Origin: Thunnus maccoyii
Lineage: Eukaryota > Chordata > Actinopteri > Scombriformes > Scombridae
Reading direction: 5' to 3'
Assembly (NCBI RefSeq): GCF_910596095.1
Contig: NC_056539.1
Span: 6,770,501-6,834,500 of the forward strand
Length of the DNA stretch: 64,000 bases
Shown here: positions 1-64,000 of the stretch, piece by piece
How positions within the stretch are numbered: position 1 is the first letter of the stretch
How the letters are laid out: every line of letters starts with the position of its first letter
Made by a program: the position numbers and the translations under genes
The notes under the pieces: model-generated
The model's input: only the letters and a program-made list of their open reading frames with translations
The model's database searches: none
Told to the model about the DNA's origin: nothing

Positions 1-75
1 CTTGGGACCGGTTGGTTGGTGTTACATTGGAGTAGCTAGAGGGACGATTTACGAAACTCTTGCAAGATTTGTACG

Positions 76-167
76 CTAACCTTAACCCTATAAACCCTAA
101 CCCACACCTTAACCCTAAGCTTAACCTGAACCTTAACCTTAAATCAACTTTAAGTCTAACCCTAACC
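76..167. repeat. Degenerate telomere-like CCCTAA repeats
   Basis: About 90 bases rich in CTAACC, CCCTAA and CCTTAA hexamers, i.e. the C-rich strand of the vertebrate telomere repeat with many changes. The units are not in clean register, so this is an old interstitial tract or a telomere-like minisatellite and not a chromosome end. Confidence 0.6.
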
Positions 168-2398
168 GCAGTCGCGAGATTTCGTCCCTCCAGCTGATCC
201 AATCTAGCATTTACCCTTTGGACCAGAGTGCTGAGAGAAATGACTCCCTAAAGACTTGACTTGAGACTTGAAAGCAATAAAAATGAAGTTTCAAATATTG
301 CTGGGGTAAAATCAGAGCAGTAAAAAACTAAATGAGACAGTGCTAGACAGGCCTGGCATTGCTGAAGCTTGAATATTCAATGAACTGAGATGACTTGGTA
401 TCAGCCATGTAAAAAAAAACTGTATTTACACAGCTTTGAGAATGAAATGTTCAAAGGACATGTCAGTTTTATTGGTGAAAATTTAGAGACATGGCAAATT
501 GCTACTGATGACTTCCACAGGCTAACTAAAACACTTAGTTCACTGACACAGGAGTTCTTTATGACTGTTTGGCTGGTTTGAGTCTAGGACTGTTAGTGGT
601 TCCCAGTGAATCAACTGAGGAGCCCAGTCCAGAAAGACTGATTCACTGTAGGAAAGGAATGAGTAGATGAGTCAACATGTTCTGTGTCTGGAGCAATCTA
701 CAGGCTAAATGAAGACAATAATACCTGAGTCAGCAGTTAAAATCAGACACTGCATAGCCAGGTGCAAGATATGAAATGCTTTCTTAAAGTCTGTAATGAG
801 TAATGAGAAATGTAGATGAATGATCAAGTGGCAGAGATCGTAAGAGCAATAGATGCAAACAATTCATGCTAAGATGAGTCATGATAAGATGAATTTAAAG
901 CTCAATATTTTGATTTGATTACTAGTTATGTACACTTTGTAGCATGTCACAGAATTGTAGTTGTTTACAGTTGGCCTGTGAAAAATGTCACTTACGTCAC
1001 AAAAGTGAACAATGGAATCAGCATAACTAGAGAGAGAGAGAGCCATAAGCAGTATGTTTTCCCTGAAAGTCCCCTGACACATGTTTTTACTTGGTTGTCA
1101 CACTTGTTTAGTTTCAGCTTGCCTCTTTCTGAGCGATTCATACTCGTCTTGGGAAACGTCATTTTGTCATTTCCCTGTAACTAGTTTCTTCTCTGTGACA
1201 ATACATTCCTCTGAAACTACATTTCATCACAGCCCACATCATTTTCCTCAGTAATCAGCAATAATATCCGAAGAATGCTTGTCATGAAGGTTTCACAAGT
1301 TCCCAGTTAAAGCAACATACCAACAGGTGTGTGTGAGTGAGTGAGCGAGTACAGCTGGGGAATTTAGTGGTCATGCCTCAGCATGCAGGAATGTTTTATG
1401 GCCCAGATGTATGTAAATGATGATATACTTGACTAGTCCTATGTGGGATAGTGGATAAGGTATGCACTTCTTAGATACTCTTGAACCATTGTCAATGTAT
1501 TGTTACCAGCAGAGCAGAAAGTGTTCTTGTTCTCTCTTTTCTTTTCTTTTTTTTTTTTTTTTTTTTTTTACTTTTTTTGAATCATTATTTAAAAGAGCCA
1601 TAGGTGGGGGCAGATTCAACATAAATGACTTATGGCTTCAATTTTATATTGTCACAAGTGACTATTTTGATCCTTTTCCATGCCTAAAATAAAAAAAATA
1701 TTAATGCTAGCAATCAAGACAATGTCTCATCCTCAGTCCTTCTAAGTAAACTTTATTTTTTTTGTTTTTTCACTAAAATCATATGTCTTCAAAATGATGT
1801 ATGGATGTAAGACATGAAAGATGTACATGTGTTCTGCACACTGATATTTTGGTTTTAAAATCAATGTTCGGCATAATAGTTACTTTACAGCACATTTCCA
1901 GTACAGTTTAGAGTTGATTGCTTTAGTTCTGAACAAAATGCCTACAGTTTACAGTTCAAGAGCTGAATAGCCTCAGTGTACTTCTCATGAACCGCTCAGA
2001 TGTTCTTCTGTAAAGGCAAGTGACAGAGATGTTACACAGGGCGACAGCTGTGGCCTGTAGGATCTACTGTATCTCTTATATCAACTATATCAGAGATTTT
2101 TTAAATTACTGAAGAAATGGTGGAACTGACAAATCATAAATACAGACAGATGATGTAGTAAACATACCTTCATACATGTAACATGATCCTTAGCACTGTT
2201 TCACCCAAACATTTAAATGCATTTTTTTTCCCTTCACACAAATAATATAAACCCACTGTTATTGAAAATAACAATTTTGTAGCCTCAGCAGTTAATTTAG
2301 TCTTGGAAAGTGAACAAATCGCAAACTTCCTCCAGAAACCTGTGTGAAATTTTCATAAAGGAGAAGCAGACATTAAGAAAGGCCTGTTTCAAAATACA

Positions 2399-2432
<34 letters not shown>

Positions 2433-3020
2433 GCAGATTATCTTTTGACTTCATCTTAGGAAAAGCACAGGCGTTATTAATAACATTAACCCAGTTATGC
2501 TTCTATTATATTCAGGTGTCCCAGTAAACCATGACAATGTGACAGTGAGCCTTTATGCACAATACCAGGATCCTGAAACTGAGGCAGCTAAGTGGATTCA
2601 GCCATCGTTTATCTTATTATTTACACCTGTGGTTTTCCTACTGTGACATGTCAATATGCCTTCTGAGAAAAGGCCTATGAACAAACTGTCTTCTGCTCAG
2701 CTAATCAGCCTATTTTCCCTCATTCAATTACTTGACCTGCAGGTCAAAGCAGTCAGACCTGACGACATTTCCATGGTTGGCTACTGCCCCCTAGTGTTTC
2801 AGTGAGGTTATTACGGTAGTTTGCACTATTGTAGGACTGGGAGGGTTCAAACGTTACTTCAGTATTGGAGTGAGCAGACAGCCCAAATCAGTTTGTGCGG
2901 GAGACTTGACCTGCAAGCCAAGGGTCACGTGACAGTCAGACTCAGCCGAAACCATTAGTCTCTATTTAAATGTCTTTTCTCTCAAATTATCAAATGTATA
3001 GGGTGCCGTGAAAAGCAAAA
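168..3020. other. Non-coding upstream DNA, no gene recognised
   Basis: AT-rich DNA with stop codons in all frames and no open frame that resembles a known protein. It holds long poly-T runs (about 1547-1570 and 2401-2429) and short (GA)n tracts. A perfect GTCACGTGAC E-box palindrome lies at about 2924-2933. The remainder shows nothing I can name. Confidence 0.6.
2401..2429. repeat. Poly-T homopolymer, 29 bases
   Basis: An uninterrupted run of T after position 2400. It may be the A-tail of a minus-strand retroposon, but no retroposon body is recognisable next to it. Confidence 0.8.
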
Positions 3021-3602
3021 GACAATCCAATAATTGAATATATATTATTCTGAAATGGGTCATTCTGCATGAGTGCTTTGCTACTTTAAATATATTGATG
3101 CTAACATGTAGGCCCTTTGAAAAAGTAAATTTTAAATGCATGATTTTTTACTTGTAACAGAGTATTTTTACACTGTGGTATGCTACTTTTATTTAAGTAA
3201 AAAAAAAATCAAGTACTTTACCCACCATTGTACAATGTTGCAGTAGGTCTACTTAAATGAGTATTGCCATTCCCTTATACTATTACTCCACTACATTTCA
3301 GAGACAAAAAATGTAATTTTTATTCCTCATTTATACAGCTATATCTTTGCAGTTTAAAGGTGAAAGATGAAACTAAAGTGGTCAAAAAGAGCTTGACCAG
3401 CTATGCATCAGTAATATTAACCAAATAGCTATTACAACTGTGAAGAATACTTTTACTTTTGATACTTGACTACATTTTGCTGATAATACTTTTGTACTTC
3501 TGTACTATATAATGGTGAATGCAGTACTTTCATGGAGTTTATATTTACATAGAAGTATTGTTACTTGTAATTAAATAAAGGAACTGAGTACTTCTTCAAC
3601 CA
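3021..3602. repeat. Dispersed teleost repeat, 'acttttacttaagta' type, two fragments
   Basis: Two adjoining fragments (about 3021-3236 and 3400-3602) carry the TACTTTTACTT and AAGTACTTCTTC phrases of a very common fish dispersed repeat. The family is recognised from memory of fish introns. A related diverged copy in the opposite orientation lies at about 30045-30240. Confidence 0.55.
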
Positions 3603-3778
3603 CAAGCCAATAATGATCAAAATATTAAATATTGTATATCTGCAACAGTAGACCTCAGTGGTGGTAAATTGGCAGTTCCATGGATGTATTACAGGAACTT
3701 TGATACATCTATGGGACGTACATGTTGTCAGGTTAGCTCGGCTGCCTCCGTTTATACCATGTGACCCTCGTCCTGCAG

Positions 3779-4015
3779 GTCGGAGCCGGACCGCGTTATA
3801 TTTTTCATACCTGCATTCTGCGAAGACCCGCCCCTACTCTGCCTCTGATTGGCTCTGCTCTGACCCCCATATAAATATGTCACACCCTGCTCACCCCTCA
3901 TATCTAAACTAACCAATCCAACCCACGAAGGCAACGAGTACTAGCCAATCAGAGTCAGAGTAGGACGGGTCTTCGCGGAATGCAGGTGGGGAAAAAAATA
4001 AGGCGGTCGGAGCGG
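3779..4015. repeat. Large inverted repeat in the SAP130 promoter
   Basis: The arm at about 3779-3853 matches the reverse complement of about 3943-4015, with a spacer near 90 bases. The best part (3809-3853 against 3943-3987) differs at a handful of positions and one gap. Each arm has one NF-Y type CCAAT box, so the boxes face each other across the TATA-like spacer. Confidence 0.8.
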
Positions 4016-4209
4016 TCCGTTGAAAGACTGGGGGTTGGTCAAAACATTTTCGGAGCTCCGATTGGTCCGCGATCTGGCAGTGTAGTCTCTGATTGGTGGA
4101 ATGAAGCAGGGAGGTCCGGCTCTGTCCCTGAGCGTTCTTCCGGCTTACATGTTGGAAAAAAGAAAAGACGAATGGAAAAAATTGTAATCCACAAAACGAC
4201 CATTGCCTA
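3779..4209 (+). promoter_or_regulatory. SAP130: GC-rich CCAAT-box promoter region with first non-coding exon of SAP130
   Basis: The local composition changes from AT-rich to GC- and CpG-rich. Several CCAAT/ATTGG boxes (NF-Y type) occur at about 3847, 3913, 3944, 4060 and 4091. A TATAAATA-like box lies at 3870-3878. A good splice donor (GTAAGT) at 4210 would end a 5' untranslated exon whose partner is the acceptor at 5185, 17 bases before the SAP130 start codon. The transcription start itself cannot be fixed by eye. Confidence 0.55.
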
Positions 4210-5185
4210 GTAAGTCCGCAATACGGTAATTCCTGCACATATACCCAACATATTTGTTTGTTTAGCTGTGCGAAGTCTACGCCGTTGTACTGTTGTAAAG
4301 TTGAGCATTGTGCATGAAAACCAGGTTAGCGAACACAACGTTAGCTTGCTGCTAGCTACGATAGCTGGCTAGCTCGGTAGCTTTTTAGTTTTAAGATTAC
4401 CGAACCAAAACCACCGGCCACAGCGTTTGTTATCTTACCGGGCTGATATCGCGTTTGTTCATTATGATATAGGCCGTCAAAAAGCCGCCGCTGTGCTCGC
4501 ACGTTAACTTGATATTTGATTAGTAATGATGCAGTTGTTGTCGAGCAGTTAAACCACACTGTTATTGCCCATTTAACGTTAAACAAAGCTCCACCCAAAA
4601 GCTCTGGTCTTGTTTTTCACAGTTATACTTAATTATGTCAAACTTTATCAATACCGGTTGGTAAATGTTATCGACCTGGCCCTGGTTCATTAACGATAAT
4701 ACCCCGCCGCATGTGAAGGGTTAAACTGGGGGGTTTTATTGTTAGTGGTCCTCGTACATGAGTAGTATTTGTCACATACACATTTGAAAAAAATGCGCAA
4801 TACGTTTCAGTCACTATAGAATATCTGAACAGGCTGTATATACTCTACATAACCATCTACTTACTAATTGTAACGTCATTTTTTTTTTAATGTGAGATTT
4901 ATCTCTGCACTCCTTGCGCTCTTCACTTCTTCGCAATATTTGTATCCTGTTTACAGTTCACAGAAAGTGATTCACCTGTATATAGTCATTCCATGTGTAT
5001 ATTTCTGAAGATTGTTGTTTATTCTGTGTAAATACATTGAGAGTCACTAAACCGCAGTCAGATTTCCTGTATGTGTAAACATACTTGGTCAATAAAGATG
5101 ATTCTGATTTATTGATTTTTAAACCTTGATAATTATCTCTATGTGTGCTACTAGAATTAATGTTCAACTGTTAACACCATTTTAG
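4210..5185 (+). other. SAP130: Presumed first intron of SAP130
   Basis: Non-coding DNA between the proposed 5' untranslated exon and the first coding exon. It begins CpG-rich and becomes AT-rich. Nothing else is recognisable. Confidence 0.45.
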
Positions 5186-5202
5186 GTCTTAAAAAAGTCA
5201 AA

Positions 5203-8200
5203 ATGAGCTCCCAGCAATTCCCCCGACATGGGCTGTCTGCTTCCAGCGGGGGAGCACCTCAGATCCCTGCTGGAGGAAACCTAGTGTCTGTCAATCAGCC
5301 GTCAAACCCACCAGGTAACTTACTGTCACTGAAATGACTTGGGCGTATACATAACATATGGCAAGGAAGACACCTGTTTAATCAAAATGTTTTCCATCAG
5401 CTGGTGCAGATGCAGACAGCGGTCGTGATGCCGACCATGGGCAGCAGGATCATCCACCTGCGGGAGGCGGGGGAACCTTGGTGTTCAGAGATGACAAGCA
5501 GGAGACCATGGTGGTCAGACCGTACCCACAGGTACAGACACATGGCCAGCCACAAGCTGCTCCCCAAGCTGTGCCCATCCAGCCCGGCACACCCGTGACC
5601 GTACCTGCTCCCTCTGTCCACCTCCCACAGGGCCAGCCTGCAGTCCTCACTGATGGACAGATGAAGGTGATGATTACTTCTCTTAACTGTTAAAACATCT
5701 AGAAGCCTTGTATCTACATTTCATATAATAAAAACATGAGGTGTCTTTACCATCTTAAATTTGATGTTAATGCAGTTTAATTGCACATAAGCTGGCAAAG
5801 ATATATATTCCTCATTCTGTGGTTGTGGGACAATAAACCGTTGCTTTCTGAGGTTGAATTTGTTCACTCAGAAAGTGTTGAATTATAGCTAGTTTACATT
5901 TGATAATCTTTATGAAGATGGAAGCTTGGCTGGACCGATTTTGGGTGATTTGAAGGAATTCAGGATGTAATAATCTGCCTTCTTCATCCTAACCTCATGC
6001 TCTCCAGATTTCCTTTTAAAGTGTGCTTAATTTTGCTAGTCTGTCTTGTTTAGTGTTAACTGGTCCAGGCTGAAATAAAGAGCAAGCCTTGCTACAGCCA
6101 ATGACCGATAAGCTCAAGAGGGAAGACAAAGGATTGAACAGGAAAATCATAACCTTAACAACTATGATACTTCCTGTTCTGTACACAGTCTTTCTCAGTT
6201 TCATGTAGTTCTTGCTATGTAATTTCATTTGGAAGAATTCAAGCTGAGACTGAAGTTATATTTTTACAAAATATCAACAGCAAAAACTGCTATTTTGCAT
6301 TTTTGAAGCCATGCACATAGAGCTTTTAAAGATCTAACTGATATATTAAGGGATTTGTTTGCCAATTTTACACCCATGGTAGACTTTCAGAGAGGATAAA
6401 TTGTTTTTCGCAATTTTTGTCATGGATAAACCTTAAATGCTAAATTTAAAAAAATAATCAGAAACAAATTGTTCCAGTCAGAAGTGCTAATTATGGAGTT
6501 TTTTTTCTTCTTAATAAATGGTTCAGTGATAACATTTTGTATGTATACTGGCTACGTGCAAACTGTCTAACCTCACAATTACTCCTTACTGTTACAGCAG
6601 TTCTACTGCAACATGTTGTGAAAGGTGTACATGGATGATGTGGTGAATGTGCATTTTGGTTTCAGTAGATGGTGTTCTTTTCTAGCATTGTTCTTAACAC
6701 ACTTCACTGCCAAAAATATAATTTCTGTTATAAAATCTGTTTTGTGTGTTTTTTAAGGCTGTCCTGAAGTCACCTATGCCAAGTCGTCTCATTGCCCCAG
6801 CACCAGCTTCCAACCAGGGTCACATCCCCATACCCTCCAAGGTCCCTGGTCACATTACTGTCACCATAGAAAGCAGTATTGCTCCAACCACGTCTATCCC
6901 CGTGGCAACCATCAGTGGTCAGCAGGTGAGTGCAATGTTCGTTGGATTTAAGTGCATGTTATTATGTATGTTACTTAGTGTATGTCACTAAAGACCTGAG
7001 CTGCTTTGTGTTTCAGGGTCATTCCAGCAACTTACACCACCTGATGCCAGCTAACATTCAGATCATTCGGGGCAGTGCCCCTGCACTGCAGATCGGGACC
7101 CCTACGGTCCCTCCCCAGACCTTCACGTCCCATTTACCCAGAGGTATGCATGATGTAGTAAGAACAGTATGCTGCCCTTGATGAAATGTTTGCTTCCCCT
7201 TAAAACAGCAGTCCATGTATTCCTCATTTTATCAGCAGTGTATTTTGCTAGATCAGTGTATTTTTTGCCCTGTAGGGGCTGCTGCAGCAGCTGTTATGTC
7301 AAGCTCCAAAACTGTCCTGCGGCCAGCTACTGGAGCAAGTGCAGGCCCCGGCCAGCCCACAGTGCAGCACATCATCCACCAGACTATTCAGGTGCCCAGA
7401 TTTACTCACAGTTAAAGAAGTGTAGATATTGTGCCGGGCATTTCGGATCATCCTTTGTAACTGTGTCATATCTCTCTGTCCACAGTCCCGCCCTGCTGTA
7501 ACAACGTCTACAGCTGTGCTTCCAACTGTGGTGGCTCCCATTTCAGCAACAAGAACTCAGTCTCCTGTTATCAGTCCAACAGTTACACACTCTGCAGAGG
7601 TGACACATGGGTAAGCAGCAGTGTAACGATTTATTGACCAGAACATTAACAGAGATGTAGCATGTGTAATTGCCAGAGGTGATAAGCTGGTCACGGTTTG
7701 ATTTTATGATGAGGAGTTTTACAACTAACTAAAACAAAACAATTTGTGGTGTTAGTCGGAATGATAGGCTGTATTTCTGTATCTATAGCATGTCTTTTTT
7801 AACGTTTTTTTTGTCTCCTCTGGTCTATATAGGTATTTGTATAAAATTAAGGTAGCATCATGTAATTTCAGTCACTTTTTTCCAAGCACAGACTGGAACA
7901 TTTGGATATTTATTTTACAGTGAAGTCATATGACTGTATAAATAGTCACTCAGACGCAGAATAAAACTGAGCAAAGCAAATAAAAAGTCACAATAATTGC
8001 CTTTGTGCATCTCTGCCATCAGCCTTTTGGAAGAGACCTGGTGCATTCAGTGACCTGTCAGAGAGCAAAGATCTTATCAGTTCTAATAAAACACTGCTGC
8101 TTTTTGTGTAGTATTTTGCAGCAGCAATGTCCAGAAGAACATCTTGAACTTGTTTTCCATGTCTTTCTAAAACGTAGCTTAGACCAGTGATTCCCAACCT

Positions 8201-11200
8201 TTTTGGTTGCTTGTGACTACTTAAAACAAAGGCCAAAGTTATGGCCTTGGGCTGAGCAGTTTAACTAAACAGTGTTTTTTCTGTCTAAAACTGTTTGATT
8301 TGGTGGATTTTTAAAGGCCTGAAGAGGTGAAAGTATCCAGTATTTCTCTGAAAAAAAAAGTTACAGAAAAGTCAGAAAAAAATGTTACTATGTAACACGG
8401 AGAAGTCAGTAATTTGAGTTTTTGACTCTTTCAGGCGTCCAGGGCTGACCATTCACCCTCCTCCAGCCACTGTCAGTATCCAGAGGCCTCAGACATCCCG
8501 TGACACAGCTACACGGATCACACTGCCATCTCACCCTGCAATTGGGGCTCAAAAGCCCCAGCCTCCGCACACTATGACGCAGGTTACTGCTTCTTGATGA
8601 TGACCAGCAAAAAATAATGAAAAGTCATTTTACACAGTGACTGAAATAATTCCCCTTTTTTGTTCCCCAACAGAAGCCCATCTTCAGTACTGTGACACCA
8701 GTAGCTGCAGCAACTGTGGCACCAATTGTTGCCACTAACACTGTGCCATCAACCACCACAATAGGTATCAACTTTTTGTATATTCATTTCTATCAGCTAG
8801 TCATTAAAGTTTGTAATGCTAGACTAAATGACCCAAAATTTAAACCACAAATAGAGCAGTTGTTTTTACACAAATATTGATAACCCTGTCCTCCTTAATG
8901 TTTAGGCTCTGTGCCACATACCCAAATGACCAGTAACACCATTGTCACCATGACGATGGCCTCACACTCCTCTCATGCTACAGCAGTGACCACCTCTGCC
9001 ATCCCTGTTGGTAAGTCGACCCCTTTCTTTCACTGGAACACTTTTGTGTGCTTCATAAGCAGGAGTTGTCACCTTGACCTCAATCTTTTCATCGTGTGTT
9101 CTACTGAACATTTATTCTTAACCGCCTCATGATGTTGTTCACAGCTAAAGTGGTCCCTCAGCCCATCGCCCACTCTTCATCCCGCGTGCAGCCAGACTAC
9201 CCTGGAGAGAGAGCCAACCTCATCCCCATCCCAGGCCATCGGTCATCTCCTAACCCTGTCACCATGGAAGCAAGAAGTGACAACAGGTGAGCACACGATG
9301 TTGGTGAATGGATTTCGACTCTATGACACAGTGTACAAGGAAAGACTGAACAACCAGTTTATCTTACATCCGTTACTTGTGTTTGGAAAGTCTGAGGGTA
9401 ATCAACTGACATGAATATTTAGCTGTTTGTTTTTCTTATTTCATATATTATGCCCTATTATACTTAAAATGTGTATACATGCAGAGAGTTGTTTCATACT
9501 GGAAACTTTTCATATGTTTATATATTTGTTATTCCTCATAAATCAACCCTCTTGAAACAAAACAGAAACATAATTGCTCATTTATCTGCAGTTGTAGCAT
9601 ACGCTGTGATTGGCTGTTGGGTGTGATCATATACTAAGTACAAGTAGGGATAGCAGGGTAAAAGTGTCCTTTAGACATTAGCAATTACTTGTTTTATTAG
9701 CCAACAATGATCATTTATGGAGACATGTTGCAAAATTAGGGAGGATGTCTTGAAATTGTGACCTCTGTACCTTGTGTTAATGAGAATTAATTCTGAGATA
9801 TTGTATCTTGTATCTCATTAGTGAAGATAAGAAATCAAATGATCAAACTTATTAGCCTCATTAGCAGAGATACTTTGTTTAAATGACGATGAATCTTGGA
9901 CTAATCTTGTTTGTTGTATTTTAAGGCCCTCTGTGCCAGTGCAGTTCCAGTACTTCCTGCCGGCATACTCCTCGTCATACCCTCTGACGCACACCTACAC
10001 CCCCATCAGCAGCTCTGTATCTACCATCCGCCAGTATCCTGGTAAGAACTACTAATCAGTTTTATTAGCAGTCACAGTTAACTGTTGTGGTGACTGGTGT
10101 ATAGTGCAACATATCACACATTATTTGACTTGACATGTGAAAGCAAATTGACATTTTGGCAAAATACACTAAAATATGTATGTTGAATGTGAAACCAGAG
10201 GGTTAAATAAATGACTTGATTGCATAAAGATCTCATTTTAAATTTATTTTGACTCTCAACAAGTTACTCCTCAAGCTCCGAGTTCAGCACTGCCCACTCA
10301 AACTGGAGTAGGTGTGGCCACCACCGTCCATCTAAACCACATGCAGCTGATGGCAGTGGATCGGATTGGTCTGCCATCTGCACAAATCAGCACCCAGGGG
10401 ATCCAGCCAGCACCAATCGCTGCACAGGGCATTCAGCCTGCACCGATAGGAGTGCAGGGCCTGCACACATCTGCACCAATCACCACACAGGGAATACAGC
10501 AGGCACCAATAGTCACTCAGCAACAGCAGCAACAACAACCACAGTCTGAAGCAAAATCTGGTAATAACTGAATGAACAGTGAAATAACACGATCTTGATG
10601 AATACTTAACTGAGTTGTGGGCTGTTTGTAATGCATGTTTTATTTTGTTCAGGGGTTGTTTTGGCTGATGGCTTTGTAGCTAGCCCGATCAGCAGCACAT
10701 TCAGCACCACCCAGCCTGTAGCCACCATGGTGCAGGCGCACGCCCAGGGAGGAGTCGGAGGAGCTCCCACACTAGTCTCCTCCCCTAGACCCAGCATCCT
10801 CCGCAAGAAGCCCGCTAATGAAAGGTGAGGTTAACACCAGCACGTCAAACGTGGCCTTTTCATGGAGCTTTACTAAAATGCACAAAAAAGTGTCTCCTGC
10901 TTATTTTCCAGATCATTACTAAAAATGGTTACCCTAACCCCCTGGCCTCATTAAAACAAAGCCCAGTCCTACAATCATACTGAACCCAGACACGGGTTTT
11001 AGACTGCTCTCTCTGTGTGTCACTTGACTTCCACACCTTGGCTTTTCAGTGTCTCATAGTCACTGCATAGCAGGATAACTACCAGCACTGGATTATTATA
11101 ATTAAAGTCTGGCAAAAACTTGATATAAATTCAAAGTGCATGGCTAAACGTTTCCTTTTACCAAACAAATCCTCCCTGTCCTTGTGTGTTTCAGTTGCGT

Positions 11201-14200
11201 TCGTAAGAACCTGATCCCCGCGCAGGCCAGTGAACCTAGTAGTGGCAGGATAGAGAGTGGCGTGAGAGGAGCAGGATCTCCAAGACCTGCAAGGTAAGCT
11301 GCTGTCGCATCGATCTCATCAGTTACAGACATGTTTGCATCCTGTCATTATGAGTTCTGATATGAGTGTGTGATCTGACACTTTCGATTCCTCTCTCAGT
11401 GTGAAACCCAAAGCTGAGGTGCACATGGCGGTGGCCCCTCCTGTCATGGCTACAGTAGAAGCACTACCTTCTCAGGGAGGGGAGCAGCAGGCCGTGTCCT
11501 CAAATGCCCAGCACCTCGGCCAAGCCATACCCACCATGCTGGCCACGCCGGGGCCCGTACCTCCCTCCCAGCCCTCCACCGTCCTCTCGGCCCTGCCAGC
11601 AGCCATGGCTGTAACTCCTCCCGTTCCTGCTTCAATGGCCAACACTGTGGCCTCTCCCACTCAGCCTGCAGCCAGTAGCACTGCAGCTTGTGCTGCCAGC
11701 TCCGCCTGCCCAGATGTGAAAATCAAGCAGGAGGTGGAGACAATGGACACTTCTCAGCCAGGTGAGGATCATGTCATCAGTGATGTGATCTGGGAAATTG
11801 ATAAATATAAATAAACAAAAACAGACACAGAAGTGAACAATTTGTTTGTCTCTCTCCCTCAGATCCAAATGCAAACTTGTCATCAGCGCCAGCCCTCAAC
11901 ACCCAGGCTTCAACCCTGAACACTCCCGCAATAGGTGATATGATCCCCGGGGCCTCCCCGAGGAAGAAGCCCCGCAAGCAGCAGCATGTTATTTCTACAG
12001 AAGAGAGCGAGATGGTGGAGACCAACAGCACAGACGAGGAGAAAGCCCCAGGCAGGCCCATCACTGGCAGGGCTGAGAGGCGTGAATCTCCACCAAGAGA
12101 ATATGTTGGTATGTAATGTCATCCATTGTGACAGTAAAAATACTCATAATACTTATAACAGGTGTGTTATCTGTGCTGTTACATAAGCCTCTTTCTTTCT
12201 GTGCATAGCGAATGTGGTTGAGAGAGAGAGAGAGAGCGGGTGTGTGATGGTGACTGCCAGATGGGAGCAGAGTATGAAGTTAGCAGTATAATGTTAGCTG
12301 TGAATGTCAGTGCAATGTGTGTAGCCTACAGTTCAGGCTGTTTGTCAGTGAGTAAATGCTCCTGCTGTAGCTACATTTAGAGATGTTTCTGGTGAAGCGG
12401 CATGTCCGTCTGCTGAGCCCCGTTAATCAGTAGGAGTGACAAATGACTTCTAAATCCTTAATTACAAATCTCCATATGCCTGCTCACTAAAACTTTGCTA
12501 TGTGCTTCATAAGAGTAGTTCATGTTATAGATATGATTTGGATTGTGATATTAAAAATAATATAATAATGTTAAACGGAACATGATGTTGTCGCACTAAA
12601 CATAGACACGCAGGCTTTTAAAAGAGAGCTGTTGCTTGAATAGAGGAGACATTCCTAGTTTTTGTGATGTGTTTAAATATTTAAGATGTTCATAACCTTT
12701 TGTAAATGTTTTCATGTAACTAACTGTATTGCTTTCATAAAGCCATATCATTTTTTTACAGCTCCGTCAGATTGAAGATGATGAATGATCAGCTTGGGTG
12801 TGGCTCAGCGTCTGACGGAGCTTTGAATAAAAAAAGCAATATTGTTAGTTACATGAATAAACATTTACAAAAGAGTGTGAACATTTTATTTAAAATATTT
12901 AAACATTCAAAAAACAGCAATGTCTCCTATTTAGCGGAGTCTTGTGATTGGTTCGCGTCACGTGACAGTGACGGATTTAACCCTTTACATGCTTGTCCCT
13001 AGCCGTACCAGCATTTTCCCTGAAATGTTAATAGGTCTTGAGATGGGAAATTGGCGGTACAGATTTCCCTGAATATCGATCCCTGCTCCCATTCACACAT
13101 GACCCCATGCAGGAAATGTTCCTGAACATTTCAGGGATAGGCTGCATGTGTGAAAGGGTCTTTAGTTAACACTCATTGTTCTCTTTCAGATGAGGAAGGA
13201 GTGCGTTATGTGCCAGTCAGGCCTCGGCCACCTGTTACCCTTTTGCGGCACTACCGTAACCCCTGGAAGGCTGCCTACCACCACTTCCAGAGGTACAGCG
13301 ACATCCGGGTCAAAGGTCAGTAGTCAAAAACACCTGCTCATATTACCTTGTGTACACAGATGATTTTATACAACTCAGGCTAACTGAGGCCTTTTTTTCT
13401 CTAACAACACTTGTCTGTTTGTCTCTCAGAGGAGAAGAAAGGCAACTTACAGGATATGGCCAATCAGAGAGGAGTGGCATGCAGAGCACAAGGCTGGAAA
13501 ATTCACCTGTGTGCTGCACAGCTCAGGCAGTTGGTGAGTGCTGGTCCTAGACCTGCAGACACATCAATCTTGACTACATTTAAACAAAGTTGGAGCAGAT
13601 TACTGTTACCGTAACTGATTGAACACTATACTATATCATACCTTATCATACGTTCATTGATATCCACTGAAGCTGTGCAGAGGGATTGTTTACATGATGC
13701 ATTTTAATTTTTTTGATTGGACTACTGTAAACATGTTTGTCTGTTACTTGACCTGTAGTCGAGTTTGGAGCATGATGTGTACAGCCGCCTCTCCACCCTT
13801 CAAGAGGGCCTGATTCCAAAGAAGAGAGCAGGTGCTGATGATGACCTTCACAGAATCAACGAGCTTATACAGGTGAGACTGTTACTGCAGGCCGGGACCT
13901 TTTCTCTGCTCAGTGATTTGCCACCATGAACTGTTAGATATCATCATTGGAAGTTCTTCTAAGTATATACAAACGAAATGGAAACAAAAGTGGAACAATC
14001 GCAGTGCTTTCAAACAATGAGTATAACATATATCTTAAAGCCATCACCTCTATTCCCAAATCAGTCTTTATTAACAAGGTGTTCTATTTGTTTTGTCCTC
14101 AGGGCAACATGCAGCGCTGTAAGCTGGTGATGGACCAGGTGACCGAGGCCAGAGACACAATGATGAAAGTGCTCGACCACAAGGAGAAAGTGCTGAAGCT

Positions 14201-14261
14201 GCTCAACAAGAACGGTGCCGTCAAGAAGTCCTCCAAACTGAAGCGTAAAGAACGTGCTTAG
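5203..14261 (+). CDS. SAP130: Sin3A-associated protein of 130 kDa, 20 coding exons
   Basis: Subunit of the nuclear Sin3/HDAC co-repressor; the family C-terminus binds the Sin3-HDAC core. Coding exons: 5203-5314, 5401-5666, 6758-6925, 7017-7143, 7276-7391, 7486-7610, 8435-8582, 8674-8764, 8906-9010, 9145-9286, 9926-10041, 10264-10560, 10653-10824, 11195-11293, 11400-11761, 11863-12108, 13190-13315, 13430-13533, 13759-13872, 14103-14261. They sum to 1064 codons with frame closed at every GT-AG junction; the human protein is about 1048 aa. The N-terminus starts MSSQQFPR as in the family. The middle is low-complexity Pro/Thr/Val/Gln with a QGIQPAPI-type repeat in exon 12 and a basic PRKKPRKQQ stretch, a possible nuclear signal, in exon 16. 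Residues about 898-1064 are the conserved C-terminal domain (VPVRPRPPVTLLRHYRNPWK; later a charged helix ending KLKRKERA). Identification is secure; small boundary shifts are possible. Confidence 0.95.
8184..8345. repeat. Truncated hAT-like terminal-repeat element in SAP130 intron 6
   Basis: Begins CAGTGATTCCCAACC, the CAGTGGTTCCCAACC-type terminal repeat seen in three other elements of this window. The matching right end is not found, so the right boundary is a guess. Confidence 0.4.
10380..10540 (+). repeat. SAP130: QGIQPAPI coding repeat in SAP130 exon 12
   Basis: About four imperfect copies of an octapeptide-like unit (QGIQPAPI, QGIQPAPI, QGLHTSAPI, QGIQQAPI), followed by a poly-Gln run of CAG/CAA codons. 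Similar repeats occur in mammalian SAP130 (recalled), so this is a family trait and not a local artefact. Confidence 0.8.
12641..12930. repeat. Fold-back (long inverted repeat) element in SAP130 intron 16
   Basis: Arms of about 130 bases (12641-12771 and 12811-12930) surround a 39-base loop. The loop-proximal stem GCTCCGTCAGA/TCTGACGGAGC is perfect. Outward, the TTTGTAAATGTT, CATGTAACTAAC and AGGAGACATT blocks pair with few mismatches. No coding capacity. It resembles a fold-back MITE; a transcript would form a long hairpin. Confidence 0.8.
12978..13167. repeat. MITE-like element 'ACCCTTTcacacATGC' in SAP130 intron 16
   Basis: Ends AACCCTTTACATGC and, inverted, GCATGTGTGAAAGGGT; internal TCCCTGAAATGTT pairs with AACATTTCAGGGA. 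It resembles a common percomorph miniature inverted-repeat element and sits 40-50 bases downstream of the fold-back. Confidence 0.5.
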
Positions 14262-15870
14262 GCGGGGCCGTCTCCTCTGTCGAAGCCACCACTGTCCCCT
14301 CTGAAGGGGTGAAGGAGCTGCTCAGAATTTGGTGCTATGATTTGCTGCATACAATCGCACGCACCCTCCCTATCTGCCTGAGAGCGGACAGAGAGAAGTG
14401 ACAGGAGACTGAGGACAGACCTCAGAAGCAGAAAAGCCCTTCAGGAATAGGTTCTCATTCAAGACACAAACGCACATGTTGAGAGTTAGTAGAGTGGCCA
14501 ACTGGACAGCCCTGTCACTGGTTCCCCCCCTCCCTCCCCGTTTTTTTTTTTTTTTGTTAATTTTTGAAAACCCCAGAGACAATTTTTACTAACTTAGTTT
14601 CTGCCTCTTCTTTTAAAGACGACGTTTGAACTGGCACATTGTGTATCTGTGATATTAGGCACTAAATGCTGGTGCAGTAAATCCCTGTAAGTGATGAAAG
14701 TGTTTCAGTTAAGGTGAACGTCCCGAGAATTATCGAATGGAATAAATCAAAATCATATATAAGGAGTCCTTTTAGCAAACTGTGTGTATACAGACTAATC
14801 TCAATCGCAAACGTGCTCTTTTTCATCGATCTGTGCCTTCATTTTGTCTGTGTACATGAAATGAACAGGGACATGTGAAAGCTGTTCCACATGCTGTTGA
14901 AAATACTCATCTTAAAATATCACACAAAGGAAAAGGTCAAGTCAAATCCACTGCTTCCCCCCCTTTTTCTCAGAACATCCTGCACTTGCATTTTTCCAAG
15001 TTAAGTTCAGATTTGTTCATCTAGAATTTGGTAAACAGTTAACTATCAGCCACAAGTTTAGATGTAATCTAAAAGATTATAGAAGACTTTAGTGGTTTGA
15101 GGTTAAAAATGGAACTGATACACAAAAAAATGCTCTTAAGAGATAAATAGTGTCCTCTGATGATTACCTGGAAGTGAGAACTTACTGCATATACATAACG
15201 CCAAATTACCTTTACATTTAAAACTGCTATGAATCATCCACTTAATCCAAAGTAAATGGATGTCATAGCGGTGATGATACTTTCATCTGGTGTCAGAAGG
15301 TGCAGCGCTCGACAGAGAGCGAGTATCCTCGTGTGGTTACAATGGTGGATTGAATTCATGTAAATCACTGTAAATGTGCTCTTGGTTTTCCATTGACCCG
15401 GTTCTTTTCAAGTTTTGTACTCAATGAAACATGTTGTGCTGTGTGATGTGCCGCTTCATTTTGCCGAGTGTAACGATAATGACGTTATGAGATGAAGTGA
15501 GCCTGAAACATCCAGCTATTGTACGTTTTTGTCTGTGTAATTATAGTAAAGATACTTAAACAACACAAGATGCACTGTTTAGTTTTTATATCACATTGTT
15601 TAGTAGAACTGTGTTTTCTTCTAACGCTTGAATCAAGAATCTTATTGAAAGATTTCATTTGAATAATGTTTTTAATACTGTTATTCCATATTTCTGACGA
15701 CTCATTCTGGTGCCAAGCAAAGTGGGTAAACAGGCAGCTGAGAAAAGATAGTGACATAGCAAGATAATTGCTTAACAGTATCGCCAGTATTATCATGGAG
15801 CCTCTTACTGAACATGCGCAGTCATTGACAAGTGATTATATTTCACTGTCATTAAATATGAAGACGTGAC
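14262..15870 (+). other. SAP130: 3' untranslated region of SAP130 and downstream DNA
   Basis: Follows the TAG stop. A canonical AATAAA at 14741-14746 gives a short 3' UTR of about 500 bases. An ATTAAA at 15851-15856 could give a long one. No other coding similarity is seen. Confidence 0.5.
14741..14746 (+). terminator. SAP130: Candidate poly(A) signal of SAP130
   Basis: AATAAA 480 bases after the stop codon. It is the first canonical hexamer in the 3' UTR. Confidence 0.5.
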
Positions 15871-16650
15871 AGTGTAAAACAACAGACGATACTTGCTGTA
15901 CAACCCTGTTTTTATCCACAGATACAGATTTATTGTACTGTTAAACCAGTCTACACCCTTGAATAATGTCTTAAGGTTTTACTTTCCGGAAGTTGTTGTA
16001 GCCTGGTGGTCAATCTATAATGAATTTCCCGTACAGTTTGCATTAATGGTATGAGGTGTTTGTAAACAGCACAATAACATTTGTATAGTGAGCCGTCATT
16101 ATCTTCACTATCAAATGTTTACAACATAATTCCCTCCAAGTACAGCACAGCGTAATGGCAGTGCTTGATCTGTAATGAGTGTGTTTATGGATCGGGAAAA
16201 GTGAGTTGCAGGCATTTGGGTAATACCCTTCCCCCTCAGCACTATTTCTTACACTTCCTTACTTAAGGTCTGTTGTTTTGAGCATAATTTCACAAGATTT
16301 TTAGTTGTTTCCATGTCTTGTGAAACATAAACGTCTCAACTATTTGAGTCAGGAAGAGCTAGGAAATGGAAAAATTCTGACTTTTTATTTTAATTTAATG
16401 AAATGTCACTTGTTTGTCATATATTTAATAGATGGAAATATTGTGTTTATGTAGGTTATTGTTTATAGTTGATGAAGTTCTAACACGGTAAAGCCAAGCA
16501 TGATTTTTCAGTTGCCTTCTGACTTCTTAAATTTAATCCTATAAGATGAGCACCAGATATTTACCAGTAAATGACAGTCAGATAAAATCTATTGAAACTG
16601 ATGCGCTTTGCTGAAATTCGCTATTATGTCAAGTTGTCTCTAAGTCCCAA
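15871..16650. other. Intergenic DNA between SAP130 and MYO7B
   Basis: AT-rich spacer with no recognisable gene, RNA gene or known repeat. Confidence 0.5.
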
Positions 16651-17204
16651 GTCTCGTGGTTTGTGATATTGGGTGGATCTGCCTTCACAGGAGCAAAGTC
16701 AAAGGGCCATAAAGAGGCGCCATACTGGAAAAAATCCCTGCTTCCTGCTTCGTAGTCATTCAAGGAGTTGTTCCCTCATCAGTAGGAGTAGAGGCTTCCA
16801 CTAAAGAAACAAGTATTCTCAGGTAAGAGCTGACAAAACACAAACACAAGTGTCTTCAAATGTCAAACTGTAAGAAACATATATTTTTGTTTCCGAGGAG
16901 GTCACTTGATTATGTTACGTGTTATTTCTTTTCCATCGTAATCTTTTACAGTCAGATTCAATGCACACTCATTAATGGGAGTGTCTTGAATGTGAGAGTT
17001 CATAGTCAAGTAACGAAAAAAATCTTTGTTATTCGAAGTTTTTAAGACTGCATTTAGGGTTTCTTTATATTTTCCTTTCTAAAGCTATATTGGTTTGCTA
17101 GCAGGTAATTGTAATCGCTTGAACTGGGCTGAATCTGCGGTCACTGTGGTGATATAGATTATGATTATAAATATATTTTTACAGAGTTGATCCAGGTTAA
17201 TGCC
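16651..17204 (+). promoter_or_regulatory. MYO7B: Likely promoter, untranslated exon and first intron of MYO7B
   Basis: A strong splice donor (CTCAG|GTAAGA, donor at 16823) lies 380 bases before the start codon and could end a 5' untranslated exon joined to the acceptor at 17184. The upstream 150 bases hold no convincing TATA box. This is inferred from splice signals only. Confidence 0.35.
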
Positions 17205-20200
17205 ATGCTGCATTTGAGTAAGGTAAGAATGATAAAATATACATTTTATTTGAAAATGCCGCTCACAAAAGTAGTTTTGAGAGCTGTTCCGGCACTGGTT
17301 ATTTCCATTACAACAACTGGTTTCCCTAACTAGGGAGATTTTGTGTGGGTGGACTCTGGTGCCGGGGTGCCTATCGGGGCTGAGGTCAAGGTGACGGACA
17401 CTGGACAGCTTCAGCTGATTGATGATGATGGAAAGGTACAAAACCCACAACAATTTGCTCTCATCAGGTCCAGGACAATCAGTGTGAACCGTCTGTAACA
17501 TCACTTATTTCATAACACACATACAGGAGCACAAGATCAACAAGAAGACTGAGGGCACCATCCGGCCCATGCACCCCACCTCTGTCAAGGGTGTGGATGA
17601 CATGATCAGGCTTGGTGACCTCAATGAGGCGGGTCTCCTCAGGAACCTCCTGGTGCGACACATAGAGGGCATCATCTACGTAGGTTTCCATTCCCCAGAT
17701 TCATGCTGAACCACCCAGTTTTATGATGTCAATAACTTGCTGTAGAAATGCTTACTCACCTACATCTTCCCTCATTGCGAGTGGCTTTCAGCCTTAGACT
17801 TTGCCCCTCAATTTATCACAGTGCTGTTTGTCTCCATAGAGACGAATAACCCTCTGTTGAAAGAGAGTGTCCCAGTGTTTCTGTGTAACAGCATCAAAGC
17901 TCGACAGTGTGTCTTCAATAATGAATCAGGCCATTTTGTAGAATAAAACTACTAATGTTAACTGCTCGGGGCACTTTGCATTCATTTCATTAACCACAGA
18001 TTTTCACACAGCTCTTCATGATTGTAAACCATCCGTGAAATGTTTAAATCCATTGAGTCATATTTGGAACATGGATCCCATGCGGGGTCATCTGAGTCAC
18101 TGGCTTGATGACGTGCTTGCACCATAAGAACTTGTTTATGCTCATCTACACACACACTCATTAAATGTGCTTCTGTGTGACGGTTAACATCGCTCTCTGT
18201 TTGCAGACATACACAGGCTCCATTCTGGTTGCAGTCAACCCTTACCAGCTGCTGCCCCTCTACACCACCGACTATGTGCACATGTACACAGATCGACGGC
18301 TGGGTGAACTGCCACCACACGTCTTCGCCATCGCAGACAGCTGCTTTTTCAACATGCGCCGCAACCAAAAGAACCAGTGCTGCGTCATCAGGTTCTGCTC
18401 TTTTCTGCAAACAGGCTGCAAAGATGTTCTGAGACTAAGGCTGATTAGAGATGGTTTCATTTCGACTGTGTCAAGTATTTAAATGACTGATTAAAGCCTT
18501 AAGTTTTCAGGGTAAACGCTGATAGTTACATGAAATACAACATTTCCACCGAGTGACAGGTAATGGCGAGAGCAAAAATAAGCCCCTTCAACAACATGTT
18601 TTTCTCTACCATATCTAAGGCCTTTGACAGAGCAAAACAATGTTGATTTCCAAAGGTCAAACCCATGTGTAAGACATGGACGGATTGAAATAAACAATGA
18701 AGGAAATCATAAACGAGGAAGTAAAGTACATATTTTCATGCTAAACAAAGGACATTATTAAATGCATCTTCTCTAAACATGCTTACTTCTCTATTTACCC
18801 CCTCAGTGGAGAATCAGGCGCAGGGAAAACTGAAAGCACTAAGCTCATGTTGCAGTACCTGGCTGCAGTGAGCGGGCAGCACTCCTGGATAGAGCAGCAG
18901 ATTCTTGAAGCCAACCCCATCCTGGAGGGTAAAACACCAATACAGAGTTATAAGGCAGTTATAATGAGCTGAAGCCCCCTTTTAAAACAATTAAAAAGCG
19001 CTTTTAACTTGATTTACTTTCATGAAATGTATGTTTCCCTCTCAGCCTTTGGTAATGCCAAAACCGTTCGCAATGACAACTCCAGTCGTTTTGGGAAGTA
19101 CATTGACATCAACTTCACCAAGGGAGGGGCCATTGAAGGGGCCCGTGTTGAGCAGTACCTGCTGGAGAAGTCCAGAGTTTGTCGTCAGGTGGGGAAATTG
19201 AATATTTCCAGGAATAGTAACGTGGTACAAGTCAAATCTTGTGGTGAAGAACATGTGCTTTCATGTGCAGGCACCTGAGGAAAGAAACTACCACATCTTT
19301 TACTACATGCTGATGGGAATGCCAGCTGACCAGAAAAAGATTCTGTCACTTGGGAGCGCTGCAGAGTACAACTATCTGACCATGGTACTGAAAGAATTTG
19401 AGAAACTAGAATTGAATAAAAAGCTTTTTTTTATTGATGGATACATTTTAAAGAGGCGGTACGGTGGTGCAGTAGTTAGCACTGTCACCTCACAGCAAGA
19501 GGGTTCGAACCCAGAACCCTGAATCAGGGCTCTGGGTTCGAACCCAACGGCTGGCTGGGGCTCTTCTGTGTGAAGTTTGCATGTTCTCTCCGGGTGCTCC
19601 GGCTTCCTCCCACAGACCAAAAACATGCAGGTTAGGTCAATTGGTGACTCAGTTGCTCAGGTGTGAATGTGAGTGTGAATGGTTGTCTGTGTCTATACTA
19701 TATGTTAGCCCTGTGATTTACTGGCAACCTGTCCAGGGTAGACCCTGCCTCTCGCCCATTGTCAGCTGAGATTGGCTCCAGCTCCCCCATGACCCTCTAG
19801 ACTCTCTCGAGGATAAGCGACCCTCTAGAAGATGAGCAGTAAAAGAAAATGGAAGGATGGATGGACATTTTAAAGATAAATACATAGTGTGAATCACAGA
19901 TATCAAGTTTAGCTTTAAACTGTGTGATCCTATCACCAGGGTAACTGCACCAGCTGTGAAGGGCGTGATGATGTGAAGGAATACGCTCACTTCCGTTCAG
20001 CTCTGAAGATCCTCATGTTCACAGAGAATGACTCCTGGGAAATCTGCAAACTGCTCGCTGCAATCCTTCACATGGGAAATGTAGACTTCAAGGGTAAGGA
20101 CAGTACTGTATGTACTGTAAATGTATATTCAGTAGATTATTATTGTCAAATTTAACACATTATTGCTGCAGCTGTTGAGCGCATAATTTCCCCTTAATTT

Positions 20201-23200
20201 CAGCCACCATAGTGAATAACATGGAGGGCTGTGACATCCTCTCATCGTCACATTTCAACATGGTCAGCCAACTGTTGGAGGTATGTGTAGATTTTATAGA
20301 AAAGCAGTTAAGATGAGAGTTGAGATGATCTTCTCTGACTGTGTTTGTCCCGTTATCTCAGGTGGACCCTAAAGCGCTGGAGAAGAGTCTGACTCAGCGC
20401 TCCTTCATGACGGCCAGAGAGAGTGTGACCAAACATCTGACCTCGGCCCAGGCTGTGGACGGCAGAGACGCCTTTGTCAAAGTAACATAAGTCACACTTG
20501 ATCTAAGTTCTTCTAAAGCAAAAATTTATTTCAGAAATAAAGGCAGCTCATTTTAATGTAATAAACTTAAATTCTTTAAAAAGAGGACATATGCATCTGT
20601 AATGCTCAGAATTTTTTGATTCTGTTCCACCAATGAGGCAAACAACGAGGGATGAGGATGGTGCCAGAGGAAATATTGTGTTGTTACATCTGTATAATGG
20701 CTGTTGACTTCTCAGCTCGTCAGGCATCGTCAGAATTGGTTCAGCTTTTATCAGTCTAAGCTAGTGGTTCCCAGCCAGAGATATATGTGATGACTGTTAC
20801 ACAAAATCATATTTATTTTTCCTGGCCTTTTTCTAACTTTGTTTTTTTTTTTCTTGTGAAATATGCTACTGGGTACTTCAATCTTCTAAGGCCTCTGAAA
20901 ATCCTTGAAACGTAATCTTTGGTTGAATGGCTCACAGCTCATGGCCGCATTAAAGGCTTATCCTGCAACAAGGGGTTGCAAGTACACACTGATTTGTTTT
21001 ATGGGGTCACACACCAAAAGGTTTTGGAACTACTGGTCAAAGCTGTACTTTGTAAAGCTTAGCTCAACATCCATCCGCTTAGCAAAATTCCTCAGTTTGA
21101 CCTTGGCTCAGCTGTATTTAGGTTTGAGCTTAATATTAGTGTGAACAGCTGAGCTGTTGAGCATGTGAGCAGCATGCTAGTTATAACATTTAGGCTTTTA
21201 TCATGTTAACATGCTAATGTTTAGTATGTACAGATACATGCTAACGTGTGTATGTTGGTATAACATGTTAGCATTAAGCTCAAAGTACAGCATAGGCTAA
21301 CAGGAATACATCTGTTTTTCAAATATTCATAAACTGAAGTGTTGGACAAGAGGAAATTTTGTCCTGTTGGTGGTGCTAGATTAAAACTCTCCAGGACTTA
21401 CTTTCTGAGCACCATTTTTAATGTACCCTTTATTTAACCAGGTAAATAAGGGACAGTAAACCCATAAGGTTTTAAATGGCAGCATTAAAGTTGCAGTCAA
21501 AACAACACAAAATCAGGCAAATGACAAAACACTATTACAAATACAGATAACAATGCTAAAATGGCTACAATTAGGCTAAGGACAGAGAATTAACAAGTCA
21601 TTTACCATAGTTTGGAAGTGTGTGTCTGTCAAATTTCATGACATTGGATCTTTTGTGTTGTTTTAGTTGATACAGTATGCTATTCTCTGTATTATTTGTC
21701 TAGGCTATTTATGGAAGACTCTTCATTTGGGTGGTGGGCAAAGTCAATGCTGCCATCTACAAGGCCCCTGAGGATTCTGAAGAGGTTCAACAGTCAATTG
21801 GCCTTCTGGACATCTTTGGCTTTGAGAACTTCACCAAAAACAGGTTAGAGTTCACATCAGTTCTCCTGACATCATCGCTCTGTTGCTGCTGTTTTTTAGA
21901 CAGTTTTACTTACGCAAACTAAAATGAATCCATCTTTCCCCTTGTAATGTGGTCTTTGTTGCAGCTTTGAGCAGCTCTGCATCAACTTCGCCAATGAGCA
22001 GCTGCAGCAGTTCTTTGTCAGACATGTTTTCAAGCTGGAACAGGACGAGTACACCCGTGAAAACATTGTTTGGGAGCACATTGACTACAAAGACAACCAG
22101 TCCACCCTGGATGTACTCGCCAACAAACCTCTGAACATTCTGGCTCTTGTTGATGAGGAAAGCAACTTCCCCAAGGTCACTATCCTCCTTGTCTCTCATA
22201 ACATTCTGCTGCAACAAATGAAAGCAAGTTTTAACCGTCAATTTTTTGTTTATTTTCAGGGCACAGATACCACTATGCTCCAAAAAATGAATCAGGTCCA
22301 CGGAAAAGGTGACATCTATATTCCTCCCAAGAACAACTATGAGACACATTTTGGAATCCATCATTTTGCTGGAGTGGTCAACTATGACTCAAAAGGTAGC
22401 CTAATTCTTTAACTATCAACAAGCCATTCTCCCTCACGTCCTCTGTGATGTCCTCATTGTATATGTTTTGTTTCAAGGTTTCCTCGAGAAAAACCGTGAC
22501 GCCCTCAGCTCAGATCTGATTCAGCTGGTGGAGACCTCCACCAACAAGCTCCTAAAACAGACGTTCAACAGTGAGCTGTCCTCCAATACGATCAAGAGCA
22601 GCACCAACCCCAAGATGGTCATCACCGTGAACAAGAACTCTCTCCGGGTCAGTGCAGCTTTTAGCATTTAAGACACAGCTATGGACAAATAAAATACCAT
22701 TATTGTATATAATTACTTATACTATGTGACATTTGTTTCTGTCTGACAGCAAGCAAATGATAGTAAGAAGCGTGTGCTAACTTTGAGCAGTCAGTTCCGT
22801 CAGTCTCTGGATTCCCTGATGAAAACACTGACTGTGTGCCAGCCCTATTTCATACGCTGCATCAAACCCAATGACTTCAAGAAGCCCATGGTGAGAAGAG
22901 AAGCTACATTTACTCAACCAAAATAAAAAAAAACATGCTCATGTCTGCACCAAAATTGCATAAATCCATTTGTTTGTTAGTAAATCACACTTGTGTGTCT
23001 CAGCTGTTTGACAGAGAGCTGTGCTTGCGTCAGCTCCGTTACTCCGGTATGATGGAGACGATCAGGATCCGGAAAGCTGGGTATCCCGTACGCTACACCT
23101 TTGACGAGTTTCTAGGCCGCTACCGTGTCCTGCTGAAAACTTTCCTCTGCGATCCAAAAACAGTGAGTTGGACGTTATTATCATTTCGATCTTGGCATCC

Positions 23201-26200
23201 TCACACCTTTTTTTCATCTTTTCTTGCTGTGATTGATTGATGATTCTTCCATTCTGTCAGGAAAGCAAAGAGAAATGCTGTGAAAGCATTTGTGAAACTG
23301 TGCTTACTGGAGAGGGCGACTGGAAGACTGGAAAGACAAAGATATTCCTGAAGGTGCTGCCTTGCATTTTTTAATGTTGTTAGCAACGGTTGTGTGAAAG
23401 TATATAATAACTCATTTAATAGTTATGTGGATGTTTTTTCCATCAATGTATTACTGTTTTTTCTCAGGACTTCCATGACACTATGCTCGAACTGGAGCGA
23501 ATGAAAGAACTAAATGTGAAAGCACTTTTGATCCAGAAAGTGATCAGAGGCTACAAATACAGGTATGGGGAAAAAAAATCTTTAACATGTGTTGTTTATT
23601 GATGTGATTTACAACTACATGTCTGGATACTTTATGTCTTTTATAGGAAAGAGTTCCTGAGGAAAAAGGCAAGTGCTCTTGTCATTCAGAAATACTGGAG
23701 AGGACACAAAGGCAGAAAGCTGTACAAAGTGGTGAGTCTGGTGATATTCTATATTTTTCTTATTGTCATTTAATCCCATGAAAAGATGAAGCAGCAATAA
23801 GTTGATCCTACTAACAAGTATTGTCTTTGTATCCAAAGCCTGATCTCTGTCTCTGATATCTCATCCCTCTTTACCAGTGTTGTCAAAAAACAATTAAAAA
23901 CGTCACTATTTCACTGGGTCACATGCTTCTTCATTACCATGAACATGGGCACAGTAGTTCATTTTGAGTCAATTCCCGCACAATCTGTCCTGGTGCCATA
24001 AATGCTCATTAGAGCACTGAATGTGTATTAACTCACAGCTGAAAATGGTCCACAACAAATACGCTATTTACCGCTGTTTGTGTAACATTTGCCAAAAACT
24101 ACGATGCCCTGCTGTTTTTGTGACTCTGCTAACACGTTGTTGGTTTTCGTCTTTTCAATTATGTTCGAATTCTAGGTCCAGCTGGGCTTTGCGAGGCTCC
24201 AGGCACAGGTTCGCTCTCGCCAACTCCACTTCCAGTACAAAAAGAAGCGGGAGGCAGCTATCGCGCTGCAGGCCAAGGCCAGAGGATATCTGGCCAGGAA
24301 GGAATGGAAGCGCAAGAGAGACGCTGTGATCCTCCTACAGGCACACACCAGGGGTATGCTGGCAAGGAAAGCTCTCAAAAAGATGAAAAGAGATGTAAGT
24401 TCTTTTTTTTTAAGGATGACAATTGTAAGAGAATTCCCTGGTGGTTTTATCTGGCATTGAACCCCCAACTGCTCTAATATTGCCACTCAGTAAGCAGCAG
24501 CAGAAAACTGTGATTAAAATGGTAATTCTACAGTTAAAATATGATTATTTTTTAATCCTCATTCCCCCCAAACCACTGCTGTGAATAATGAGTAATTTGT
24601 TATTTGGATGCATGGTTAATTAGGTAGTAAAAGACATGCTGATCTTCCTTTGTGTTGTTACTTTCAGATGTACCTCTCTGCTAAAGAGAAAGAAGAGGAA
24701 GAGCGGCTCATCTTGGAGAGACAGAAACACTTGGAGGAAGTGTTGAGGCAGAAGAAGGAGATGGAGGCCAAAACCCAGTCGGAATCCATTACAGACCAGG
24801 AGATGGTGGACAGCATCTTTGGCTTTCTGCCCACTGTGGTTGGAGGGCAGGAGGGGCAAGCACCTGTGGGATTCGAGGTGTGGCAACTAAAAGCGTAGCA
24901 CATGTTCTGCTGGAGAAAGCAGCGTAGATTGAATGAAGCATCATATTCCTCTCTATCTGTTTTCAGAATTTTGAGGGGAAAAGGACAGTTACCGAGGAGA
25001 TCGACATTGACGACCTCCCCATGGAGGAAGAGCTTCCCAAAGAAGATTACGACGACCTGGATGAGTACTCCTTCTCCAAATTTGCTTCCATGTACTTCCA
25101 GGGTGCAGCCACCGCCACACACATCCGCCAGAGACTGCGACAGCCCCTGCTTTACCACGAGGATGAAGGAGATGTTGTGGTGCTTCTCTTTGATGACTTT
25201 AAATCAACATTTCAGTTTTTCTGCTCTTTTTATTTCACTAAAGTTACCATGCCGTCTCTCTTGTGTTATCATTAGGCTTCGTTGACAGTGTGGTGGATCA
25301 TTCTGAGGTTCTTAGGAGACCTCCCTGAGCCGAAGAAGCATGTGCAGGTCCAGGGAACCTCCACGCAGGATCGCTTTCTAGTGCAGGACGTGATGTCCAG
25401 AAAGGACAGACGTCTCAGCCACATGGTGGGCCTGGATCAGGTAAATACCTAACTGAATTTTTAAGATCAATGAATTTTTAAGATCAGACTGTCATGGATT
25501 TAAAAAAGCTCATTTTAAAAGGTCATTTCTGTCTGTCTTAGAGGGTGCTAAGGAATAAAAAAGAGAGAAAGCCTTCCACAGTCCCTGAGGAGCCGACACC
25601 AAACAGAAAAGGCTCCATTTTCACAGACCTGCTGACAAGAAACAGGAAAGCGTCTGCTGTTCCCAGCGAGGCGGCTTCAAACCAGAAGATATACACCGTA
25701 CCAGAAGGGAACCCTCGAGCAAGGAAGGGATCCACGTTCACTGACCTGCTGACCAGAAACAGAAAGGCATCCAGTGCTCAAGACACTGGAAGCCCAAGAC
25801 CCATTTCAAGCCTCAGGAAACCCTCTATCATCATGGAGGAGGTGAGGTGGAAACCTAGAATATATTCACTTTCTTTTTTTTTTAACTTTACTTTACTGAT
25901 GGCAATTTCATGTTTTTTTTCTGACAGTCAGAGGATCAGACTGAAGTGTCCAAGCCTCCCACTCTGCAGACTGTGAAGGAGGACAGTGATGTCATGACTG
26001 AAGAAGGACCCACTCTGGACCGGCCACTGACGTCTCTGGAAAAACTCCACATCATTGTGGGATATGCCATCGTCAGGCGTGACCTCAGGTTGTTGAAGTG
26101 TTTTTTTAGAATCACATACATCTAAGTATCTTTTTTATCCTCCGTTAATAAATGATTTAATCTTTTCTGTCCAGGGACGAGATTTACTGTCAGATCTGCA

Positions 26201-29200
26201 AGCAGCTTCAGGATAACAACAATCGCAACAGCTACTTCCGTGGTTGGATCCTGCTGTCCCTCTGTTTGGGCATTTTCCCTCCAAGTGACCGCTTCATAAG
26301 AGTAAGTACAATAGTGTTCATTCTGGCTCCTGATTTGGATTTAGTCTTAATCTTTTTGAAAATGTGTCGTAGCTTTAGTCAGATTTTAGTCATTTGACAT
26401 TTGTTAAACAAAAATTAAAGACATTTTAGTCTATTTTTTGTAATTTTTAATTTTTATGTGGATTTTGATGTCGCCATCTTTGTTGTGTACAGTTTCCATG
26501 GTTACATGTGTAATTCTTGTCTACAGCTTGTGAGGAGAAGCTAAAATGTCAGATAATCTAATGATGTTTCTTTCATGAACATCCAGAGGAAGATTTCAAT
26601 GGTTGACTGCATTAATCTTGGATGTTACTCATTGCTTCTGATAGCAACATGTCGGACTGAAAGTAACATTAATGTTACATCCACATCACTCAGTAATGTT
26701 ACTGTAGCTTACCTTATTATAAATGTCAGCATGCTGCCTGCATGTTTTTATAGTTTGTCCCAACTGTTTTGCTGCTGCATCTAATTGTCAGTGGACTGTA
26801 AATTAATTTAGTCCATGAATCTGTTACAGATTACAGGTAACAGACACATAATACTTAATGCAAGATGCTTCATATTAAAGGCAGTGCAGCAGGACAAGGA
26901 GACTGTTTTACTAATTCACAGCTAGAGTGTGTGACTCTGCACATGTATGCAGTTGTTGAGGTTGTTGAATCAGACTTTGCATTAAAACAGTAATTAATTT
27001 ATTTGTCCATTTATCATTCTTTCACATTATTGTTTCGTTTTTATTCATTGACAAAAAATGTAAAACCTGTAGTTACAGCTCTTATTTTCAAAGGTTACAT
27101 TTTTAAAGGTCATCAACAAATGTTTTTCATCACAGTTTTGTTTTCATCGACAAAATTAACACTGAAGTACAACAGTTGCTTTGGCTGCTTCAGACTCATA
27201 AACAGTAAGCCACATGCTGTGATGTTGTGCTCATCCCTTTTATCTCCTGTCTTGGCAGTACCTTCAAAGTTTCATCCGCTCCGCTCCAGGGGGCTACGCT
27301 TCCTACTGTGCTGAGAGGCTGAGGCGCACTGTAATGAACGGAGTGCGAGGCGAACCTCCAGCCTGGATGGAGCTTCAGGTACTGAGACTGATATAAGATG
27401 CTACAGCATGCTACATTTTAATGGGTCAGTGCACCCAAATTACACTTGGCGTCTAGTGGTTTTTTATCCACACAGGTAGTTTTGGTTGAATTTGTCCACG
27501 TTTGAAGGTATCAGGCTTTGAAATTTCTGATGCCAGCATTTCTCATTCCATTTAATCAACACGGTCGTTTTTCTTTGTGCTATGACAGGCAACCAAGACA
27601 AAAAAGCCCATGATTGTGTCTGTGACAGTGATGGATGGACGCTCCATCAACCTGCCTGTTGACTCAGCGTCTACCTCCAAAGAGATCTGCCAAGTCCTCG
27701 CCAACAAAGTCAAACTCAAAGACACATTTGGATTTTCTCTCTATGTGGCTCTGTATGAAAAGGTACAAACACTGATTCTATTTACTTTTCTTTATAACAC
27801 TGAGATCCAAATTCTTTCTGCACTTTGAGTGGAGAGAACGTAATGTACAAACGTGTATAAAGGCAACTGGGGCGGTCCCTCGCTGTGCCACTTCCAAAAC
27901 AGAATAAGACTTTGTCAGCCACACAATCCAAGTAGCTACACAACATCTAACAATTAAACATTCTATATGTTGTGGAAATATAAGATTTTTCTTGCACAGG
28001 TCCAGTATTGCAAACTTATCCCACCCTGCACCTGCAAAGCTTGGTAGCAGAACTGATTATTTAATGTAGAGCTGCAACAACAAGCCAATTAATTGGTTAT
28101 TCGATGTAAAGAAAATTAATGGGAATAGTCAATTAATCATTTAAGTAATTTTTCAAGCAAAAATGTAGATTATTTGATGGCTCCAGGTTCTTAACTTTGA
28201 GAATTTGCTGCTCACATAGTAGTAAATTGATTATTTTTAGGTTTTGGACAGTTGGTTGTGTAATGTGATGAGCATTTTTTCACAGTTTTCTGATGTTTTA
28301 TAGACCAAATGATTCATTGACTAGTTGCGAAAATAATCTGCAAATTAATCAATAATTAAAATAATCATCAGCTTTGTAGTGTATCTAGATATCCATAACT
28401 TTACATGTTGACGCGTCCTGAAGGTTTGGGCTCTGGGCAGCGGCCGGGAGCACGTGATGGATGCCATCTCCCAGTGTGAACAGGAAGTGAAGAGGAGAGG
28501 AGGGCAGGAGCAGCACGCTCCCTGGCGTCTCTTCTTCCGCAAGGAGGTCTTCACTCCCTGGCACGACTGCAAAGAGGACAAGATCAGCACAGAGCTCATC
28601 TACAAACAGATCATCCATGGTCTGAAGTGTGGAGAGTACCAGTGTGAAAAGGTGGGCTTATATTTGGATGATTCATTCGCAAAAATTTCGACCACACACT
28701 CTGATATATGATATATTTTTCCACGCTTCACTTCACACAGGAGGATGATTTTGTTCAGCTTGCTGCAAAACATTTGTACATCCAGCACGGCTCAGACAGC
28801 AGTCCAGAAAAGGTGAAGGCAGCTGTGCAGGACTGTGTCAAAAGCTCTCTGCTGGAGGACAAATCCGAGGACAAATGGGTGCAGATAGTCAGCACCGCTC
28901 ACGCTCAGGTCAGTCACATCACATAACAGAAGGTGAAGCATAGAGAGAATCAAAAGTTCACCATGTATAGGGAATATAATGCTCTTACACAGGTTTGAGT
29001 AGATTTAATGTTTCTTTGTATTTTTCTTTAACCGTACTAGGGTCCGTATCTGAGTTCAAGGCAAAAGACAGATTCAGTGAAGGCAGAGATGGTGGACTAC
29101 GCCCGGGAGAAGTGGCCCATGTTCTTCTCCAGGTTCTTTGAGGTTGTCAAGCTGTCAGGTAGGCAGCGAGTCACAGAAAACCTTTCTAGCCTTTCTCTTC

Positions 29201-32200
29201 TTATGTATGTAAATGACTTGTAGTTTGACAAATTGGGACGAGTGCATTAATTTCAAATTATACAGCTACAATTATATTGTTAATACATGAGACCATTGAC
29301 ACCCATCTGTGACAAGAAAGATTATGTGCATTTATGGCAACATTTCTGTGCTGATAATAACATCAGAATCAGAAGTACAAATAGCTTTGAATGATATAAT
29401 GATTGTATACATCACATACTCCATTATTATAAACAAACCAGGAACTGGTTTGTATTTACATTTTTCTAATCACTGCACAACATAAAACATATCTAACACA
29501 AACATTTCCACACTTTCCTCAGGAATGTAGAGACAAACACGCGTATCTATGTCAGACTGGAATATTCAATGCTAATTATAGACGTACTATACCACTGGGG
29601 TTAAGACTCCAGCAAAATAGTTCATTAAGAGGGAAGAAGTGGGCCAGGAACAAGATTTCTCTCTTCCCTGGATTTCAGTATTACAGCTGTTCAGTTTGTG
29701 AACAACCAATTTGCAAAACGATACATTCGAGCTGTCTAACAAAGATCAACTCAAACTCAGACACACAGTGAGTCTTTCCCCAAACTGATCAAGTTTATCC
29801 ACACAGGGAACAGCAATAAAGTAGTAAAATTCCTTTTGTTACTGTATGTACAGTAATTGTCTGATTGACACCATGCTGATAAGGTGGAAGATATCACAAG
29901 CTGCCAACAAGATTCCACAATATGAGTTTCCCAGTGAACAATGTAGAGCTGTTTATGCTTTATTTTAACAAACAGACAGTATGTGTTGACCCTGAAGAAG
30001 TGAAGGAGTCATGACCTCCTGTCAGGAGTATTGGATAAGCTGTCATCAGTGATGGAAGTATTCAGACCCTTTCTTTTAGCAACAAAATGAGCAAGTATCA
30101 AAACTAAAAGTACTTGTTCAGCAGAGAAGTGGACCTGTGTGAAATGATTACATTGTTAATACTTCACTGCATCACTGTATTTAACTGTGGTAGCAGATTA
30201 AGGTGAAGCTACTTTAAACTACTTTACAGTATATACAGTTAGGAAGATTAGTCCAGTGGTTTCCAACCTAGGGCTCAGGCTCCCTCCAAAGAGTCACAGG
30301 ATAAATCTGAGGGGTCGTGGGATGAGTAATGGAGGTCGGAAAGAAGGAAAAAAAAGTTCTGCTACATGAATTTGTTTTAATTTCGTTGGACTTTTCTTTA
30401 ATCTTTGCTTTTTTGTGAAATATTGGATAATTTTACCTCCTTGAGCCTTGAACAGTTATTTAAATGATACAGTGTGTCAAGTTTAGAGGGTAAATCTTTC
30501 CCTTTCGGAACTGCTTACAACTCATTGACATCTGAAACGTGACAAACCAAAGGGTTTGGGAACAACTGGTTTAATCTTTATCAGTGCATCGCATTTCACA
30601 ACAACAACAACAGTAATACAAGTCTTGCAGGTAAAACATGTGACTCATGTAACTGTTTTATCAGTTTCGCGTGGGGCAACTGCTCTGCAGGTTCGCACGA
30701 TTTGACTGTAATTGCGGTAACTGGGCGGAGATGAGCCTCCTGAATTCTCACCCAAAATGCTGTCAAAACTTTCATTTACACTTTCTACTGCAGAGTGCAC
30801 AGATAAAACACCCCAAATAACCATCACTCTGACAAACACTCAATGCAGAGTGAAAAACGAGAGACATCCGCAGACTGAAACAGATGAAAGAGCAGGAGGA
30901 GTTAACAGATAATTAGATTAGTTATGATCAAACATCCCAAGATATGAGTGGAAAGTATTGTTCTTGCAAATGCATTTATAACCTTTTCTTTGAATCAAAC
31001 GTAGCTTAACCATGTCATGTAATATGCTACTTCAGTACACTTTACCAGCAAATATTACTGGGACCACTACAGAAAATTGCAGATGAACATTTAATATCCA
31101 GGACTTTATATTATAGACACTACCACTGACTATCCCTGTAACACATTGGCCACAATTTCACACATTGACCGTAAATTAGCCCAGTCATACACTAGTTGTT
31201 GACCTAGTCTTGCTTAAATGCAGTCTGTTTTCTTTCTCACCTGCACCACTGCTCTGCTGTCATCTTTTACACTGTTTGCCTAGAGCCAGATTTTAAATAT
31301 ACTCTGTTAGAGCACAAGATCAATTTATCTCTCCCCCTTCTTGCTATTCTTTTTCATGTCACCCTTCTTGTAAAGGGAAGTGGTGCTGAAAGTATTCATT
31401 TATTAACAGAATTTAATCATCCAAAATTTTGATTGTTGAATATTGTTATTTATGAATAAAAATGAGAAACTTTCCTTGTTACTTGCTTCTCAAATGTGAG
31501 GATTTCCTTCTCTTAACTTTAAATTGAATATCTTTGAACAGTTGAAAAGACAAAAAAAGCAACACGTCACCTTGGACTCTTGGAAATTTTGATGGGCAAT
31601 TTTCCCTATTTTCTAACAGTTCATATGAATCAATTAATCAAGAAATTGATTGACAGATGATTTAATGATAAAAATAATTTAGCAGTAACCCTAAAGTGAA
31701 AACCGCCTCCTTACCAGTGAGTTGATTGTAGGGCCTCGTTGCCTGAAATGATACACAAAGGAAATGTGAGTAACACTTTAGTGCTGAACCGCTCTTGTTT
31801 CCCTTCATGGATGTTTCTAGGTCCTCCACTGCCTAAAAGCAAGTTCATTGTTGCCATAAACTGGACTGGCATCACATTCCTGGATGAGAGAGAGAAGAGG
31901 CTGCTGGAACTCTCCTTCCCAGAAGTCATCGGAGTTAACACCACCAGGTAGAGACGGCACAGAATCAGAGAAGGAAGCGAGAAACATATTATTACATGTT
32001 TGAATCCTTTGTTTTTGACTCTGCTGCGATGCCTCACACAGGGAGGGTAAAGTGTCTGGCCATGCCGTGTGTTTGCTGACTCTGAAAGGAGATTTCACTC
32101 TGAGCGGATCCACAGTGGAGGACATGGCAGAGCTGGTCACCATGTTCCTGAGTGGACTCACAGAGCGCTCCCAGTATGCTGTGTCTCTGAAGGAAGCCGA

Positions 32201-35200
32201 CAAGCAAGGTCAGAACACCAGAATCAGAATAGTGACGTATCTTTCTCACAATATCCTCACCTCACGTATTACTCTTGCTAACTTCAGATTCTGACCTCCG
32301 TTACTTTACAGATGACCCCACCTTCCTGAGCTTCAAGAAAGGAGAGCTCATCATAATTATCAAAGACGAGGAGTTATCTCAGGAGCGTGGTTGGATAAAA
32401 GGTCAAAACGAGAGAACCAAACAAACAGGAGCCGTCCCCACTGAGGCCATCCTAATCCTGCCAACACTCAGCAAACCCACCAAAGAGGTCATGGTACGGA
32501 GATGTCAACTGCACATCTATCTCTGATGGCCCTGGTTTTGTGGAGCATTGAATATGATGCATATTTTTTATTTTTTTTTTATTTTAGAGCCTCCTCAACC
32601 TGTCTCCCAACCAGAGGAAGGACGTCATACAGAAAGAAACAGGCACAGTGGAAAGAATAGCTCCCGCCACGCTGAAAGAATTCTCCGTCGAGTACTTCAG
32701 GTACCTGGAAATGCCCTCTGTTTTTCCACATCTTACATGTCTCGCTCATATGTAATTTTTCACCTGGAACAGCACTGAATGTGTGTCTTGTTTCCTGATC
32801 CCACAGGCAGCCCACTAAGGATGTGAACCGTCAGGTGATTTCGAGGAACGCTGCTCCCGAGAGGCTGTGGGTGAACTCCAGAGAGCCAATCAGGCAGCCC
32901 CTCCTCAAGAAACTGGCGAGCAACTCAGAGCTCAGCCACAAAGCCTGTCTGGCCTTCACTGATATCCTATACAGAATTATATGAAACAGTAGCATTTCTT
33001 ACCCTGTTACACCCATGAATGTATTATTTAACATTTTCAGAGGTTTAGTTTTTATCTGAGCAAAATCTCCAGGCTTTTCTTTTTCAAAGTCTATGAAGTC
33101 TGGATGATTCTTCTTCCTTGACTGTTGTGCACCGATCCTGAAGTATATGGGAGATTACCCCACCAAGCAGATGCAGAGTCCTCTGGAGCTCACCGACCAG
33201 ATCTTCGGCCCCGCCACTCAAAATGAAGTGCTCAGGGATGAGATCTACTGCCAGATCATGAAGCAGATGACCCACAATAACAACCGGTACGCTTCTGTTA
33301 CACTGTCACTATGTCAGGTTCTCACATCTTTTGAGGGGAAAAGGAAATGTTTAAAATAATATATAATGTTTAGTAATAATTCGATTTATTATGACGTATT
33401 AGAGTCATAATAAAGCAGTTGCTCAAAGGTATTGGCCCGTTCTGTTACAGTAATGATAAACTGTTTTATTATTACAGATGGTACATTTTAAAGCTGCAAC
33501 TCTTACTCAATTTATCAATTATTCAATTGACAGAAAATTCATCAGCAACGATTTTGGCAAAGAAAAAATGTCCAAATTCTCTGGTTCCAGCTTCTCAAGT
33601 GTGATGATTTTCAGCTTTTCTCTGTTTTATATTATTGTAAACTGAATATATTTGGGTTTTGGACTGTTGCTTGGACAAAACAAGACATTTGAAGAGGTCA
33701 ATTAGGAAACTGAAATGGATTTTTTTCTCTATTTTCTAACATTTTATTGACCGAATGATTAATCAAAAAAATAGTCAGTTGAATAATTGATAATGAAAAT
33801 ACTGTTGTCAGTTGCAAAAAGATAAAACTAAGACTAGTTGACTTACAGTAAGTAGCTAATCAGTAGCAGTTATTACCTTGTTTTCTTTCTTTAAACAGCA
33901 GGAAGTACAAACAGTACAAGAGCAATCTGACATTTTTCTAGAAGTGGAACTGAAATGCACCCTCCCATGTTTCAGTTCACCTTAGGTTGACTAGAGTGCA
34001 TTTTGAATACAAACCAAGACTCCATTTCATCATAAGCTTTATAGCATCTAGCATACATATTTTTGTTGTGTTGTCTCTGTCCATCACCCAGGTTCAGCAT
34101 GGAGCAGGGCTGGCAGCTGCTGTGGCTCTGCTGTGGCCTGTTTCCTCCCAGCCAGTCTCTTCTGAGGCACACAAAGCGATTTCTGGAGTCGCGGCGCAGA
34201 GAGACCCTGGCCACTGACTGTCTGCAGAGGCTGCAGAGCTCACTGAGGTTAACCCAACATATTATACTCTACGTCACCAACACACAGCACTGTGTACCCC
34301 ATTTTTCAAGAAGACCGGTGAATGAGATGAGGAGTACGATGAAAGTTTCTGCTCTTCCCCGATTTCATAATAACAATTGAAGGGTTTGTGCAAACAAAGA
34401 CAGCATTTATAGGGCAGCAAATGCTGCATATAGAGAAGCACAAGGCAGAAACAGTTATAGCGCTCCACCTCAGGTTAACCTCCACCATGACATAACACCA
34501 CGACAGGGGTGGTGAGAAAAGGAAATGTCATGGTCGTGGGGCCTTTTCTTTTAAAACTCCCCGAATCGCTCTCTAAAAGCTAAACTGATACAGCTGAGGA
34601 ATTCTTATTCTACATTTGTTGACAGGTTAATATGTAATATAGGGCAGAACTTGCTTGCAGCAATTATCACTCAACTTGACAGCAGAAACCACATTCACAA
34701 ACGCGTTACACCACCTTCATAGTGAGACCACACTGCATTTGCATGGCCTCCTCTATAAATAAATTAGATTTACATACACACATTGACAAAGGGCTCTAAG
34801 AGGCTTTTTTCTAATCAGCACAGCTGGCATTTTGGTTTTTGCCATTTTGGTGATAAGAGTGTGTTCTTTTTTTTTATCTGCACTGAATCTGTGGTTTAGT
34901 GTCAAAAAGATAAAGTAAAAATTACATAACGAAGCATTTGCTGTCCTTGTGTAGGATGGAGCCCAGGAAGCTCCCACCACACCAGGTGGAGGTAGACGCC
35001 ATCCAACAGAACAGCACCCAGATCTTCCACAAAATTCACTTCCCCAACGACACAGAGGAGGTGTGAACACGGACGTATCACATATATAATGTCACGGGAA
35101 AAACCCAGGTCAAATATTCTTTCATTAATACCAGTGAACTATCATCCTCCGTCAGGTATTTGAGGTAGCAACCAGCACCAGGATCAGGGATCTCATCCAA

Positions 35201-38128
35201 AATATCAGCAACAAACTCGAGCTGACTTCAGCAGACGGCTTCAGCATTTTTGTCAAAACACATGACAAGGTGCATTTGACATTTTTCAATCTTACACATC
35301 ATATCCTCATCTAGAATTCATGAATTTCCAGCCTGCAGGTCACATAAAGAAAGTAATTGTGTTCATTTTAGGTTCTCAGTTTGAATGACACAGACTACTT
35401 CTTCGATAGTCTGAGACAAATCACAGACTGGTCCAAGAAAGCCACGCGGGTCAAAGACGGTAAATAAAACATTATCTGATTAGCGTGCAAGTGATACTCT
35501 TGTATTTACCTTTAAAACGTCTTTGTATATATATGTGTGTGTGTGTGTGCTCTGCAGGTGGGACAGTCAGCATATCCTACCTTGTGTTCTTCATGCGGAA
35601 GTTGTGGTTCAATGTGATCCCTGGCAGAGACACAGAGGCTGATATTATCTTCCATTTCCCTCAGGTACATTTGAATGATGTCGCTCAGCCACCGTCTCAT
35701 TTTCCAGGCTGATAAGTTTTTTCCGCATGATATGAAAGCCAAATCTTTCCATGAACATAATCCTACCTATAGATGAGATAGCATCAGTACTACTCATTAT
35801 GATCAGTGAGAATGTAACAAATTAAAAAGTTGGACATTGAATTCTACAAACAGGCTGTAACCAGTTTTTTGTCTCTTAAATGAAAACTGGTTTTAAAGGT
35901 CAAACTTGAGCCCAAATCTGTTGACAATTCTCAAAATAACACACTTTATAGACTATCTTTCTGTCTTCCAGGAGCTACCTAAGTACCTGAGGGGCTATCA
36001 TGTTTGCACCAGAGAGGAAATGGTCAACATTGCGGCTCTGCTCTTCAGGATGAAGGCTAGCAATGACAAGAACCAGATTGTCATGATTCCCAAAATGCTA
36101 AAGGAGCTGGTGCCTGCAGACCAAGTGAAGGCCATGTCTGAGAATGAGTGGAAGAAGGTATGAGGGCCTTCCTTTTCATTCGTGTCATTTAAAGATTTCC
36201 TTTATCTACACCTTAAATGATATGGCTTTGTCTATATTATTCTTATTGTCAACAAATCTCATGAAAAGACCAAAACAAGTAAAACTTCAGTCCGTCTGTC
36301 AATACTTTCCAAACTCCCTTCCCTGTCTGTGACATTCAGCCCATTAGTTCCCACTGAAGATATAAATGTTTACAGTGCTTTGTGCTAAATGCTAAAGTCA
36401 TCATGCTAAAATGCTCACAATGCAGATATTTAGTAGGTAATGTTGACCATGTTGACCATCTTAGTTTAGCATGTTAGCATGCTAGGATTTGCAAACCCAA
36501 AGTACAGCTGAGACTAATGTAAATAGTTTTGGTATTTGACCATAAAGTCATTAGTCATCATAAATCATCATGATGAGAACATGAATGCTTGTACAAAATT
36601 TCATGGCATTCCTTCAAGTAGTTGCTGTGATATTTTAGTCTGGACCAAAGTAGTGGACCAACTGACTGACTGACATTGCTATTTCTAGATCTATGCTACT
36701 AATGCATCCAAAAACACGTCACAAATACATAGTTTCACTTTTAAAAAAGGCAAAATTTTCCTAAAACAGCCGGGCGCTGTAGTTTTTAAGCACACATTAC
36801 TCAAACAGGAGTAAACAGTTTATATGATGGGGACTATACACTACAAGTGGTGTGTAAGTGAATACAACGGCAAGATGTCATTTGTAGGATTGAGTCACAG
36901 TCTACAGTGCCCATGTTCTTGATGATGATTGAACATGTCACCCAGTGCAACATTGTGGCTCGTTAATATGATTTATAATAGTTTTTGAACAACAATGGAG
37001 CTCTATGGCACAGAAGAATAATATCAGGCTTTTGATGCACAGATAAACTTGCTAGTAACATCAATCTATCCTTGGTTTGGGTTTTTCATGGGATTTGTTG
37101 ATAATGAAAAAGATAGAATATAACCAGCCTATGAACAATATCACCATTATTGCGTTCCCATGATCCTATCTTAGTGCACTGAGAATATTGCCTGAAGGCT
37201 GTGGGGGTGTAAGAAAATCATTAACCTCATTTAAAACAGTGCGAACACAAGTGTATTGTATCACACTGTGACATATATATTTTTAATTTTTAGAGTATTG
37301 CCGCCTCTTATAACAAACAAGCTGGCATGACTGTTGAAGAAGCTAAGGTGGCTTTTCTGAAGGTGGTTTACCGCTGGCCGACGTTCGGCTGTGCATTCTT
37401 TGAAGTGAAGGTAAGTAGCGTGGTGGATGCAGCACAGACGGTGCTTTATCTTTCTATCTATTGTCCATTTGGTTGGGTGGGTGGTTTATCTATCTGATGC
37501 TTTAGCTCTTTTTCAGTCTGACAACATGGTATCCTAACTGCACAAGCTCAGAAAGCAGATGGTCATGATCACAGTGAAGGAGACAGTTTTCTCATCTTCT
37601 TCTTTCTAATTTTTATTTCAGCAAACATCGGAACCAAGTTTTCCAGACATTGTGCGAATTGCTATCAGCAAGCAAGGACTCACAATCATCCATCCCAAAA
37701 CCAAGGTTAAAAAAAATCAAAAATTGTCGTTAACAATATTTAATTAAACATCCTGGCAAGATTCCTTACCATTAACAATTCTTTTATTCTATAAAGGACG
37801 TGCTGGCAAATCACCCTTTCAACCGCATCGCTAACTGGTGCAGTGGAAGCACCTACTTTCACATGACTATTGGCAATTTAGTGAAGGGGAGTAAATTCCT
37901 GTGTGAAACTTCATTGGTAAGATATGTTTAGTATGTGAATCTGTCATGAGACACATGAGCTTTGAAGTGATTAAGTGGCAGTAAGTGTGCCCTGTTCATT
38001 TCCTTTTCTTTACCTCTGTCTTTTCTTAACAGGGTTACAAAATGGATGATCTTTTAACCTCCTATGTCAACATGTACCTCAGAGAGAGGAGGGCAGTGCA
38101 AACCAGGAACCAGCGCTTCAACATGTGA
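17205..38128 (+). CDS. MYO7B: Unconventional myosin VIIB heavy chain, 47 coding exons
   Basis: Actin motor of microvillar/stereociliary protrusions; MYO7B carries the intermicrovillar adhesion complex. Exons: 17205-17222, 17334-17435, 17527-17679, 18207-18391, 18807-18928, 19046-19188, 19271-19384, 19940-20093, 20204-20280, 20362-20481, 21704-21843, 21965-22175, 22260-22395, 22478-22647, 22750-22890, 23004-23162, 23261-23353, 23468-23562, 23647-23731, 24176-24394, 24668-24877, 24967-25179, 25276-25440, 25542-25841, 25928-26088, 26175-26301, 27259-27378, 27589-27762, 28424-28651, 28741-28908, 29041-29158, 31821-31947, 32042-32208, 32312-32493, 32588-32700, 32807-32961, 33133-33286, 34092-34247, 34955-35060, 35156-35269, 35372-35459, 35558-35664, 35972-36157, 37294-37410, 37622-37705, 37797-37916, 38033-38128. 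Total 2230 codons, frame closed (human MYO7B about 2116, MYO7A about 2215). Order: motor, five IQ, short charged helix, MyTH4-FERM, SH3, MyTH4-FERM. MYO7B over MYO7A rests on the SAP130/GPR17 neighbours and a FGFLP...GGQEGQA tail motif. The start (MLHLSKGDFVW) matches the MYO7A start pattern. Confidence 0.92.
19455..19864 (+). mobile_element. tRNA-like SINE with perfect target-site duplication, MYO7B intron 7
   Basis: Starts GGCGGTACGGTGGTGCAGTAG and carries pol III A-box-like (TAGTTAGCACTG) and B-box (GGTTCGAACCC) sequences, a central body (GAAGTTTGCATGTTCTC; GGCTTCCTCCCACAGACC) and a (GGAT)n tail, as in a widespread teleost SINE. A 12-base direct repeat, ACATTTTAAAGA, flanks it at 19443-19454 and 19865-19876. 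The B-box region is doubled: two GGGTTCGAACCC copies about 30 bases apart. Confidence 0.85.
20762..21035. mobile_element. hAT-like MITE, MYO7B intron 10
   Basis: Left end TAGTGGTTCCCAGCC and inverted right end CAGTAGTTCCAAAACC. The flanking 8-mers GTCTAAGC and GTCAAAGC agree at 7 of 8 positions, which fits a hAT 8-bp target duplication. No coding capacity. Confidence 0.65.
21150..21310. repeat. 'AGCATGTTAGCATGCT' family dispersed repeat
   Basis: Dense TTAACATGCTAA and ACATGTTAGCAT words typical of a repeat very common in percomorph introns. Other copies in this window are near 36350-36680 (opposite strand), 46068-46590 and 53490-54020. Confidence 0.6.
21418..21600. repeat. 'CCTTTATTTAACCAGGTAAAT' dispersed repeat fragment
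   Basis: Starts with the TTTATTTAACCAGG phrase frequent in fish repeats, followed by an AC-rich stretch. Classification uncertain. Confidence 0.4.
23468..24877 (+). other. MYO7B: Neck (IQ motifs) and short charged helix of MYO7B
   Basis: Five IQ-type calmodulin/light-chain sites are visible over four exons (cores [61 protein letters not shown]). They are followed by an Arg/Lys/Glu-rich stretch (residues about 884-920) that could be a short single alpha-helix, clearly shorter than in MYO7A. The segment ends with the [15 protein letters not shown] motif. Confidence 0.85.
23745..24010. repeat. Partial copy of the 'TTTTTCTTATTGTCAACAA' MITE family, MYO7B intron 19
   Basis: Shares TTTTTCTTATTGTCA, TTGATCCTACTAACAAGTATT and a central CAAAAAACAATTAAAAA with the complete element at 44786-45344. 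The right terminal repeat is missing. Confidence 0.5.
25578..25811 (+). repeat. MYO7B: 117-base in-frame tandem duplication in MYO7B exon 24
   Basis: Two 39-residue units, residues 1088-1126 and 1127-1165, each starting TVPE and containing RKGS(I/T)[12 protein letters not shown]. The 17-residue core is identical except one residue. It lies in the loop inserted in the first MyTH4 domain and supplies four basic-then-Ser sites (RKGS, RKAS twice each). Confidence 0.9.
28069..28375. repeat. 'AGAGCTGCAAC' family MITE-like repeat, MYO7B intron 28
   Basis: AGCTGCAAC and TTAATTGGTTATTCGATG at the left, AATTAATCAATAATTAAAATAA at the right, typical of a very abundant teleost repeat. It ends about 48 bases before the exon at 28424. 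Other copies: 31382-31692, 33490-33820 and 61062-61212. Confidence 0.65.
30045..30240. repeat. Dispersed repeat, 'gtGATGGAAGTATTCAGA' type
   Basis: Diverged copy, opposite in orientation, of the repeat at 3021-3602. Confidence 0.45.
30254..30568. mobile_element. hAT-like MITE, MYO7B intron 31
   Basis: Left end CAGTGGTTTCCAACC and inverted right end CAGTTGTTCCCAAACCC. Flanking 8-mers GATTAGTC and GTTTAATC agree at 6 of 8 positions. Same family as 20762-21035. Confidence 0.65.
31382..31692. repeat. 'AGAGCTGCAAC' family repeat, diverged, MYO7B intron 31
   Basis: Contains CTTCTCAAATGTGAGGATTT, TTGAATATCTTTGAACAG and TCAATTAATCAAGAAATTGA in the family order. The rest of this 2.6-kb intron (29159-31820) shows no coding signal. 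Confidence 0.55.
32312..32493 (+). other. MYO7B: SH3 domain exon of MYO7B
   Basis: Residues about 1639-1699: [11 protein letters not shown], a WIKG tryptophan and a TGAVPTEAI end, matching the SH3 fold that lies between the two MyTH4-FERM halves of class VII myosins. Confidence 0.85.
32962..33132 (+). other. MYO7B: U12-type AT-AC intron in MYO7B
   Basis: The intron starts ATATCCTAT (U12 donor consensus ATATCCTT) and ends AC. The U12 branch site TTCCTTGAC is at 33114-33122, its branch A 11 bases before the 3' splice site. Splicing here joins ACT G to CG ATC CTG, giving ...[12 protein letters not shown], in agreement with class VII myosins. No GT-AG alternative keeps the frame. Confidence 0.93.
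33490..33820. repeat. 'AGAGCTGCAAC' family repeat, MYO7B intron 37
   Basis: AAGCTGCAACTCTTACTC at the left, AATTCTCTGGTTCCAGCTTC in the body and TTGATAATGAAAATACTG at the right; the most complete copy in the window. Confidence 0.65.
36228..37124. mobile_element. MITE with a nested repeat, MYO7B intron 43
   Basis: The ends are inverted: TATTCTTATTGTCAACAAAT at the left and ATTTGTTGATAATGAAAAAG at the right, the terminal repeat of the 44786-45344 element. An 'AGCATGTTAGCATGCT' repeat (36350-36680) lies inside, which fits later insertion into the MITE. Confidence 0.6.
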
Positions 38129-38500
38129 GCCTCACAGTCAAGTAGCATGAGTGTGACGCAACTTGTGCCCTCTGCAGCTGCAGATTCAAACTTGTAGTTT
38201 ATACAAACACACATAGAAGCAGAGTGGCAGTAGTTCCTTGTTTTTGAAAGTGCAATCAATTTTACTTGTGCTCTGAGGAAAAAAAAATACATTGATTTAT
38301 TGCTTGAAACACAGTTGTAGATTTCTCATATTTTGTTAAGTTATGGTTTTTTGACATTTATACAAGGGTCTCAATCTGAAGTGAAGGGAAGGTTATATTG
38401 TGCACACATTTCATCATTTTATCAATGAAGAGAAATTAGTTTCAATACTAGTGACAAATGCATGTTTCATGATGCATAAATAAAAACAATGTGTATAACC
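38129..38500 (+). other. MYO7B: 3' untranslated region of MYO7B
   Basis: From the TGA stop at 38126-38128 to shortly after a canonical AATAAA at 38479-38484, followed by a GT-rich stretch (GTGTTCACAAGTGTGTC), a good poly(A)-site arrangement. Confidence 0.65.
38479..38484 (+). terminator. MYO7B: Poly(A) signal of MYO7B
   Basis: AATAAA 350 bases after the stop codon with GT-rich DNA 20-45 bases downstream. Confidence 0.65.
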
Positions 38501-40800
38501 ACATGGTGTTCACAAGTGTGTCTCCTGTCCGCACACAAACAACGCCCAAATTGAATTAATGTAAAACTATTTTTAGAAATAGCTACAACCTAATTTGAGT
38601 AAATGTCCCTATTCTACATACAGTATACATTTCAACTTCAAGTTAATTTATTGAATATTGCACTTAGAACACTTACGCTTTCTGTGCATATAAATGCACA
38701 GAAATGAAATTTTGTTGCATTTATTTACAGATAGTTGAATCTGTGTGAAGGGATCACCCGACACACTCTGGATTCAGTTACATTTGTGTGTTTGGTCGAC
38801 TTTTTTCACATATTCTGATCCAAAAATTCATGATGCACTTACAGATGTTTGTAGAAAAACTTGAACGTCTGGCCTTCAAGAAATTTGTGGAATTTTCATG
38901 TTGAAAAGCTTTTTTCTCTCCAAAACATATTTCATTATCATCTAGTCAACAAAATTCACAAATATACATTTATATGCACAGGAAGTACTTGTTATTAGAT
39001 CGGTGAACTTTAAGTTGGAAACATATATGTAAAATACTGGCATTTATTGAAGTTTGGCGGTAGTTTGTTATGAATTGGAAATGTATTCACAAATTGTCAC
39101 ACACATTTGTAAATCTTGTTTTTATTTGAGGAACATGAAACATGCATCAGTTGCTAGTATTGTAACTAATTCCTCTCCATATTAATCTCCCTGCATGAAA
39201 ACCATTAAAGTTGCCCTGTGGAGTTTTAATGTAAACAAACAAAAGTTATGTTTGCATTCAGAGTTTCTCACCAAAACCCACTGTGTATCCTTAAGGCCCT
39301 AAAAATGCATTTAATGCATATCTGTCCTCATAAAACATATAAAAAAAAATATTTTAAATTGTGCCATGTTTGCTAGCTTGCAGTGTTCTTCCTCCTTGCC
39401 TTTGCTTCTGTGCGCATTACCGCAACCAACTGTCAATAACTGGAATAGCTCAAAACAGATGGCAGAATGTGAATTGTGTGCCTGTGTGTTTACATGTGTA
39501 GGAACATATGTATATACAATACAAACAAAGGTGGCCCACCCGTAAAGACAACGTTGCTCCATAGCGCTACTAGTGGTCAAAAACTCCACATGGTACCTTT
39601 AAACAAGCCTAACTGTAGAATATATCTTGACTGCTTAAAATGATTCTGCTTGTACATGATAAAATATTCAATGAAACATATATTGTTAAGAAATTCTTTT
39701 TTTCTGCTAAAATTGCAAAATAAATCATTTTCCCAGTATAAGCCTGTTGGTGTGTGTAACTGTGCAAAATGAGAGCATTTTATTTTCAATCAAAAACTCT
39801 TTCAGTAGCAGGGAAAAACACTTTTTTGAGAGAAGTAAGAAGAATGATATATTTATGATACTAAGCAGTTACACAAAGCAATGTTTTTGCTTCAGGGTTA
39901 CGAGACACACAACAGACAGACTGGAGAAGCCGAACAAAAGCGGGACCGTCCCAATTAGCAGTTGGCAGTAGATTAACAGGGTAGTAATGTCAAAGCTTCT
40001 CCACAGCTCCGCACAGATAGTGGCCTCATTCAAGTCTACAGAATACCATTTGCATATCGATGATACAGAGAGGAGAAAGGGCCAATGTGTCTGACGCACA
40101 GCTGTGATCTCCATGTATGAATGAAATATTATCCCTTCTCAACCAGTGTGTCTTTTCTCCACATCTGTCCGATGGCTATGTGACTGATTATTTTGGGCAT
40201 TCCAATTCAGGATGCCCCCAGGAGGCAAAAGACCAACAAGGGCCTCTGTTTCCTCCAAGCGTCCCCCCTCCCTGCTCTTGTTTTTCACTTGCTCTCCTAT
40301 AGAGCTTGGGGCCCTCTTTAGAACTTAACAGACTATCTATAAAAGAAACATGTCTGAGACTTTAGTCATAAACTTCTAAATTAACAACAGTCCATCTTCT
40401 ATCTATCAGTGGGAGGGTGGGAGTTCATGGTATAGGCACTTGGTGCACCACTAGGTCTCGTTTCCATGGAGTCATACCCAACGACTCATTGCGACTTAGG
40501 CATGCCATTCTTCTCCCCGCTGCTAAAATGTGCTGCTTATTCTGAGTCAAGCTATTGTGGAGTGCACAAGTGGCTCTCTGAGGAGAGGGGATGGAAAAAG
40601 AAAGGGTGGGGTCAAGGTTCAAACGAAAGGCTCCCATCGGGACTCCTTTTCTGTTATCAAATTTGTTGAGACACAAAAAGAGCTACAGTCTCATTCCCAA
40701 GAACATCTTGAGGGAGAGAAAGGAGGGTTATAGGACAGCATTCTTTGTGTTGGGGCTCCAGTTCTTCCACGGCTCGACAGTTGAACTCCCAGTCTTCACT
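38501..40800. other. Intergenic DNA between MYO7B and GPR17
   Basis: No gene, RNA or complete repeat recognised. AT-rich to about 39600; a slightly more GC-rich part after 40000 may include GPR17 regulatory DNA. A TATAAAAG-like box lies at about 40338. Confidence 0.5.
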
Positions 40801-40938
40801 TTGCTCCACGAGCAACTGCTGTGCTACTCTCTGCTCCTACGCTGACTGTCGTCCACGCTGTGTCAACAGCTGAATTGTTTCTTAAGCAGCCAAACTTTTC
40901 CTCAAGTTGTGCACTCTCTGCAGACATCACAAGCTCTG
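40801..40938 (+). promoter_or_regulatory. GPR17: Likely 5' untranslated exon of GPR17
   Basis: A strong donor, CTCTG|GTAAGT, at 40939 would join the acceptor TCCTCAG ending at 43401, nine bases before the GPR17 start codon. The start of the exon is not defined. Mammalian GPR17 also has upstream untranslated exons (recalled). Confidence 0.4.
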
Positions 40939-43400
40939 GTAAGTCTTTGTTTGTTTGTTTTTATCTCAGAGTTTTATAAAGCAATAGATATGTACTTAAT
41001 CATTTTTAAAATTAACTTTATTAAAGCTCTGGTTCCATATGAGTGATTCCTTCTACTGTTTTCAATGGATTACACTGAGTTTAATGGCACAGAATTGAAC
41101 AAATGGTTGCAGTAGAACAATATATCTTTGATAGAAATTTACTGCACAATACCGATTTCTTACTTATTTAATACTTATTTTTCCATTAAATAATTTTGGA
41201 TGAATGTCAGATGAACTCATATTTTATCCAATTACTAAATCTACACAGGCTTTTACTGTGACAAGTTTTAACATTGCAGGATTGCCCACATCCCACCTGT
41301 CACAGTTTGAACAGTTTGGACTAGTCTCTGACAGGACCAAAGCCAGGATGCTCAGTATCGTTTTTGTCAGTGCTGGCACTCTTCACATGGGAACGCCTGC
41401 ACAGATCTGTTTACCAAGATCATTGTGACCAAGGCATATTTTAGGATTGTCTCTATTTAGGATTATCCCTCTGGGATCCGTATTTATTGAAGCTTTTCCA
41501 TTCATCTGTGCAGCTCCTGGTTTGTTATCCCTTCAGGCACTGCGACCTTTTCTTTGTGCCCCTGAATGCTGGGAGTCTGAGCTGTGGCTGAGAAATGTCC
41601 TTCGTTGCAAGTCTCACAGCTCCAGTACACACACACACACACACTGAAAAGAGCCAAGCTGCTACATCTGGCTGGCTCCTTATGGACCAAAAGTCTGGGC
41701 ATCGTGCTGCTGGAGCGGAGATTTAGCTCAGTCCAATAAAGAGAGACAATCCCTTTTTCCCGCTTTGTAAAGCAGTTTGCAATGGTGCAGCATTAATTAA
41801 TCCCATTTTACTGTTTGTTGAGCTTGGTATATCTGATAACCTCCCCTAACACTCCCTTGAGCATCTGTGAGATGACAAGTTCATCCCTGCACATGCTTCA
41901 ATATTGTTCTTGGATCCTCCACAAATACCAAAGTTAACATTAAGGAGAGGCCATATCTGCAATTAATTCATTTCAGACTGATGTTCACGCCCCGGTAATG
42001 TTTGTATAGATGTTATACTAAAGCAGAAAAAGAGTAGATAAAAACAGAATGAGAGGAGTGGACCGTGGAAGCTTGCCAGAGTTGCTGGAGGGACACAGGA
42101 GTGGGTGGTTATTTTTTAGGTGTGTCTAAATAGTTCTCATACTTTTTTCATACTTAAACTTTAAACTACAACCTGTTTCTGAGGAAGTGATACCCTCAAA
42201 ATATAATCAGAAATTTGCATTTAAAAATAGAATTTTTTTGAAAGTCTTTTTACCTGGGCATGACCACAGCTATTTTTTATGTCTCATGTATGTACCTGTA
42301 ACCAGCCTTTAAAGGAAATTGTTCAACAGTTTGAGAAATTTTGTTATTAGCTTCCTTTTCAAGATGTAGAGGATTGATACTGCTACTAGCCAGCAGCCGG
42401 TTAGCTTAGCTTAGCACAACAACTGGATATGGAGAAATCCACATATTTTGACACCTTAACCTCCTATAACAGTTTATTATTTTTATACTTAAGTTTTTTA
42501 AAAGAGTTACTAGACATAACATGTTAAGCTTTAGAGGTGCTGGTAGGCAAGTTTGTTACATTTGGACAGAGCCAGGCTAGCTGTTTCACCCATAGACTGT
42601 ATATAAAGATTTGCATACAAGATATTTATATGCAGTCTATGGTTTCACCCTGCTTCCAGTCTTTAGGCTAAGCTAACTCTGCTGGTTTCATAATGAACAA
42701 AAAGTGGTCTCAATCTTTTATCTAACTCCTAAGAAAGCAAAACAGCGTATTTCCTCAAAATGTCAAACTAGTCCTTTAAAACCTCAGCACTCCACAGTTG
42801 AATAGCTAATGTTCCAGTCTAGTACCTCTGCCTGTATGCTCCTGAGAGTTCGCCAATAAGTCTAGATGAAAGAGTTCTTGCCGAAAAATCAGACTGTGAG
42901 GCCAGATAAGCTGTTTAGACGTTAGAGTGAATATCTAATGGCTGACTCTGACTTCCTGGACTTGGAGGAAGCTTAATACTTGAAGTAGTCAGAATGAAGT
43001 AATTATCCAAACCTGAGGGCATGTGTGTATTAGCCGGGGACACTGACATCTATTGTTACCTTGTGAGACTGGCACAGTGACAAACACTCTCCCTGCCTAT
43101 TGTCAGTGTGTGTAAAGTCATGTGAACAGGGGTTGGCTTGGTATGGTTTCCTGTCACTGGGGTGGTTTGCTGTCTGAATACTAACAATGAGCTATTTTAG
43201 AAATCAAAAGCACTTGTTTAGAAAAGTCATGACTCAAATGCATATTACAGATCAGACCTGAAATTTCTTTCTATCTGTCCTGAAAACTTAAACATGTTTA
43301 TTAAACATAAAAAAAAATCATCTTTGAGAGAAGAAAAGCTTCTAATTATACATGAAAATTTCATTTAAAGCAAATTTTATAACTGGTTTTTATCTCCTCA
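40939..43400 (+). other. GPR17: Presumed intron of GPR17
   Basis: Non-coding, with a short (AC)n tract at 41626-41645 and the MITE described separately at 42308-42780. No other feature recognised. Confidence 0.4.
42308..42780. mobile_element. 'TTTAAAGGAAtaGTTC' family MITE with nested fold-back
   Basis: Inverted ends TTTAAAGGAAATTGTTCAAC and AATGTCAAACTAGTCCTTTA enclose the CAGCAGCCGGTTAGCTTAGC and GGCTAGCTGTTTCACCC phrases of a common percomorph element. A second fold-back, CCATAGACTGTATATAAA paired with TTTATATGCAGTCTATGG (about 42592-42643), sits inside it. Confidence 0.7.
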
Positions 43401-43409
43401 GCCACCAAT

Positions 43410-44429
43410 ATGGAGTCTGCTAAAACAGAGCTGCCCTCCCTGCTGTCCAATCAGTCATTGCAGAGCTGTGTGGCAGTGGAGACGACCACCGAGAACATGC
43501 TCTTCGGATGCTTCTACATCCTGGTTTTCTTTCTGGCGCTGAACGGTAACAGCCTGGCTCTCTGGATCTTCTCTCACCAGCGTGGCGCTTCCTCTCCAGC
43601 TAACGTCTTCTTGATTCATCTGGCTGTGGCAGACTTGTCATACGTGATCATCCTCCCGCTGAGGGCCACATACCACCTCACTGGAGGCCACTGGCCCTTT
43701 GGGGAGGTGCCCTGCAGATTGGCAGGCTTTTTGTTTTATGTCAACATGTATGCCAGCCTGTACTTTCTGGCCTGTGTGGCAGGGGACCGTTACCTGGCTG
43801 TGGTTCATGCTGTGAGGTCGCTGAAGGTTCGCCGTGCTCGTTATGCTCACATCATCAGCTTCTCTCTTTGGGCCCTGGTTACCATCTCCATGGCGCCACT
43901 ACTAGTCACCCACCAGACTGCAGAAGTGGACGGCATGACAGTGTGTTTGCAGCTGTACAGAGAGAAAGCCTCACGCAATGCACTGATCTCACTTGCCGTG
44001 GCCTTCACCCCACCTTTCCTGGCCACCCTGTCCTGTTACCTGCTCATCATTCACAGCCTGCATGGGGGCTCCAGGTTAGAGCCAGCCCTCAAGCTGAGAG
44101 CCCTGCGCACCATTGGTCTGGTCATGCTTATCTATGTAGTGTGTTTCCTGCCTTATCATGTGAGCAGGGCCACCTTCATCCTGGGCTACAACCACCCTGA
44201 CATCTCCTGCCAGACACGCAGAGGCCTGAGCTTGGCTAACCGCCTCACCTCCTCCCTCACATGCCTGAACGGTGCCATGGACCCGCTGATCTACCTGTTT
44301 GGGGCGGAAAAGTTCCGTGGCACACTGATGCGATTGTTTTGCAAAGATAAGGCAGTGGCGTCAGGGGCCACCAGTGCAGAGTTAAAGGGAACACACGAGA
44401 GCTCTGTCAGTGCCAAGTCTGAGTTTTGA
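43410..44429 (+). CDS. GPR17: Uracil nucleotide/cysteinyl leukotriene-like receptor GPR17
   Basis: Rhodopsin-class GPCR of 339 aa in one coding exon, the length of the shorter mammalian GPR17. In mammals it sits at the plasma membrane of oligodendrocyte precursors and delays their maturation; ligand assignment is disputed. Seven membrane segments are visible: the first at about 31-54 with GN at 46-47, LAVADL at 71-76, GDRY at 125-128 in place of (E/D)RY, FLPYH at 246-250, and DPLIY at 291-295 in place of NPxxY, as in the P2Y-like branch. Cys102 and Cys179 can form the usual extracellular disulfide; Asn14 (NQS) is a glycosylation site. The start is the first ATG after the acceptor at 43401, within CCACCAATATGG. 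It lies just downstream of MYO7B as in mammals. The closest alternatives are P2RY or CYSLTR paralogues, but the neighbours favour GPR17. Confidence 0.93.
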   Translation: MESAKTELPSLLSNQSLQSCVAVETTTENMLFGCFYILVFFLALNGNSLALWIFSHQRGASSPANVFLIHLAVADLSYVIILPLRATYHLTGGHWPFGEVPCRLAGFLFYVNMYASLYFLACVAGDRYLAVVHAVRSLKVRRARYAHIISFSLWALVTISMAPLLVTHQTAEVDGMTVCLQLYREKASRNALISLAVAFTPPFLATLSCYLLIIHSLHGGSRLEPALKLRALRTIGLVMLIYVVCFLPYHVSRATFILGYNHPDISCQTRRGLSLANRLTSSLTCLNGAMDPLIYLFGAEKFRGTLMRLFCKDKAVASGATSAELKGTHESSVSAKSEF

Positions 44430-44785
44430 GGAAGAGAATTTTGAACTCAATCTGGAACGCTGTGTGAACTACATATTTTCCCAACACAACCAAAACTGTT
44501 CCTCCTATTGACTGATTGTTATCTTTGTCAAACTGAGGGCTCTCATTAATTGGGCTCATTTCACGATGTGGTCAATGTGCCATAATGCCAATGTTACACT
44601 TAGCCTGACTTTGAGGCCACCCTATGCACTAATCAGTCAACCCTGACAGACTCTGAAATTTCCCCTTTATGATCACTATAAGTGCCTGAGTACAGGAAGG
44701 GTGTAACAACTCTAATTTGCATATAAAGAAAGTGACAGTGCTTTGTAAGGCTCATTTTTGCAGATATTGTGTTACTGGATATGAC
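44430..44785 (+). other. GPR17: 3' flank of GPR17
   Basis: Start of the 3' untranslated region, with no canonical AATAAA before the MITE. The first AATAAA is at 45315-45320, inside the MITE's right terminal repeat. Confidence 0.45.
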
Positions 44786-45344
44786 TAAAGGATATTTTTC
44801 TTACTGTCAACAACTCTCATATGCAGAGCCAAACCAACAATGAACTGATCCTACTTACAAGTATTGTGTGTATATCCAAAGTCTGATATATCATATTTCT
44901 CTGTGCTGTAGCTCCATTGTTGTCCAAAAACTATTAAAAATACATCAGTGAGCCACACCACTGCAATGAGTGACATGTTCCTTTGCCCCGAAGGCAATGG
45001 CTTCTGACTTTTTGCTACATTGTAAATTTCTCAAAGAACTTTAGTTAAAAGTCAAGAGATTGTGATATGTACTGCAACAAGCTAGTGAAGCTCTGTGCAG
45101 TGAAGCATGCACAGGAACAACGTGCTGTAGAAGGAACTACCCTCTGGAGACTGAAAACGTGATCACTGTTATTAGTCCTTGGAGCTGTTTCTAAACAAAC
45201 TATGGTACGATATATCAGGCTTTGTATGTGTAACGGGTGACACACAATACTTGTAAGTAGGATGAGTTATTTGTTAGTTTGGCTCTCCACATGACATTTG
45301 TTGACAATAAGAAAAATAAAGAAAATCGCCAGCAATATCCTTTA
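44786..45344. mobile_element. Complete MITE, 'AAAGGATATTTTTCTTACTG' family
   Basis: Long inverted ends: TAAAGGATATTTTTCTTACT at the left and AATAAAGAAAATCGCCAGCA to CCTTTA at the right. Inner parts pair too, including CTACTTACAAGTATTGTGTG with its complement. No coding capacity. Related copies are at 23745-24010 and 36228-37124. Confidence 0.7.
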
Positions 45345-46067
45345 AGTCTGACTCGCATATTTCATATGTAGATCAATGAATCTGAGAGTTTATTATTATT
45401 ATTATTTGCTCTCTGACACTATCATGCCATCTTAAGACAAACAAATATTGACGTGTGTTCATACTTTCAGGAAAATGTCTTCTCACCAACTTCTTCCATG
45501 TTTTGTTTTTGTTGTTGTTTTTATGCTTTTGAAATTTCACTGACCTTGCCGTTCGAACATCACAACTCAGGCATTGTGGGTTATTCCCATGAGGAAAGTC
45601 GACAGAGTCGACGACTCACAGACAATGGGCTCAAAAAGTCACAGAGCCAATTTACAGTGATAAAAAAACCCTTAGCCCTCGTAGACTTAGCGAGGTGTGT
45701 CAGTCTGGTAGTCAGTAAGGGCAGACATTTGAAACAGTCGCATAAATGCATTTTCGACTGATTGTACTTGCCCTTGCTGCCATTTGTGGTTTCAACCACC
45801 AACAGTAATGTGCTGTAAGCATGTAAGCATTACCCAAAGTCGCATGAGCTCCATGCAGCTGCCTGTGACTTTGGATAATGTCACTGTTCATAAAAGCTTC
45901 ATGTTGGAAGATGATTTTTGTGTCAAACACCAGAGACTGACCAAATATGTACATAGTCAGCATTTAAGGTGTATTTCCTGTTACTGTTCTGTATCTTATG
46001 CCAAATTTGATAAGTAATAATTAGTTAGCTTTTGATGTAATTTTTCATTTGAAGTGTTTTTAGCTAT

Positions 46068-46590
46068 GCTAGCGGCGTGGTCTATCCACCACTTTGGTCA
46101 AAACTGAAATATCTCAACAACCACTGGATGGCTTACCCCGAAATTACAGAGAATGATTCCCAAGTACTTTGACTTTTCTTTTTTACCAGCAGGTAAACAT
46201 TTCAATTTGTCAATACTTTATGCAAAAATGTGTTTTTGCATAAAGTATTGCATAAAGTTTTTTTTAATTAGCAAATGTTAACATGCTAACACATCTGGTG
46301 AGAATAGTATATACCTTGTAAACATCAGCATGTTAGCATTGTCATTGTGAGCATGTTAGCATGCTGGTGTTAGCCAGAGGGCTAAACTGGAAGTTAACTG
46401 TCCCAGCTGGCGGAAGTCTCTAATGAGCATGCGCCATGGGCTTTTTTGGTTTCATGCACCATTGAGCAACTTTCATAGGAATACACTGGGCCCCACCTCC
46501 GACACTGTATCCAGTTCTCTTTTTACATCCATGGCCTGAGCACACCTTCACAGACCTGCTAGCATGGCTGTAAACACTAGTTTCAATCTA
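46068..46590. repeat. 'AGCATGTTAGCATGCT' family dispersed repeat
   Basis: Carries GAAATATCTCAACAACCACT, CATCAGCATGTTAGCATTGT and the final CAGACCTGCTAGCATGGCTG of this family, broken by an unrelated segment at about 46380-46540. Confidence 0.65.
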
Positions 46591-47451
46591 AGGTGTATTT
46601 TTAAATCCACTGACAAATGTGTCAGTGAATTTTCAATTGCTGGAAGACACCAGTACCATGTTTACTTTGCTTGTGCTTGACAAATCTCCATTGTACATAG
46701 TCTTCATTATCTAGTAACTCTCCTATGCTATGCATTTATTGTTTTATCCAAATTTCTATGATATTGCACTACTGCATGACGACTAATACTCCTATTTTAC
46801 AGCAAATCAGTTTGGCTAAATGTCATCTGCAAAAGAAGGGATGATTGATCCGGAAATACAAACTGTAATTAGAGATTAGTAAACTGCCAGTTTACCACAG
46901 AGTTTGTGACTTCATGTTGTAAATAATAAACATGTAATTACTGTTACAAAGTCACACTGCAAAAGAAATGTTGAATCTAAAAAAAAAGCAGTCATAAAAA
47001 TGTATGTCAATGTTTCACTTGAATGCAAAAGTATGATTTCATGTCCTCTGTGCATGAGATCATGGGTCTTTTCCACACTGTCACTGCATGTCTGAGGCTT
47101 TGACGTACTCTGTGAAAGTGGCAAACCTATTTCAAGTGCAGGACAGAAACCTCCGAGGCTGCAGTGACTTGTCACCGTGTAGTTCTCTTTTCGTATCATG
47201 TGACCCGTGTTGTGGTTTGTGCGCAGCTTATTTTCCTCCTCTTATTTCTGCAAGACTTCCTGTCCATCACATGAACATAGCAAGACATTCTAAACTTGTA
47301 TTTCCTGAATGTATATATTTCAGAAAACCCTGAGCTTTCCTGATTCAGATGAGATGATTAAACAGTGAGCAGTCAGACTCAGGCCAGCTTTTCTGGGTGA
47401 ATCTGAGTGAATCTTGTTTTATTTTATTCTAGGTCAGAGGGTAAAGATGAT

Positions 47452-47452
<1 letters not shown>

Positions 47453-47505
<53 letters not shown>
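47453..47505. repeat. (TA)n microsatellite
   Basis: About 26 TA units ending in GTATGTAT. It has no recognisable transposon around it, unlike the two (TA)n tracts at 49690 and 62802. Confidence 0.95.
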
Positions 47506-47512
<7 letters not shown>

Positions 47513-47872
47513 TGAGCATTATAAAATACATTTGATAATCAGATGAAGTGTCTTTTACAGTGAATTTATCCACAAGTGCATTTATCACAGAAAACTGTAA
47601 CAAGCAAGAATCATCATATTTGCCTTTTTTGTTACTTCCCTTTTTTCCCAACTCAAATCTTTACAAAGTACTTAACTATTTTATGGACAGATCACATGAA
47701 CAAACAGTTGTGTGGAAACTAAAAAGCTGGAAATGCTGGTTAATCATTACAGTAATGTGATAAAGATTTTGACTTGACAAGTGAGAGTCTTTATTTCCAT
47801 TTACAGCTCTGTGGATCTGTCATTACAGGCAGAGTGGAAGCAACTTGGCCCTCCTCTGTTAACATTTCAAAT

Positions 47873-47880
47873 GAGGAAGT
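47873..47880 (+). promoter_or_regulatory. INPP5D: Candidate PU.1/ETS site upstream of INPP5D
   Basis: GAGGAAGT 200 bases before the start codon, with a second AGGAAGAA at about 47990. INPP5D is blood-cell specific in mammals and PU.1 is a plausible regulator, but short motifs like this are common by chance. Confidence 0.25.
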
Positions 47881-48080
47881 TCAGAGCTGAGCTAGTAGCA
47901 GCTTCCTTTTAGAGCTTTCGGAGGCAAGTGCATGAACAAGTGAAAGAAAGGGCTTAAAAGTACGCACCGTGAAAGATGAAAATAGCCAGGAAGAAAAACT
48001 GAGTCTACTTTGGTTTGCTGGAATATTGTTTAAGAGCAGATGTAAAACTCTTGAGTTGAGACTCTTGGGTGAGAAACAGG

Positions 48081-49689
48081 ATGCCAGTTTATCAACCTTG
48101 GTGCCATGGCAATCTAACTCGATCCAAAGCTGAGGATCTCCTATCCAAAGCAGCAAGAGATGGAAGCTTCCTTATTCGGGACAGCGAGTCTATAGTGGGA
48201 GCGTATGCCCTGTGTGTTTTGTAAGTAGACAATACTTGTTTTCAGCTATTGCACATGTTGCTGGTAGTTTATTTTTGTACAGCTCCATAGAGCTGATGAT
48301 TCTTGTTCCTCGTTCAAGAAACCTTCATAACATGAAATATGCACTGATCCTAACTAATGAAAGAAAAACTGACATGACATAACTGTTATACTGTATGTTT
48401 TTGGCCTTAGATATGAGTAAAATAGTTATATCTGTAAATATTGTCATAATTTGGATGAATATAACATGATACAGGTTTGCCCTCCTGTAAAACACTGTAC
48501 AGTATCACTTTTTTTTGCACATACGCACTGCAACGACTAGTTCCCCTTTATTTGCATACTGTGCTGCTGCAGATATAATTCTCTTTGCCTCCGCGCTAAC
48601 CATATCATATTTCATGGGGCAACCTTCAATTAAAATGCTACCAAAACTGTTCTGACTGTATACTCAGCACACAATATACACCAGCTAAGATGTTCCTTTC
48701 ATTTACATTCATGTCATATTCTAGTGACATTTGCACTTTATTATTTTAACCACAGATACCAGAACTGTGTGTACACATACAGAATCCTGCCAAATGAGGA
48801 TAAGAAGCTCTCTGTCCAGGTGGGTTAACTGTTTGACAAATGCCACCATTATTTTGGTCAAAAGTTAGATGAGTGTTATGGTAATTGAGTCATTGTTGTC
48901 AAGTATTTACAGCATATATGAGAATAAAGGGCTATTTTTCTTCAAATATCAAAAGTAAATGGTGGCACGCAGCTATTTTTTTAATGCTGCTGCACCTATA
49001 AAGCTGTAACCTGATTTAAGAAGTACAATGTATTTAGATATACAGTATATTTGTAATAACCCTTCATTGGCTTGTAGCAATTTTTTTCTGGATTTAAATC
49101 ACATTTTGATCAAAACAGTTTAAAACAATTTCTAAATCAAATCTAACTTTTTACGACATTTTTTGTGTTTTTAATATTACCTCATTATTGTGTGACTGCT
49201 AATACTGACAAAGCATATTTTGGTTCATTCCATTTATTTATTTATAAGGACAACGCACACTAACTGACATTCCTGTAAATGTGCCAGTGTTAGCCAGCTA
49301 GCTAATTTTGAACTGCAGTCCTTAACTTGGCACTATCGGTGTAGTGAAAAATTAAGATTTGCAGACAAGAGACAACACCACAATGTAAAAACAACAAAAT
49401 AAACATTCTGCAAGTGATGCAGAGCACCAGGAAACAGCAAGTAATACTATAATACAGCAACAAAATTCAGTAATTGGTTCATGTAGTGGTGCAAAGCAAC
49501 ATGAGGCAACAAAATACAATCAAGCAATACTGATTATAACATGCAGTCATGCAGAGCAATAATAAACAACTGCAATAATCATAAAATTGATCTTGCTAAA
49601 ATGGTAAGAGAATTAGTTTAAGTCAGTAAAATGGTGATTAGAGTATGAATGTGTTAAAGGGGAGCTATTATGCTTTTCCTTATTTTCAG

Positions 49690-49770
<81 letters not shown>

Positions 49771-52700
49771 GTTACAATGTTGGATGTACATATTAAACAT
49801 GGCCAAACTGTCAAATAATGAGGTAAACATATGTAGAAGTAATCCCTGTGAGCAAAAAGCACCGGCTTCAGACTGCTGTGAATGCTCGGTTTCAAACTGT
49901 TTTTTCTACCTTCAGCATCAGTGAATATCAGTTTGTGACGGATTTCTTTATATGGTCATCTGCTCCACACACAGCATGCAAGTTCACTTGCTCTGCTCCC
50001 CTAACATTATGTTGTTTTTCCATTGTTTTGGGGGTAGTCACGCTGAGCTATGACTCGAGTTGAGCTGGCATGCTGTGAGTGTTTTTCCATTGCACAGTAC
50101 AGCAAAGTAAAATAAGTAGTTTACCTGTTGGAGGTGTGCTGGTCGTCTGCAGCTCTTCATCAAACATCATCATCACTGTGGCTGTTTCTGCTTGTATTAT
50201 TCCTCCCTGCATTCTTTCTAACTGATCCACTGAACAAATAGCTCCAAATATCTTCATTTATTGTTGTGCCAACTGGTTTTTAGCACCGCTAATGATGCTT
50301 GCTAATTTGGTGAGGAACACATTTAATTTCCTGTAAATTCTTCACAATAAAAGTCTCCTGCTATTTAGTCATTTAAAAGCTTTTAATATGAAGCTGTAAA
50401 GCAGGAAATGTTGGGTTTGCATTGACAGTAACACAACTCTGATACGTGCTGCCCATTGGCAGGCTTCTGGAAAGCTGGCCAATCAGAACAGAGTGGGCTC
50501 ATGCGAAGGGGGGCCTTAAAGAGACAGGAGCTAAAACTGCCTGGTAGAGACAGAGGCTGAACTGAGGGGCTGCATAAAGAGCTAGTATAAGATAAATAAG
50601 GCGTTTTTTGAACCGTGAATCATGCAACAATACTCTAGTCCCAGAATAAAAATGTGGAGCTGGAAATCAGCATAACAGATCCCTTTTAAACTTCCTTTAC
50701 TCAGTATATGAGGGTGCAATAACATTTGTCATGCATGCATATGACCTTCTTTCAAATAACAAGAGCCATGTCACAAATGTCTCCATTAGACCCAAGCTGT
50801 GGTTCTGTGGTGAGCTGACATTTATACTTTTAGAACATACTGTTTCCACTGTGTAGATATAGGCTGGGGCTTTAATGAAAAATGTCTAATCATATTTTGC
50901 ATTCAGTCTGACGGCCTTTGGCAGAGGCAGGATTTGAGGAAATTGCAGGACATGCTTGTTGGCATGGTTTTTGTCTGTTGTCATTTTTGGCCTGCTGTAA
51001 TAAGCTGTAAAAAGAAAACAGAGTGACACATACCTGAAACCAACCTTGATTTGCAAGTTATTCTTGGCCAATATAATCTAGTATCATCAGCATAGCATTA
51101 TAGAAGATAGAGATAGTGTAACCATATGGAAGCATGAGCCTTAAAAAAAGTTTTATTGAATGATTTTTGTTTTGGGGGATGAACAGACATGAAAAATATT
51201 TCATTTACAACAAGTACACAATGATAGGGCCTCAAATTAAACCCTGCAGGAAAAGTGTGCTGAGTACCAGTGCCTCAATTAGGCTGGTACTCACTAGACG
51301 TATTAGTCAATACTGTCACTTTCAAGTCAGTATAGATATTAATGTAGGGTGCTGAGTTAGAGCACCAGCAAATTTTTATTCCTGTTCAAACATTGCTGAC
51401 TATGATACAAAGTTAGAGTAAGAGGTGGAGTGGAAGGAGCTGAGTCATTTCAGTGCTTCATCTGTAATAGCTCAGTAACTTTGAGTTTCAGAATAAAGGT
51501 AAAATACTACATCAATACTGACATCAGAGCTGGTTCGTCATAAAAGGGGTCTGAACTTAAGCATAGAAGAAGATTTTATACCAGAAACAGTCTTCTCTTT
51601 GAACAATAAGTGGAGCAGGTGAAAATTCAGAACCTGTTGGTAAATCCTTTACCTTGCAAGGCAACTTCTTCAAATGTTACTGTGAGGGTTCAAAATACTA
51701 CTGAGAGAAGTGTCAATGACAAAAATAGAAGTAGACATGTGTGACATCACACGGTGGGTAGCACTCAAAGCTGATGTCAACTGGTTTAGTCACAAAAGTT
51801 AAAGACAAAAATAGAAAAAGTCTTCTAGAACAACAGTTTCACTTTTCAGTTCTGCTGAGGTCTACTTTTGTGCCACAAGAGACAGAGACAACTATGTGTG
51901 TGCTGTGGTCTGCTCTTCAGGCATCTGAGGGAGTTCCTATCAGGTTCTTCTCTATGCTGCCTGAGCTGGTCGAGGCATACTACAGCCCCAACATGGGTCT
52001 TATCACACATCTGCAGTATCCTGTCCAGAGGGAGGAGGAGGTAGACGAGGAGCCAGGTCAAACACCTTCACTTGATCTGTACAGTTGCTATACTATAAAA
52101 CAATCTGTCTTTCATAAATTTGTTAAAAATCCTAAACTATATATATGTATTTGTCCTGCAGAATCCAATAATCTTCCACCACAGCTTCCACCCAGGAACT
52201 TCCCAGCCAACGATGTAAAAGACAGTGACCCTAAGTCTCCTGAGCAGGCCTGCAAGTCCTTATCAGACACCTACTTGATGAGACTGCAGCATATGGACAT
52301 GTCCACGTATGGTCACATTTGCAAAAACTACACTGAAGTTTTCGATAAAGCACTGGCACTTTACTGTGTATACAATGCAACAATTCTTATCATATGGATT
52401 CTTTCATGTGATTATGGGTGCAGCAGTGATTTGACATAGCGATGTGCTTGGCTGAGGCTAACTGATGTGTGAAATATGAGATAACATGCTCCTGTGTTGC
52501 ATACGGTATTTTTTAGAGTACCAGAGGAACAGCAAGTAGCCATCCAAGAATACTTCAGGACCTCAATCTATTCGGATGCTGAACAACTACAGAACGGTAA
52601 CCCCAACCTCCCTGGCTTTAAGAAGCTAACAATGACAATCTGCAAGAATGTAAACAGGTATAGTTACTGGTTGACAGATTACATTAAAAAGACTGCAAGT

Positions 52701-55700
52701 TATCTTGACATGGATAAATAAACCACGCTCTAATCTTTGTTGTGATGTAGTGAAATTTCCCGCATCCTGCCAGCTCTGGAGGTCTTTCATAGAGCGTTGG
52801 ACCAACAGCTCTCCCCAGGGATTGGACATTTTCCAAAACAAGTGGGTGGCACCCTTGATCCTTTGCAGCAGTGTTAACACAGAAATATTTCTCATTATGT
52901 ATTTTTTCCTTCATTTTCAGATGTGTGCTGATTCAGGTCAATCCGTATCCTTTAGGCTTGAGCAGCTGACAAAACTGATCTACTCAATAGAGGATAAGGT
53001 AAAGTTCCATTGCTCATTTTACCAGTCAGCACTCATCAACTAACCATCTGGGTCATCGACATACCAAAAGATGATGTCAGTTACAAATGACAAGGTGATT
53101 CTCTGTTTCTTTTTTCAGGCTAAAAGTGCTATCTTTGACTCTGTTGGATATGAAGGGGGCCATCGGAAATCTCTCATACCCATCGTTATCTTTGAGGTGC
53201 TTCTCTAAAGTTGTTATTGTATCACACTGCAGCTGCAGGAAAATGAAAAGAAATAAAATGTCTGGAGGTTTGAGGTTTATTTGATCAGTTTTTTCTGTTA
53301 CTCACAGGTCAAGCAGGAATCTCTTGGTATTTCCACAAAGATGTTCCTGAAAGTGGATGTTGAAAGTGGGAAGATTTACTTCAAGAAGTCGAAAGATGGG
53401 CCTGAAGACAAATACTTTGTGCACAATAAAAGTAAGAAGTCATGTCTTTCTATAATTTCATTCCCTTGTTTTTCTAACCATGCTAGAGTTGTTGCTCAAT
53501 GGATGGCGATGAGGGTTTGTTGGTCGGTCAGTCCACCACTTTGGTTCAGATGGAAATATCTCAACAACTATTGAATGAATTACCATGACATTTTTTACAG
53601 ACTTGAATGATTCTCAGACCATGTATCCTACTGACGTTGGTGATACCCTGATATATCTGACTTGGTGCTTAATGACAGAAGTGCCTGAAAGTCAAGCAAA
53701 CAGGGACATGTCAGCCAAAGTCTGTCGTTCAAGGAGATTAAACACACATTTACTGGATATTATGGTATATTGTCAATGCATAATATTTTCTCTGTAGTCA
53801 TACAACCTTCTTTAGTTGCCTTGTGACATGATTGCTTGCAAGTTGTAAACACGGAAATCTTTCCCCTCTCTATCATCCGTGAGCGCGGCATTAGTATGTT
53901 AGCATTGTCACTGTGAGCATGTTAGCATGCTGATGTTAGCATTCTGCTCAAAGCATTGCTGCACTTAAGCACAGCCTCACAGAGCTGCTAACATAGCTGT
54001 AGACTGTCAATCTTGTTTAACAGCTGCTGTAAAGCATTAACACTGCATATTTAAATAAGTGTATTGTAATTATTATTCAGTCCTACAGTTGGTGAAATCC
54101 CAGAAAATGCATGCCAAACTTGTCATTGTGGTGGAGACAGAGAAAGAGAAGATTTTGCGCAAGGAGTTTGTGTTTGATGACACAAAGGTAATCATTGTAA
54201 TCTAATGCAGATGGTTTTGTCTAAGTGACATCTGTCCAAGAGCCTAATGATAATTTAGTTGAAGTTTTGAGTGCAGTTTATGAGGTACAATGTTTATGAC
54301 GTTGTTCTTCTGTGTCACCAGAAAAGAGAGGGTTTTTGTCAGCTTCTTCAACAAATGAAGAACAAACACTCCGAAAAGCCGGAACCAGACATGATCACGG
54401 TGTTTATTGGCACCTGGAACATGGGTAACAATGTTGACTTGTTAAATATCCAAATTCATTTGAATAATGTAGTGCAACAGTAAAAGACTTCCCCATAAAA
54501 CCACAGGAAATGCCAGTCCCCCTCACAACATCAGCTCCTGGTTCCAGTGTAAGGGCCAAGGGAAGACACGAGACGACACCGCAGATCACATCCCGCATGA
54601 TTTTTATGTCATTGGGACACAGGAGGATCCTTTGGGCGAGAGGGACTGGGCATACACAGTGAAAGGGGTCTTGAGGGACATCACGAACATCAGCTTTAAA
54701 CAAGTGAGTGACTGTCACAAGAACAAAGTTAGAACTGAATGCAGATGCAGTGCCGTAATGCATCCTACACATCTTCTAACATCCAGGTAGCGATTCACAC
54801 TCTGTGGAACATTCGGATTATTGTCCTGGCAAAGCCTGAGCACGAAAACAGGATCTCCCATGTTTTCTCAGACAGTGTGAAGACGGGGATTGCCAACACT
54901 CTGGGTAAGCAGTTCCACTTCTCCATAGGCCCTTTATGACCTGACAAACATTATTTGAATAAAGACCCATCAGTACTCAATGTGATATTTGTTTTGTAGG
55001 AAACAAGGGAGCAGTGGGAGTGTCCTTCATGTTCAACGGTACATCCTTTGGTTTTGTCAACAGTCACTTGACCTCTGGAAGTGAGAAGAAGCTCAGGTGA
55101 GGAGCAAATTACACCAAGTACTGTATTGGTAACATATGCATATTTTGCTGTGAGTTTAGCCTCTGAAGCTACATACAGGCTGCCCTTGACATGACATCAT
55201 GACTGGTGCAGGTTGTTGAAGCTGTACACAGCCTGACAGAATGGAGCTCTGCAAGCACTACTCAGTGCTGAAAAAGTATTTCTGTAGAGCCCCCTGAAAC
55301 TGACAAAATGAAGTAAAAGATTATCAGACAAGTCAAATATATAACTAAATATATCAATAAATAATATTGTTGATTAAAATGAGGTGTAAAAAGAAATGTA
55401 AAGTTTGTCTATTTATCTCATTCTATTTTTCAAGTCCCTCATTTTCAAATTTTTTGCAAAACATTTAATCATTTATCTATTCCCTATTTTCCCTGAACAT
55501 GTGCATGTCGCTTCTACTACTACTGCTACTGTTACAAGAGTTTCCACAATGGTGCTACAGCAGTACACAACTCTTGTGTACTCACAGTGTAGTTTTTGGT
55601 CAAAAGTTAGCTGCAGCTAGCTGAAAAAGCTGGTGCTCAGTGTGTTTAGTGTTTTCAGTTAAGCTAACTAGCCACACAGTTCTCTCAGTTGCTCTGGACA

Positions 55701-58700
55701 TTAATAGACAAGCCCATCAGGCACTGGTGAAATTAGAATTGTGACAAGGAAATGTTATGTTGGGAAAACAGGTAGATTAAATATGCACCACGACCAAAAA
55801 ATAGGCAAATGAAGCAATAGAAAGACAATATTATATTCAATTTCTGCAAAGTCTGTTCCGCTAGATGCCACTAAATTCTACATACTTCACCTTTGAAGTC
55901 AAAGATCAGGTAGAAAGTCCTCATCCTAGTAAATATCTATTCCTGAAATCATATTTTTAATGTTGTTACAAAAATTTTTGCTCTCTTTGTAGACGCAACC
56001 AAAACTACATCAACATCCTGCGGTTTCTGAATCTGGGAGATAAGAAGCTCAATCCGTTTGACATCACACATCGGTTCACTCACCTCTTCTGGCTTGGTGA
56101 TTTGAACTATCGGGTTGAATTACCATCCACAGTAAGTTGTAGTTCACAAACTGTAAACACAATTGACACCAAAACAAAGGACAAATGATGCAACATATGT
56201 ATTTTAAATTAAGAACCCACAAATTTTAGAAAAGTTTTTTATTGTTAGAATCCTCCTAATAATAACATGTAGATTCACAAACGCATGCCCTGTGTCTACT
56301 TTTATACAATTTAAAGAAATTTGTTAAAGCAAAATATCAGCATATTGGACTGACATTTACAACAGGAATCAGAGATCTAGCAGCGCTGTAATTCAATGAC
56401 TGGTGCATAAAAGAGCACGCTGGTTGTCAGGTGTGTGAGCTCTTAGCTGCTAACACTTTTGAGACAGTAAAAGTCATAATTGTGCACTGGTTCCCTTCAC
56501 AGGAAGCTGAGAACATTGTGGCAAAGATCAAACAGCAGCAGTACCAGGAACTCCTCAGTAAAGACCAGCTCAACATGGAGCGGAATGATGGAAAGGTCTT
56601 CTTGCATTTCGGTAAGCCATGAATGAGCACATGGAGAAAAGTCTTTAGTATACTGACAAACACAAAACATACAGCAGATAGGTTTAACTTAGCGTATACA
56701 GTATGTGACTTACAATTACTATACCAACTTTGTTCTGTTCTGGCTGCATGAATGAATTTGTCCAGCATACGTCAAAATATTAATAACACCTCTTGTTAAT
56801 TTTCTTTTGATTGTAGATGAAGAGGAAATCACATTTGCCCCCACATATCGCTTTGAAAGAGATACGCGAGAGAAGTATGCCTACACAAAGGCCAAAGCCA
56901 CGGGGGTAAGCTTATGTTTAGTCAGATGTGTTTTCACTGTATAGCTCCTGTCATGCCCCATAGTGCAGAAAAAGTGCAAGCAACTACAGTGTTTAACACC
57001 GATCTCAAATGACACAGAACATGCTTTCTGCTTTAAGGCATCTATGTCGAAAAATCCTTGTGAAGATACTGTATGTTGTGGCTCATAGAAAATTCATGAT
57101 ACACCCATTTAAAGGCACCAGGATCAATTTCACAATTTTCCTTTTAAGACATAAAGAGCGTAGAATATTTAGATCTCTTGAATTCATCCAGATCAGCAAA
57201 CACGTTTGATATTGTGTCAACCGGAAATGACACGACACCTGATAGCGGACTTTCTGATAGAAATAGCAAATCTTCAACCTGTCACATGTGGGGCTGCTCA
57301 CAAACAGCGATCTAACAAATAAATCAGATGTCATCATTCAGCAGACACCTCTGGCTCAACTCTCTAACATTACAGCTGCTTTGTAAAGCTTAAACTGATT
57401 TTCAGCCCTGGCTATGAAAACCGTTGTATTCGGTACTTATGTATGTGTGATGAATTCTACAGACCAAATACAACTTACCCTCATGGTGCGATCGTGTCCT
57501 GCGAAAGTCATACCCTCTGGTTCATGTCGTCTGCCAGGCTTACGGTGAGTAATTCCCTATGAATATTTTTGGTCACACTCTATTTTATGCGTCAATAATT
57601 TCTAAATCGTTTTCTAGGAAGGGTTCTGGAAAGAGCTATATAATTTGGTATTAATTAAAGAGAGAATAGAGGCTGTGTTCAATTGTTACACTTACTCAGA
57701 GAGCATCGAAAAAATTCTTTTCAACTGTAAAATGTGTCCTTCAGGAAGCTTCCTAGGAAATTATTAGTAAAAATACGATACCAGTGAAACGTTTGGACAC
57801 ACTTTTGACAAACCTTTGACTGGTATTGTATGTACACAAAAAATAAAATGTTACCACTTTTTTTAATGTTTTTAATGATATGATGATGAGTCATGTTCAT
57901 CTGGACAAACTGTTTAACTTGCAGGGTGCACTAATGACATCATGACAAGTGACCACTCACCATTATTCGCCTCATTTGAAGTCGGAGTTGCCTCACAGTT
58001 TGTCTCCAAGCAAGGTATGATCAGCATCTACGCCTCACTGCTGATGAGTTAATGTTGTCTGCTCCACACCTGCAGTGTGATATCGTCATTTTTTCCCAAA
58101 ATATTCAGATCTCAACAGTGCACCTCAAGGCGGGATACAGATCATGAACTGTTTGGCCACCTTGTCGACGAAATCAAAGACCAAATTCTTCATCGAGTAC
58201 CATTCCAGCTGCTTGGAGAGTATGTTCTGGTGTTTTGATTGATCATATTTCTATTACATCTTAAAATTGTCTGTCACAGAAAAGCAAAAGTCATCATAGC
58301 AAATATTTCTCTAAATGCCTACAGAGACTGTCAAGACTTCCGAGGGAGAAAACACAGAGCACTCAGATGGGTCAATAAAAGTATGGTTTGGCAACCAAGT
58401 TCAGGTAAAGTGAAGATGCGGCTTTATAGTGTTGAAGTTGACTTATTGTGGCGTCAAGCAATCATCACTTATTGTCTTTTTTAATCTTTTCAAGCTCACC
58501 CCCATAATCTCTGACCCCGAGTACCTTTTGGACCAGCACATCCTCATCTGTGTGAAGTCGACAGACTGTGACGAGTCGTACGGTAATTAACTTTAATACG
58601 CAGTTTGTAATACAGATGCATTGAGCTGAGCAATACTTACAGTTTCCTGGTGTGTTGTTTCAAAAGGGGAGGGTTGTGTTGCACTGAGGGCTGCCCAGTT

Positions 58701-59948
58701 CTGCTACACAGAGTTTCATATCACACTGACACACCACGGAGAGAGAACAGGCACTCTGACAGGTGGCATCCAACTACACACCTCTGAAGTCAAGCCCACT
58801 GAGAAGTTGTACGGTGAGTCTAATCTTTGATCACTTTCTATCCACAACTACTCAGCACTTACCTAAATGCTTTCTACGTCAGTTTTTGTAGTTTCAATGC
58901 CAATGTTACTCTGCTTTCAGATTTCATCAAAATTGAAAAGGATGAGTCTGTCACCTCAAAAGGCAAATGCTCTGACCACAACAAGTAAGACATTTTTCCA
59001 CCTTGTGGTTACTTTAAAATATCTCTAGCATTGTGTTCTGGTGTGATATTTTCTGTCTTCTGGTTAACAGGTTTTCCATCACCCAAGCGCATGACATTTC
59101 TAACCCAAGTTACATGGGTGTGCCCTACAAAGGTAGCAATGTGACAGATAGGGGCTGGAGTTACAGCATGCCACCAAAAAATCTTCCTATCGCTGTGCCT
59201 GGGAGTAAAGACTGCAAGAAGAGCAGTTATGAGGTGGGCAGTCGCAGTCCCACAGGAAAACCTGCAACGTAAGTGGTTTCACTAGTCTACATGTGTGTTC
59301 AGTCTCAGGAAAACACCTCTAAAAATAACATGTGATTCAGTAGGAAATTAAACTAACTAATACTTTGTCTCGTAGAGGTGAGGATGAAAAAACGTCGGAG
59401 ATGTTTGACAATCCGCTGTATGGTTCAATGGGAAAATCACACGGTCGGGGGAAGGATCAAGACCTTCCACAGAAGGAGCACCTCACACCTCCAGATACCA
59501 TCTTTACACCCACCAAACCAGCAGATGGAGAGGCTGAGCGTCCTCCGGTGCCCACCCCTCGCAACCGCTCCTTCACCTGCTCTGAGACCAAACCTCCTCC
59601 TCCGACTCCCATCTCCCTGCATCCCACAACACACAAGAAACCAGTAGTGCCCTCGCGTTCAGAAGGGGGAGTGGTAAACAACCGTCCTCCTTTACCCGCC
59701 AAGTCCCGGCCAGGCCTGCCAGAGCCCCAGACCACCAAATCCAGAGACTACAGAGAGAGCTCCGAGCTCCCCGGCAAACACAGACTGCCGGCAAGACCTG
59801 GCCAGCCACAGCCTCACAAAGACAGTAAGGAAAACTCTGCTTCTCTTATGGCAAAATTCCCAGACAAATATGATTCATACAATGATGCAAATTCTGTCTT
59901 TCTTCAGCGCATCCTGAAGTTCCCAAGACGGGCCGTTCTGTGAAGTGA
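48081..59948 (+). CDS. INPP5D: SH2-containing inositol 5-phosphatase 1 (SHIP1), 27 coding exons
   Basis: Removes the 5-phosphate of PI(3,4,5)P3 at the plasma membrane of blood cells. Exons: 48081-48220, 48756-48819, 51921-52056, 52162-52306, 52517-52657, 52751-52841, 52921-52998, 53119-53196, 53308-53431, 54081-54187, 54322-54424, 54507-54703, 54787-54904, 55000-55096, 55993-56131, 56503-56611, 56817-56905, 57463-57544, 57925-58014, 58109-58219, 58325-58404, 58495-58582, 58667-58813, 58921-58984, 59071-59268, 59376-59824, 59908-59948; 1101 codons, frame closed (human 1189). SH2 residues about 5-100 with phosphotyrosine Arg33 in FLIRDSES; phosphatase from TWNMG at about 398, with WLGDLNYR 573-580, WCDRV 660-664 and SDHSP 688-692, so catalytically intact. 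Then a C2-like region, NPSY 884-887, NPLY 951-954 and a Pro-rich tail. No SAM domain, hence SHIP1 and not INPPL1/SHIP2. The last intron (59825-59907) is uncertain: without it the frame ends at 59943 (1127 codons). Confidence 0.94.
49228..49570. repeat. 'TTTATAAGGACAACGCAC' dispersed repeat fragment
   Basis: Contains AAGGACAACGCACACTAACT and TGTAAATGTGCCAGTGTTAGCC, phrases of a common fish repeat, followed by repeated CAACAAAATACA/GCAGAGCA words. Confidence 0.5.
49654..50689. mobile_element. 1-kb non-autonomous transposon-like element, copy 1 (INPP5D intron 2)
   Basis: Begins TTAAAGGGGAGCTATTATGC and ends AGCATAACAGATCCCTTTTAA, so the ends are inverted and bounded by TTAA. An internal (TA)n tract runs 49690-49768. 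Nearly the whole length matches copy 2 at 62731-63759, by eye well above 80%. No coding capacity. The TTAA ends would fit piggyBac-type targets, but this is only inference. Confidence 0.75.
49690..49768. repeat. (TA)n microsatellite
   Basis: About 39 uninterrupted TA units at the same place within the 1-kb element as in copy 2. Confidence 0.95.
53490..54020. repeat. 'AGCATGTTAGCATGCT' family repeat filling INPP5D intron 9
   Basis: Has CCACTTTGGTTCAGATGGAA, ATCTCAACAACTATTGAATG, TGAGCATGTTAGCATGCTGA and CTCACAGAGCTGCTAACATA in family order. It makes up most of the intron (53432-54080). Confidence 0.7.
54322..58219 (+). other. INPP5D: Inositol polyphosphate 5-phosphatase domain exons of INPP5D
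   Basis: Exons 11-20. The 5-phosphatase signatures are in order: [34 protein letters not shown] and TSDHSPL. All expected metal and phosphate ligands (Asn400, Glu in TQED, Asp576, Asn578, Asp689, His690; positions approximate) are present. Confidence 0.88.
59825..59907 (+). other. INPP5D: Possible 83-base terminal intron of INPP5D
   Basis: Donor GTAAGG and acceptor CTGTCTTTCTTCAG bound an 83-base segment that is also open in the reading frame. Removal gives the C-terminus ...[16 protein letters not shown], retention gives one ending ...FPRRAVL. The acceptor tract is strong and the spliced end more resembles the PE...GR end of mammalian SHIP1, so splicing is slightly preferred. Confidence 0.5.
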
Positions 59949-60072
59949 GATCACAGTCAGCACTGACTGTGCAGCTTTCTGCCTGCGTTTTCGGAAACAT
60001 AAGTAAACCGAGTAAAGGCTTCAGGCAGTCCCCTTGCCAAATGTATCACTGATGAGTGGCTATTCATTTGTG

Positions 60073-60226
60073 TTAAAGGAATAGTTTGTCATATTCTCTT
60101 TCTTGCTGAGAGTAAGGTGAGAAGATTGATACCTATCACAATATGAGAGTGGTATCAATCTTCTCAACTAGCTGTCTGCAAGGAAGCAAATTAGAATATT
60201 TCCCAAAATGACAAACTAATACTTTA
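60073..60226. mobile_element. Short 'TTAAAGGAATAGTTTGTCAT' MITE in the INPP5D 3' UTR
   Basis: A near-complete palindrome: TTAAAGGAATAGTTTGTCAT and GAGAAGATTGATACC at the left are mirrored by GGTATCAATCTTCTC and ATGACAAACTAATACTTTA at the right. Same terminal family as 42308-42780 but only about 150 bases. Confidence 0.75.
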
Positions 60227-60422
60227 TTGTGATGTAGACATTAGAGACAAGTTTTCAGCCTTCATTTCTGCTAAGCTCACATTACAAAAGGTTAGGTTAG
60301 AAAGTGAATTCTGATTCTATTTCATTATTATAGACAATTTTACACTATATTATAGCTATTGAACGTTTACCACACAGTATTATCTTGCACAGACATTGAC
60401 ATGTTTGCTCTGAGTGATGTAC

Positions 60423-60440
60423 AATAAATGCTCCAATAAA
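60423..60440 (+). terminator. INPP5D: Poly(A) signals of INPP5D
   Basis: Two AATAAA hexamers, 60423-60428 and 60435-60440, about 480 bases after the stop codon. The 3' UTR therefore includes the MITE at 60073-60226. Confidence 0.6.
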
Positions 60441-61061
60441 TTCAAATATCAAAGCTTGATTAGACTATGTTACTTTAGTTTTTTTTTCAATAACTGCATG
60501 AAACTGTGAATAAATATGTCTTTCAGTCTGCAATGGGGACCAAGCAGTATAGTACTGTAACACTCCAATCATTTGCTTCCCTCTGCTGTTGCATAAAAGA
60601 ACCACATGCAGAGTGAGAATGTCATGTTATCCAAATTAGTAATCATATTTAAATCATGGCGAGCGTATGACTAGATATTGTAAAAATATAAAGTCATCAA
60701 AACCTGAATTTTCTTGTTTTATTTTGTCCAATGAGTTGTGAATAAAGCTGACCTCCACTGTTCTGTCATAGTGTAGATACTGGTTGCTGATGGACACCAT
60801 TAAAAAGGGAATAAGGGAATTTTCACCATATTGTGACTTGATTTTTAGCGTTTTGTCTTCACAATGAATCAGTCCTGTATGACTGTTTTGTCCCTCATCA
60901 CCGGTAGTCCGGTCAATACACCTCTGAGGAGCTGAGCAGATGACACTGGGCACAAAGTGATGTGATTACCCGGAGCTCAAAGTGATGTCTTCAAATGTCA
61001 TGATTTGCTGGGTTCAGTTCAAAATCCAAATATATTTAATTTATAATGATACAAAAAAAAA

Positions 61062-61212
61062 AGCAGCAAATCCTCACATCTTCAAAACTGGAACAAGATA
61101 AATTTGGCAACTGTGCTTGAAAAATCATTTGAACAATTAATCAATTATGAATAAAGTTGCAGTTTTATCTTCTGTTGATTGACTATTCAATGTAATGTTT
61201 CAACTTTGCTGT
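61062..61212 (-). repeat. 'AGAGCTGCAAC' family fragment
   Basis: ATTAATCAATTATGAATAAA, TTGATTGACTATTCAATG and AAAACTGGAACAAGATAAAT match the family in reverse orientation. Confidence 0.5.
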
Positions 61213-61273
61213 TAAATTACTGGTAGGAAGAAAGGCCAGCAGGGGCCCCAGTCAGTCCTGAAAAACACTAGTA

Positions 61274-61523
61274 CAGTGGTTCTAAAACTTTTTCCTGTCA
61301 AGGACCCCTAAACTGACAGAAATTAGACCACAGACCCCCATTTGATAAGATTTTTGTTTTTAGATGTATGAAACCCATGACCAAAATAGTCATACATACT
61401 GACATTGTGTTACTTAGGGATGGGATTAAAGTGAAAATAAATGATAATCCCTTTTGCTGGGGACCCCCAAGAACCCCCTCAAGGGCCCCTGGGGGTTCTT
61501 GGACTCCACTTTGAGAGCCACTG
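61274..61523. mobile_element. hAT-like MITE upstream of LSM2
   Basis: Left end CAGTGGTTCTAAAACTTTTT, inverted right end CAGTGGCTCTCAAA, with internal GGACCCC/GGGGTCC-type arms. Flanking 8-mers CACTAGTA and CTTTAGTA agree at 6 of 8 positions. No coding capacity. Confidence 0.75.
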
Positions 61524-61640
61524 CTTTAGTATATAAGAGATATCACACAAGACCAATAGATAAACAGCTGGAAAGTAATTCCACAGTGTTTATGAGGCAC
61601 TTTAGTACATATTTCACCTCGCAGTAATGGTATTATGGTT

Positions 61641-61806
61641 CATGGCCACACTGTTCACTTGAGCTACTTTAAGTTCACAGTGAGCGCACCTGTAGCTCCC
61701 CCATGTGGAGCTACTCAGTAACTGCATCGTGTTCCGGCGCTGAGTAACACGTAGTGTGAAACATCATCAACACCAGACGAACCACCACAAGAAACCGACA
61801 GCAATA
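61641..61806 (+). promoter_or_regulatory. LSM2: Likely promoter and 5' UTR of LSM2
   Basis: The 165 bases before the start codon become more GC-rich (GTTCCGGCGCTG) and have no TATA box, as expected for a housekeeping gene. The transcription start is not determined. Confidence 0.4.
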
Positions 61807-62762
61807 ATGGTGAGAAATCAATTTCAACTTATGTATTTGGTTTTAGTACACATCAAATGCTATATTAAGACCCAGTGAGGAACTTAGTTTCTCTGAACTC
61901 AGCATATCTCTGTCAGTGTTTTTGTGTTGGCTCTGCAGCGTGTTTCCATGGTTAGCTCGCTGCTAACTCAACGTTATCATGTCGTTTTGTTCTTCAGCTT
62001 TTCTACTCGTTTTTCAAGTCGCTGGTGGGGAAGGATGTGGTGGTGGAGCTCAAAAACGACTTGAGGTTGGTTTTTGTTCGACTTAGCCTTAATTTGGTGC
62101 CACTATTTACTGTATTTGCCTCCATTTTTACAACAGCTGCGTTGTTTGGAGCATTGACTGATTGTAGCTCTAGCTAGTGAGGCTCATCAATACATGCGAC
62201 TGTGTAAGAGAGAAAAGCAATGTACATGTATTACAACATGTGTATATATAATAGGCACCTCTCTGTCACAGACAGTAAAACAATCATTTTCATAAAGGCA
62301 GTATTAATCGCAGGGCTGTTATGGGTTGTGACAACGAAACTGAAGTTAGCTTCAGATTCGGGTTAAAGGGGGAAATTAAGGGAAACATAAATAACATTTA
62401 GCAGCTGATTCCCCGTTTTTCTCAACTTACACTTATGAAAGAGTTGTAGACATGGTAGCAAAAAGCCTTAATGCTGTTTAAATCTACTTTCAGATTTGTG
62501 AAACCTTTATTTTGCTTATAAAAACTGAAAAAGGGCGATTTCACTGATATTTCTCCATCCAAACCACATTAGACCAGGTCTAGAACAAAAACCACTATAC
62601 TTAGACTTGTCAAATCTGGACTAGATTACCAAGGAGACTCCAGAGACTCACTGAAACACAGTTTCAGATTTGTGAAACATTTATTCTGTTTGCAAAAACT
62701 GACAATGTCGAATGTGGTCTGGAAAAAAGTGAAAACCTATTATGCTTTTCCTTATTTTCAGT

Positions 62763-62841
<79 letters not shown>

Positions 62842-64000
62842 TGTTACAATGACGGATGTTCAATATAAAACGTGGCCAAAGTCTCAAATAATGAGGTAAA
62901 TGTCTGTAGAAATAATCCTTGTGAGCAAAAAGCACCGGTTTCAGACTGCTCTGAACGCTTGGTTTCCAACAGTTTTTTCTACTTTCAGCCCAAGCTGACA
63001 TTGGCTCATGACAGATTTCTTTATATGGTTATCTGCTCCACGTACAGCATACAAGTTCACTGCTCCGCTCCACTAACATTAAGATGTTTTCCATTGTTTT
63101 GGGGGTAATCACGTTGAGCCATGACTCGAGTTGAGCTGGTGCGCTGTGATTTTGTGCTTTTCCATTGCACAGCAGGGCAAAGTAAAAGTTTGTTTACATT
63201 GTTGGAGGTGTGCCGGTCGTCTGCAGCTCTTCATCAAACAACATCATCACTGGGGCTGTTTCTACTTGTACTATTCCTCCCTGCGTTATTTCTAACTGAT
63301 CTGCAGAACAAAGAGCTCCAAATAGCTCCATAGGTTGTTGTGTCGACTGGTTTTTAGCGCTGCTAATGAAGCTCCACTAATTTGGTGAGGAACACATTTA
63401 ATTCCCTGTAAATTCTTCACAAAAAAGTCTCCTGTTATTTATTCATTTAAAAGCTTTTAATTAAAGCAGGAAATATGGAGTTTTCATCAGCAGTAACTTA
63501 ACACGACTCTGATACAGCTGACCGTCAGGCTTCTTGAAAGCTGGCCAATCAGAACAGAGTGGATTCATCGGGAGGGGGGCCATAAAGAGACAGGAGCTAA
63601 GACTGCCTGTAAGAGACAGCGGCTGAACTGAGGGGCTGCATAAAGAGCTAGTATAAGATAAATAAGGAGTTTTTGAACTGTGAATCATGCAAAGATACTC
63701 TAGTGGAGTCCCAGAATAAAAATATAGAGCTGGAGATGAGCATAATGGGTACCCTTTAAGTTTCCCCTTATCCCCGAATTGGAAGCTGCAAATCAGAAGC
63801 TAACTTCAGTGTCATGTTGTGAAATAAGGTATTCCTCTGTTGTTCCACCCACTTTACCTTCAGACCAGTGGTCAATTTAACCCCACTTATTGCTTATATG
63901 TATGTAAGGATAGGATGTCCATTAAAGTGTGTAATAACTTTTGTCTCACCATTTTTTTTATAGCATCTGTGGAACACTTCATTCTGTTGATCAGGTTGGA
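61807..64000 (+). CDS. LSM2: U6 snRNA-associated Sm-like protein LSm2, 5' part
   Basis: LSm2 is part of the LSm2-8 ring on the 3' end of U6 snRNA in the nucleus and of the LSm1-7 ring in mRNA decay in the cytoplasm. Coding exons are 61807-61809 (the ATG alone, followed directly by a GTGAGA donor), 61998-62065 and 63964-63994; a donor GTTGGA follows and the rest lies past the window. They join in frame to 34 residues, MLFYSFFKSLVGKDVVVELK to ...GTLHSVDQ, which match the family start and end exactly at a known exon junction. This covers Sm motif 1. A start codon standing alone on its exon is notable but plausible, since the following residues fit only the second exon. The second intron (62066-63963) holds the 1-kb element copy 2. 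Confidence 0.93.
62489..62712. repeat. LSM2: Duplicated 50-bp segment in LSM2 intron 2
   Basis: TTTCAGATTTGTGAAAC.TTTATT occurs at 62491 and again at 62663, each followed by GCAAAAACTGA/ATAAAAACTGA, 172 bases apart. This is a direct duplication just left of the 1-kb element. Confidence 0.65.
62731..63759. mobile_element. 1-kb non-autonomous transposon-like element, copy 2 (LSM2 intron 2)
   Basis: Matches 49654-50689 along nearly its full length, same orientation. Left end CCTATTATGCTTTTCCTTAT is shortened relative to copy 1 (the TTAAAGGGGAG is not present); the right end AGCATAATGGGTACCCTTTAA keeps the terminal TTAA. The internal microsatellite is (CA)n followed by (TA)n at 62762-62840. Confidence 0.75.
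62762..62840. repeat. Compound (CATA)(CA)n(TA)n microsatellite
   Basis: CATACATACACACAC... changing to pure TA after about 62803, at the same place within the 1-kb element as the (TA)n of copy 1. Confidence 0.95.

Follow-up and report, generated by a model that had tools for sequence, protein, structure and literature searches.

A very probable U12-type AT-AC intron in the second MyTH4 domain of a vertebrate MYO7B-like gene

Introduction

U12-type introns as a whole make up less than 0.5% of introns according to published abstracts, and a passage of PMC7367187 puts the AT-AC share of U12-type introns at 22% in zebrafish and 12% in two pufferfish. These figures, 12-22% of less than 0.5% in three fish, are consistent with the rarity claimed in the initial annotation of the locus described here, namely that U12-type AT-AC introns are well under 1% of vertebrate introns. 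AT-AC introns removed by the major (U2) spliceosome are also known, for instance in sodium channel genes, where the U2-type AT-AC introns carry G at +5 (PMC2831892, in the passage on these genes).

Among the genes of myosins with MyTH4 domains, mouse Myo10 has been reported to contain a minor intron showing retention in SMA mice, as stated in a passage of PMC6558932. A search of the open-licence literature in its partial text, supplementary tables excluded, did not find MYO7, MYO7A or MYO7B tied to a minor intron or to minor splicing, and the term 'myo7' is absent from the main texts of two zebrafish minor-splicing papers and one pan-eukaryote survey, again with supplementary tables excluded. 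Among the papers that surfaced in this search, PMC9604452 names Myo7A and the minor spliceosome in passages apart from one another, and PMC8703989 was rejected as a MYO7/U12 link, the match in its excerpt being a patient label, U1241. No myosin is among the 19 U12-type introns that a table of PMC2831892 gives for Drosophila.

Here we describe an intron at positions 32962-33132 on the plus strand of a 64-kb window (the whole stretch of DNA that was analysed). This intron lies in a vertebrate MYO7B-like gene and is very probably a true AT-AC intron of the U12 type that the minor spliceosome excises. It resembles the U12-type AT-AC introns of vertebrates in its ATATCCT donor core, its TTCCTTRAC branch site, the short distance from branch to end, its AC end, a phase other than 0 and its being alone among the U2-type introns of its gene, whereas it differs from them in having A rather than T at +8 and in its host, a class VII myosin. 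With the sodium channel U2-type AT-AC introns it shares the terminal dinucleotides; those introns have G at +5, whereas this one has a U12 donor core and branch site. With the minor intron of mouse Myo10 it shares a MyTH4 myosin gene as host, as far as the passage in PMC6558932 describes that intron.

Results and Discussion

The host gene runs on the plus strand from a first aligned motor exon to the stop codon (18207-38128), as delimited by similarity and placed exons, with further exons upstream unplaced. Its motor, first MyTH4-FERM and second MyTH4-FERM regions all find their best matches in class VII myosins among PDB sequences. Across three tail regions the VIIa and VIIb bit scores were 205.3 versus 195.6, 459.7 versus 445.1 and 224.9 versus 216.8, these being pairwise scores rather than a tree, and for the motor the best 60 of 134 matches contain VIIa only. 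Upstream of the myosin lie exons of a SAP130 gene (11374-11814 and 13938-14261, plus strand; Pfam SAP130_C, PF16014), and downstream lies a GPR17-like receptor gene that forms a single open reading frame (43410-44429, plus strand), which matches 7y89, the uracil nucleotide/cysteinyl leukotriene receptor, with 379 bits. We take 7y89 to be GPR17, and human MYO7B presumably also has SAP130 and GPR17 nearby. We use the name MYO7B because of these flanking SAP130 and GPR17-like neighbours, which support it, whereas the protein scores slightly favour MYO7A. The MYO7B identity given in the initial annotation stands as to a class VII myosin and a fitting neighbourhood, and the choice of MYO7B over MYO7A is made on the neighbours, VIIa scoring slightly higher in the tail regions compared. 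Further downstream, the catalytic part of a SHIP1-like inositol 5-phosphatase gene was found at about 54608-56905 on the plus strand, with phosphatidylinositol 3,4,5-trisphosphate 5-phosphatase 1 as its best PDB match. In human, INPP5D presumably lies elsewhere on chromosome 2, so synteny on the SHIP1-like side may differ.

The intron is 171 nt long and in phase 1, with its ends placed by spliced alignment to two references; ATATCCTATAC opens it and TTCCTTGACTGTTGTGCAC closes it. Its 5' splice site, ATATCCTAT (32962-32970), agrees with RTATCCTTT at 8 of 9 positions, the mismatch being A at +8, and its branch site, TTCCTTGAC (33114-33122), agrees with TTCCTTRAC at 9 of 9, with the branch A at 33121. 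This A precedes the last base, 33132, by 11 nt (position -12 when the last base is counted as -1), within the 11-13 nt optimum for U12-type introns, and the terminal AC (33131-33132) can be read from the sequence. Phase 1 agrees with the bias of U12-type introns against phase 0. As judged by eye, there is no pyrimidine run 3' of the branch, and T-rich bases lie 5' of it. With the start, branch and end signals of the minor spliceosome all present, the intron is very probably real. The coordinates, donor, branch site, branch A distance and terminal AC first recorded for it all match the bases of the window, and its reading as a U12-type AT-AC intron is borne out by each testable sequence feature apart from the A at donor +8 and the equivocal pyrimidine content around the branch. 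The U11 and U6atac snRNAs would each form six pairs with the donor by their letters, of which A at +8 breaks one, and we infer that a donor of this kind would be functional yet weaker than the consensus.

Removal of this AT-AC intron by the major spliceosome would have a precedent in the sodium channel genes. Those examples have G at +5, whereas the donor here has C at +5 and is accompanied by a suitably spaced U12 branch site with 9/9 matches, and we regard such a use of the U2 machinery as very improbable.

The motifs are scarce in the window. On the two strands of the 64 kb together, TTCCTTRAY has a single occurrence, the branch site at 33114-33122, while ATATCCT is found five times on the plus strand and three times on the minus strand. 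In 60 first-order Markov sequences the means per strand were 3.8 donors and 0.77 strict branch motifs, and strict donor-branch-AC pairs within 2 kb were absent from all 60. Two such pairs exist on the real plus strand, the second with a donor at 32251 and the same 3' end. When up to one mismatch was allowed in each of donor and branch, the whole window gave nine U12-like pairs on the plus strand and one on the minus strand; one of the nine is the intron itself and one ends at its 3' end. No other pair matched a placed intron of the myosin or SHIP1-like genes, the introns of SAP130 being outside this set. An Rfam scan of the window returned nothing at gathering scores, and a viral-contig scan returned no relative.

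The protein points to the same boundaries. The intron separates two exons of the second MyTH4 domain placed by spliced alignment on the plus strand, one at 32807-32961 ending in ...ACT G and one at 33133-33286 beginning with CG ATC CTG. The 193-residue peptide obtained by splicing them matches myosin-VIIa (PDB chain 5mv9, 205.3 bits) and myosin-VIIb (PDB chain 5mv7, 195.6 bits) with no gap across the join, the sole gap in these alignments lying about 45 residues upstream; as had been proposed, joining the flanks restores the conserved second MyTH4 sequence. We then scored single introns around the join over 577 donor/acceptor pairs in five classes, with scores summed over the two references, and 76 of these pairs were open and in frame. 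The AT-AC pair 32962-33132 came first with a score of 547, followed by an AT-AG pair at 32976-33143 (513) and another AT-AC pair (509), while the best GC-AG pair reached 469 with the loss of seven residues and the best GT-AG pair reached 389. The earlier statement that no GT-AG choice restores the protein therefore holds for single introns, at 389 versus 547.

Spliced alignment was carried out with a purpose-written program in which GT-AG, GC-AG and AT-AC introns were equally costed and which covered the gene parts that have a reference. When any dinucleotides were permitted at equal cost, exactly 32962-33132 was retained with both the VIIa and the VIIb reference, and the boundary is therefore set by the protein; in this run an exact tie went to AT-AC over the free class, and both neighbouring introns shifted off their GT-AG ends. 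One might suppose that the major spliceosome uses GT-AG or GC-AG sites here and that the AT-AC look is coincidental, since GT and GC dinucleotides exist in this region and the program still yields an open model when AT-AC is barred. With AT-AC and the free class both barred, this model consisted of two GC-AG introns flanking a 24-nt exon and scored 431 versus 477 (VIIa reference; a difference of -46), and the protein was restored by none of the 77 GT-AG or 168 GC-AG single pairs around the join, which leaves this explanation with a very slight chance of being correct. Slighter still is the chance of an assembly error or a decayed gene whose true sequence has ordinary splice sites. A single genomic copy lies behind the AT-AC sequence, but the placed exons are open across conserved coding sequence up to the 3' stop codon, and an error would need to make donor and branch motifs precisely at the ends that the protein demands.

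The AT-AC intron is the exception among its neighbours. Spliced alignment placed 21 introns in the myosin gene, of which 20 are GT-AG and one is AT-AC, with one of the GT-AG introns (20094-20179) weakly placed, its acceptor being close to the end of a reference segment. Reading the sequence near the 3' end of the gene added three further introns, all GT-AG, so 23 of the 24 placed introns are of this type, as are all four placed introns of the SHIP1-like gene downstream. The initial annotation had described all other introns as GT-AG, and this holds for the 23 others of the myosin gene, the weakly placed one included, as well as for all four placed in the SHIP1-like gene. Scored against the U12 consensus, these 23 introns reached at most 6/9 at the donor and from 4/9 to 8/9 at their best branch-like stretch; in this comparison one end was misplaced by a single base for two of the three tail introns. 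A high branch score does not by itself set the AT-AC intron apart, because other introns reach 7/9 or 8/9. An intron position common to the first MyTH4 domain was considered and rejected: the intron there (25180-25275) is in phase 0 and lies about seven residues off in a hand alignment.

If the intron is spliced as its signals suggest, U11 and later U6atac would pair with UAUCCU of the 5' splice site, and U12 would pair with UUCCUUGAC with the branch A bulged. Recognition by U11/U12 would be followed by replacement of U11 by U6atac and joining of the exons by the minor spliceosome, along the pathway described in passages of the review PMC3584512. Joining ...ACTG to CGATCC... would then restore the core of the second MyTH4 domain. 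Should splicing fail, translation would be expected to run into a premature stop from intron base 21, an in-frame TGA at 32982-32984 on the plus strand that is the first met when the intron is read through. Expression of MYO7B would accordingly be predicted, from the sequence, to depend on the minor spliceosome.

As for what is new, the intron adds one more case to a kind that is already well known, Myo10 offers a precedent among related myosins, and MIDB, IAOD or U12DB may already list it. By itself it is a modest catalogue entry, although as a well-supported candidate it adds a class VII myosin to the genes that depend on the minor spliceosome for their mRNA. If its class proved common to MYO7A, or traceable to the Myo10 intron, it would bear on the persistence of AT-AC introns in gene families and on the reading of splice variants in such genes. 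One lead comes from the human gene, where we assume an exon boundary of MYO7A at c.5326/5327. On the further assumption that residue 2215 is the last of the 5mv9 chain, chain arithmetic places the Ala split at the join at about residue 1776, which would fit that boundary. No MYO7A variant at c.5326 or c.5327 was found in the partial text of the open-licence literature. In an unlikely extension, other vertebrate class VII myosins, among them the Usher 1B deafness gene MYO7A, would also have a U12-type intron at this codon; the MyTH4 myosins, together with MYO10, would then contain ancient minor introns, and those of them that serve hearing and microvilli would be unrecognised targets of the minor spliceosome.

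The window also contains dispersed repeats. A pair of copies of about 1 kb (49665-50695 and 62737-63765) is 83.7% identical over 1048 aligned positions in the same orientation, and both copies adjoin TA-type simple repeats. Shorter copies, 72-80% identical and in mixed orientation, lie at 23751-23900, 33572-33703, 36931-37115, 44793-45318 and 60980-61107, and those at 33572-33703 and 36931-37115 fall within placed introns of the myosin gene.
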